Virus record (IMG/VR): IMGVR_UViG_3300023202_000053 | Coordinates: 1-39,148 of that record | DNA length: 39,148 nucleotides | Reading direction: 5' to 3' (one strand) | DNA from: a virus | Shown here: positions 1 to 39,148 of the stretch, piece after piece | How positions within the stretch are numbered: position 1 is the first letter of the stretch | How the letters are laid out: each line of letters starts with the position of its first letter | Translations under genes and position numbers: made by a program | The notes under the pieces: model-generated | Databases searched by the model: none | The model's input: the letters and a program-made list of their open reading frames with translations, nothing else | Told to the model about the DNA's origin: nothing

Positions 1-120
1 ATAGCCGCAGGACGCGCGCTCCACTCGCGTTGCGGTCATGCCGTCTGGCAGGGCGTCGATCCTGCGAATGGTGACTTCGCCTTGTGCGACCGGCTCTTTT
101 CCGATCTCGTGCATGGTCAT
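1..120 (-). CDS. Small phage protein, N-terminal part (runs off the left edge)
   Basis: This frame opens with ATG at 120 (a second ATG is at 114) and stays open for 40 codons to the window edge. The start overlaps the stop of the upstream gene as ATGA, the coupling used throughout this leftward operon. The residues include GEVTIRRIDALPDG. As I recall, this resembles the N-terminus of a phage hypothetical family of roughly 130-150 residues whose C-terminus looks like the fragment at the right edge (39009-39148). The two pieces are probably one gene split by the linearisation point, with a middle part missing. Function unknown. Confidence 0.65.
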   Translation of the reverse strand, partial: MTMHEIGKEPVAQGEVTIRRIDALPDGMTATRVERASCGY

Positions 121-308
121 GTCCTTTCTGCTGGTTTGATGAAGTCTGATTGCGGGTAGCCGATCCGCCAGGCTTGGGCGGCAACGGCTGTCTCGATGGG
201 CAACCCGTCAATGTCGGACTCATAGGGCACGCCCTCGACGATTGTGCCGTTACGCGGGCATTCGGCCTTCAGGAAGCGTCCGGGGCGCGTTAGTCCGGGC
301 AGCGTCAT
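117..308 (-). CDS. Hypothetical protein, 63 aa
   Basis: Small gene of the leftward operon, coupled by an ATGA overlap to the next gene downstream. The protein has no membrane segment or recognisable motif; its first half holds one cysteine, and the C-terminal half contains a WRIGYPQSDF stretch. No strong ribosome binding site precedes the ATG. The 85 bases upstream (309-393) are AT-richer than their surroundings and hold a TATATA box on this strand, so a local promoter with a very short leader is possible. Function not recognised. Confidence 0.55.
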   Translation of the reverse strand: MTLPGLTRPGRFLKAECPRNGTIVEGVPYESDIDGLPIETAVAAQAWRIGYPQSDFIKPAERT

Positions 309-393
309 TTCGATAGGGACCTATATACGTGTGTGACCTAAGGCAAGGGGCGCGCAGGACAATATCGCCGATGCGCGCCCTAACGCGATCCGT

Positions 394-669
394 TTAATGG
401 CTGGTGTTTGAATCTTCCTTGGCTTCGGACCGATCCGAATCATTCCCCTTTGCACCAACTGTCCCCGGCGGCTCTTCAGGCAGAAAATCTCTTAGAGCCT
501 GAACGACCTTCAGCATATCGTCAGCCTCCTTCCGCGTTCTAATTGAACCGCCAAGGGTGATTCGCCCATGATGCCAAGTGAAGGCAAAGGGTGATTCGCC
601 ATCCTGCACCGGGGCGTGCGCTTTCACCTTCAAGCCGTGAGCATGTGTTTCTGTTGTCGGGGATTGCAT
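394..669 (-). CDS. Hypothetical protein, 91 aa
   Basis: Leftward-operon gene of unknown function. The middle of the protein (residues about 28-65) has alternating hydrophobic and charged residues (FTWHHGRITLGGSIRTRKEA) and looks like a small folded domain. The last 25 residues are acidic, serine-rich and probably disordered. Its start lies inside the 3' end of the upstream Cys-rich gene (40-base overlap), consistent with translational coupling. It could be an inhibitor or accessory protein, but nothing identifies it. Confidence 0.55.
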   Translation of the reverse strand: MQSPTTETHAHGLKVKAHAPVQDGESPFAFTWHHGRITLGGSIRTRKEADDMLKVVQALRDFLPEEPPGTVGAKGNDSDRSEAKEDSNTSH

Positions 670-848
670 CTCGTCGCCTCGCCCTCGAATTCATGCCCCC
701 ACGGCCTCGATCCCGGCGGTTGACCGTAAACCGGCCCGTGCACGGCCATGTGTTTGCCGTAACCGCATCGGGCACACTTTTCGCAGCGGCACGTCCCGTT
801 ACGATGCGTCCGTGTCGGGCATTCCTTCAGGTCAACGGCTCCGGCCAT
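630..848 (-). CDS. Cysteine-rich small protein, 72 aa (possible zinc binding)
   Basis: Residues 10-30 contain four cysteines spaced CPTRTHRNGTCRCEKCARCG, with histidines nearby, which suggests a zinc-binding knuckle. The start codon overlaps the stop of the upstream gene by one base (TGATG). The C-terminal tail overlaps the next gene, and the true stop may have drifted. Small Cys-rich proteins are common in phage early operons as DNA- or protein-binding factors. No specific family is recognised. Confidence 0.55.
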   Translation of the reverse strand: MAGAVDLKECPTRTHRNGTCRCEKCARCGYGKHMAVHGPVYGQPPGSRPWGHEFEGEATRCNPRQQKHMLTA

Positions 849-1021
849 CAGGTTTCTCCATCCGGTGCCGTCTCCCGCAGCCTGGCGTTCTCGGCGCGGA
901 GGCGGGTGATCGCGTTGGCCATGTCGTCGATGATCTCTGTTTCTTCGCGGATACCGAAGTCGGCGGTAATGATGAATCCGGCGCGCCGGAACGCGTCTTG
1001 ACGTTCTGCTTCATCAGTCAT
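848..1021 (-). CDS. Coiled-coil protein, 57 aa (truncated paralogue of the 1447-1758 gene)
   Basis: The first 49 codons, and the bases through the ribosome binding site (GGAGGG), are identical to the start of the gene at 1447-1758, because both lie in a perfect 171-bp direct repeat. After the repeat the protein ends quickly (ETAPDGET), whereas the other copy continues for 54 residues. The shared part ends in a heptad-like helix (IDDMANAITRLRAENARLRE) suitable for dimerisation. I start it at the ATG at 1021, which has the good ribosome binding site, not at an upstream ATG. It looks like a truncated duplicate. Function unknown. Confidence 0.6.
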   Translation of the reverse strand: MTDEAERQDAFRRAGFIITADFGIREETEIIDDMANAITRLRAENARLRETAPDGET

Positions 1022-1208
1022 TGTTTCCCTCCTGCAAGGCGGCCACCACTTTGGTGCCGATAGGCATAAACGATTCACACCTTCTCGTTTCTGGATCAGG
1101 CTCAAAGGCTGCCCATGACTGTCTCATGCCCGGCTTCGCCATGAAGCGGTAGCAGGACTTGCAGGCGGGACACTGGTCGTTTGGGCACATAGTGATATCG
1201 ACCATCAC
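1014..1208 (-). CDS. Cysteine-rich small protein, about 63 aa
   Basis: Translation starts at GTG 1208 or, more likely, ATG 1205, both behind GGGGAGG. Residues 8-20 hold CPNDQCPACKSC, a compact cluster of four cysteines, with a fifth cysteine further on (RRCESF). This pattern suggests metal binding. The last seven codons lie in the 171-bp repeat, and the stop overlaps the start of the next gene by eight bases. Small zinc proteins with this layout are frequent in alphaproteobacterial phage early regions; its role is not known. Confidence 0.65.
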   Translation of the reverse strand: MMVDITMCPNDQCPACKSCYRFMAKPGMRQSWAAFEPDPETRRCESFMPIGTKVVAALQEGNND

Positions 1209-1244
1209 AGCGCCTCCCCGTGGCCCGGCGTTTTCCTGATCTCA

Positions 1245-1463
1245 TCAGTCATCAGCGGTCTCGAATTCTCGTGCGGTGTCTTCATCGCCAATGCTGCGTG
1301 CCATCTGCGCGAAGCTCTTGTTCAACCGCTTCATGCGCTGCGAATTACAAGGGTGGCACCACGGCCCCCAAGCGCTATAAGGTACGGGCTGCCTGCACCC
1401 CAAGCAGCTATGGGTTGCTTCGCCTTGGTAGCTGGGATGCTCGGGGTCATTCCACGGCTTCAT
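1245..1463 (-). CDS. Zinc-ribbon-like protein, 72 aa
   Basis: The pattern CLGC at residues 20-23 and CHPC at 36-39 is a classical four-cysteine zinc ribbon, preceded by a short N-terminus beginning MKPWNDPEHP. The C-terminal half is a charged helix. The ATG at 1463 lies inside the 3' end of the upstream gene (17-base overlap). Such proteins may bind DNA or host proteins. No named family is recognised. Confidence 0.65.
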   Translation of the reverse strand: MKPWNDPEHPSYQGEATHSCLGCRQPVPYSAWGPWCHPCNSQRMKRLNKSFAQMARSIGDEDTAREFETADD

Positions 1464-1758
1464 CGCCGGTCTCCTTAAGGGCGGCGCGGGCGCGCTGGCC
1501 AATCCCGTGCACCGTTTCGATGGCCTCAGAGGCGCGCATAGGGTCTCCGCGCTTGATGATGAGGTACTCTTTGCCATCGCCATGCCAGTCGGCGTAGTAA
1601 TCCAACGCCTCCCGCAGCCTGGCGTTCTCGGCGCGGAGGCGGGTGATCGCGTTGGCCATGTCGTCGATGATCTCTGTTTCTTCGCGGATACCGAAGTCGG
1701 CGGTAATGATGAATCCGGCGCGCCGGAACGCGTCTTGACGTTCTGCTTCATCAGTCAT
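1447..1758 (-). CDS. Coiled-coil protein, 103 aa (full-length copy)
   Basis: This is the longer of two genes that share an identical first 49 codons with the gene at 848-1021. After the coiled-coil helix it continues with a segment containing YYADWHGDGKEYLIIKRGD and then a helical C-terminus. The ribosome binding site (GGAGGG, six bases before ATG) is strong. It sits among small early genes downstream of recT. Function unknown; the helix suggests a dimer. Confidence 0.7.
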   Translation of the reverse strand: MTDEAERQDAFRRAGFIITADFGIREETEIIDDMANAITRLRAENARLREALDYYADWHGDGKEYLIIKRGDPMRASEAIETVHGIGQRARAALKETGDEAVE

Positions 1759-2046
1759 TGTTTCCCTCCTGCAAGGCGGTTATCGCCATATCCCGTTCGT
1801 CTTCGTCTTCGGACTTTCGGATCGCTCACGAGATACGACGTACCCATGTGCATCCCCATCGGCTGGCCGGGAAGCTCAAGGGCGCGGATGGCGGCGGTGG
1901 CACTTTTCAATACCTCGAATGCAACGGCTTCGTTTGTCAGAGGGGTGCCTCAGCGAGCGCTCAACGTCATCTTGTGTCGCCCCCCGCTTCTCCCCCGCCT
2001 CACGCGGGGCTGCGTCCTTGGTTGTGGTCCGATCAATCACCGTCAT
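1751..2046 (-). pseudogene. Probably frameshifted small gene
   Basis: From ATG 2046 one frame reads MTVIDRTTTKDA and stops at 1876 after 56 residues, ending in an unnatural Arg/Cys/His-rich tail. Another frame is convincingly protein-like from about 1940 down (TNEAVAFEVLKSATAAIRAL) but has no normal start because a TGA precedes it. A third frame takes over near 1810 (SEDEDERDMAITALQEGNND) and ends at 1751. Two single-base shifts would join these into one protein of about 95 residues whose last residues match those of the other gene preceding a repeat copy. Decay or sequencing errors are both possible. Confidence 0.45.
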
Positions 2047-2134
2047 CTCTCGCTTCGCGTCCTGTAAGCCGCGCCCAGGTAATGTCAAACAGCGCCAACA
2101 TCGTGCCGAAGGCAACCTCGATGCGGTGGGTCAT
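2033..2134 (-). CDS. Microprotein, 33 aa
   Basis: Short gene directly after recT. Its ATG overlaps the recT stop (ATGA), and an AAGGGG ribosome binding site lies seven bases upstream. The protein begins MTHRIEVAFGTMLALFDITW, with a moderately hydrophobic stretch at residues 7-20, and ends in a charged tail. The next frame begins inside its 3' end, so coupling is intact on both sides. No function is recognised. Confidence 0.5.
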   Translation of the reverse strand: MTHRIEVAFGTMLALFDITWARLTGREARDDGD

Positions 2135-3231
2135 GCCTCAGCCCCTTCGTTCACACGCGCACGCTCCGCAGTGCCTTCGCTGTGGCCGCGCTTCCATTCC
2201 TCGGCGCGGGCTTCATCCTCGCGGACGTCTGCCGGGCAGGCTCGCTTCGATTTGCCGTCCAGCCCGGCCTGATAGCCCGCATCGTAATCGTCAGAGGCGG
2301 CCGCCCCGGACGACGCGCCCTCATCGCGCTCCGGGACGGCCTCGACCGCATCCGCACCGGAGGGAGGCTCGGCGTCGGATTGCGGCCCTGCCACCGCCGG
2401 GGCGGGATCACCGGCGGCGGGTTCCGTAGCGAATTCATCAAGGCTGGTCGGTTTGCCGTTGCCGTTCGTGTAGGCAATGGCGCTCTGTTTTGATACTCCC
2501 TGCGCAGGGGCCTCGCGGACCTCGCCCTGATACTGCGAGCGCGGCAGCGTGATCAGGCTGTCGTCACGCGACATCAGGTCCTGCAATTCCGGAGACAGCG
2601 GCAGCGCCTTGGCATGGCGTCGCATCACCGTTTTCCGGTACATTTCGGGGCGGAAAGCCGGATCCGACCATGGCCCGCTATCCTTCGATTTCGACTTCTG
2701 GCGGATCGCCTCAAGCTGGTCGATCGTCATGACCTCGCGGCTTTTGTAACCATCGCGGAAGGTTGCGATCGAATAGGCCGCGATGATCTTGCCGGGGCTG
2801 AACAGGTTCGGGGTGTGTTCGATGCGCTCGTCATCGCCGTAGAACACCTCGAAATGGTCGTTCTCATGCACGAGACGCGATTCCCACGAGACGATTTCGC
2901 CGGACTGGCGCACCTTCTTGCGCAGGCCTGCGATCATCGGGATGTACTGCACCTTCTTGATCCAGCCATTGCCGGACTTGGTGTTGTAGACGACAAGCGC
3001 GGCCTCGCGTCCGTCCGGCAAAAGCCCGTCCTGCGCGCACTGGACGCATGACATCATCAGGGAGCGCCGGTCAGCCTCCAGAAGCGCCGGGTCGCGCTGC
3101 ACTGCCGTCATGACGATGCGCCCGAACCGATCCACGCTGATGTGTTGGGGCAGCACCGTCTTGAACTGCGGCCCCATCTGCTCGATCTGGCCTCGCAGCG
3201 TGGCAACGGCCCTGGTCTGCTGCTCGCTCAT
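2131..3231 (-). CDS. recT: RecT-family single-strand annealing protein
   Basis: RecT proteins coat single-stranded DNA and anneal complementary strands, usually paired with a 5'-3' exonuclease in phage recombination. This 366-residue protein has the family hallmarks: an N-terminal helix region with VDRFGRIVMTAVQRDPALL, then LMMSCVQCAQDGLLPDGREAALV and the YIPMIAGLRKKVRQSGEI core (about residues 95-115), followed by SREVMTIDQLEAIR and PEMYRKTVMRRHAKALPLSPEL. Residues after about 235 are an acidic, alanine-rich, likely disordered tail. It is coupled by ATGA to a small basic protein and lies two genes downstream of the exonuclease, so the two probably act together in replication or recombination after infection. 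Confidence 0.95.
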   Translation of the reverse strand: MSEQQTRAVATLRGQIEQMGPQFKTVLPQHISVDRFGRIVMTAVQRDPALLEADRRSLMMSCVQCAQDGLLPDGREAALVVYNTKSGNGWIKKVQYIPMIAGLRKKVRQSGEIVSWESRLVHENDHFEVFYGDDERIEHTPNLFSPGKIIAAYSIATFRDGYKSREVMTIDQLEAIRQKSKSKDSGPWSDPAFRPEMYRKTVMRRHAKALPLSPELQDLMSRDDSLITLPRSQYQGEVREAPAQGVSKQSAIAYTNGNGKPTSLDEFATEPAAGDPAPAVAGPQSDAEPPSGADAVEAVPERDEGASSGAAASDDYDAGYQAGLDGKSKRACPADVREDEARAEEWKRGHSEGTAERARVNEGAEA

Positions 3232-3392
3232 TTCCTGTTCCTCTCATTGTTAGCGCTGTGCCAAGCGTGTCTGATGCTGAACCAGCGGCCACGGCCGCAG
3301 CGGCGTACAATGCCATAGCTGATCAGAAATTGCCGCCACCACGGGCGGCGACGCCGGCGCAAATGGATGTGCTCGCCGCGGTCGCCGGTCAT
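3228..3392 (-). CDS. Small arginine-rich protein, 54 aa
   Basis: This gene fills the space between recT and the upstream gene exactly: ATG at 3392 overlaps one stop as ATGA, and its own stop overlaps the recT start as ATGA. The protein is very basic, with LRRRRRPWWRQFLISYGIVR followed by RRCGRGRWFSIRHAW. As I recall, short proteins with this Trp/Arg pattern occur between recombination genes in many proteobacterial phages. The exact overlaps make it a confident gene although it is short. Function unknown, possibly nucleic-acid binding. Confidence 0.75.
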   Translation of the reverse strand: MTGDRGEHIHLRRRRRPWWRQFLISYGIVRRCGRGRWFSIRHAWHSANNERNRK

Positions 3393-3634
3393 GCCTCGAT
3401 CCCCTTCTCGCGCTTGCTTGGCGCCCAGATCGGCGGCGGCGTCACGCCGCAGTGAAAGGCATGCGCACGCTCAAGTTTGTTGATCGCAACCTGCGTGTAA
3501 TCGTCTGCGACCTGGTGCTGTCCCGCCTTCGCCCTGATCCGCGCCGTGCGCAGCAGCGCACTGACCTCGGTCAGCGTGGTGAGCAGGTCGATCTTCGTCA
3601 TCACGTAGTCGTGAACGGTGCGAAGGGGTTTCAT
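3389..3634 (-). CDS. Hypothetical protein, 81 aa
   Basis: I start this at ATG 3634, which overlaps the exonuclease stop (ATGA); the longer frame upstream is a shadow of the exonuclease. The protein is largely helical (MTKIDLLTTLTEVSALLRTA, then a basic helix) and ends in a Pro-rich, charged tail. It lies between the exonuclease and recT genes and is coupled at both ends. It may be a partner of the recombination proteins, but no motif supports this. Confidence 0.65.
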   Translation of the reverse strand: MKPLRTVHDYVMTKIDLLTTLTEVSALLRTARIRAKAGQHQVADDYTQVAINKLERAHAFHCGVTPPPIWAPSKREKGIEA

Positions 3635-4551
3635 GCCGCCTTCTCCTGCTTGTGCCTGCGGGTGACGCGAAGCTGACGGAACTCGTTCGGCTCGACCGTG
3701 TAGCCGGCGCGCTTTTGCAGCTTCCAGGTGATCTTGTAGTCCGGGTGCTCGGCTATCTCGGCGTCGCCAAGAATCGCGCAGATTTCCGCGTCGATCGTCT
3801 TGAGCGCCTGATCCGCAGACTTGCGCCGGTCCAGCCATGTCAGCCGTTCCTCGCAAAGTGATGCGATGCGGTTGTGGTCACTCAGATCGACGCTTTCCAG
3901 ACGCGGGCGGGCGTACATCTGGCGGATCACCGCGGCGTCTTGGCTGAAGTCGAATTCCGGCGGATCGTTCGTCTCGACGCGACGCCAGAAGTCCGCAACC
4001 ATGTCGAGGATGCGCCCTTCAGCAAGCGCATGGCGATGCACCGGAAATTCGCGGTAATCATCTGTCCAGAAATCGCGCACCAGCGCCACGATCACGGCGG
4101 CGTCGGCATCGCGCAGCATGGCGTTTGCCAATGCCTGAAGCTGGTATTTCAGCGGCGGGCCGTCGCTCCAGTCCTGCTCGAACACCGGCTTGACCACGGA
4201 CTTGCATTCGACGACCAGGCGGCGATCATCATCATCGCGCGCCAGCGCATCCGACGTTGCCCCGAGGCGGTGATCCGTGCTGCGCACATATTCGCGCGGG
4301 CGCTGGATCGTCCAGCCGGGCCGCATTTCCTGTAGGGCCTCCAGGACGGCGGCTTCCTGCCACCGGCCACGCTGCAAGACGCCGTTGTCACTGGCATCAA
4401 TGCGACCGGATACCTTTTCCTCGTAAACCGCGCGTGCCGAGCGGTGCTGGTCGCAGCCGGCCAGCGCGCCGATCTCTGATGCCGTGATGTCGGCAAGCCG
4501 CCAGCGGAGCCATTCCTCGCGCGACTGAATCGGATGCGTGGTGATGTTCAT
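3631..4551 (-). CDS. YqaJ/RecE-like phage exonuclease (PD-(D/E)XK)
   Basis: Phage recombination nuclease expected to resect double-stranded DNA ends for the RecT partner. The 306-residue protein shows the YqaJ-type layout: SREEWLRWRLADITASEIGALAGC near the N-terminus, a conserved GRWQEAAVLEAL helix, the catalytic aspartate region (LGATSDALARDD), and the VECKSV motif (E-x-K) around residue 115. KYQLQALANAML follows. The C-terminal third is helical and ends in a basic tail. It overlaps both neighbours by ATGA. Confidence 0.9.
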   Translation of the reverse strand: MNITTHPIQSREEWLRWRLADITASEIGALAGCDQHRSARAVYEEKVSGRIDASDNGVLQRGRWQEAAVLEALQEMRPGWTIQRPREYVRSTDHRLGATSDALARDDDDRRLVVECKSVVKPVFEQDWSDGPPLKYQLQALANAMLRDADAAVIVALVRDFWTDDYREFPVHRHALAEGRILDMVADFWRRVETNDPPEFDFSQDAAVIRQMYARPRLESVDLSDHNRIASLCEERLTWLDRRKSADQALKTIDAEICAILGDAEIAEHPDYKITWKLQKRAGYTVEPNEFRQLRVTRRHKQEKAA

Positions 4552-4790
4552 TGCGACGCTTCCTTTTTCGGGGAGTTGAAATGCATTTCGATCTCGACAA
4601 GCGCCTCCGTGATGATCGTTCCGGCCCGCGCGAATTCCTCGTCGGTGGGGTATTTGCTCAGGTCAGTTGCGGTGTTCATCGTGTCGATCAGGCGCTTGGT
4701 GTGCTCCAGCGCGAACTGCGCGCGCCCGAGCAGCGTGGAGAGGCGCGAAATCGTGTGGAGCATGTCTTCGGGCGTGGCGGGTCTGCTCAT
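4548..4790 (-). CDS. Hypothetical helical protein, 80 aa
   Basis: Start placed at ATG 4790 (MSRPATPEDMLHTISR); codons upstream belong to a shadow of the neighbouring gene. The protein is predicted by eye to be mostly helical, with a leucine-containing first helix (LSTLLGRAQFALEHTKRLID). Its stop overlaps the exonuclease start by ATGA. It could be an exonuclease accessory factor or simply an early small protein; not recognised. Confidence 0.65.
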   Translation of the reverse strand: MSRPATPEDMLHTISRLSTLLGRAQFALEHTKRLIDTMNTATDLSKYPTDEEFARAGTIITEALVEIEMHFNSPKKEASQ

Positions 4791-4794
4791 GGCG

Positions 4795-5067
4795 TCACCG
4801 CGTCGCCAGGAGCGCGACCGTAATGACATTGAACCCGGCAAGAACTCCGGTCGCAGCCGCCCAGGTCATCGTCGAGGAAGCGGAGCGGGCAATCGCCGCA
4901 GCGCTGTCGCCAAGCATCAGACGGCCACGCCACCAGAACCGCAGCCACATCATGTGAAACGCCATGCCGAACAGGCGCATCAGGTGCGGGACGAACTTCT
5001 TGATGTCAGCCCAGACCAGGCCGTGCTGCATGCGAAGCTCAATAAGGTCGGTGCGAAGATCGCTCAT
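4795..5067 (-). CDS. Small membrane protein, 90 aa
   Basis: ATG 5067 is preceded by GGAGAG at a five-base spacing. The protein has a soluble N-terminal third (MSDLRTDLIELRMQHG), an aromatic, hydrophobic stretch near residues 32-50 (MRLFGMAFHMMWLRFWW), and a C-terminal membrane span (TWAAATGVLAGFNVITVALL). It is one of three consecutive membrane-protein genes. Possible roles include superinfection exclusion, but none is demonstrated. Confidence 0.65.
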   Translation of the reverse strand: MSDLRTDLIELRMQHGLVWADIKKFVPHLMRLFGMAFHMMWLRFWWRGRLMLGDSAAAIARSASSTMTWAAATGVLAGFNVITVALLATR

Positions 5068-5077
5068 CAAGGCTCTC

Positions 5078-5248
5078 CTATTTCCATCGGTCGTAAAAAT
5101 ACTGGTTGGAAAGGTCTTCCGGTCGAGCGGCGTCATGCTCTTCCGCCACCTGCTCGCGCCGCCTGATCTGGGTGGCCTTCGCCGCCAACAGCATCACGAC
5201 GAACAGCGCGGCGGCGACGATCGCTATCGCTATCGAAATGCTGTTCAC
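5078..5248 (-). CDS. Single-pass membrane protein, 56 aa, GTG start
   Basis: GTG at 5248 is chosen because GGAGGTGG sits immediately upstream at a good distance; a longer frame starting at 5296 lacks this. Residues 2-25 are a membrane span (NSISIAIAIVAAALFVVMLL) followed by a basic and then acidic cytoplasmic-type tail with TQIRRREQVAEEHDAARPE. The GTG overlaps the stop of the preceding 22-residue gene as GTGA, so translation is coupled. Function unknown. Confidence 0.65.
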   Translation of the reverse strand: MNSISIAIAIVAAALFVVMLLAAKATQIRRREQVAEEHDAARPEDLSNQYFYDRWK

Positions 5249-5313
5249 AGCCACCTCCACAGCAGCACGCCGCCAAAAGCCCAGATCATCAGCCACAGCA
5301 TCACGTAGACCAT
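5245..5313 (-). CDS. Membrane microprotein, 22 aa
   Basis: ATG 5313 follows a strong GAGGAG site, and the frame ends with a stop overlapping the next GTG (GTGA). The whole product is one hydrophobic segment (MVYVMLWLMIWAFGGVLLW) with a short RWL end. The ribosome binding site plus coupling indicate that it is translated. It may be a membrane effector or only a translational leader for the next gene. Confidence 0.6.
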   Translation of the reverse strand: MVYVMLWLMIWAFGGVLLWRWL

Positions 5314-5326
5314 CGCGGTCGCTCCT

Positions 5327-5656
5327 CTAGCTCAGGGAAATCCCGACATTCTCATGCGGGGCGAGCTCATACGCCGCCGCGTCGATGCAGCGGCCCTTGT
5401 GATGGGACAGGATGAAATCGCAGGCGCTCTCAAGCGCCTCGCCCGACAACAGACGCCATTCCGATGCCGGCCAGACCCGGAACCAGACATCCGCGATTTC
5501 GAGATCAAACGCGCGCGGCGCACCAACATCCGGCTCGGCGCGAAACTCGTCCAGAACCGCGAATTCGGCGCGAAGCTCGCACGACTCAGGAAGTTCGCCG
5601 TCCGGCGCGAAGTGCGACCGGCTCGGATCAGTGCTGGCGTCAAGGGTGATGCTCAT
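5327..5656 (-). CDS. Hypothetical protein, 109 aa, first gene of the leftward operon
   Basis: Start taken at ATG 5656 (MSITLDASTDPSRSHF). The protein is acidic with two tryptophans in a WFRVWPASEWRLLSG segment and has no membrane span. As the first gene after the long structured leader, it should be the earliest leftward product, a position that in lambda-like phages is held by regulators or host-takeover proteins. No family is recognised. The ribosome binding site is weak (GGGACAG), so folding of the leader hairpin may matter for its expression. Confidence 0.6.
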   Translation of the reverse strand: MSITLDASTDPSRSHFAPDGELPESCELRAEFAVLDEFRAEPDVGAPRAFDLEIADVWFRVWPASEWRLLSGEALESACDFILSHHKGRCIDAAAYELAPHENVGISLS

Positions 5657-5674
5657 CGTCTGTCCCGCGATAGC

Positions 5675-5728
5675 GGCGGAGCCCCAAGGGAAACTACACA
5701 AAAACCCCGGGGCTCCGCCTCCCCGCTA
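5675..5728 (-). promoter_or_regulatory. Long hairpin in the leftward leader, just before the first gene
   Basis: GGCGGAGCCCC (5675-5685) and GGGGCTCCGCC (5709-5719) form an 11-bp perfect inverted repeat. TAGCGG and CCGCTA extend it, with a few unpaired bases. It lies 19 bases before the first start codon of the leftward operon, within its untranslated leader and downstream of an intrinsic terminator. It could be an antitermination element, an RNA-processing site or an attenuator. The pairing is seen; the role is inferred. Confidence 0.6.
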
Positions 5729-5781
5729 CCGACGCAAAACCTCTGGCCGCAGGGAAACTCGTTGGCTTGAGCGCCTTCCCC

Positions 5782-5809
5782 AAAAAAGGGCGGGGCCGAA
5801 GCCCGCGCC
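5782..5809 (-). terminator. Intrinsic terminator in the leftward leader
   Basis: Read leftward: GGCG, a bulged C, GGGC, loop TTCG, GCCC, CGCC, then C and six T. The UUCG tetraloop, eight GC pairs and U-tract make a strong terminator. It sits about 90 bases after the inferred start of the leftward transcript and 126 bases before the first gene. The leader should therefore end as a short RNA of about 115 nt unless RNA polymerase is modified. Confidence 0.75.
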
Positions 5810-5897
5810 AAGTTGATGGGAGGAAACGCCCAATGAGGGCACGCGGCGACTTCCGGTCCTGAGTGCGTAATCCACGAGCTTCCGTCGCTGCGTGGAA
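5810..5897 (-). ncRNA. Possible leader-derived small RNA of the leftward promoter
   Basis: The untranslated leader from about 5895 to the terminator at 5782 contains no convincing ORF and can form a CCACG/CGTGG stem near its 5' end. With early termination it would be an RNA of about 115 nt. Roles as a regulatory RNA or only an attenuated leader are both possible. Confidence 0.35.
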
Positions 5898-6044
5898 GTA
5901 ACCTTAGATTACGGCTGACCGGCGTGTCAATTAAAAAAGTAATTTTCTGTTACGCGCCTGAGTGGCACATTCTGGGCATCTATTTTTGAGCCTTGAAGGG
6001 GGGGGCAGAACAGACGGCGAACATGCGTCGTAACCCGAGGTTAC
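5898..6044. promoter_or_regulatory. Left operator group, three 15-bp sites
   Basis: Three pseudo-palindromes of the form GTAAY-N5-RTTAC occur at 5898-5912 (GTAACCTTAGATTAC), 5939-5953 (GTAATTTTCTGTTAC) and 6030-6044 (GTAACCCGAGGTTAC). Matching sites lie on the other side of the HTH gene. Paired operator groups around a repressor gene are the classical immunity-region layout. A separate run of eight G lies at 5998-6005. Confidence 0.8.
5901..5930 (-). promoter_or_regulatory. Leftward early promoter (PL-like)
   Basis: On the minus strand, a consensus TTGACA (5930-5925) is followed by 18 bases and TAAGGT (5906-5901). The -10 lies inside operator 5898-5912, so repressor binding should block polymerase. 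The rightward promoter has the same build (TTGACA, 18 bases, TAACGT inside an operator), which supports both calls. Confidence 0.65.
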
Positions 6045-6118
6045 GCGGTAGAACAATGTCTGTACATATTTCGTAAAGCCGACAAGCAGCTTGTTACGAA
6101 GTGTTCAAGTCACATGGG

Positions 6119-6140
6119 AAAAAACCGGCGCAACATGCCG
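6119..6140 (-). terminator. Terminator after the repressor gene
   Basis: Leftward, CGGC-ATGTTGC-GCCG is followed by a run of six T after one G. It lies 15 bases beyond the repressor stop codon and would end the repressor transcript before it runs into the left operator region. The stem is short, so the termination strength is uncertain. Confidence 0.6.
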
Positions 6141-6154
6141 TCAAACAGCGCGAA

Positions 6155-6430
6155 TCAGGCTGAGACGCGAGCGGCCCCCTTGTCAGCAGTTTCTGACTCG
6201 GGTTGAGCGGGTGGCGTCTTGGTGGGCTTGGCTGCCAGGGGCAGAAGATCGTTCGGGGTGATCTCCAGCAGCTCGCAGATACGCACTAAGGTATCGTAAT
6301 TCGGCTCGGATTCGCCGCGCTCATATTTGCGGTATGTATGAGCGTCGAGATTCAGCACGCCAGCAAACCGGGCTGCTGTCTCGTATTTCGCTTCACGCGC
6401 CGTCCTGAGACGATCGGCAAAAGTTTTCAT
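6155..6430 (-). CDS. HTH (XRE/Cro-CI type) repressor, 91 aa
   Basis: Likely immunity repressor of the phage. Residues 4-62 form a standard XRE helix-turn-helix: ADRLRTAREAKYETAARFAG, then a recognition helix region AHTYRKYERGESEPNYDTL and LVRICELLEITPNDLL. The C-terminal 25 residues are Pro/Lys-rich and disordered. There is no autoproteolytic LexA/CI peptidase domain, so induction must differ from lambda CI. Six 15-bp operators flank the gene. Start at 6430 has a weak GGA site; an in-frame ATG at 6472 abuts operator 6476-6490 and is an alternative. With no second HTH gene alongside, it could act as both CI and Cro. Confidence 0.85.
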   Translation of the reverse strand: MKTFADRLRTAREAKYETAARFAGVLNLDAHTYRKYERGESEPNYDTLVRICELLEITPNDLLPLAAKPTKTPPAQPESETADKGAARVSA

Positions 6431-6475
6431 GATCCGAGTGTATCGGCTGGTGTTGGGTCGGCGCTGGGTCATGGG

Positions 6476-6573
6476 GTAATTATTCGTTACCCCGCGACCC
6501 GAACGCACGTGATGATTTGTTACCAGCATATCGGGTTGACATAAAGGGCGCAAGACGCGTAACGTCAAGTTAC
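6476..6573. promoter_or_regulatory. Right operator group, three 15-bp sites
   Basis: Sites at 6476-6490 (GTAATTATTCGTTAC, flanked by GGG and CCC for an extended palindrome), 6509-6523 (GTGATGATTTGTTAC, one half-site mismatch) and 6559-6573 (GTAACGTCAAGTTAC). The first lies just upstream of the repressor gene and probably gives autoregulation; the last overlaps the -10 of the rightward promoter. Confidence 0.8.
6536..6565 (+). promoter_or_regulatory. Rightward early promoter (PR-like)
   Basis: TTGACA at 6536-6541, an 18-base spacer and TAACGT at 6560-6565. The -10 is weak by consensus and sits inside operator 6559-6573. The arrangement mirrors the leftward promoter exactly. The first gene follows at 6619 behind GGAG. 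Confidence 0.6.
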
Positions 6574-6618
6574 GTTATAGATTCCGCAAAAATCCCCAAC
6601 CATCGCAGCGGAGTAAGC

Positions 6619-7386
6619 ATGAGCGCGTTGCCTGCCGAGGTCGAAAGCGTCGACACGCTGCCGTCACTCATAGACCGCGCAGCGTCTGCGCTGATGAACG
6701 CGCGCACCGCCGCCGAGGTGCTGGAAGCGCGCGAACTGGCTGGCCAAGCCTACGACCAGGCAAAGCGGCTAGCCCGGCTAGCGCGAGCCAAGGGCGCTCA
6801 TGATGAACTGCTGGCGAGGGTGCACCGGGCGCAAGCTGACGCACTGGAGATCGAGGCCGCGGCCAAGCGGCGGCTGGCGGATGAATATGACGCGGCGCAG
6901 GCGCGGGGAGAAGTTGTTGGACACGGTGGCGACAGGAGCAAGGTCGAAAATTCCGACCTTGCTACGACCGCTCAACTTGGCCTGACGAAACAGGACATCC
7001 ACGAATCGCGCCGTCTGCGCGACGCCGAGAAGGCGGACCCCGGCGTCACCAAACGCATTCTGAATGAGCGGATCGACGCTGGTGAAGAGCCGAGCAAGGC
7101 CGCGTTGCGCAAGGGAATCGTCGCGGCATCAACTCAAGCGCTGCGCGGTGGCTCTGGCGCCGGAACCAGCCGCAAGAACCCTATGCACCGTCCAGACCCT
7201 CAGTCCGATGTGTCGACGCTCGTTGTCGGATCGTGCCGCCGCCTTCTGGATGGCGCGAAAGACTATGCGCCGGAATTCATCATCGGCGGCTTCCATGATG
7301 ACGGGGATCGTGCGCGGGCGCTGGCGGTGATGGCTGAGTGCCGAGACCTTCTTACCGATATTTTGGAGACAGCTAATGTTGAATGA
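6619..7386 (+). CDS. Phage early protein, 255 aa, helical (possible DNA-binding)
   Basis: First gene of the rightward operon. ATG 6619 is used because GGAG precedes it by seven bases; upstream in-frame codons lie in the promoter. The protein is strongly helical and alanine-rich for residues 10-100 (YDQAKRLARLARAKGAHDEL), then has a GGDRSKVENSDL linker and a segment LTKQDIHESRRLRDAEKADP with a helix-turn-helix feel, followed by basic residues. As I recall, proteins with this C-terminal pattern occur in many proteobacterial phages as hypothetical or ParB-like proteins. Its place right after PR suggests a regulator or replication factor; neither is shown. Confidence 0.7.
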   Translation: MSALPAEVESVDTLPSLIDRAASALMNARTAAEVLEARELAGQAYDQAKRLARLARAKGAHDELLARVHRAQADALEIEAAAKRRLADEYDAAQARGEVVGHGGDRSKVENSDLATTAQLGLTKQDIHESRRLRDAEKADPGVTKRILNERIDAGEEPSKAALRKGIVAASTQALRGGSGAGTSRKNPMHRPDPQSDVSTLVVGSCRRLLDGAKDYAPEFIIGGFHDDGDRARALAVMAECRDLLTDILETANVE

Positions 7387-7819
7387 ACAACTGAAAGTAG
7401 TGAATGAGGCAATCTTACAGGCAGCCACGCGCGTCGGTAACAGTGCACCGAAGGTGGCTGATGAAATCCTTGAGAGCGTGTTCCCTCAAACTTGTTGCGC
7501 CGCCCGCGAAGAGGGTGGGTTTCAGATTTTGCGGCGCGGATTCATCGGTCACGTCTCGAAAATTCTCAAGCAATCATACCCTGGCGAAAACAAGCAGCGG
7601 GATTTTGCGTCAATTGACCCGAAGTTCGCGCCTTATGTCGAGAAACTCAAGAGTGCAGCCTACTATGTTGAAGGCGCGCAGGAGTATGTCAGCGTCGCTG
7701 ATCTGGTGGTGGAGCCGGACCTTCTTAATGATGCGCGTCATCACATGCGAAGGAAGGGCGAGGAATGCTTGGCCGAAGCTGAGCGCCTCGACAATCTCTA
7801 CTACGCGGTGACGTCGTAA
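7376..7819 (+). CDS. Hypothetical protein, 147 aa
   Basis: Starts at ATG 7376 behind GGAG and overlaps the preceding gene by 11 bases. The protein is soluble and helical, with FPQTCCAAREEGGFQILRRG near residues 36-56 and a C-terminal helical region (HMRRKGEECLAEAERLDNLY). Its codon use is a little more AT-rich than in neighbouring genes. No family recognised; it belongs to the rightward early transcript. Confidence 0.65.
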   Translation: MLNEQLKVVNEAILQAATRVGNSAPKVADEILESVFPQTCCAAREEGGFQILRRGFIGHVSKILKQSYPGENKQRDFASIDPKFAPYVEKLKSAAYYVEGAQEYVSVADLVVEPDLLNDARHHMRRKGEECLAEAERLDNLYYAVTS

Positions 7820-7843
7820 CCCCCACCCCAAAGGAGCACCCCG

Positions 7844-8098
7844 ATGCCCCATCATGACGACCGATCCCGGCCGCCGCTGTACCCAAGCCGCAACGGCTTC
7901 CAGGTCCTGCGCGCACCGAAAACCTACGAGGCCGCGAACGAGAACGCGCCGGAAGATGCGGACGCCCCGTCGCCACGGCGCAAGCGTCTCGTCGCCTTCG
8001 CTGAAATGACCATCGACATTGCCGGGCTGGTGATCCTGACCGGCGTCTTCCTGGGCGGCTGCGTGCTGTTCGTGCGCGCCATTGCTGCCCTCGCCTGA
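7844..8098 (+). CDS. Small membrane-anchored protein, 84 aa
   Basis: AAAGGAG lies seven bases before the ATG. The first 50 residues are polar and Pro-rich (PPLYPSRNGFQVLRAPKTYE, then EDADAPSPRRKR); residues 55-83 form one C-terminal membrane span (AGLVILTGVFLGGCVLFVRA). A polar N-terminus with a C-terminal anchor suggests a cytoplasmic domain held at the membrane. Role unknown. Confidence 0.65.
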   Translation: MPHHDDRSRPPLYPSRNGFQVLRAPKTYEAANENAPEDADAPSPRRKRLVAFAEMTIDIAGLVILTGVFLGGCVLFVRAIAALA

Positions 8099-8101
8099 GC
8101 A

Positions 8102-8289
8102 CCCGCGACCACGGGACACTCCTGCGGCGGCTGACAGGCGTCGTCCGATAACCGCCAAGCGACAGGCGGGTAAGGGAAGAGGAGATGAAGTGCGGGCCGT
8201 GGTCGCGGGCCGCGCAAGCGGATGAGAGCATTGTTCCGCGAATTTCCTCGTCCAGTCAGCGGCCAGCCGGGGAGCCGTCAATCCCCGGC
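8102..8289 (+). ncRNA. Structured RNA element, copy A of a tandem pair
   Basis: CCCGCGACCACGG (8102-8114) pairs perfectly with CCGTGGTCGCGGG (8197-8209), closing an 82-base loop that itself folds: GGCGGC/GTCGTC (8126-8131 with 8140-8145) and ACCGCC with GGCGGGT (8151-8171). The right arm is preceded by GATGAAGTGCGGGC. The element ends with the hairpin GCCGGGG-N10-CCCCGGC, which is part of a 33-bp repeat shared with copy B. G-U pairs in the inner stem only work on the plus strand, which indicates the RNA strand. No ORF of convincing composition lies here. It could be a small RNA, a long leader of the gcrA gene or, at DNA level, a replication origin. Confidence 0.65.
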
Positions 8290-8508
8290 AGCAGTTTCAG
8301 GAATCTGCGGCTGTGTATGGAGGCGGCGGCTGCTGCCGTCGTGTGAGGAAGCGCTCGGCGACGCGGGCGTGCAAGCGAAGAAGGGATGAAGCGCGGGCGC
8401 AGCCGCAGGTGTGCCGGAGTCGGCGCCGGATGGCAACGGCACGGTGCTCGTAACCCCGCCAATCCTTTCAAGCAGCAGCGGCCAGCCGGGGAGCCGTCAA
8501 TCCCCGGC
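8257..8508. repeat. 33-bp direct repeat with internal hairpin, copies 8257-8289 and 8476-8508
   Basis: Both copies are identical over 33 bases. Each contains the perfect inverted repeat GCCGGGG and CCCCGGC around a ten-base loop. Neither is followed by a T-run, so they are not standard terminators. They form the 3' ends of the two tandem structured elements. Confidence 0.9.
8304..8508 (+). ncRNA. Structured RNA element, copy B of a tandem pair
   Basis: The outer stem is again 13 pairs but of different sequence: TCTGCGGCTGTGT (8304-8316) with GCGCAGCCGCAGG (8397-8409), including three U-G pairs valid only on the plus strand. The loop is 80 bases (82 in copy A). Inside lies GGCGGC/GCCGTC (8322-8327 with 8335-8340), a counterpart of copy A's first inner hairpin, and a short GCGC/GTGC stem. 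The motif GATGAAGCGCGGGC before the right arm and the terminal 33-base hairpin block are shared with copy A. Same fold with changed sequence is the signature of a selected RNA structure. Confidence 0.65.
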
Positions 8509-8540
8509 GCTCATCAGCGCCAGACACAAGGGGCCGCGCA

Positions 8541-8978
8541 ATGCAATCACCATGGACAGAAGCCGAAATCCAGACGCTGCAAAAGATGTATCGCGATGGC
8601 GCCAGCTTTTCCGCAATCGCCGATCAGGTCGGTCGAAGCCGGGTTGCGGTTGCCGGGCGCGCGCGCCGGCTTGGGCTAGCACGCACTGGCGGAACCCAAA
8701 AACATGCCAACAACTCGGCAAAAAGGCAGGCCAAGAAGCGGTGGCACCTGAATCCGCGTCCCGAGGACTGTTTGCCGCCTCGATTGCCGGTCCAGACGGA
8801 ACCAGCGCCAGATGGCCTTGTCGGGCTGCTGGATCTCACGGCGACATCGTGCCGATGGCCATTTGGTGAACCAGGCGCGCCGGATTTCGGCTTCTGCGGC
8901 AAGCGCAAGCACGAGCTCGGCCTGCCCTATTGCAGCAAACATATGGCACGCGCTTGCAGCAAGCACCCGAAGCTGTGA
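8541..8978 (+). CDS. gcrA: GcrA-family cell-cycle regulator homologue
   Basis: GcrA is an alphaproteobacterial transcription factor that binds the housekeeping sigma factor region of RNA polymerase and activates promoters carrying GANTC sites methylated by CcrM. This 145-residue protein has the N-terminal DNA-binding helix-turn-helix (WTEAEIQTLQKMYRDGASFS to VAVAGRARRLGL, residues 5-46), a variable linker, and the C-terminal polymerase-contact signature LLDLTATSCRWPFGEPG followed by FCG and LPYCSKH (residues about 95-133). All hallmark parts are present, so it is probably active. AAGGGG precedes the ATG. In a phage early operon it may redirect transcription or tie phage growth to the host cell cycle. 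Confidence 0.9.
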   Translation: MQSPWTEAEIQTLQKMYRDGASFSAIADQVGRSRVAVAGRARRLGLARTGGTQKHANNSAKRQAKKRWHLNPRPEDCLPPRLPVQTEPAPDGLVGLLDLTATSCRWPFGEPGAPDFGFCGKRKHELGLPYCSKHMARACSKHPKL

Positions 8979-9009
8979 CGAGCAGCACGTCTGGCTGAAG
9001 GGATGCACC

Positions 9010-11658
9010 ATGCCACCACGCCGCGACATCAAGGCGGAAATCGCCGGGCGGGAAACCGAAATCCTCACCGCGCTCGGCATTCCGTGGCCGCCTCCCGGCC
9101 GTCAGCGGCATATCAACTGCCCCTTTCCCGATCACGACGACAAGCACCCTTCATGGCGTTGGGATGACCGCGAGACGCGGTGGCACTGCACATGCGGATC
9201 AGGCGACGTTCTGGATGCCGCGCAGCGGATGGGAAAGGCATCGGACTTTCCCGGCGCAGCCGATTATGCGCGGGATGTGTGCGGGCTGGAAAAGACGTCG
9301 AAAGCCTATACCAACGGTCACGCACCATCCGAGCATGGCAACGCAGCGCGCGCCGTCTGGCAGCCGATTCACCCCGTCCCCGCTGATGCCCCCAAGCCAG
9401 ACCTGAAGCATTACAAGCACGGCAAACCAGCAAGCGTCTGGGAATATCTGGACGCGCAAGGAAAGCTGCTCGGGATCGTATGCCGGTTCGATCTGCCGGA
9501 CGGCAGCAAGGAGATCGTCCCGCTCAGCTATTGCGCGCATACCGGCAACGGCAAGCGCGCATGGCGATGGCTGTCCTTCGCCAAGCCGCGCCCGCTCTAT
9601 GGCCTCGATCTGCTCGCGGAACGCCCGGAGGCACCCGTACTTCTTGTGGAGGGCGAGAAGACGGCGGATGCAGCCGAGCCGATTGCGCCAGATTACATCA
9701 CGGTGACGTGGCCGGGCGGAACCGGGGCCGTTGGCATGGTCGACTGGGAGCCGCTGCGCGGGCGCGACGTCGTGCTCTGGCCGGATCACGACCTGCATGT
9801 CTACCCGGACAGCCATTCCCGCGCGGGCGAACAGAAGCCGCTGCACGAGCAGCCCGGCCTCAAGGCGATGCACAGGATTGCGCAGGCGCTCGATCGCCTC
9901 GCGGCGTCTGTTCGCATCGTCGATACATACAGCACACAAACAGACTTTCCCGATGGCTGGGACCTGGCCGATGCGTTGCCGGAGGGAATCACCCGCGCCG
10001 ATCTGAGGCGGATGATCGTCGAGGCAAAAGCGCCGGACGAATTGCCGCCGGAAAGCGCGCCAGAACACGCCCAGCCAGAAAGGGCGGCGCCGCCCGCCTC
10101 AGACGATGACGGCAAGCCCGTGGTGCGGATCTATGGCGGCGCATTGTCGGAAGCCGCATCAGAAGCCGAAAAGCACCTGATCGACGCCGGCGCGCATCTC
10201 TATCAGCGCGGCGACAAGCTCGTGCGCCCTGTTCTGTCAACTCTGAAGGATGCGCGCAAGCAGGACACCAGATCAGCCAGCCTTGCGAGTGTCGAGACGA
10301 CTTATCTGCGCGACCTGCTGTGCAGGCACATGCGCTGGGAGCGGTTTGCCCGGCGCGAGAAGGAGTGGATCGGCATAGACCCGCCGCGCGAAGTTGCCGA
10401 GACCATCATTGCGCGAGGCAGCGAGCTCGGCTTCAGGCCGGTCACTGGCGTGATCATGACGCCGACGCTGCGCCCGGACGGCTCGGTCCTGTCGCAAGCT
10501 GGCTATGACGACGCCACGGGGCTTCTGGTCATTGACCCGCTGCATCTGCCGGACATGCCGCAACGTCCCAGCTTCGACCAGGCCTATGAAGCGCTGAACG
10601 AGCTCGATGGGCTGCTCGACGAATTTCCGTTCGTCTCTGAAGCGGCTCGCACGGTGGCGCTCTCGATGATCCTGACATCCGTGACGCGCGGCGCATATCC
10701 CGCTGTTCCCATGCATGCGGTGCGCGCGCCCGCGGCCGGGACCGGCAAGTCATTCCTCGTCGATCTCGTCTCCGTAATCGCCACGGGCGAGCTATGCCCG
10801 GTGCTGTCCGGCTCGCCGAAGCCCGAAGAAATGGAAAAGCGCCTCGGCGCAGCAGCCATCGCGGGCTATCCGATCGTGAGCCTCGATAACGTCAATGCCG
10901 ATCTCGGCGGCGATTTCTTATGCCAGATGATCGAGCGCCCGATGGTCGCGCCGCGCCTGCTCGGCAAATCCGAATTGGTGAAGGTCCCGAACACTTCGAC
11001 GTTGTTCGCTACCGGCAACAACATGCGCTTCGTCGGCGACATGACGCGCCGTGTGCTGATCTGCGATCTAGACCGCCAGGAAGAGCGCCCGGAACAGCAC
11101 CAGTTCGCCAAGCGCCCGCTGGACGCCGTTCGCGCCAATCGCGGCAAATACATCGCCGCCGCCCTCACCGTCGTCAGCGCCTATCTGTCCACGCACAGAC
11201 CTGCAAGCAAACCGCTGCTGGCGTCGTTCGAGGACTGGTCGCGCACCGTCCGTGAAGCGCTGCTCTGGCTGGGCCGCGAGGATCCTGTCAGCACGATTGA
11301 AGCCGCCCGATCCGACGATCCGGAACGCGAGGCGCTGGCGATCATGATCACGGCCTGGGCCGAGGTGTTTGGCACCGGCGCGAACACCGCTGCACCCGTT
11401 TCCGAGGCGATTTCGAAGAGCCAGGAGCGCGAATTTTCCTACGACGATATCGGGCGAGTTTCTGGAGAAACGCAAAAACTCAAAAACTCGCATTTGCATG
11501 AAGCGCTGATGCAGGTTTCGCCGCGCGGCCAGCCAAATTCCCGTTCACTGGGCTGGTGGCTGAAACGGAACGAGGGAAAAATCGTTTACGGTCAATATTT
11601 TAGGTCCGTCTTTGATGGGCATTTGGGAGCTAGAAGATGGTATGTCGAGAAAACCTGA
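9010..11658 (+). CDS. Primase-helicase, 882 aa
   Basis: Replication protein combining primase and helicase functions. Start at ATG 9010, behind AAGGGA; the frame is open further upstream but that part is a shadow of gcrA. Residues about 32-75 are a zinc-binding primase module (INCPFPDHDDKHPS, then WHCTCGSGD). A Toprim-like domain follows near 208-265 (VLLVEGEKTADAAE, then VLWPDHD). The C-terminal half is a P-loop ATPase with Walker A AAGTGKSF near residue 577, a SLDNVNADLGGDF segment and TLFATGNNMRFVGDMTRRVL, as in phage and plasmid superfamily 3 or D5-like helicases. No separate DNA polymerase gene is seen, so the phage probably uses host polymerase III. Confidence 0.9.
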   Translation: MPPRRDIKAEIAGRETEILTALGIPWPPPGRQRHINCPFPDHDDKHPSWRWDDRETRWHCTCGSGDVLDAAQRMGKASDFPGAADYARDVCGLEKTSKAYTNGHAPSEHGNAARAVWQPIHPVPADAPKPDLKHYKHGKPASVWEYLDAQGKLLGIVCRFDLPDGSKEIVPLSYCAHTGNGKRAWRWLSFAKPRPLYGLDLLAERPEAPVLLVEGEKTADAAEPIAPDYITVTWPGGTGAVGMVDWEPLRGRDVVLWPDHDLHVYPDSHSRAGEQKPLHEQPGLKAMHRIAQALDRLAASVRIVDTYSTQTDFPDGWDLADALPEGITRADLRRMIVEAKAPDELPPESAPEHAQPERAAPPASDDDGKPVVRIYGGALSEAASEAEKHLIDAGAHLYQRGDKLVRPVLSTLKDARKQDTRSASLASVETTYLRDLLCRHMRWERFARREKEWIGIDPPREVAETIIARGSELGFRPVTGVIMTPTLRPDGSVLSQAGYDDATGLLVIDPLHLPDMPQRPSFDQAYEALNELDGLLDEFPFVSEAARTVALSMILTSVTRGAYPAVPMHAVRAPAAGTGKSFLVDLVSVIATGELCPVLSGSPKPEEMEKRLGAAAIAGYPIVSLDNVNADLGGDFLCQMIERPMVAPRLLGKSELVKVPNTSTLFATGNNMRFVGDMTRRVLICDLDRQEERPEQHQFAKRPLDAVRANRGKYIAAALTVVSAYLSTHRPASKPLLASFEDWSRTVREALLWLGREDPVSTIEAARSDDPEREALAIMITAWAEVFGTGANTAAPVSEAISKSQEREFSYDDIGRVSGETQKLKNSHLHEALMQVSPRGQPNSRSLGWWLKRNEGKIVYGQYFRSVFDGHLGARRWYVEKT

Positions 11659-11822
11659 TCCTGCGGGTTGTGAGGGTTATGCGGATTTCTCTCTATAACG
11701 CGCGGGAGAAATGGCAGATAGGGAGTTTTAGAGGGATAGAAAAAAACGCGCATGTGCCACATGCCCTAAAGGGAGTGGTGAAATATCCGCGAAGCCCGCG
11801 ATACCCGCGGGGCCGCAAATGA
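11637..11822 (+). CDS. Doubtful small ORF, 61 aa
   Basis: The frame starts inside the end of the primase gene behind GGGAG and ends with a stop overlapping the next ATG (ATGA), which is the pattern of a coupled gene. However, the sequence is AT-richer and the product is an unstructured basic peptide (RSPRYPRGRK end). It may only be a spacer between the primase and the docking-domain gene. Confidence 0.3.
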   Translation: MVCRENLILRVVRVMRISLYNAREKWQIGSFRGIEKNAHVPHALKGVVKYPRSPRYPRGRK

Positions 11823-12124
11823 CCGCCCCAGCCCCTCAAATCCGCCCGGTCCTGATCAAGCTCGATTGCCTCGGCATTCGCCTGCGAAGCGACGGCGACA
11901 AGCTGAAGGCGCGGCCAGCCGTCAAGATCACCGACGACGTCGCCGGCCTGATCCGCGAGCACCGCGACGCGCTGCTGGAGCACATCCGCTGGTGCGAGCA
12001 GAACGGCGTCGAAATCTACAACTCCGCGCTGAAGCGATGGCCGAGCGGCGCAAGTGGCGATTCGGCGAAATCCGGGGGCGAGCGCCCGTTCGATGACGAT
12101 ATCAGCGATGTGGGGGCAGCATGA
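11819..12124 (+). CDS. TubC N-terminal docking-domain-like protein, 101 aa
   Basis: Residues 10-60 (LIKLDCLGIRLRSDGDKLKA, then VKITDDVAGLIREHRDALLE) match the pattern of the TubC N-terminal docking domain: a short strand pair followed by a LxxxLRxHKxxLL-type helix. In polyketide and non-ribosomal peptide synthases this domain links subunits; as I recall, stand-alone versions occur next to phage primases. The tail after residue 75 is acidic and disordered. It overlaps both neighbours by four bases. It probably mediates protein-protein contact in replication, but no partner is known. Confidence 0.65.
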   Translation: MTAPAPQIRPVLIKLDCLGIRLRSDGDKLKARPAVKITDDVAGLIREHRDALLEHIRWCEQNGVEIYNSALKRWPSGASGDSAKSGGERPFDDDISDVGAA

Positions 12125-12588
12125 CCGAAGAGCAGCTTCGTAAGGCATGGGCGGAAAGCCTCGGAAAGCAGTCGCGCATCGAAGCGCCGGAAAGCAGCCC
12201 TGAGCCGGAACCAGAACCGCAACCCGATCTCACCGACCGCGAGCGCGCCAGGTGGGCCGCTGTCGAATTCCAGATGCGCGAGGTCATGTCGGGGATCGAC
12301 GCCGCATGGAGCCGTCATGAGCGTGCGGTGCATGCTGCTGCTGCTGCGCGATTGCCGCGTCATCAGCGCGCCAAGTCCGGGCGGCCGCCGGAAAAGTTTG
12401 ATCGCGCCATTGCCGAGATGCGCCGCCGTCCGAATGCATCGCTGCGCGAAGTCGCAAAGGCAACCGGCGTGTCTTACAACACCGTGAAAAAGGCGCGGAA
12501 GGTAATGCGAGATCAGGCGCGAGCATCAGAGGGGTTTACAACCGCGAGGGGTTCTGGCAATGTCAGCACAAATCGAGAATGTGTCTAG
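12121..12588 (+). CDS. HTH DNA-binding protein, 155 aa
   Basis: The C-terminal half contains a helix-turn-helix (FDRAIAEMRRRPNASLREVA followed by KATGVSYNTVKKARKVMRDQ) of the type seen in AsnC/resolvase-like HTH proteins. The N-terminal half is acidic and Pro/Glu-rich (EPEPEPQPDLTDRERARW) and then helical. It lies between the primase region and the NusG paralogue, overlapping the latter by 29 bases. It may regulate the early-late switch. No exact family assignment. Confidence 0.65.
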   Translation: MTEEQLRKAWAESLGKQSRIEAPESSPEPEPEPQPDLTDRERARWAAVEFQMREVMSGIDAAWSRHERAVHAAAAARLPRHQRAKSGRPPEKFDRAIAEMRRRPNASLREVAKATGVSYNTVKKARKVMRDQARASEGFTTARGSGNVSTNRECV

Positions 12589-13186
12589 CGACCCGCGCCA
12601 GAGCTGCCCGGAAGGGATGTGCTCCGGGGTCCATACGGCGGCAAGCCCCAAAAGGGCCTCTGCGGCCGAATGGGAAAATGCACCCAAAAATTGGGTGGTG
12701 CTGCGGGTCTTGCCTCAAACCGAATTCCAGACCGCAACCGCGCTCAGGGCCAGCGGCTTCGCAGCGCTCGTGCCGTATGAACGGAAATTCCGGCGTTACG
12801 GTTCCCGGCGACGCCGTGTGCCGCGAGACTATCCGCTGTTCCCCCGCTATGTCTTCGCGGATATGCTCTCAGAGGCGAAATTAGCGTCGCTGACGGGGGT
12901 TTCCGGCGTGTCCGGTATACTGACAGCGGGCGGTAGAGTTTATCGCCTCAGCGGCCCGGAAATCGGCTGGATACGCAGCCTCGCCGAACGCTGCGATCAA
13001 ATCGAGGGCATCAACCTGCACACCGCATTGCAGCGCGGACAATGGGCGCGAATCGCCGAAGGCCCGCTTTCCGGGTTGCTTGGCTACGTCGATGCCATCA
13101 GGGGCCAGCGCGCATCCATGCTGCTCGAAATGCTCGGCGTCTGGCGCAGCGTCGATGTCCCCCTCGCCGATCTGGAGGCCGCGTGA
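12560..13186 (+). CDS. NusG-family transcription antitermination protein (paralogue)
   Basis: NusG-type factors bind the clamp of RNA polymerase and adjust pausing and termination. This 208-residue protein has an N-terminal extension of about 40 residues and then an NGN domain (NWVVLRVLPQTEFQTATALR, LVPYERKFRRYG, PRDYPLFPRYVFADM, residues about 43-150). A KOW-type domain follows (RGQWARIAEGPLSGLLGYVD, about 160-200). This is the layout of specialised NusG paralogues such as RfaH and LoaP. Sitting directly before the late genes, it is the best candidate for a functional counterpart of lambda Q or N, acting on the terminators and hairpins seen here. The exact target is not identifiable from sequence. 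Confidence 0.85.
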   Translation: MSAQIENVSSDPRQSCPEGMCSGVHTAASPKRASAAEWENAPKNWVVLRVLPQTEFQTATALRASGFAALVPYERKFRRYGSRRRRVPRDYPLFPRYVFADMLSEAKLASLTGVSGVSGILTAGGRVYRLSGPEIGWIRSLAERCDQIEGINLHTALQRGQWARIAEGPLSGLLGYVDAIRGQRASMLLEMLGVWRSVDVPLADLEAA

Positions 13187-13350
13187 TGCCACGTACCTAC
13201 GCCCTCGACAAGCGCCTCGCCGAAGAGGCCGCAGCGAAGCAGCGCAGCGAAGCGCCAGAGCCACAGAAACTCACTCGAAGCGAAATCGCCAGAAAGGCCG
13301 CCAAGGCCCGATGGCAGAACCGGAGAAAGCGTGATGAAGAAATATCCTGA
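13186..13350 (+). CDS. Small basic protein, 54 aa
   Basis: ATG overlaps the stop of the NusG paralogue by one base (TGATG). The product is a charged helix, basic at its C-terminus (SEIARKAAKARWQNRRKRDE), with no hydrophobic core. It may bind nucleic acid or be a short accessory to the preceding gene. Only coupling and codon use support it; function unknown. Confidence 0.55.
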   Translation: MPRTYALDKRLAEEAAAKQRSEAPEPQKLTRSEIARKAAKARWQNRRKRDEEIS

Positions 13351-13513
13351 ACACGATAGCCACAGTTCCTCGACGCAGGACAGCACCTACAAGGGCGACG
13401 GCTCGCCCGGCAAGCCGTATCGCTCCGGCGAGAACGTGCACAAGGGCGGCTCCGGATCGAAATCTTCCGGCAAGCAGGCTCCCGCCGCGCAGCCGAAGAA
13501 GGGGCCTTATTAA
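13334..13513 (+). CDS. Disordered small protein, 59 aa
   Basis: ATG 13334 (GTG 13331 is also possible) follows GGAG by eight bases and overlaps the previous gene by 17 bases. The product is Ser/Gly/Lys-rich with almost no hydrophobic residues (HDSHSSSTQDSTYKGDGSPG), so it should be unfolded. Small proteins of this kind are common just before phage terminase genes. Function unknown. Confidence 0.55.
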   Translation: MKKYPEHDSHSSSTQDSTYKGDGSPGKPYRSGENVHKGGSGSKSSGKQAPAAQPKKGPY

Positions 13514-13540
13514 ACGTTCTATAAGTAGTAAAAGTAGCAA

Positions 13541-13819
13541 ATGCCAGCAGGTGCAAAGCCCGGAGAAAGGCGAGGTGGTCGGCAAAAGGGTACGCCGAAT
13601 AAAAACACCTCGTTCCTGAGAGATATTGCACGCGAATACACCGAAGAAGCCGTCCAGGTGTTGGTTGATGCCATGAAGAACGGTGAAACCTTCGATATTC
13701 GCGCAAAAGCGGCAGACAAGCTGCTGGACCGCGGCTGGGGACGTCCCGCGCAATCGCACGAGCATACCGGCGCTGAGGGCGGCCCGATCGAAACCAAGAT
13801 CAGCTTGAGCTTTGAGTAG
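13541..13819 (+). CDS. terS: Terminase small subunit-like protein, 92 aa
   Basis: Small terminases recognise phage DNA for packaging. The N-terminus is a GxRxGGRQKGTPNKN sequence typical of DUF5681-like packaging proteins, followed by two helices (FLRDIAREYTEEAVQVLVDA, IRAKAADKLLDRGWGRP). The gene overlaps the large terminase start by eight bases, which fixes its role by context. It is shorter than most small terminases and lacks an obvious HTH. A TATAAG box lies about 20 bases upstream and might be a promoter. Confidence 0.7.
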   Translation: MPAGAKPGERRGGRQKGTPNKNTSFLRDIAREYTEEAVQVLVDAMKNGETFDIRAKAADKLLDRGWGRPAQSHEHTGAEGGPIETKISLSFE

Positions 13820-15116
13820 GCAACTCGAAATCGAGATCAAGGCGCGGCGTCAGTTCGAGCCGTTGCTCACCACCGACAAGCGCTGGTCCATCGTTGTCGC
13901 CCATCGGCGCGCCGGGAAAACGGTGGCCTGCATTCAAAGGCTGATCAAATCGGCGCTGGAGTGCCGGAAGCGGGAGCCACGCTTTGCTTATGTAGCGCCG
14001 CTCTACAGCCAGGCCAAGGACGTTGCGTGGGAGTATCTGAAGCACTTCACGCAGCCGCTTGCCGCCTCGCCGAACGAAAGCGAACTGCGCGTCGATCTGC
14101 CGGACCAGATCGGCGACGCGCGCATCAGGCTTTACGGCGCAGACAACCCGGATCGGCTGCGTGGACTGTATTTCGACGGCGTGGTGCTGGACGAGTTTGC
14201 CGATATGCGCCCATCGGTCTGGGGCGAAGTGGTGCGCCCGATGCTGGCCGATCGCATGGGCTGGGCAACCTTTATCGGGACGCCGAAGGGGCACAACGAA
14301 TTTCACGCGAAGTGGCTTGAGGCGGCCGATAATCCCGACTGGCTGCGCCAGATGCTCAAGGCTTCGGAAACCGGAATTCTGCCGCCAGAAGAATTGGAAT
14401 CGGCGCGTCAGGCAATGAGCCAGGACCAGTACGACCAGGAATTCGAGTGCTCGTTCGAGGCGGCGATCCAAGGCGCTTACTTCGCTGTCCAGATGCGCAA
14501 GGCCCGCGAGAAAGGGCGCATTGGCAAGGTGCCGTTGGACCCGTCGCGCCCGGTCAACACGTTCTGGGATATCGGCAAGCGCGATTCCACGTCGATCTGG
14601 TTTCACCAGAACGCCGGCCAGATGCACCACCTCGTCGGTTACTACGAGAATGCGGGCGAAGGCGTCGAGCACTATGCGCGCTTCCTGAAGGACTACGCAG
14701 AGCGGCGCGGCTTTGTGTACGGCAAGCATTACGGGCCGCATGATCTGGACAACACGCACTGGTTGCTGCCGGGAGCAGAAGCCATTCAGGATGTTGCCCG
14801 GCGTGTCGGTATCGACTTCTACGTCGTGCCGCGCATCTCGAACAAGATGGATGCTATCGAGGCGGCGAGAAACTTCCTGTCGATGTGCTGGATTGACGAA
14901 GAGCACTGCAAGCAGGGCATCGAGTGCCTGGACAACTACCGCAAGGAATGGGATGACCAGCGCCGCACATGGAAGGCGAACCCGCGTCACGACTGGGCAT
15001 CTCACGGCGCGGACGCCTTGCAGACCGGTGCTTGCGGCTTCACCCCTGATTACATCCCACCACCATCCGACCGCTATCAGCGGGCGCGGACGAGGTCGAG
15101 CGCATGGGCGGCATGA
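13812..15116 (+). CDS. terL: Terminase large subunit (TTG start)
   Basis: Packaging motor: an ATPase that drives DNA into the prohead plus a nuclease that cuts concatemers. Walker A is AHRRAGKT (residues 30-37), and Walker B is GVVLDEFADM (about 122-131). A motif III-like TFIGTPKG follows. The C-terminal nuclease domain begins near FWDIGKRDSTSIWF, with further acidic residues (GPHDLDNTHW, HDWASHGADAL). The likely start is TTG at 13812, overlapping the small subunit stop. Length 434 residues is usual for the family. Confidence 0.93.
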   Translation: MSRQLEIEIKARRQFEPLLTTDKRWSIVVAHRRAGKTVACIQRLIKSALECRKREPRFAYVAPLYSQAKDVAWEYLKHFTQPLAASPNESELRVDLPDQIGDARIRLYGADNPDRLRGLYFDGVVLDEFADMRPSVWGEVVRPMLADRMGWATFIGTPKGHNEFHAKWLEAADNPDWLRQMLKASETGILPPEELESARQAMSQDQYDQEFECSFEAAIQGAYFAVQMRKAREKGRIGKVPLDPSRPVNTFWDIGKRDSTSIWFHQNAGQMHHLVGYYENAGEGVEHYARFLKDYAERRGFVYGKHYGPHDLDNTHWLLPGAEAIQDVARRVGIDFYVVPRISNKMDAIEAARNFLSMCWIDEEHCKQGIECLDNYRKEWDDQRRTWKANPRHDWASHGADALQTGACGFTPDYIPPPSDRYQRARTRSSAWAA

Positions 15117-15382
15117 TTGATAATCGTCTCGTAACAAGCGATCAGCGAGCGTTGGCGGAGAGGGTGTTCGATGCTGTCCGGACATGTGGCGTCGCCGTCG
15201 ATTACGTGATTGGCCTTGAGCGCGAAGCGCTTGGGCTGGCCATACAACTGCCGTCAGGGCTTCGACGCGCCTATCGTGTGCAAACCAGAGATCGTGCACA
15301 TGAAAAGGTGCTGGGCGATGTTAAGGCGTGGACGCAAAAAGAGCTTGAGCGCGACCAGGAGCGCATGAATGGCGCTGATTGA
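15104..15382 (+). CDS. Hypothetical protein between terminase and portal, 92 aa
   Basis: Overlaps the terminase end by 13 bases and the portal start by 14 bases, so it belongs to the packaging transcript. The product is a single soluble domain with ALAERVFDAVRTCGVAVDYV near the N-terminus and a charged C-terminal helix (KAWTQKELERDQERMNGAD). No motif is recognised. Its location suggests a packaging or head accessory role. Confidence 0.6.
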   Translation: MGGMIDNRLVTSDQRALAERVFDAVRTCGVAVDYVIGLEREALGLAIQLPSGLRRAYRVQTRDRAHEKVLGDVKAWTQKELERDQERMNGAD

Positions 15383-17432
15383 TAGCATCGAGGAGAGCGA
15401 CGAGCACCAGACCGCCGAGGCCGATCCGTTCCGCGACGATGAAGAACTGCTCGGCAAGCTCAAGCGCTGGGAACAGGAAGCGCGCAAGCACTGGTCGAAA
15501 TGGCGCGAGGAAGCGCGTACCTGTTACGACTTCTTTGCCGGGCATCAGTGGTCGCAGGACGACAAGACGTCGCTGATCGAGCAGATGCGCCAGCCGGTGA
15601 CGTTCAATCGCATCGGCCCGATGATCGACGCTGTGACCGGCGCTGAAATTCTCAACCGGCAGGAAGTGCGCTACCAGCCGCGCGAGCTTGGCGACGTGCA
15701 GGTCAATGAGCTGATCACGGCGGCCGATGAATGGGCGCGCGACCTTGCCGACACTGAAGATGAGGAAAGCGATGCGTTCTCCGATCTTGTGATCTGCGGG
15801 ATGGGATGGACGGAAACGCGGATGGACTATTCCGAAAACCCGGAAGGCGTGATTGTCGACGATCGCATCGACCCGCTGGAGATGTGGACCGATCCGCAGG
15901 CGCGCAAACGCTGCCTGTCCGATGCCCGCTACCACATCCGCGCGCGGTGGCGGAACAAGGACGAGCTGCCAAAGAAATGGCGCGCCAAGCTGCCTGTCGG
16001 CGGCGGCACCGATGACCGCTACAGTACCGAAGACGTACAGTCCGGCTGGACCGGCCCGCGCGACGACTACCAGCGCGAAGAGCTTGGCGACAAGGACGCC
16101 GGCGTTGATCGCAGCCGTCAGGTCTGGGTACGGCACATACAATGGCGCGAGAAGGAGGCGGCATTTCGCATTGCCGATCCTCTGTCCGGGCAGCTTCGCA
16201 CCGTCACGAAGCAGGAATCGCGGCAGATCGCCGAGATGTTCCTTGCCCAAGGGATGCGCCCGCCGCGCGCTGTCCAGATCGAGCAGGACCGCTATTTCGA
16301 GGCATTTCTCGCCGGCGGCGTGATCCTCGAAAAGCGTCCGATCGAAGCGAATGCGTTCACGTTCAAGGCGATTACGGGCAAGCGCGACCGCAATGCCGGG
16401 ACCTGGTATGGCCTGGTGCGCGCGATGATTGACCCGCAGATGTGGGGCAACAAGTTCTTCGTTCAGATCATGCATATCCTGAACACTGCGGCGAAGGGCG
16501 GGATCATGTATGAGACGGGCGCATTCGCGAACCCGCGCAAGGCGCTTGAAGAATGGGCGCGTCCCGACTCGGCAATCGAGCTGTCTCAGAACGCGCTGAT
16601 ACAGGGCAAGGTCAAGGAGCGTGAGGCGCGCACCTATCCGCAGGGCCTTGACCGGCTGATGGAGTTCACGCTCAACAACCTGCCGCAGACATCCGGCGTG
16701 AACCTGGAGATGCTTGGCCTCGTCGATCGCGAGCAGCCGGGCGTGCTGGAGGTGCAGCGCAAGAAGTCGGGTTATGCGATCCTTGCCGTGTTCTTCGACA
16801 GCTTGCGCCGCTATCGCAAGGAGAAGGGGCGGCTGCGCCTGTACTACATCCAGAATTACATTTCCGATGGCCGCCTGATCCGCATCAAGGGCGAAGACGC
16901 GACGTCACGCTATGTGCCGCTGGTCAAGCAGGAAGGCACGGCGGAATACGATGTCGTCGTCGACGAAGCGCCGATGTCGCCGAACCAGAAGGAGGCGGTC
17001 TGGCAGATGCTGATGCAGATGATGCCGGTGCTGCAAAACCTTGATGTGCCGCCGGATGTCTGGGGCCTGATGCTTGAGCATTCGCCTCTGCCGTCGCATG
17101 TGTCCGGCAAGATCAGGCAGACGCTCCAGCAGGCCGCTGAGCAGCCTGAGCAGCCCGACCCGGAAGCGATGAAGGCGCAAGCCGAGGTGCAGCGTGACCA
17201 GCAACAGCACCAGATGAAGATGGCTGAAGGCCAACAGCAGATGCAGCAGCGGCGCGAAGAGCACGCGCTAAGCATGCGCCAGCAGCAGGCCGATCTTGCC
17301 GCCGAGCTTGTCAAGTCCGGCCTTGATATCGAGACGGCGCGGGAGAAGGCGGCGGCGGCGATCGCGCAGGCGCAGGCCACGCGCCGCGAGGTAAACCAAC
17401 CCACGAGAGCGAACGGAAGAGCAGCAGCATGA
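15369..17432 (+). CDS. P22-type portal protein, 687 aa
   Basis: The portal forms the dodecameric ring at the DNA entry vertex. Family features are the N-terminal WRTCYDFFAGHQW-like segment (here RTCYDFFAGHQWSQDD), FNRIGPMIDAVTGAEILNRQ, the SDLVICGMGWTETRMDY block and PLEMWTDPQARKR with RYHIRARW. Later come DVVVDEAPMSPNQKEAVWQM and a Gln-rich, Ala-rich C-terminal barrel-like helix (residues about 590-687). The 687-residue length is close to that of P22 gp1. A good AGGAG site precedes ATG 15369, and the stop overlaps the scaffold start by ATGA. Confidence 0.92.
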   Translation: MALIDSIEESDEHQTAEADPFRDDEELLGKLKRWEQEARKHWSKWREEARTCYDFFAGHQWSQDDKTSLIEQMRQPVTFNRIGPMIDAVTGAEILNRQEVRYQPRELGDVQVNELITAADEWARDLADTEDEESDAFSDLVICGMGWTETRMDYSENPEGVIVDDRIDPLEMWTDPQARKRCLSDARYHIRARWRNKDELPKKWRAKLPVGGGTDDRYSTEDVQSGWTGPRDDYQREELGDKDAGVDRSRQVWVRHIQWREKEAAFRIADPLSGQLRTVTKQESRQIAEMFLAQGMRPPRAVQIEQDRYFEAFLAGGVILEKRPIEANAFTFKAITGKRDRNAGTWYGLVRAMIDPQMWGNKFFVQIMHILNTAAKGGIMYETGAFANPRKALEEWARPDSAIELSQNALIQGKVKEREARTYPQGLDRLMEFTLNNLPQTSGVNLEMLGLVDREQPGVLEVQRKKSGYAILAVFFDSLRRYRKEKGRLRLYYIQNYISDGRLIRIKGEDATSRYVPLVKQEGTAEYDVVVDEAPMSPNQKEAVWQMLMQMMPVLQNLDVPPDVWGLMLEHSPLPSHVSGKIRQTLQQAAEQPEQPDPEAMKAQAEVQRDQQQHQMKMAEGQQQMQQRREEHALSMRQQQADLAAELVKSGLDIETAREKAAAAIAQAQATRREVNQPTRANGRAAA

Positions 17433-18562
17433 GCATGAGCGACACGCAGATTCCCGATCCGACGCAGCCGGACGATTCGGCGCAGTGGGCAGAACTGCAA
17501 AACGAGCTGTCGGACGAGGATTTCGGCGACGCTGGCCAGCAGGGCTCCGATGCAGGCGGACAGGGCACTGACGCTGGCCAGCAGCGCGCTGACGCCGATC
17601 AGGACGGCGACAAGGGGCAGGACGAGCAAAAGCAGGCTCCAGTGCCCTACGAAGAGCTTGAGCGCCGTCACCGGCAGACCTCGGGCGCGTTGAAAGAGGC
17701 CCGCGAGCGCGAACGCCAGCTTCGCGACCAGATGTCGGGTATCACGCAGCTTGTCCAGCAGCTTCGCGACCAACGCCAGCAGCAGGCCGGAGAGCATGGC
17801 CAGCAGGCGCAGCAGCAGGAACAGCAGCCGCCGAGCCTCGAAGAAGACCCGATCGGCTATATCCAGTACATGGAGCAGAGCCTCAAGTCGCAGCTTGCCG
17901 AGCGCGACAAGGTCATCGACGAGCTTAAAGGCAACCACACGCAGACGGCTGAGCAGTTCGAGCAGGACCGCCAGATGCGTGCGCTGATGTCACAGGTGCA
18001 GACATCCGAGCAGGAGATCATGCAGAGCGCGCCGGACTATCCGCAGGCCTGCGACCACCTGGAGAATATCCGCCGCGGCGAGTTGCGGGCCATGTTCCCG
18101 GACAACAGCCCGCGCGCCGAAGCCTTTGCGCAGCAGCATGGCTATCAGTCGGCGGGCGATCTGCGCGAGGCGATGCTCAACAACGACCGCATTGCGGTTG
18201 CGCAGCATGCCGTGCAGATCGGCGTTCCGCCGGCACAGCTTTACTACGACCTTGCCGTGCAGCGCGGCTATCAGCGTCAGCAGCAGGGGCAGGCTGGACA
18301 ACAGGGGCGGCCCGGAGAGAGGAACAGCCCACCAAACGCCGGCGCTCAAAACGGGGCAGCAGATCAGCAGGCCATGCAGCGCGCCAATGCGGCAATCGAC
18401 GCAGCCCGGCGCGGCACCAAGGCATCACAGACCATTTCCGGCGGCGGTGGCCGCTCCGACAACCCGATGAACATCAGCGAGCTTGCCGATCTCTATCATG
18501 ACGATCCCGAGGCGTTTGACCAGATGTGGGAGAAGATGGAACGCTCTGGCCAGCTTGGCTGA
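17429..18562 (+). CDS. Scaffolding protein, 377 aa
   Basis: Expected to guide capsid assembly and then leave or be removed. The identification rests on position (portal, scaffold, coat) and composition: acidic, Gln/Asp/Gly-rich N-terminus (residues 1-75), a long coiled coil (about 75-190, with KEARERERQLRDQMSGITQL and Gln repeats), and a more folded C-terminus. It ends with NPMNISELADLYHDDPEAFD, a coat-binding type of tail. Residue content matches scaffolds of P22 and N4-like phages. The internal Gln tracts are encoded by repetitive CAG-type codons. Confidence 0.8.
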   Translation: MSMSDTQIPDPTQPDDSAQWAELQNELSDEDFGDAGQQGSDAGGQGTDAGQQRADADQDGDKGQDEQKQAPVPYEELERRHRQTSGALKEARERERQLRDQMSGITQLVQQLRDQRQQQAGEHGQQAQQQEQQPPSLEEDPIGYIQYMEQSLKSQLAERDKVIDELKGNHTQTAEQFEQDRQMRALMSQVQTSEQEIMQSAPDYPQACDHLENIRRGELRAMFPDNSPRAEAFAQQHGYQSAGDLREAMLNNDRIAVAQHAVQIGVPPAQLYYDLAVQRGYQRQQQGQAGQQGRPGERNSPPNAGAQNGAADQQAMQRANAAIDAARRGTKASQTISGGGGRSDNPMNISELADLYHDDPEAFDQMWEKMERSGQLG

Positions 18563-18855
18563 CACGAGATCAGCTCAGCCTATGCGCGCCCGAAGGCCAA
18601 GGGCGCCAGATGGCAGAGCCTGAAGCCCATGCCGAGGCTATAAACCGGCACTGCTCTGTCGCGGGGCGAAAACCGCGGCTGACACCGTTCGCGTCCGGTG
18701 CCCATGACGCGCTGGTCTGCCGGGGACCGCAACCCCGCGCACTGCCTTGCTCCGGGGCGAAAACCGCAGAGCGCTCAATCCTTTTCTCGAAGCAACTGTC
18801 CCGTGACCGGGCGGCGTTCGCGCGCGCCTGGCGCGGGCACAAGTGAGGTATAACC
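18563..18855 (+). promoter_or_regulatory. Structured untranslated leader of the capsid gene
   Basis: This 293-base gap has no gene, but it is dense in inverted repeats: GCGCCC/GGGCGC (18586-18591 with 18601-18606), CAGAGC/GCTCTG (18614-18619 with 18653-18658), CACCG/CGGTG (18683-18687 with 18696-18700) and CGGGG/CCCCG (18721-18725 with 18733-18737). The 15-mer CGGGGCGAAAACCGC occurs twice (18662-18676 and 18753-18767). The CGGGG-ACCGCAA-CCCCG hairpin resembles the terminal hairpin of the tandem elements at 8257 and 8476. It may set capsid mRNA level or stability, or be a small RNA. Confidence 0.5.
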
Positions 18856-20746
18856 ATGTCTGACACAGTCTATGGCGTTAATGCGCCAGAGGCGGTTTGA
18901 CTTCAGACCCCTAGTCCGGTAACGGATTAGTGTTAATCGGGTGAATTCAGGGGAAACCGAGAACCGGCAACCCTGAGCCAAGCAGTCTGAGATGAGCAAA
19001 CCTCTACAGCCATGCAAAATTTGCGGGAAAACGCGTCAGGAGACCGACTTTCGGTATAGGCGACGCATCTGTAAATCTTGCGAAGACGCGCCGATGCGCC
19101 GCTGTTCTGGATGTGGAGAAGAGAAACCGAGAGCATCGTTTCATAAGAGTAGGGGCCTTACCGGCCTCAGAAACCTCTGCACCAAGTGCCGTTACAGCAA
19201 GGAGCGCGACGCTAATATCAGGAGCGCACGCCAACGGCATCTGAGGCTGCAAAGCATGGTGTTTGAGGCTTATGGACGAGTGTGCGCGTGCTGCGGCGAG
19301 CATCGGCGGTCGATGTTGACCATTGATCACATCGACAATGACGGCGCAGCACATCGTAAAGCCTTGACGGCCAGATACAAGGCTCACAAGTGGCGCGGCG
19401 CAAACCTCGGCGGCACGGCCGTTTATGCTGATCTTGTGAAGCGTGGGTTCCCGCAAGGATTTCAGGTCCTGTGCGCCAACTGCAACGCAAGCAAGGCTCG
19501 CAATGGCGGTGTCTGTGAACATCAGACTGAAGGTGCAACGACTATCCGCAACGGAGTAGACCGCAAGCGATTGGCGGTCGAAGCGCCCGACACCCTACGG
19601 GGTGATGATATAGTCTGCTCTGCATGGGAACATGCAGCAGTCTCTTCAGGAGGCGGGCGCGGAACTAGCGATCCGCGCTGAACACAAAGGAAACTATGGT
19701 CCCGCAAGCTTGCTCGGGAAGCGCTCAAGAAAACCTACATCAAGCGCTTCATGGGCAAGACCTCGTCCAGCATGATCATGCAGAAGGACGAGACCAACAA
19801 GGGACCCGGCGACCGCATCCGGTGCACGCTGCGCATGCAGCTCACCGGCGATGGCATCCAGGGCGACGGCACGCTGGAGGGCAACGAGGAGTCGCTCACC
19901 ACGTTCACCGACGACTTGATCATCAACCAGCTTCGGCACGCAGTGCGTTCCGAAGGCAAGATGACCGAACAGCGGATTCCGTTCTCCATTCGCGCAGAGT
20001 CGATGGAGGGCCTGTCCGACTGGATGGCTGACAGGTGGGATACCTGGTTCTTCAACCAGGTCTGCGGCTACACCCCGCAGAGCGACACCCGCTTCACCGG
20101 TCATAATTCGGTGTCCGCGGCCACGCGCATCGTGCGCCCCGGTTCGGTGTCTGCTGACCAGAGCCTGACCACGTCTGATGTCTTTTCGCTCATCCTGATC
20201 GACAAGGCCGTGGAAGAGGCGAAAGTCACGACGACCGGTTCGAACCCGCCGCCGATTCGCCCAATCATGGTGGATGGCAAGCCGTACTTCGTCGCATTCC
20301 TGCACCCCTATCAGGTGACGGACCTGCGCACGAAGACGTCGTCGAGCACCTCGCACCCGGTCCTCTGGTACGACATCCAGCGGTCGGCAATCGAGGGCGG
20401 CCAGCGCCAGGGCAACCCGATCTTCAACGGGGCGCTGGGCGAGTACAACGGTGTGATCTTGCATGAGAGCACCCGCGTCACTCAGGGCGTCAACGGTTCG
20501 GACAGCTCGGCAGCGGTCACGACTGCCCGCCGCGCGGTTCTGTGCGGCGCTCAGGCGGCCGTCTGCGGCTTCGGTCAAGGTCACGACAAGTCGACCTATG
20601 ACTGGTTTGAGCAGATGTTCGACTACGGAAACAAGCTTGGCGTGAAGGCGGGCTGCATCGCGGGTCTGAAGAAGTGCCAGTACGACAGTGCTGACTTCGG
20701 GGCCATCGTGATGTCGTCCTACGCCGCATCGCACGCGAGCTCGTAA
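18856..20746 (+). CDS. Major capsid protein, N4 gp56-like, interrupted by a group I intron
   Basis: Coding exons are 18856-18897 and 19691-20746; the joined product is 365 residues. Exon 1 encodes MSDTVYGVNAPEAV and is followed at once by an in-frame TGA. Exon 2 resumes with KLWSRKLAREALKKTYIKRF, then DETNKGPGDRIRCTLRMQLT, EGNEESLTTFTDDLIINQLR and RLQ-type beta-rich shell sequence. As I recall, N4 gp56-type coats contain an uninterrupted YGVNAPEAVKLWSRKL-like stretch, which fits the join exactly. GAGG lies eight bases before ATG 18856. Without splicing no capsid can be made from this ATG; starting at the internal ATG 19751 would lose 34 conserved residues. Confidence 0.92.
18898..19690 (+). 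ncRNA. Self-splicing group I intron (IA-like) in the capsid gene
   Basis: Pairings read directly: P1 GGTT|TG (18894-18899) with CAGACC (18904-18909), giving the diagnostic U-G wobble at the last exon base 18897; P2-like TCCG-GTAA-CGGA (18915-18926); P3 candidate TCGGG with CCCGA (19586-19590); P4 TTCAGGG (18946-18952) with CCCTGAG (18971-18977); P6a CAGTCTGA (18983-18990) with TCAGACTG (19522-19529); P7 GACTAT (19540-19545) with ATAGTC (19610-19615); P8 CACCC-TACG-GGGTG (19591-19604); P9 CTGCATG-GGAA-CATGCAG (19620-19637). A GACCGC/GCGGTC stem between P7 and P3' is the extra P7.2-type helix of subgroup IA. The last intron base is G at 19690. Precise joining restores the capsid frame. Confidence 0.92.
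18992..19681 (+). CDS. HNH homing endonuclease inside the intron
   Basis: The enzyme should cut intron-less capsid alleles so that the intron is copied in. The 229-residue frame starts two bases after the P6a left strand. It has two N-terminal CxxC pairs (CKICGK with CKSC, then CSGCGEEKPRASFHKS with CTKC) and an HNH core: CACC, LTIDHIDNDG with the catalytic His, and GFQVLCANCNASKARNG (residues about 95-170). Residues after about 176 are encoded by the intron's own P6-P9 core, so the tail is probably dispensable. No clear ribosome binding site precedes ATG 18992, as is common for intron enzymes whose expression is held low. Confidence 0.9.
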   Translation: MSKPLQPCKICGKTRQETDFRYRRRICKSCEDAPMRRCSGCGEEKPRASFHKSRGLTGLRNLCTKCRYSKERDANIRSARQRHLRLQSMVFEAYGRVCACCGEHRRSMLTIDHIDNDGAAHRKALTARYKAHKWRGANLGGTAVYADLVKRGFPQGFQVLCANCNASKARNGGVCEHQTEGATTIRNGVDRKRLAVEAPDTLRGDDIVCSAWEHAAVSSGGGRGTSDPR

Positions 20747-20756
20747 GGAGGCTGAC

Positions 20757-21152
20757 ATGGCACAAGGAAGCACTGCACGTAAGCCTGTCGGCCAGCAGGT
20801 GGCGTATCTGAAGAAGGACATTACCTTCGCGGATGACGGCATCGAATTGACCGTTGGCACTATTCCCGCCAACTCGCTGATCCTGAAGCCTTTGTCGGGC
20901 ATGGATACGCAGGTGGCATTCAACGCCGGGACCTCTGCGGTTGTCGACATTGGCGATGACAGCGACCCGAACCTTTACGGCACAGCCCTCGATGTCAGCG
21001 GCATCGGATTCGATGCACTGGACGAAGCGGTGAGTCTGAAGGTGTCTGAAGATACGACGATCACTGCAACACTGACGCTGACTGGGACCGCTGCAACAGC
21101 CGGTCAGGGCACAGTGGTGATTGCGTACATCACGGACCAGGAAGGATCGTAG
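20757..21152 (+). CDS. Capsid-associated (decoration-like) protein, 131 aa
   Basis: Lies ten bases after the coat stop, behind GGAGG. The product is a beta-rich, Thr/Ala/Gly-rich domain with repeated strand patterns (VSEDTTITATLTLTGTAATA) and no cysteines or charged clusters, as in head decoration or minor capsid proteins that follow the coat gene in N4 gp56-type phages. Family assignment is by position and composition only. Its TAG stop overlaps the GTG start of the next gene. Confidence 0.65.
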   Translation: MAQGSTARKPVGQQVAYLKKDITFADDGIELTVGTIPANSLILKPLSGMDTQVAFNAGTSAVVDIGDDSDPNLYGTALDVSGIGFDALDEAVSLKVSEDTTITATLTLTGTAATAGQGTVVIAYITDQEGS

Positions 21153-22564
21153 TGGCAAAAGTCTTCCACTATGAGGGAGCGGCCCCGGCGCAAGCTGGGG
21201 CCGATGCCCGCTATGTCATGATCGGCATGCCGGTGTTTGAGAAACCGTTCACATGCGTGATGCATTCGATGATCGCGACGGCGGACACCTTGGCTCGTAG
21301 CGGCATCAGATATTGCACGCACATCCTGCACGGATGCTGCGATGTCAATGATGCGCGCAACATCATCATTCGCGACTTTCTCGAAACCGAATGCACCGAC
21401 CTTTTGTTCGCTGACGCGGACCTGCGTTGGTCACCTCGCGATGTATTGAAGGTGCTCGACCTGCCCGGCGACATTGTTGCTGGCGTGTACCCTTACAAGA
21501 ATGATAGCGGCGGCTATCCATTCAACCCGCCAACCGAAGGCACGCACCAGAATGAGCATGGCTTGTTTGAAATGCCGAAGGCGGCAACGGGATTCATGCG
21601 CATCCGCCGCGAGGTCCTGGAGACGCTTGCTGAAAAGGAGCGCGTGACAGGGCGTTACAACTGGCAATTTGGCGCGGATGGCACTGGCGGCTTTGGGCGC
21701 GAAGCGGTGCCGCGCATCGTCAAGCGCGCGTTTCTGGACGAGCTTGATATAGGCCCGGAGGTCGATCCTGGGGCCGGGCAGAATTATCATTCGGGCGATT
21801 ACGTTCTATGTCTGAAGGCGCGCGCCGCTGGCTACAAGGTGTTCGTTGATCCGGAAATCGCATTCGGGCATGCCGGCGAGAAGATATGGTTCGGGCAATT
21901 TGCGAGCCAGTTGCGTGAGCAGCAGGGCATTGATCACCCCGCTTTTGCAAAGGCGGTTTCCGATCTTCGCGACGGCGCAGCGAGCATTGAGGTGTTTCGA
22001 CAACTCGCGGCCACCTACACGCCGCCCGAATGGGCGCTGACTCCAGAAGCGCTGGAGACGCTGTGGCACACCGTGCGAGAGGCCGAAGGTGATGTGCTGG
22101 AGGCTGGTTCGGGGCTGTCATCGCTCGTGATTGCGCTCGCACTAGAGGGTACGGACCGCGCTGTGCATGTGCTGGAGCACGACTGGCTCTACCATCAGCG
22201 CACGGAATCTCTGCTTACTCGCAACCGGATTTCTGGTGTTCATCTCTACTACGCGCCACTGATGCCGCATGGTGAGGCCGGCCTGTGGTATGGCGTTGAT
22301 CCTGATGATATGCCCGATGGTTTCGGTGTCGCTATCGTTGACGGTCCGCCACATGCCTACGGCGGACGGGCCGGTGTGCTGCATCTGCTGGGTGAAAAGC
22401 TCAAGGATGCTGTGCTCGTCATAGACGATGCCTATCACGACCCCGTACAGGCGCTTCTTGGGGCGGTGAAGGAGCGGGGTTACCGGCTCAAAGTTGTCGA
22501 GTGCGACCGGCCCTTCGCCATTGCGCGCCCGAAATCGCAGATCAAGGCGGTGGCGGCTGAATGA
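21152..22564 (+). CDS. Glycosyltransferase fused to a SAM-dependent methyltransferase, 470 aa
   Basis: Two enzymes in one chain. Residues about 20-265 are a GT-A-type glycosyltransferase: VMIGMPVFEKPF opening strand, NDARNIIIRDFLETECTDLL, a DADLRW motif in place of DxD, DIVAGVYPYK and an ATGFMRIRREVL acceptor-loop region. Residues about 310-460 are a class I methyltransferase: DVLEAGSGLSSLVIALALEG (motif I), VLEHD, VAIVDGPPHA and VLVIDDAYHD. GTG start at 21152. It lies between coat and tail genes, so a virion protein is its likely substrate. It could instead modify host surface sugars. The combination suggests adding and then methylating a sugar. Confidence 0.8.
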   Translation: MAKVFHYEGAAPAQAGADARYVMIGMPVFEKPFTCVMHSMIATADTLARSGIRYCTHILHGCCDVNDARNIIIRDFLETECTDLLFADADLRWSPRDVLKVLDLPGDIVAGVYPYKNDSGGYPFNPPTEGTHQNEHGLFEMPKAATGFMRIRREVLETLAEKERVTGRYNWQFGADGTGGFGREAVPRIVKRAFLDELDIGPEVDPGAGQNYHSGDYVLCLKARAAGYKVFVDPEIAFGHAGEKIWFGQFASQLREQQGIDHPAFAKAVSDLRDGAASIEVFRQLAATYTPPEWALTPEALETLWHTVREAEGDVLEAGSGLSSLVIALALEGTDRAVHVLEHDWLYHQRTESLLTRNRISGVHLYYAPLMPHGEAGLWYGVDPDDMPDGFGVAIVDGPPHAYGGRAGVLHLLGEKLKDAVLVIDDAYHDPVQALLGAVKERGYRLKVVECDRPFAIARPKSQIKAVAAE

Positions 22565-23253
22565 CCACGCTCAAGACCATGCGCGACCGGATCTACGACG
22601 AGACGCTGCGCAGCGATCTGTCCGTGAATCAGGTCAACGGCAAGATCAACGACGCGATCCGCCTGTGGGAAGGCCAGCGCTTCCACTTCAACGAAAAGCG
22701 CTACCTGATCCTGACGGTGGCAGAGCAGGAATACTACGACCTGAACGGAGCGGGCCTGTTGCAGCCGGACGGATCGGCGACGGGCACGGGTGAAGAGGTG
22801 CTGGAGATCGACTCCATCACGAACACGATCAACCAGTGGCCCTATCCGCTGTGCGCGCGCACGCAGCAATGGATGGATTACTGGTCGACGCAGCCGGAGC
22901 AGTATATCGGCCAGCCGGACAGCTACGCGCTGTATGACGGGCAGATCAGGCTTTACCCGATCCCCGACAGCGCCGGCCCGGAGAGCGGCGGGGCCTATCC
23001 GATCCGCATTTCGTGCCTGGCGCGGCTTTCGCCCAACCCCCTCAGCGAGGATGACGACACGAACGCCTGGCTCAGTGACGGCGAAATCCTGATCCGGGAG
23101 CAGTCGAAGATGCTGATCTACGCCGATCTCGTGGGCAGCGATCCGGAATCGCAGACCATGGCGCAACGCAATGTCGACATGGCCTATGCGAACCTCGCGC
23201 GGCGCAATTCGGCGCGGGCGAATACCGGACAAATCAGGGCGTGGCAGCTTTGA
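22561..23253 (+). CDS. Head-to-tail adaptor protein, 230 aa
   Basis: The N-terminus MTTLKTMRDRIYDETLRSDL, followed by QVNGKINDAIRLWEGQRFHF, is typical of phage adaptor (gp4/gp6-like) proteins that bind beneath the portal. The middle part is beta-rich (EYYDLNG) and the C-terminal helix (VDMAYANLARRNSARANTGQ) ends in Trp-Gln-Leu. Position between coat and gp10-like hub agrees with the P22 order. The start overlaps the previous stop by ATGA, and the stop abuts the next ATG. Confidence 0.75.
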   Translation: MTTLKTMRDRIYDETLRSDLSVNQVNGKINDAIRLWEGQRFHFNEKRYLILTVAEQEYYDLNGAGLLQPDGSATGTGEEVLEIDSITNTINQWPYPLCARTQQWMDYWSTQPEQYIGQPDSYALYDGQIRLYPIPDSAGPESGGAYPIRISCLARLSPNPLSEDDDTNAWLSDGEILIREQSKMLIYADLVGSDPESQTMAQRNVDMAYANLARRNSARANTGQIRAWQL

Positions 23254-24738
23254 ATGGCCGATCCGCAGTTCGTGAAATTCTCGGAATGGACGCCGGACGC
23301 AGCGGATCGTGAAAGCGGTCTGACGGAGGCGAAAGGCGTCGTCGCGCGCGCTGGAAGCTATGCGCCGCTATCCTCGCCTGTGCAGGTCGAAAGCGGCGGC
23401 ACGCCAGCCGCGCTGGACGGCGAATGCCTCGGGGCCGCGCAGTTCTGGGATGGTGATGCATCGGTGCCGTTCGCGGGCGATGCGTCCAAGCTCTACCGGC
23501 TCGTGTCGTCGGCGGTGAGCGATATCAGCAAGGCTGGCGGCTACAGCCTCACTGACGACGAGGTCTGGGATTTCGCGCAGTTCGGCGACAACGTGGTGGC
23601 TGCATCGGCAAACGAGGCCCCGCAGCGCTACGTGCTCGGCACGTCGACGGAGTTTGCAGACCTTGCCGGATCGCCGCCGAACGCGCGCTGTGTCGGGCGC
23701 ATAGGCGACCACCTGTTCCTCGGGCACGACAGCACGGTTACATGGTCGGCGTTCAACAACATCACGGACTGGGCGGCCGATCCGGGCACGCAGGCAGGCA
23801 AGCAAGAGCTTGACCAGGCGGGCGGGCGCGTCATGGCGATTGTTGGCGGGCTGATCCCCTCGGCAATCTTCCAGGAGCGCCAGATCAGGCGCGTGCTGTT
23901 CACCGGCGGCTCGACGATCTGGGATTTCGGGCAGGAGGCGGCGGAGACGCGGCGCGGGGCGCTGGCAACGCATGCCGTTGTGCAGGTCGGGCGGCTGATC
24001 TTCTATGCCTCGGAAGAAGGTTTCTACGTCTGGGATGGCCAGCAGAGCATCCCGATTGGCGAGAACAAGGTCGACCGCTACTTTCTCGGCAACCTGAACT
24101 ATCCGCAGCGCCACCGGATTTCAGCGGCCTATGACAGCGTCAACAAGTCGGTGGTGTTCGGCTATCCGGCAGGATCGGCGACGCAGCCATCTGAGCAGTT
24201 GATCTACTCGCTCACCGACCGGAAATGGACGCGCGACGATGTGCCGATGCAGTTCCTGCTCGGGTTGCCGCAACCGGGCTTCACGCTGGAGACGCTGAAC
24301 CAGTTCTTCGGGTCCACGAACCTCGATAGCTGGGATTTGTCGCTCGACAGCCCGCAATTGCGTGAGGGCGCTTCGCTGCTGGCCGGCGTGGACGACGAGA
24401 ACACTTTCGCGCTGTTCTCCGGCGACGCGCGCCAGGCGACGATCGACACGATCGAGACGGAGTTGATGCCGGGCCGTCGCGGGCGTGTGACGCAACTCTG
24501 GCCGGTGGTGGATGTGCAGCAGGTCGCGAATGTGACGGCGCGTGTCGGGACGCGCTCACGGCCAGGCGAGGGCGTCTCGTTCGGGCCGGATACCGTGATG
24601 AACGTGGCCGGGTTCTGCCCGGTGCGTGCCGATGACCGCTTCTTGCGCGCGCGCGTTCGCATCGCGGCTGGCGCGGACTGGCGGAGAGCCGAGGGCGTGC
24701 ATTTCACCGGGCGTCTGAGCGGGCGGATCAGCAGGTAG
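23254..24738 (+). CDS. P22 gp10-like tail hub (DNA stabilisation) protein, 494 aa
   Basis: P22 gp10 plugs the portal channel and carries the tailspikes and needle. This protein has comparable length and repeated beta strands expected of the gp10 propeller fold: CLGAAQFWDGD, RIGDHLFLGHDSTVTWSAFN, GLIPSAIFQERQIRRVLFTG, FYASEEGFYVWDGQQSIPIG and RHRISAAYDSVNKSVVFGYP. It supports short-tailed morphology. Immediately followed by the fibre gene with no spacer. Confidence 0.75.
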   Translation: MADPQFVKFSEWTPDAADRESGLTEAKGVVARAGSYAPLSSPVQVESGGTPAALDGECLGAAQFWDGDASVPFAGDASKLYRLVSSAVSDISKAGGYSLTDDEVWDFAQFGDNVVAASANEAPQRYVLGTSTEFADLAGSPPNARCVGRIGDHLFLGHDSTVTWSAFNNITDWAADPGTQAGKQELDQAGGRVMAIVGGLIPSAIFQERQIRRVLFTGGSTIWDFGQEAAETRRGALATHAVVQVGRLIFYASEEGFYVWDGQQSIPIGENKVDRYFLGNLNYPQRHRISAAYDSVNKSVVFGYPAGSATQPSEQLIYSLTDRKWTRDDVPMQFLLGLPQPGFTLETLNQFFGSTNLDSWDLSLDSPQLREGASLLAGVDDENTFALFSGDARQATIDTIETELMPGRRGRVTQLWPVVDVQQVANVTARVGTRSRPGEGVSFGPDTVMNVAGFCPVRADDRFLRARVRIAAGADWRRAEGVHFTGRLSGRISR

Positions 24739-25839
24739 ATGGCTGGCCCGACGAAGCAATGGCCGCGGCCACCGAGCGACAATCCGCGTGACCTATATCT
24801 GTGGGCACAGCAGTTCACCGACCTGCTGACGCAGCGCTGGGGGCCGCTATCTGAGATCGTCGAGGAAGTGACGCCGCGCAATCTCGGGGTGGCGATCACG
24901 GGTGTATCCGATCTTGCCGCGTTCCTGCGCATTCCTGAGGAGATCGGCGCGGCCATCTCTGGGGTCGGCGCTCTTACCGGCGACATTGAGGAGACAGAGC
25001 AGCTTGGTGTTACGATTTCCGGCGCTGGCGCGCTGACAGGCAATATCGTGCTCGCCTTCGATGTTGGCGCGGCCATCTCCGGCGCTGGCGCGCTGACAGG
25101 CGACATCGAGGAAACCGAAGAGCTTGCCGCTGCGATTTCGGGCGCAAGTGCGCTCACGGGCGGCGTCGAGCAGACGCATGAGCTTGGTGCAGCGGTGTCA
25201 GGAGCGGGGAATTTTACAGCCAATATAGAAGACAGCCTGAACAGTCTTTCGGAGCAGGCGTCTGCCACAAGCACGGCGGCGACGATCACTGTACCAGCGA
25301 GTGTTGTGGCTGGCGATATATTGGTGCTTGCGGATCGCGCGGTGGGCGGCGGCGCACCATCGAAAGTGATCCCGTCCGGGTTCACAGAAATTGCCGACAA
25401 CCTGAGAAACGAGACGCGCCTGATCACGAGCTACAAGCTTGCTGACGGCACTGAAGCAGGCAACTCGATCACGGGAATGAACTCGAACACGAACACGAAA
25501 TGCTTGTATGTGTTCCGTGGAAACATTTCAGTCGTAGGCCTTGCATTAAAGTCGGTCGATCAAGAGGACACTAACGGCACGCCGTCAACGCAGACCGTGA
25601 CGTCCGGTTCTGGCGCGACGCCGTTGGTCGTGATGGGCGCTTACTGCACTTTTGATGATCGCACGGGCGGCATTGATCCGCGGGGCTTTTCACCCGCCAA
25701 GGATGGCGAAATAAATTCCACGACGGAGCTTTATCTTGCTTACAAAATATACAATTCGTCACCGGCCAACGTGGATGTCAGCATGGGCGATGAGGGATTC
25801 CGGAACATCTTGCACAGCTGGTATCTGGAGGCGTCCTAG
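24739..25839 (+). CDS. Tail fibre or appendage protein with six 20-residue repeats, 366 aa
   Basis: The N-terminal 45 residues contain a conserved virion-attachment type segment (NPRDLYLWAQQFTDLLTQRW). Residues 50-169 are six tandem 20-residue repeats with consensus GAAISGAGALTGDIEETEEL, probably a trimeric beta rod. The C-terminal half (175-366) is a beta-rich head domain with FTEIADNLRNETRLITSYKL and a Trp near the end, and it is encoded by more AT-rich DNA. Its stop overlaps by four bases the stop of the convergent methyltransferase gene. Confidence 0.75.
   Translation: MAGPTKQWPRPPSDNPRDLYLWAQQFTDLLTQRWGPLSEIVEEVTPRNLGVAITGVSDLAAFLRIPEEIGAAISGVGALTGDIEETEQLGVTISGAGALTGNIVLAFDVGAAISGAGALTGDIEETEELAAAISGASALTGGVEQTHELGAAVSGAGNFTANIEDSLNSLSEQASATSTAATITVPASVVAGDILVLADRAVGGGAPSKVIPSGFTEIADNLRNETRLITSYKLADGTEAGNSITGMNSNTNTKCLYVFRGNISVVGLALKSVDQEDTNGTPSTQTVTSGSGATPLVVMGAYCTFDDRTGGIDPRGFSPAKDGEINSTTELYLAYKIYNSSPANVDVSMGDEGFRNILHSWYLEAS
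24886..25245 (+). repeat. Six tandem 60-bp units coding for fibre repeats
   Basis: Each unit encodes one 20-residue repeat; units 2, 4 and 5 are the most similar, while units 1, 3 and 6 have diverged at their ends. Exact multiples of 60 bp mean that unit gain or loss keeps the frame and changes rod length. Confidence 0.85.
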
Positions 25840-26546
25840 GGTTTGGCGCTCAAAAACACCGGCTCTTCGACAAGGCGGAAGCGGCGTGTTTCATCTGCGG
25901 TGAACCACAGCGTCTGCGTGGTGAACCCGGCGACGCCTAGCCGTTCGGTCATGTCGAGACCGTAGAGACGTTTGTGGTCGCGCCCGCAAACTGCTTCGAC
26001 TTCGCGGATCGGCATATCGGCAGGTGGCTCCCATGTCCGGGGCCGGGCATTCTTGATCGGGACGGTGAAAATGGCCTTGCCGCCCGGCTTCAAGACACGG
26101 GCGCATTCTGCCATGGCCTTGCTGTCCTCGGGGACATGCTCAAGCACATGATTGCAGATCAGAACGTCGAAGTGATCATCGGGAAAGTCGATGGCCGTGA
26201 TGTCAACGCGCGCGTTGGCATTGCGCCGCCTGATGACGTCGCCGCCGACATAGCCTTCCTGATGGCGCAGGCGGCGGAACAGCCACCACTCCGGCGCGAA
26301 ATGCAGGATGCGCTTGCCCGACAGGCCGATGGCGTGGCGCTGGAGGATAAGCGCAATCTGGCGGTCCCGAGGGCGTGAGGCGCAGTTCGGGCAGCGGTAT
26401 TCGCGCTGGCGGTTGCGGGACGCAGACACGAACAGCCCCTGATAGCCGCAGCAAGAACACTCCCGGCGCTGCCGTGGCTGGAAGAACTGAACGGGATCGC
26501 GCCAAGCGCCGCGCGTCCACTCCTTGCACTGGATTGCCAAGCTCAT
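25836..26546 (-). CDS. SAM-dependent methyltransferase with zinc-ribbon N-terminus, 236 aa (leftward moron)
   Basis: Encoded against the late operon. ATG 26546 has AAGGGA upstream; the longer frame is a shadow. Residues 25-65 contain ECSCCGYQG and CPNCASRPRDR, a four-cysteine zinc ribbon followed by a basic segment. The class I methyltransferase core follows: GKRILHFAPEWWLF (motif I variant), GYVGGDV, VDITAIDFPDDHFDVLICNH, VLEHVPEDSKAM and VLKPGGKAIFTVPI. Orientation and its own short promoter region suggest a moron gene expressed in the lysogen or separately from the late genes. Substrate unknown; surface glycan or small-molecule methylation is plausible. Confidence 0.8.
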   Translation of the reverse strand: MSLAIQCKEWTRGAWRDPVQFFQPRQRRECSCCGYQGLFVSASRNRQREYRCPNCASRPRDRQIALILQRHAIGLSGKRILHFAPEWWLFRRLRHQEGYVGGDVIRRRNANARVDITAIDFPDDHFDVLICNHVLEHVPEDSKAMAECARVLKPGGKAIFTVPIKNARPRTWEPPADMPIREVEAVCGRDHKRLYGLDMTERLGVAGFTTQTLWFTADETRRFRLVEEPVFLSAKP

Positions 26547-26563
26547 GAGCCGTCCCTTTTTGT

Positions 26564-26578
26564 TACGCGAAACGCGTA
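26564..26578. promoter_or_regulatory. 15-bp palindrome in the divergent intergenic gap
   Basis: TACGCG-AAA-CGCGTA is a perfect inverted repeat in the 57-bp space between the divergent methyltransferase and fibre genes. Its size and place fit a dimeric regulator site for one or both genes. No -35/-10 pair is clear. Confidence 0.4.
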
Positions 26579-26603
26579 TCTGATGCGCAAGAGAGGATAA
26601 AAT

Positions 26604-27008
26604 ATGGCAGACATACCCGACGCAATCAGAAATGAGATCGTCGACTGGATAATTGGCAAGGCGAACCCGACGCCCACTAGCGGCACGCGATATCTCGCGC
26701 TGTTCAATGGCGATCCGCAAGGCGCGGGCAGCGAAGTCACCACGACGATCCGCCCGGCCGGGCGCGTCGATCTCACCACGGCGATGGAAGCGGCTGGCGC
26801 CACGACGCAAGGGCAGGCCGCGAACACTTCGGAAGTGGATTTCGGCAACGCCGATGCCGGGGCGACCGTCTCGCACATCGCGATCTATTCGGCATCTTCC
26901 GGCGGCACGCTGCTGGCCTCAGACGCGCTGTCAGGCGGCACGCAGACAATCACGGCAGGCAATCCGGTCAAGGTGCCGGTCGGCGATCTGACGGTTGCCA
27001 TCACCTGA
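26604..27008 (+). CDS. Tail fibre-associated structural protein, 134 aa
   Basis: Resembles the short phage fibre family that begins with N-terminal helix IRNEIVDWIIGKANPTPTSG and RYLALFNGDPQGAG, then a beta-rich region with VDFGNADAGATVSHIAIYSA and a C-terminal GNPVKVPVGDLTVAIT. That order (LALF near the start, HI-I-DA in the middle, GDLTV at the end) is the pattern I associate with proteins annotated as phage tail fibre proteins. AGAGAGG lies upstream of ATG 26604. It overlaps the next gene by one base. Confidence 0.7.
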   Translation: MADIPDAIRNEIVDWIIGKANPTPTSGTRYLALFNGDPQGAGSEVTTTIRPAGRVDLTTAMEAAGATTQGQAANTSEVDFGNADAGATVSHIAIYSASSGGTLLASDALSGGTQTITAGNPVKVPVGDLTVAIT

Positions 27009-27427
27009 TGGAAGGTCTCAGCCTTCAGCCGATCCCGGCTGAGCATGTCGATCGGGTCTGGCCGGGCGTCGCGCACTGGATCGAACGGCTGAACGCCAGG
27101 CGCGAACCGTGGTGGCGCATGCCCGATCCGCAACGCGCCTGCCGGGAATGTGACGCGCAGCTATGGCTGATCTGGGACAGCGACAAGAAGCATCCGCGCG
27201 GCTGCGTCGTGACGCAGATCACCAATGACGGCGCGCGCGTTGCCGAAGTCCCGCTCGTCGCCGGTGACGGCATGAAGGACTGGCTTTACCTGCTGGATGA
27301 TCTGGAGCATTGGGCGCGCGGCGAAGGCTGCGTTGCCCTGATCGGCTGGGCGCGCGCGGGCTGGGCGCGGGTGCTGAAGGATAGGGGCTGGCGTGAGCGC
27401 ACGCGATTGATTGAGAGACGGCTATGA
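27008..27427 (+). CDS. GNAT-like or internal virion protein, 139 aa
   Basis: Compact domain with CDAQLWLIWDSDKKHPRGCV, an ARVAEVPLVAGDG turn, then LDDLEHWARGEGCVALIGWA and WARVLKDRGWRERTRLIERR. The end resembles the last helix and strand of GNAT acetyltransferase folds, as seen in small internal proteins of T7-like and P22-like phages that precede ejection genes. No acetyl-CoA P-loop signature is clear, so a structural role is equally likely. One-base overlap with the preceding gene; ATGA overlap with the next. Confidence 0.6.
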   Translation: MEGLSLQPIPAEHVDRVWPGVAHWIERLNARREPWWRMPDPQRACRECDAQLWLIWDSDKKHPRGCVVTQITNDGARVAEVPLVAGDGMKDWLYLLDDLEHWARGEGCVALIGWARAGWARVLKDRGWRERTRLIERRL

Positions 27428-28263
27428 GCTCAAAGCAGAAGACGAAATCGAAATCCGACCCGTGGGGGCCAGCGCAGGCCGGGCTGAAAGACGTCCTGTC
27501 CGGCGCGGAACAGTGGGGCGCAGACTGGCAGAATCGCCCGATTTACCAGGACTCCACGGTACAAGGATTTGACCCGGCGCAAACGCAGGCGCTGGGCGGC
27601 ATAGAAAGCCGGGCACAGCAAGGATCTCCGCTGCTCGATCAATCGCAAGGCTATATCGGCGACGTGCTGTCCGGGCAATATCTCGAAGAAGGCAACCCGC
27701 ATTTCGGGCGTCTTTCCGAGGCGATACGCCGTCAGGTCATGCCGGGCGTCAACCAGACCTTCTCCGCGGCCGGGAGAACCGGCGCGCCCGCGCATCAGTA
27801 CCACCTCACCAAGGCGCTTGGCGATGCCATCGCCCCGATTGCCTACCAGGACTATGTGGCGCAGCAATCGCGCATGGATCAGGCCGCGCAGTTCGCACCG
27901 CATCTCGCACGGGAAGATTACTTCGACCTCGACAGGCTCTATGCCGCGGGCGGAGCGCGTCAGCAGCAGGGCCAGGCGGAGCTATCCGATGAAGTGCGCC
28001 GCTTCTACGAGGAGCAGAACCGGCCACTGAAGGCGTTACAGGAGCAGGCTGGGCTGACGGTGCCGATTGCCGGGCTGGGCGGCACGCAGACCTCGACGAC
28101 CAGCCAGAGCGCCAACCCGCTGACCACTGCGATCGGTGCGGGCATGACCGGGGCGTCGATGTTTACCGGCATGCCGATGGGGCCGATGATGGGCGGCATG
28201 ATGGGAGGCAGCGCGGCGAGCGGCGTCCTTGGTCCGTGGCAAACGAGCATCCGGCCTTACTGA
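27424..28263 (+). CDS. Tail or ejection-associated protein, 279 aa
   Basis: N-terminus is polar (SSKQKTKSKSDPWGPAQAGL), followed by helical repeats with Gln/Ala-rich segments (QQGQAELSDEVRRFYEEQNR). The C-terminus is Gly/Met/Ala-rich and hydrophobic (FTGMPMGPMMGGMMGGSAAS), a composition typical of phage injection proteins that insert into the membrane. It lies first in a run of four such genes, comparable with P22 gp7/gp20/gp16. The exact function is not assignable. Confidence 0.65.
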   Translation: MSSKQKTKSKSDPWGPAQAGLKDVLSGAEQWGADWQNRPIYQDSTVQGFDPAQTQALGGIESRAQQGSPLLDQSQGYIGDVLSGQYLEEGNPHFGRLSEAIRRQVMPGVNQTFSAAGRTGAPAHQYHLTKALGDAIAPIAYQDYVAQQSRMDQAAQFAPHLAREDYFDLDRLYAAGGARQQQGQAELSDEVRRFYEEQNRPLKALQEQAGLTVPIAGLGGTQTSTTSQSANPLTTAIGAGMTGASMFTGMPMGPMMGGMMGGSAASGVLGPWQTSIRPY

Positions 28264-29780
28264 TGAGCAGTCTCGCGCAAGCCGTCGAATGGGCCGAGTC
28301 ACGCGGCAATCCGCGCGCATTGTCGCCGAAGGGCGCGATGGGGCTGATGCAGCTCATGCCGGGCACTGCGCGCGATCCCGGCTTCGGCGTGCAGGGCACG
28401 GACGACCCGTGGAACCCGGACGAAAACCGCCGCGTCGGACGCGCCTATCTCGACGCCATGCTCAAGCGCTATGACGGCGACCAGAAGGCGGCATTGGCCG
28501 CTTACAATTGGGGACCAGGCAATGTTGATAAATGGATTGCCGGCGGGCGCGACCCGTCTCGCTTGCCGGACGAAACGCGCAACTACATCGCATCGGTAAC
28601 GGCGCACGCGGGACAGGAGATACCGACGCCGGGCCAAAGCCAGCCGCAGACATCAGGAGATCAGCGGATGCCACAGTTCAAGCCGCCCATAATGGCGCCG
28701 GGCATGATGCCGACGCCGATGCAAAGCGGCCTCGCCTCGGGCAATGTCGCGGCCATGATTCCGCAACAACAGCCGGGCGGGCCGCTCAGCGCCGCCATGG
28801 CGCAACCGCAGCCGCCACAAGCGCAACCGATGGGCAACCCGCCAACGGGCGGCGAGCAGGACGGCAACTACTTCACGCGGCTGTTCTCCGATCCCGGCTT
28901 CATGCAGGGCCTGACGGTGCTGGGCGAGGGGCTGTCCGGCGCGTCGCTGGGAACGGCGCTGGGCCGCTCGCAGGCCATCAGGGGCAGCATGACGAAGCAG
29001 CGAGAGGAGGAAGAGCGTCGCAGGAAATGGGCGCAGATGTTCTCCGGCCAGGGCGAGACGCCGCCGGTTCTGCGCGGCCTGCCAGCGGAGACTGTTGAGG
29101 CGATCAGGATGATGGGGCCGGAAGACGGGCGCAAGGTGCTCGGGCAGTTGCTGTTACAGCAATCGAAGCCGCAAGGGCCGCTTTCGGTGAAGCAGGGCGA
29201 GACGCTGCTTGATCCGAAAACCTATCAGCCGATCTATCAGGGCCAGAGCGCCGCCGAGCTTGAGGGCGCGAAGGTGAAGGCGCGCGAGGAAGCCAAGGTT
29301 CAGGTCGCGCAACCGCAGGCGCGCAAGGCCGTCACCGATGCCGAGCAGAATATGGACCGGCTTGCACGCGAGGCGACGGAACTGCTGGAAGACCCAAATC
29401 TCGACTGGGCGGTGGGGCCACTGCAAGGCAAATACATCCCGACCGTCAGCAAGGGCGTCTCGAATTTTGACGCAAAACTGGACACGCTCAAATCCCAGAT
29501 CGCCTTTTCCGTCTTGCAAGCCATGCGCGATGCATCGAAAACCGGCGGCGCGCTTGGACAAGTCAGCGAGCGCGAGCTTGACTTGCTGCAGAATAACCTC
29601 GCCACGTTGGACCAGGCGCAGGGCGAGGGGCAATTCCGCGAGAGCCTGCGCAAGATCATGCAGTACGCGCAAGGCGCGAAGCAGCGTATTCGCCAAGGCT
29701 ACGCCGCGACCTACGGGCAGGCGGAGACGGGAAGCCGCCAGCGGTATCGCTACAACCCGGAAACCGGTGAGCTCGAATAA
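28263..29780 (+). CDS. Ejection protein with N-terminal lytic transglycosylase domain, 505 aa
   Basis: Start at ATG 28263 overlaps the previous stop as TGATG. Residues 1-115 are an SLT-type transglycosylase: AVEWAESRGNPRALSPKGAM with the catalytic Glu at residue 12 in the ES motif, GLMQLMPGTA, then AALAAYNWGPGNVDKW and LPDETRNYIASV. This would open peptidoglycan locally during DNA entry. The middle (about 130-210) is Pro/Gln/Met-rich and hydrophobic; the C-terminal 250 residues are helical (TDAEQNMDRLAREATELLED). A virion-associated murein hydrolase fused to an internal protein is common in podoviruses. Confidence 0.85.
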   Translation: MSSLAQAVEWAESRGNPRALSPKGAMGLMQLMPGTARDPGFGVQGTDDPWNPDENRRVGRAYLDAMLKRYDGDQKAALAAYNWGPGNVDKWIAGGRDPSRLPDETRNYIASVTAHAGQEIPTPGQSQPQTSGDQRMPQFKPPIMAPGMMPTPMQSGLASGNVAAMIPQQQPGGPLSAAMAQPQPPQAQPMGNPPTGGEQDGNYFTRLFSDPGFMQGLTVLGEGLSGASLGTALGRSQAIRGSMTKQREEEERRRKWAQMFSGQGETPPVLRGLPAETVEAIRMMGPEDGRKVLGQLLLQQSKPQGPLSVKQGETLLDPKTYQPIYQGQSAAELEGAKVKAREEAKVQVAQPQARKAVTDAEQNMDRLAREATELLEDPNLDWAVGPLQGKYIPTVSKGVSNFDAKLDTLKSQIAFSVLQAMRDASKTGGALGQVSERELDLLQNNLATLDQAQGEGQFRESLRKIMQYAQGAKQRIRQGYAATYGQAETGSRQRYRYNPETGELE

Positions 29781-32140
29781 TGCCGATCGAAGTCGAATCG
29801 CCTGACGGCGCTATCGTCGAGTTTCCAGACGGCACGCCGCCGGAGACGATCAAGCAGGTCATGCGTCGCCAATTTGGCGGACCAGGCAGCCCCGCAGAAG
29901 CTGACGTGGCTCCGCCTCTTATCATAGCCGGGCCGGACGGTGGAGAGCGAATTATTCAATCGCCGGAAGATCAGCGCGCGTATTTTGATGATCGCCGCCA
30001 GCGCGTCGAGGCCAGAAGGGTGGCCAATAAGGAATGGCTGCAAGATCGAGGCGTTGCGGAGCGCGCGTCCGATTTCGGGACATTCATGGCATCGGCACCT
30101 GTGCGCACGTTCACGCGCGGCAAGTACGGAATTGGCGACGTGGTGCCGGGAGAAACGGGCGACCGGCTGACGGAAGCAGAAATAGATTTCATTCGCGCGA
30201 ATCGCGACGAACTCGAAACTGTCGCGGCTGCCGGAGAAGTGGCGCTTGGCATCCCAGCCCTGGAGCAACTTGGAGCGCCAGCGCGCGGCATTTCTGCAAC
30301 GCTTCGCACCGTCCGCCCGAAACTGGATGATCGCCTCTCGGCAACGCGCCGCGCAATCCTGAACAAGGCAGATGAGCGGCTGAAAGACACCAAGGCTTTC
30401 GAGGATCTGGGCGTCAAGCCATTCGGTCCGTCTTTGGCAGACAAGGGCAGCGCGCGCTTTGCCCGCACGGTAGAGGAATTGCCGATTGTTGGGCGCACCG
30501 TGAAGGGGCCCAAAAGTGCTGTCGAGGAAGCGCTGAAATCAACGCAAGGACGCATCGTCTCTGAACTCGGCGCGCCCGCGAGTGATGAAGGGGCCGGACT
30601 TGTCGTCCAGCGTGGCCTTGATCGTTTTCGATCGTCGAAGCTTCCTGAAATGGAGCCGGATCAGTTGCGCCGCATCGGTGTGCAGCCAGATCGTGCCCCG
30701 TCACGAAGGTCGGGTGACGATCTCATCATCTCTCCTGAGCGTTTTTCGACGCAATCTATGACGCCACAGCAGTTGCGACAGGCAGCACGTGCCGATGTCA
30801 GCTTCCCCACAACCACCCGGCGCAGCGTCGACGAACTAAGCATGAAGGAATTGAGCAACATCATCATGCGTCCGGCACGGGATACGTCTCTTGCGACGAA
30901 GCAGGAGGCTTTATACGCGCGCGCACACAAGATGCTTCCTGCCCTGTTCAAGCGGGATGCGACGCGAGATTCTGGACAATTCGCAACACGTGAAGCCAAG
31001 CGCGTGCTGGATGGCATGCTCAAGGCGGAGCAGTCGGCAAAAATCAGCGGCGGGGTGTTGACCGGACGTTTCGGGCAGATGGTCGAATCGCTACGCGACC
31101 CGCGCTCGACGTGGAACATCGACACGTTGAGGTCGGCCAGAACGGAAGTGGGCCGCGCCTTGCGCGGCGAAAAAATCGGTGAAGTAACGCTCGGGCGCAC
31201 CGAACTCAAGCAGCTATATGGGGCGCTCTCTCGCGATCTTGAGCGCATGTATGTCGGCATCGCTGCGCGTGCGCGGGAGCGGACGCGGCTGCCAATGACA
31301 GACAAGAGACGCGTTTCGCCGGATGTTGCCGACAAGGCCGATCGAGCGTTGCGCAGTTTCCGGCAAGCGGACAAATACTTCCGCGAAAGCAATGCCCGTA
31401 TGGACCGGGTACTTAATATTGTCGGGGCAAAGAGCTTCGAGGAGGCAGCCCGGCGGCTTGGACGGTATCTCCGAGAAAACACGCAGGACATTGAGACGCT
31501 GCGCACGATCAAGCGATCTTTGCGCCCGGAAGAGTGGCGTCAGCTTAGCGGCTATGTGATTTCCAAGCTCGGCACTGGAAGGGCCGGATCAAAAGAAGCC
31601 GAAGACATTTTCAACGTGGCGCATTGGGCGACCGATTGGAACAAGATCGGACCATCCGGCAAGCAGCTTCTGATGGATGGCCTTGATCCGAAATTGCGTC
31701 AGTCGCTGGACAATCTGGCGCGCGTCGTCGAGCGCATGAAATTCTACGAGAGCACAACGAATTATTCCGGCACGGCCTACAGTCTGACGGGCATTCTCGG
31801 CGGAGCGTCGCTGTTCACACCAGGCGCGGTGGTCGCGCTCATTGCCAATGTTGGCGGCATGGCGGCCGTTGGCAAGATGATGACGTCGCGTGCGTATGTG
31901 AACTGGCTTAATCGCGCCTATCAACTCGAACTCATGGGGGCATCGTCAAACCAGATGGCAGCGCATCTACGCGACCTTGCGGCGATCGCGGCAAAAGACA
32001 TCGACCTTGGACATCATGTGTTGCGCGCCATTGGCTCTCTGGAGCAATCAGCGACGGCACAGGAGCCAGAGCCCGGCCAGCAGGCCCAGCCAGTGCCAGC
32101 CGTATCCTTTCAGGATCAGACCGTAGCTGAACCACGCTAA
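29780..32140 (+). CDS. Large internal virion (ejection) protein, 786 aa
   Basis: Begins with a short domain IEVESPDGAIVEFPDGTPPE, IKQVMRRQFG that recurs at the N-terminus of many phage ejection proteins. The rest is helical and charged, with one hydrophobic, glycine-rich region near the C-terminus (residues about 670-705, GTAYSLTGILGGASLFTPGA and VVALIANVGGMAAVG) that could span a membrane. Position, size and this layout match the P22 gp16/T7 gp16-like class. The last 93 bases overlap an antisense membrane-protein gene. Confidence 0.7.
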   Translation: MPIEVESPDGAIVEFPDGTPPETIKQVMRRQFGGPGSPAEADVAPPLIIAGPDGGERIIQSPEDQRAYFDDRRQRVEARRVANKEWLQDRGVAERASDFGTFMASAPVRTFTRGKYGIGDVVPGETGDRLTEAEIDFIRANRDELETVAAAGEVALGIPALEQLGAPARGISATLRTVRPKLDDRLSATRRAILNKADERLKDTKAFEDLGVKPFGPSLADKGSARFARTVEELPIVGRTVKGPKSAVEEALKSTQGRIVSELGAPASDEGAGLVVQRGLDRFRSSKLPEMEPDQLRRIGVQPDRAPSRRSGDDLIISPERFSTQSMTPQQLRQAARADVSFPTTTRRSVDELSMKELSNIIMRPARDTSLATKQEALYARAHKMLPALFKRDATRDSGQFATREAKRVLDGMLKAEQSAKISGGVLTGRFGQMVESLRDPRSTWNIDTLRSARTEVGRALRGEKIGEVTLGRTELKQLYGALSRDLERMYVGIAARARERTRLPMTDKRRVSPDVADKADRALRSFRQADKYFRESNARMDRVLNIVGAKSFEEAARRLGRYLRENTQDIETLRTIKRSLRPEEWRQLSGYVISKLGTGRAGSKEAEDIFNVAHWATDWNKIGPSGKQLLMDGLDPKLRQSLDNLARVVERMKFYESTTNYSGTAYSLTGILGGASLFTPGAVVALIANVGGMAAVGKMMTSRAYVNWLNRAYQLELMGASSNQMAAHLRDLAAIAAKDIDLGHHVLRAIGSLEQSATAQEPEPGQQAQPVPAVSFQDQTVAEPR

Positions 32141-32305
32141 ACAGCTCGTCATGATGATAAACGCCAGGCGATTGAAGGTGCGGTCGCTTATGACCTTGCG
32201 GCGATAGCGAACGACGGTCGCGCTGACGGCTCGCAGGCGGCGCGAAAACGGATCGTGCCACACTCCGTCTTCCTGCTCGAAATCTATCGGCTCTCGCGTC
32301 GGCAC
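32048..32305 (-). CDS. Leftward two-span membrane protein, 85 aa (GTG start)
   Basis: GTG 32305 follows GAGG and lies six bases after the stop of the upstream leftward gene. The N-terminal 45 residues are charged and cytoplasmic-type (PIDFEQEDGVWHDPFSRRLR), and the C-terminal part has two hydrophobic segments (FNRLAFIIMTSCLAWFSYGL and WHWLGLLAGLWLL). Its 3' part is antisense to the end of the ejection protein gene. Reading against the late operon argues for expression in the lysogen, for example superinfection exclusion; this is inference. Confidence 0.6.
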   Translation of the reverse strand: MPTREPIDFEQEDGVWHDPFSRRLRAVSATVVRYRRKVISDRTFNRLAFIIMTSCLAWFSYGLILKGYGWHWLGLLAGLWLLCRR

Positions 32306-32311
32306 ATCGCC

Positions 32312-32470
32312 TCACATAAGCAGCCAGAAACGAAGAAACGCACCATGCAGGGCAATCAGCCCCGCACCAACGGCAACGCTCAGGGGTGACATCCCGCCCC
32401 CTGACGCGTCGATCAGCATGACCGCGAGGATGGCAAGAATGTTCACGGCAACGATAGAGCGCACAATCAT
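32312..32470 (-). CDS. Leftward small membrane protein, 52 aa
   Basis: ATG 32470 opens a frame that is hydrophobic along most of its length: a first span (IVAVNILAILAVMLI), a short DASGGGMSPL loop and a second span (SVAVGAGLIALHGAFLRFWL). It is followed closely by the second membrane gene on the same strand. The two form a pair inserted between rightward ejection genes. The upstream space is only 16 bases, so its promoter would have to lie inside the gene at 32487. Confidence 0.6.
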   Translation of the reverse strand: MIVRSIVAVNILAILAVMLIDASGGGMSPLSVAVGAGLIALHGAFLRFWLLM

Positions 32471-32486
32471 CGGAGTTTGATTCCCC

Positions 32487-33716
32487 ATGCTTTCATTCGC
32501 TCCCCCAGTACCACAACGCAGGCCAGAAGGCGATTATTCGCTAGAAGCGCTTGTAAATCAGCAACGTGAGCGCGAAGCAGCCGCCGCCTTGGCGCAAGGG
32601 GAGGCGGCCAAGCTGGCAGAACAGCGCCGAATGCGCGAATTGGAGATGGAGGCCGCGCAGCGTGAAGAGGCGACAAGTCCATACGAACAAGCTCGCCAGA
32701 TCGCACTGTTTGGCGTGCCATCTGCGCTGGGATTAGGGTTCGGGGCGTATGAAGGGCATTCGATAAACCGTGGCAAGACTGCGGAGCTTGGTGACTTGGC
32801 GCAATCTGTTCGCGAGGGCGATGTCAGCCGCGCAGATGCATCCATGGCGGCCCGCCGGCGCGGGCTGGCCAGCCGGTTCGGCCCCTTGGCGGGCGGACTC
32901 ACCCTTGCCGCGCTGGGCGTCGGGCAGAGAGCCATTGCACCAGAGTTGACCGATAATCCGATCGGGCAGGACGTGATCCGCGGGCTTGGCAGCCTTGAGG
33001 CCGGGGTTGGCACCGGACTGGCGCTGCAACAGGCATTCCGGCCACCGGGTGAGGCAAAGGACATCGCAACAGTATTGGGCGGCGAGGCCGGACAGCGGCA
33101 ACCGTCTCAGACGGCTCCAGCCGCCTCACGAGCGCCCGAAGCGCCTCGCCAGCCCCGCACGCACAGTGAGAAGCTGAAGGCCGCTGTGCGCGCTGCTGGC
33201 GGGCCTGACGTGCGCACCAAGGCCGATGCGCAGTCGTGGCTCGACAAGAACGTCACCGACGCCAATCGCGGGGCTGTGGGGCGCGCTCTCGGGGTGGCGC
33301 CTGGCCGGAACTTCACGCAGCGGCTCTCCCGGACGATCAAGGACCTCGCCTCGCGTCCTGGCATGGCGCTTGTCGCACCGCTCGGCGCGGCGGCTGTTGC
33401 CTACGACGCGGCGCGCTCAGGGGCAGAGGCAGGCAACGAGGAGATGTCCCCGACAACCGGGCTGGGCGAGGCCGCGATTGCCGGCGGGGCCACGGCTGGC
33501 GGCGTCTACGGCGCGGATCGCGCGCTTGACTGGGCGCAGCGGCATTTCCCGAAAGCCATGCGCGTCGGCGGGCGGCTGGCGGGGCCGCTCGGCTTCGGCC
33601 TGCTTGGCTATGACGCCTATCGCACATTCCAGGACGCGGACATAGACCCCGGTCAGAAACAGCCGACCACGGGCGATATCCGCGGTGCCTACCGGCGGCA
33701 GATGGGCTACGAGTGA
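32487..33716 (+). CDS. Ejection-type internal virion protein, 409 aa
   Basis: N-terminal 75 residues are a charged coiled coil (AAKLAEQRRMRELEMEAAQR). Several glycine/alanine-rich hydrophobic segments follow (FGVPSALGLGFGAYEG, LAGGLTLAALGVGQRAIAP, MALVAPLGAAAVAYDAA, AAIAGGATAGGVYGADRAL). Alternating amphipathic and small-residue segments are typical of injected proteins that build a channel. GGAG lies eleven bases before the ATG. Function by context only. Confidence 0.65.
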   Translation: MLSFAPPVPQRRPEGDYSLEALVNQQREREAAAALAQGEAAKLAEQRRMRELEMEAAQREEATSPYEQARQIALFGVPSALGLGFGAYEGHSINRGKTAELGDLAQSVREGDVSRADASMAARRRGLASRFGPLAGGLTLAALGVGQRAIAPELTDNPIGQDVIRGLGSLEAGVGTGLALQQAFRPPGEAKDIATVLGGEAGQRQPSQTAPAASRAPEAPRQPRTHSEKLKAAVRAAGGPDVRTKADAQSWLDKNVTDANRGAVGRALGVAPGRNFTQRLSRTIKDLASRPGMALVAPLGAAAVAYDAARSGAEAGNEEMSPTTGLGEAAIAGGATAGGVYGADRALDWAQRHFPKAMRVGGRLAGPLGFGLLGYDAYRTFQDADIDPGQKQPTTGDIRGAYRRQMGYE

Positions 33717-33726
33717 AGGACCAGAC

Positions 33727-34767
33727 ATGGCGGAAGCAAACGACCTCGAAACGACCGACGACGACAACATTGACCGCTTTCCGGAAGGAATGCTCGGTTC
33801 CGACGTGAACGACTCGGCGCGGGCGCTGGAAGGCATTCTCGCGCGCTGGCACAAGGACACCAACGGGTCGCTGGTCACGACGGGATCATCGAATGCCTAC
33901 ACCGTCAGCCCGAACCGCACGATCAGCGCCTATTACGACGGACTGATGCTGGTTGCGGAGATCAACCACAACAACACCGGGACGGCGACGCTGGATGCCG
34001 GGCCGGGCGCGCGCGCGATCCGCCTGCCAGATGGCACGGCGCTGATCGGCGGGGAGATGAAGACGGGCGCGAAGGCGATCTTCATCTTCGATAACGACAA
34101 TAACTACTGGCAACTCGTCGCCGGGTCGATGCTCGGGCGCAATATCGACATCACCAATGTCACGGCGCTGACAGCACCGGCGGTGGCCGATGAGGCGCTG
34201 CTGTACGACGCCGATGCCGAGGCAAACCGGAAGATCACGCTCGCCAACCTCATGAAGGTGATCAACGCGCTGACGGCGGAAACCGCCCCGGCCACGGATG
34301 ACGTGCTCGCGCTGTATGACACTTCTGGCAGCGCCACGGACAAGATCACGCTGGCGAACCTGCTGAAGGTCATTAATGCCCTGACAGAGGATACGACGCC
34401 GGACCTCTCTGCCGATTTCGTGTTGTCCTACGACACGGATGCGAGCGCAGTCAAAAAAGTGAAGCCGGAAAAGTTTGTCGAAGGTGTTGTTTCGGTTGAA
34501 AACGAAAGTCTTTCACAAAGTGGCTACGTTGAACTTTCAAACGGTCTGATTATCCAGTGGGGTCGCACTTCTATTACTGGATCAACAACAAGCGTTTCAT
34601 TCCCTACGTCATTTCCCACAGCTTGTTTTACTGTTACAGCGACGCAAGAAAGTAGCGGGTCGACCACTGAAGGGCCTTCGATCAAAGACGTCACGACAAC
34701 GGGTTTCGGCTTCACAAGGGGCGGAACGGCACCAACGCATGTCCGCTGGATTGCCATCGGCAATTAG
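33727..34767 (+). CDS. Tail fibre (receptor-binding) protein with a swappable C-terminal domain, 346 aa
   Basis: ATG 33727 has AAGGA upstream. Residues 1-45 match a virion-attachment segment (DDDNIDRFPEGMLGSDVNDS, ARALEGILARWHKD). The middle has two near-identical units (KITLANLMKVINALTAETAP and KITLANLLKVINALTEDTTP). From about residue 260 the sequence is GYVELSNGLIIQWGRTS, then FPTSFPTACFTVTATQES and WIAIGN at the end, which is the gp53-like C-terminal fibre fold of Mu-type and P2-type fibres. The DNA coding for this tip is distinctly AT-rich compared with the N-terminal part. Confidence 0.85.
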   Translation: MAEANDLETTDDDNIDRFPEGMLGSDVNDSARALEGILARWHKDTNGSLVTTGSSNAYTVSPNRTISAYYDGLMLVAEINHNNTGTATLDAGPGARAIRLPDGTALIGGEMKTGAKAIFIFDNDNNYWQLVAGSMLGRNIDITNVTALTAPAVADEALLYDADAEANRKITLANLMKVINALTAETAPATDDVLALYDTSGSATDKITLANLLKVINALTEDTTPDLSADFVLSYDTDASAVKKVKPEKFVEGVVSVENESLSQSGYVELSNGLIIQWGRTSITGSTTSVSFPTSFPTACFTVTATQESSGSTTEGPSIKDVTTTGFGFTRGGTAPTHVRWIAIGN

Positions 34768-34782
34768 TAAGGAGCACCCCAC

Positions 34783-35925
34783 ATGGCGATTAGCTACGCG
34801 GCGACGCATAAGGGCTACCGCAACCTTTGGGAAAAGGCGCGGATCCGCCCGGAGAAGGCCGCAACCGTGCGCCGCGTGGCACAACGCATTGCCGGACTGC
34901 GCTCGCGCTATGAGCCGGTCGCGAGCGTTACAGGTGTGCCGTGGTACGTCATTGCGATCATTCATCAACTCGAAAGCGGCGGAAACTTCAACACGCATCT
35001 GCACAACGGCGATCCGCTCACCGCACGCACCAGGCGCGTCCCGGCCGGGCGTCCGCGCTCAGGGTCGCCACCGTTCACATGGACCGCAAGCGCCGTCGAT
35101 GCGCTGCGCTACATGGGCCTGCACAAGGTGCAGACGTGGGAGCTTCCCCGCGTCCTGTACGAACTGGAGCGTTATAACGGGCAGGGCTATTTCTACAAGG
35201 GCATCAACTCCCCGTACCTGTGGAGCATGACCAACCTCTACACGCGGGGCAAATACGTCGCGGACGGGCGCTACAGCGCAACTGCGGTATCCGGGCAGGT
35301 CGGCGCGGCTGCCATCCTGAAGGAGCTTATCGCTATGAGTGAAATCGAAACCGAAGCCGAAACGGAAGATCACATGGCTGAGTTGAAATCGGAAATTGAA
35401 CCGTTCGCGCATATCGCGCCCACGGTTGTCACCATGATCGGCGGCACGCATGCCAGCTTCGCCGTCAAGGCGCTAGCAGAAGCCTTCGAGGAGCCTGATG
35501 CCGATGTCGAGAAGGTGCGCGCCAAGATCGCCGGGCTGCCATTCTCAGGCATCCTGGACGCGCTGGCGAAGGCAGAGGACCTGCTGACGCGTGCCATCCC
35601 GGCGGAGCCGCCCGCGCGCGCACCAGTGGATCCGGGAGCGCCGCCGGAGCCAGCGCCAAAGCCGCCGGTCAGCGAAAAGCCGGAGCCGGGCGCGATCGAC
35701 AAGCTGTTCCCGTTCTCCGACAAGCTCACGGGCTGGAAAACCGTGCTCGGCGCAGTGATCTTCGTGGCGCTGCAAGTCGCGCCGGTATTTGGCGTGCCGA
35801 TTTCAGGAGAGATTGTGACAGTCGGCGAATGGCTTGCCGGACTTCTTGCAGGCACCGGCTTGATCGCCAAGATCGAACGGTATGCGAACGCCTTCAGGAA
35901 GGCGCTTGAGGGCGCAAGGGCATAA
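34783..35925 (+). CDS. Endolysin with C-terminal membrane region, 380 aa
   Basis: Residues 45-180 match a lysozyme-type domain found in phages and bacteria: VPWYVIAIIHQLESGGNFNT with the likely catalytic Glu 64, HLHNGDPLTARTRRVPAGRP, WTASAVDALRYMGL, LYELERYNGQGYFYKGINSP, YLWSMTNLYTRGKYVADGRY. A Pro/Glu/Ala-rich linker follows. Residues about 317-365 are hydrophobic (KTVLGAVIFVALQVAPVFGV, LAGLLAGTGLIAKIERY) and look like two membrane helices. There is no N-terminal signal. AAGGAG precedes the ATG. The membrane part could anchor the enzyme or act in holin fashion; the first catalytic assignment is solid, the second is inference. Confidence 0.85.
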   Translation: MAISYAATHKGYRNLWEKARIRPEKAATVRRVAQRIAGLRSRYEPVASVTGVPWYVIAIIHQLESGGNFNTHLHNGDPLTARTRRVPAGRPRSGSPPFTWTASAVDALRYMGLHKVQTWELPRVLYELERYNGQGYFYKGINSPYLWSMTNLYTRGKYVADGRYSATAVSGQVGAAAILKELIAMSEIETEAETEDHMAELKSEIEPFAHIAPTVVTMIGGTHASFAVKALAEAFEEPDADVEKVRAKIAGLPFSGILDALAKAEDLLTRAIPAEPPARAPVDPGAPPEPAPKPPVSEKPEPGAIDKLFPFSDKLTGWKTVLGAVIFVALQVAPVFGVPISGEIVTVGEWLAGLLAGTGLIAKIERYANAFRKALEGARA

Positions 35926-35989
35926 CGTCAACCCGAACGCCTGGGCGAAAGGCCCCGATATGCAATGCCGAACAGCAAAGCAGTGAATC

Positions 35990-36256
35990 ATGACAAACGG
36001 GGCAGAACACCGGATCACACGGCAGGACCTCGATGCGCTCAAAAGCGAGATCATCGCGCTGGAGCGCCACTGGATACAGGAACATCACGAGCTGGCGAAA
36101 AGGCTGCTCAGGCTGGAGCTGTATCACGAGACGGAATTGCCCCGGCTGCAAGAGATCGAGAAGGACCGCAAGAGGCTCGGTCTGGCGGGCTGGGGTGTAG
36201 CGTTCGCGGTTGGCGGCACGCTACTGAACGTCGCGCGTCAGCTCCTGATGGGATGA
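35990..36256 (+). CDS. XhlA-like holin or lysis accessory protein, 88 aa
   Basis: Residues 1-62 form a charged coiled coil (LDALKSEIIALERHWIQEHH, LLRLELYHETELPRLQEIEK). A single C-terminal membrane span follows (LAGWGVAFAVGGTLLNVA). This coil-then-span layout is that of XhlA-type haemolysin/holin accessory proteins, and the gene follows the endolysin. It overlaps the next small membrane gene by ATGA. It could also be an inner-membrane spanin, though there is no second spanin partner. Confidence 0.65.
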   Translation: MTNGAEHRITRQDLDALKSEIIALERHWIQEHHELAKRLLRLELYHETELPRLQEIEKDRKRLGLAGWGVAFAVGGTLLNVARQLLMG

Positions 36257-36357
36257 TGCAGACCTGCGCCCCGGAAATCCTGTTCTATGGCGGGCTGGCG
36301 CTGCTTGCCCTCGGGGTGGCGCTGACCGTATTCGATCTCGTGTCGTGGGTCTGGTGA
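36253..36357 (+). CDS. Membrane microprotein in the lysis cassette, 34 aa
   Basis: ATG 36253 overlaps the preceding stop (ATGA); ATG 36256 is an alternative start. Residues 8-31 are a single membrane span (EILFYGGLALLALGVALTVF) with a short Cys-containing N-terminus and a Trp-rich end. Small size and position suggest a pinholin-like or holin-regulating peptide. It is the last gene before the attachment site. Confidence 0.6.
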   Translation: MMQTCAPEILFYGGLALLALGVALTVFDLVSWVW

Positions 36358-36362
36358 GGGGC

Positions 36363-36571
36363 GTTTCTGTGCCCGTTTCTGTGCCACATGCGGTTTGCTG
36401 AAATCTGAAATCGTTGGTGAGCTTGGTCGGAGTGGCAGGATTCGAACCTGCGACCCCCTCGTCCCGAACGAGGCGTCATGCCTCGTCATCAGATATTTTT
36501 CGTTGCAAATCAACGATTTTCATTTCCGACACATCCCGAACGTTCCGCTTTGTTCCGGGTGTTTCTGTGCC
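36363..36571. other. Phage attachment site (attP) with tRNA-Pro core and arm repeats
   Basis: 36424-36473, read leftward, is the 3' part of a tRNA-Pro(CGG): anticodon arm CCTCG-TTCGGGA-CGAGG, T arm GCAGG-TTCGAAT-CCTGC, acceptor CACTCCG and encoded ACCA. Integration would rebuild the host tRNA gene. Direct repeats GTTTCTGTGCC lie at 36363-36373, 36375-36385 and 36561-36571, and TGAAATCGTTG (36406-36416) faces CAACGATTTTCA (36511-36522), as expected for integrase arm sites on both sides of the core. The segment ends two bases from the int stop codon. Confidence 0.88.
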
Positions 36572-37675
36572 GAAACGTTGCCATGGCCGGAACGCGCCGC
36601 GCGCCTGTTCCATGTGGTCGGGATGGTGGTGGCCATAGACGTCACGCAAGGTCTGCTCCGTCATCCCGAGATAGCCAGCCGCTTCCCAGATCGGAACGCC
36701 GGCCTGCATCATCCACGTCGCCGCGGTGTGGCGCAGCACATGCGGGGTGACATCCTCGCTCAAACCGGCATCGCGCGCGGCACGGGCGAAAGCCTTGCGC
36801 ACCGATCGCACCGGTCGTCCATTCCATTCCACTGCGAAGGTCTGCCCTATTGCCCGCCAGCGCCTGAGATGCGCCAGCAGCCCGTCCGGCAGCGGCACCG
36901 GCGGCCTGCGCTTCTTCGTCTCCCTCGCCCCCTGCGGCCTGCGGTAGAATACCCCTCCCTCCAGGTCGATCCAGCCATATCCCTCCAGCGGCTCGAACGA
37001 CGCCGAGCAGACCGATCCGGCCCGCGTGCCGGTATAAAGCGCGACGAGGATGAACCGCGCTACGTGACGCCGTGAGCGCCGTCCGGTCTCCCTCCCCTTC
37101 TGCACTTCGCGATATGCCCAAGCGGCCCGGATCAGCGCAGCCGCTTCACTGCGGTTCAGCCAACGTTGCCGGCTTGCCGATCGCTCCGGAAGCACGACCG
37201 AGACGATCTGCGCGCAAAGCCCTTCCTGCCGGTGATGATTGATCGCGGCGCGCAAATCCTCCAGCTCGCGCCTCGCGGCGGCCTGGCTCCCGCGTTCCCT
37301 GGCATAGCGCCGGCACAGAGCTCCGCTGACATCGGCGAGTGCCTTGCCTTCAAAGAAGTTGGCGAGCCGCAGAAGCCGGTCTGTTGTTTCGCTCGGGCGG
37401 GCTTGTTGGGGAACGATATCGGCGAGGTAGACGTTCAGGACATCCGCGATCAGGATTTGAGCGGGATCACGGTTGCTGGTCCGACTCGGCTGGTGCCGGT
37501 CGATGACGTATTGCGCAAGCGCGATTTCAGCTTGTTCGCGTTCGCTTTCAGCGCAGCCTGTGCTAATCCAGCGCGTTCCGTCGCGGATGATCCATGCCGG
37601 TTTCCGGATCTGGCCCCCGTCTTTTTCGACGCCTGGCCTGAGCCAGAGTCGCGGACCTGCTGACGCTCGCGGCAT
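36476..37675 (-). CDS. int: Tyrosine integrase, 399 aa
   Basis: Catalyses site-specific recombination between attP and the host tRNA-Pro gene. The N-terminus (PRLWLRPGVEKDGGQIRKPA, WIIRDGTRWISTGCAESER) is the form common in alphaproteobacterial prophages. Catalytic residues: Arg 218 in YTGTRAG, His 312 and Arg 315 in PHVLRHTAATW, and Tyr 347 in DVYGHHHPDH. The position usually held by His or Trp is Met 338 (GYLGM), which I believe is normal for this subfamily. The gene lies at the end of the leftward operon, next to attP. A rather long C-terminal tail (residues 365-399) reaches into the attachment region, and one arm repeat lies inside it. Confidence 0.95.
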   Translation of the reverse strand: MPRASAGPRLWLRPGVEKDGGQIRKPAWIIRDGTRWISTGCAESEREQAEIALAQYVIDRHQPSRTSNRDPAQILIADVLNVYLADIVPQQARPSETTDRLLRLANFFEGKALADVSGALCRRYARERGSQAAARRELEDLRAAINHHRQEGLCAQIVSVVLPERSASRQRWLNRSEAAALIRAAWAYREVQKGRETGRRSRRHVARFILVALYTGTRAGSVCSASFEPLEGYGWIDLEGGVFYRRPQGARETKKRRPPVPLPDGLLAHLRRWRAIGQTFAVEWNGRPVRSVRKAFARAARDAGLSEDVTPHVLRHTAATWMMQAGVPIWEAAGYLGMTEQTLRDVYGHHHPDHMEQARGAFRPWQRFGTETPGTKRNVRDVSEMKIVDLQRKISDDEA

Positions 37676-37872
37676 CGCTTGCGCATCTCCTCGATGGCCC
37701 GACGCGTCACAAACTCCCGGCGGCCGATTTTCTCGACGACGAGATTGCCGCGATCGCGCTCAACGCGCAAGGTTGCCGGCCTGATCTTGTTGTGGAAGAT
37801 CAGCCGGCACGCCTCGTCCAGCGTCAGCGGTTCGTCCGGGGCGGGAAGATCAAGTGAGCGCGGCGCGGTCAT
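37450..37872 (-). CDS. Excisionase-like HTH protein, 140 aa
   Basis: Residues 15-65 (LTLDEACRLIFHNKIRPATL, RVERDRGNLVVEKIGRREFV, TRRAIEEM) form a winged helix of the MerR/excisionase type. The remaining C-terminal half is low-complexity (Gly/Ser/Lys/Arg) and shares 226 bases with the start of int in another frame. In my recollection, alphaproteobacterial prophages often carry such an HTH gene overlapping int in this way. It probably controls the direction of recombination by binding attP/attL/attR. Its start overlaps the upstream stop by ATGA. Confidence 0.75.
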   Translation of the reverse strand: MTAPRSLDLPAPDEPLTLDEACRLIFHNKIRPATLRVERDRGNLVVEKIGRREFVTRRAIEEMRKRCRERQQVRDSGSGQASKKTGARSGNRHGSSATERAGLAQAALKANANKLKSRLRNTSSTGTSRVGPATVIPLKS

Positions 37873-38267
37873 CGCCTGGCACCATATTTCCGCAGGATAT
37901 AAGCCACCGCAGGTTGGGTAATCCCATGAAAACGGGCAATGGCGGCCATGGTCGTCTTGCCGTCGATGTACTCCCCCACAATCCGTGCATCGCGTTCGGG
38001 GTCACATGGTCGCCCCCGTGGACGCATTTTTACGCCGGCCTTGTGCAGGCGCTCCCAAATGGTCGATTTGCCAAGCCCTGTTTTGGCGGCAATCGTTTTG
38101 ATTGATGCACCGCTTTCGTACATCTGCTTGACCTCGTGCGTCGTGACGCCGGTCAGCTTCGCGATATCGCTCAGGCCCATGCCCTTGTCGCGGAATGCCA
38201 CACACGCCGCTGTCCGGCTCTCATAGCCGAGACATGGGATGCCCTTGCGGATTCGGCGGTCGGTCAT
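37869..38267 (-). CDS. HTH protein with repeated helix-turn-helix units, 132 aa
   Basis: ATG 38267 overlaps the upstream stop by ATGA; longer starts are shadows. Three HTH-like units can be read: GMGLSDIAKLTGVTTHEVKQ, GASIKTIAAKTGLGKSTIWE (residues about 49-70) and GKTTMAAIARFHGITQPAVA (about 103-124), similar to the DNA-binding tail of resolvases. RPRGRPCDPERDARI links the last two. Probably a DNA-binding regulator of the integration module. Exact target unknown. Confidence 0.75.
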   Translation of the reverse strand: MTDRRIRKGIPCLGYESRTAACVAFRDKGMGLSDIAKLTGVTTHEVKQMYESGASIKTIAAKTGLGKSTIWERLHKAGVKMRPRGRPCDPERDARIVGEYIDGKTTMAAIARFHGITQPAVAYILRKYGARR

Positions 38268-38575
38268 GCGGCGTTCTTTTCGTCTTTGAACCAACCCCGG
38301 AGATTTTCCAGCACCTCCATCGCCCGCCGTTTGTCGCCGCTCTTTTGCAGGGCGTCCATTGCCTTGTCGATCTTGCTGTAAGCTTCGCAAAGCCAGCGTG
38401 TGTGTGCGGACTGGAAAGTCCGGCACTTTTCAATAATCGCGTCGCGCTCGTCGAGCATCTCCTGCGGGTCGATGTCGCTGGGCTGTTCGTCGATCAGCCA
38501 GCAATCGGCGACTGCATGGATGAGATGCTCTGGCGTGACGCTCGCATCGAGCGCAAATTTGAAAGCTCCGTTCAT
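38264..38575 (-). CDS. Hypothetical protein, 103 aa
   Basis: ATG 38575 overlaps the rusA stop by one base (TGATG), and its own stop overlaps the next start by ATGA. The first part (MNGAFKFALDASVTPEHLIH) is followed by an acidic helical region (DIDPQEMLDERDAIIEKCRT, KIDKAMDALQKSGDKRRAME). No motif identified. Coupling suggests coordinated production with RusA. Confidence 0.65.
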   Translation of the reverse strand: MNGAFKFALDASVTPEHLIHAVADCWLIDEQPSDIDPQEMLDERDAIIEKCRTFQSAHTRWLCEAYSKIDKAMDALQKSGDKRRAMEVLENLRGWFKDEKNAA

Positions 38576-39009
38576 CACGCCACCTCCATCACCACAATCC
38601 AGCACCCCGGCGCTTCGTCGATCTCTGCCAGCCGCTTCGACGCGATCAGCGAAACAACCTGCGCATCGTCGCGCCAGCACCCGGCAGAGCCAATGGCGTC
38701 CAGCACGGCGCGCTCAAGCTTGTCGAGATCAGGCTTCTTGATTGCCGGCGGCGTGCGCTTTTTCGGTGTCGCGGACGGGCGCGGCATCACGAATGTCAGC
38801 CGCACAGCCACGGGACCGTCGAAATACGCTTTCGGACTTCCGTCAGCATCAAGCATCGCTGCACGCACATCCGCGCGCCATGGCTTCACCGCCTTGGACG
38901 ACTCGACCATCACCCCGCGCCCAAGATACCGCTTCGATCCCTGCGGGGCCGGGCGGCCAGGGACAAAGACGCTGATCTCGCGCGTGGCTGTGTCGATGTC
39001 AGCGGTCAT
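38575..39009 (-). CDS. rusA: RusA-family Holliday junction resolvase, 144 aa
   Basis: RusA enzymes cut four-way junctions formed during recombination and replication. The sequence has ISVFVPGRPAPQGSKRYLG at the N-terminus, a YFDGPVAVRLTFVMPRP strand, the signature KKPDLDKLERAVLDAIG with catalytic aspartates around residues 94-103, and WRDDAQVVSLIASKRLAE with two further Asp residues. Length 144 is close to the family norm. It works with the exonuclease and RecT encoded in the same operon. Confidence 0.92.
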   Translation of the reverse strand: MTADIDTATREISVFVPGRPAPQGSKRYLGRGVMVESSKAVKPWRADVRAAMLDADGSPKAYFDGPVAVRLTFVMPRPSATPKKRTPPAIKKPDLDKLERAVLDAIGSAGCWRDDAQVVSLIASKRLAEIDEAPGCWIVVMEVA

Positions 39010-39148
39010 CAGTCCGCTACCAGCCGTGCTTCGTCCGCGAATGGGTTGTATTCGCGCGAAATCCGGAACTCGTAAATGGCGGGCGGGAGGCGGTACGCCT
39101 CGTGCGGATCGGGGCCGTCCTGGCGAAACTCGGCGGGATTTTCGACAA
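39009..39148 (-). CDS. Small phage protein, C-terminal part (runs off the right edge)
   Basis: The natural frame enters at 39146 and reads VENPAEFRQDGPDPHEAYRL, then PPAIYEFRISREYNPFADEA, ending six residues later at a TGA that overlaps the rusA start by one base. The IYEFRISREY tail is, as I recall, the C-terminus of the same phage family as the fragment at 1-120. Joining the window ends directly leaves the frames one base out and a middle part missing, so a short stretch of sequence is probably absent from the window. Confidence 0.65.
   Translation of the reverse strand, partial: VENPAEFRQDGPDPHEAYRLPPAIYEFRISREYNPFADEARLVAD

Follow-up and report, generated by a model that had tools for sequence, protein, structure and literature searches.

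The DNA analysed here (the window) comprises all 39,148 bases of the IMG/VR record IMGVR_UViG_3300023202_000053. It represents a temperate podophage of the P22-like type whose early map resembles that of lambda; its host is probably an alphaproteobacterium. Terminase and head genes are present in addition to the following genes:

2131–3231, minus strand: RecT-like protein (family matches)
3631–4551, minus strand: RecE/YqaJ exonuclease
5327–5656, minus strand: first gene of the leftward early operon, an open frame of 109 aa, function unassigned
6155–6430, minus strand: XRE/HTH gene, 91 aa, candidate immunity repressor (from its translation and its cI-like position and orientation)
6619–7386, plus strand: first gene of the rightward early operon, 255 aa (PHROG 799; many viral relatives)
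8541–8978, plus strand: homolog of the GcrA cell-cycle regulator (Pfam E 4e-27)
8812–11658, plus strand: primase/helicase-like protein
12560–13186, plus strand: NusG-like antiterminator
15369–17432, plus strand: P22-like portal
36476–37675, minus strand: integrase
38575–39009, minus strand: RusA

As in lambda, the left operon carries recombination and integration genes and the right operon replication genes; RusA and the integrase, on the minus strand at the right end of the record, fit a circular map. The 109-aa product of the first leftward gene gave no family hits in Pfam or PHROG.

Other features of the record were observed. The C-terminal segment of the RecT-like protein matches ribosome modulation factor (28.3 bits, cut-off 27.9). 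An HNH ORF (18992–19681), just before the major head gene, lies within a group I intron-like match (RF00028, 18888–19637, plus strand, E 8e-9, below the gathering score); the match of the major head gene begins at profile position 35, and the intron-like element probably interrupts this gene. A tRNA-like Rfam match (36427–36538, minus strand, 33.2 bits), at which ARAGORN called no tRNA, overlaps the 3′ end of the integrase gene and is a possible attachment site. GANTC sites are depleted in the whole window (63 against ca. 182 in Markov shuffles), which suggests selection linked to CcrM methylation.

The repressor candidate and its operator sites

Domain searches with the 91-aa protein returned the Pfam domains HTH_31, HTH_3 and HTH_19 and PHROG repressor families only. 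The AlphaFold model is a five-helix XRE domain, followed from about residue 67–68 by a tail of low confidence that is probably disordered, judging by the model. The closest solved folds are the ICEBs1 ImmR domain, restriction-modification C proteins, P22 C2 and 434 Cro. The S24 peptidase C-terminal domain of CI/LexA-type repressors was found neither by the domain search nor in the model. The original prediction, made from the sequence alone, had described a compact 91-residue repressor candidate with no peptidase domain, and these results, with XRE-type HTH domains only, agree with it. Among named phage records, the HTH protein has five weak matches, all below 41% identity, and no close relative.

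Five exact matches to GTAAY-N5-RTTAC are present in the window, starting at positions 5898, 5939, 6030, 6476 and 6559, and there are no others in the 39,148 bases. The expected number is 0.02, and five or more were found in none of 100 shuffles. When two mismatches were permitted, 20 matches were retrieved against 11 expected, so only the cluster of sites is meaningful. The sites and the promoter elements near them are given below, with scores from a matrix built from sites of relatives only (see the next section).

5898–5912: left operator over the pL -10 region, GTAACCTTAGATTAC, exact match, 18.5 bits
5925–5930, minus strand: pL -35 hexamer TTGACA, identified by sequence between the 5939 and 5898 operators
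5939–5953: left operator immediately upstream of the pL -35, GTAATTTTCTGTTAC, exact match, 18.5 bits
6030–6044: third left operator, GTAACCCGAGGTTAC, exact match, 15.0 bits
6476–6490: right operator closest to the HTH gene, GTAATTATTCGTTAC, exact match, 18.0 bits
6509–6523: degenerate right operator, GTGATGATTTGTTAC, one mismatch, 9.5 bits, rank 8
6536–6541, plus strand: candidate pR -35 TTGACA, 18 bp before TAACGT (6560–6565) within the 6559 operator
6559–6573: right operator over the pR -10 region, GTAACGTCAAGTTAC, exact match, 18.6 bits

As can be seen, five intact sites and one degenerate site are split three and three around one HTH gene, the layout originally proposed. The sites in the left and right arrays have the same sequence form, as they do in lambda. 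The original prediction also depended on the motif not being common elsewhere in the genome, and exact sites do occur only at this locus in the whole phage record. A score of at least 9.5 bits is expected 0.005 times per 190 bp, and the degenerate site at 6509–6523 is probably real, if weakly supported. The 6476 site could act on the repressor's own promoter.

A family of related loci with a drifting operator code

Relatives were found by searches with the HTH protein and then with alignments of its relatives; members of the family come from other viral contigs and from one Paracoccus MAG. Eleven other phage or prophage loci contain the same HTH family together with 15-bp sites at equivalent positions, and the motif search in related prophages suggested with the original prediction was thus rewarded. 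A pair of sites is usually present upstream of the HTH gene and always downstream of it. The downstream pair, 39–41 bp apart in all 11 relatives and placed around the -35 element of a promoter, belongs to the most constant part of the locus, a module consisting of a site, 8–9 bp, TTGAC(A/G), 11–12 bp and a second site. The starts of the two sites are 40–41 bp apart in the window (41 bp from 5898 to 5939, with 5898 as the counterpart of the second site) and in ten relatives; the exception, L107, has a spacing of 39 bp and TAGACA where others have TTGACA. No downstream module was found in 100 shuffled windows.

In L206, L217, L227 and L230, the upstream pair is either degenerate or incomplete. 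In L005, the outer upstream site (L005 3714–3728) is identical to the 15-mer at 6559, the second upstream site begins 16 bp from it, and the two downstream sites are 40 bp apart. Counterparts of the 6030 and 6476 sites were not seen in the relatives. The three-plus-three design therefore stands for this record, but the core conserved in relatives is two plus two. Cooperative binding or looping over about 600 bp, which the original prediction saw as implied, is conjectural, and the distance between the left and right arrays ranges among relatives from about 0.4 to 1.2 kb. As in lambda, the divergent side of the relatives' loci encodes replication initiators, and genes for Erf, RecT or an exonuclease are found on the opposite side. 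GcrA is encoded in six of the seven records of HTH relatives, compared to one of 20 control phage records (with hosts unidentified) above the cut-off.

The operator code drifts between family members, as comparison of their sequences indicates. The half-site is GTAAC in L047 and L107, mostly GTACY in L210, L211 and L240, and GTAAA in L227, and it tends to GTAGA or GTAAA in L206 and L245. All 12 matches to GTAMY-N5-RKTAC in the records G005, G006 and G007 are located at the HTH gene. We looked for, and rejected, a simple correspondence between single recognition-helix residues and single operator bases: both A and C are seen at position 4 even among the sites of L005 alone or of L217 alone. Only a trend, seen in two proteins, associates HW helices with GTAGA or GTAAA sites. 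We define the GTA(MY)-N5-(RK)TAC XRE repressor family by an HTH protein scoring at least ca. 108 bits against the family profile and a downstream pair 39–41 bp apart around a -35 element; the window has both. The family is unnamed, its drifting operator code and two-plus-two core are what is new, and our literature search found no paper on the operator code.

The pairing of sites and protein was examined independently in several ways. When the window was scored with the matrix from relatives' sites, from which the window had been left out, the five exact sites took ranks 1–5 with 15.0–18.6 bits, and the next site scored 12.3. A protein-blind search of all viral contigs with the promoter-operator module alone retrieved 18 stretches, several of them known members and four of them new ones (L047, L227, L230 and L240), with an HTH gene upstream on the same strand; the other stretches look like chance or one repeated sequence. 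HTH genes scoring below ca. 67 bits against the family profile lack both site pairs. The left-out matrix, the blind search and the low-scoring genes together tie the operator code to the HTH family, and comparison supports the view that the sites would behave as operators of the adjacent protein's family.

That the dyads arose by chance, or are read by a host regulator and not by the adjacent protein, is extremely unlikely. While GTAAC-N5-GTTAC pairs do occur in many unrelated phages, the strong enrichment of the sites, their co-occurrence with one HTH family, their conserved spacing and the recovery of that family by the DNA module alone all speak for operators of the HTH protein. In Bacillus-like contigs (L011, L023, L029 and similar), an XRE gene that is longer and unrelated is preceded by three GTAAC-N5-GTTAC sites; these pairs were considered as part of the same family and rejected as belonging to a separate, weakly similar repressor group, and the Bacillus-like phages apparently reached the same operator code independently.

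Relatives collected through the first rightward gene (L126–L205) had no sites of the window's code, indicating that this gene is common to phages of other immunity. Among 391 Rhodobacterales genomes, the HTH gene was found in the starting genome only, and a wider class sample of genomes yielded only distant HTH genes, without sites.

Putative promoters and proposed control of the early operons

TTGAC is present at the position equivalent to the pL -35 in ten of 11 relatives. At pR, the elements of L005 (TTGACC, 17 bp, TAACGT) are arranged as in the window. A generic σ70 promoter scan identified no full-consensus promoter, and, judged by the E. coli rule, the -10 elements are weak; the promoter positions given here are accordingly putative. 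A GANTC (GcrA/CcrM) site at 6580, near pR, was considered and set aside, as none of the relatives' promoter regions inspected by eye showed an evident equivalent.

The candidate repressor gene is thus flanked by operators at two early promoters. The proposed likeness to lambda OL and OR is borne out by comparison: left operators at pL and right operators at pR enclose the candidate gene. As in lambda and P22 (CI or C2), the replication operon is divergent, the leftward recombination operon ends towards the integrase, and 15-bp dyads lie over promoter elements; the DNA-binding domain of P22 C2 is also a close fold match to the modelled 91-aa protein. The window differs from these phages in the small size of the protein, which has no cleavable C-terminal domain, in an unrelated operator sequence, and in having a conserved two-plus-two core with two extra sites. 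A separate Cro was not recognised on the right operon among the early ORFs scanned, the 6619–7386 product not being an HTH protein, and neither CII nor an antirepressor was recognised.

We consider it very probable, on comparative sequence grounds, that the locus is a lambda-like region for immunity and early control, in which a single compact repressor acts and no Cro, CII or cleavable CI is recognised. Most likely, the 91-aa XRE protein would bind the GTAAY-N5-RTTAC operators as a dimer. Bound at 5898 and 5939, which straddle the pL -35, it would block the leftward recombination operon; at 6559, which covers the pR -10, it would block the rightward replication operon, so that RNA polymerase would be stopped at both. 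Through 6476, 6509 and a leftward promoter likely overlapping 6559, the protein would control its own gene, and on its loss both early operons would start. Dimer binding, repression, autoregulation and lysogeny are what we infer from this arrangement, as is antitermination (see below).

The same protein might instead be a Cro-like damper of both early operons in the lytic phase, with lysogeny kept by another protein. Its 91-aa size does resemble that of Cro proteins, 434 Cro is among its close structural matches, and the loci of L047 and L249 include a second, larger HTH gene from this family. Yet the window's operators have only one HTH gene, whose position and orientation are those of cI and not of cro, and the proteins scanned included no other recognisable CI-like product; we regard a Cro-like role as rather unlikely. 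The second HTH gene of L047 (2452–3231, minus strand) is convergent with the first and encodes a hydrophobic, membrane-like C-terminus, and L249 takes an intermediate position, having one site and two HTH genes; the sites may therefore be shared by two proteins in some relatives. A remnant of the second L047 HTH gene was looked for in the window's gap at 5950–6155 and none was found, tblastn matching only the HTH gene itself.

Small autoregulators, restriction-modification controller (C) proteins in particular, were also considered, as the nearest solved structures include those of C.BclI, the Csp231I C protein and C.AhdI, and C proteins likewise have paired palindromes upstream of their own genes. 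This identity is very unlikely for the window's protein: no restriction-modification gene adjoins it, its neighbours are phage replication and recombination genes, and one of the arrays lies past the 3′ end of the gene, over a second promoter at the recombination operon.

Returning to a compact immunity repressor, other such proteins are known. The C repressor of phage P2 (ca. 99 aa) has no peptidase domain, is not cleaved by RecA and binds direct repeats at one promoter region. By description, the window's protein is like P2 C in being a compact single-domain repressor of a temperate phage, and differs from it in that the window has palindromes at two distant promoters. ICEBs1 ImmR is the closest solved DNA-binding domain, but ImmR and the XRE repressors of Bacillus phages are longer proteins, and no ImmA-like gene was recognised next to the window's HTH gene.

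Since the 91-aa protein has no S24 domain, lambda-type self-cleavage is unlikely. The original exclusion of SOS-type self-cleavage accordingly is probably right as far as RecA-triggered cleavage of the repressor is concerned, but does not extend to SOS induction in general, which may take a route other than self-cleavage. The reported alphaproteobacterial LexA motif is GTTC-N7-GTTC (PMC8565304). A match is present at 6008–6022, one of four found where 1.1 would be expected for the window, and relatives have not retained it.

An MmgR/SuhB-family sRNA element in the pL leader

The region between pL and the first leftward gene contains the following features:

5774–5847, minus strand: MmgR/SuhB-family sRNA element (Rfam RF00519, 41.9 bits, E 1.9e-5)
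5790–5806, minus strand: intrinsic terminator ending the sRNA-like leader
5708–5725, minus strand: second leftward terminator-like hairpin, before the first leftward gene

The match, which begins ca. 50 bases past the pL operator, covers the whole RF00519 model, including the GGGCGUUUCCUCCC segment and the terminator, and passes the gathering score of 41 marginally. Judging by this placement, pL probably drives the MmgR-like RNA. The pL transcript would first yield the MmgR-like leader ending at the terminator, and read-through into the recombination genes would therefore probably need antitermination. The NusG-like gene (12560–13186, plus strand) and the two leader terminators (5708–5806) make antitermination by a NusG paralogue possible.

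No Rfam match was found in the corresponding leader of the HTH relatives. The MmgR/SuhB RNA core is present in viral contigs in at least 113 distinct contexts, and Rfam confirmed eight of ten cases tested. In L382 and L384, an MmgR-like RNA is located just downstream of TTGACG, which has other palindromes on either side, and an XRE-like gene lies upstream; a RecE-like exonuclease follows the RNA in L384 and a GcrA-like gene in L382. Together with the window, this makes three operator-flanked early promoter leaders with an MmgR/SuhB element, and the arrangement in L382 and L384 indicates that a host-type sRNA in a pL leader recurs in unrelated immunity regions. In Sinorhizobium, MmgR is encoded by a host gene that is regulated in its own way (PMC7143759), whereas the window's element is part of a phage leader and stands under phage operators. 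The kind of system represented by the window is known; its variant and the leader RNA are not described in the literature searched.

The locus is a compact switch, with a one-domain candidate repressor and two or three sites per promoter, and the family offers about a dozen natural protein-operator pairs that vary at operator positions 4 and 5 and are useful for the study of the recognition code. Tentatively, and with more doubt than confidence, we suggest that there may be an unnamed, widespread group of alphaproteobacterial phages with a one-repressor switch whose code drifts with the protein, some of which may have, as the first product under pL, a mimic of the MmgR-type anti-Shine-Dalgarno sRNA of the host, so that leaving lysogeny would release a host-directed RNA at once. 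If the pL leader truly yields an MmgR-like RNA, a host-type sRNA would be under the direct control of the phage decision circuit, connecting lysogeny to post-transcriptional control in the host in a new way.
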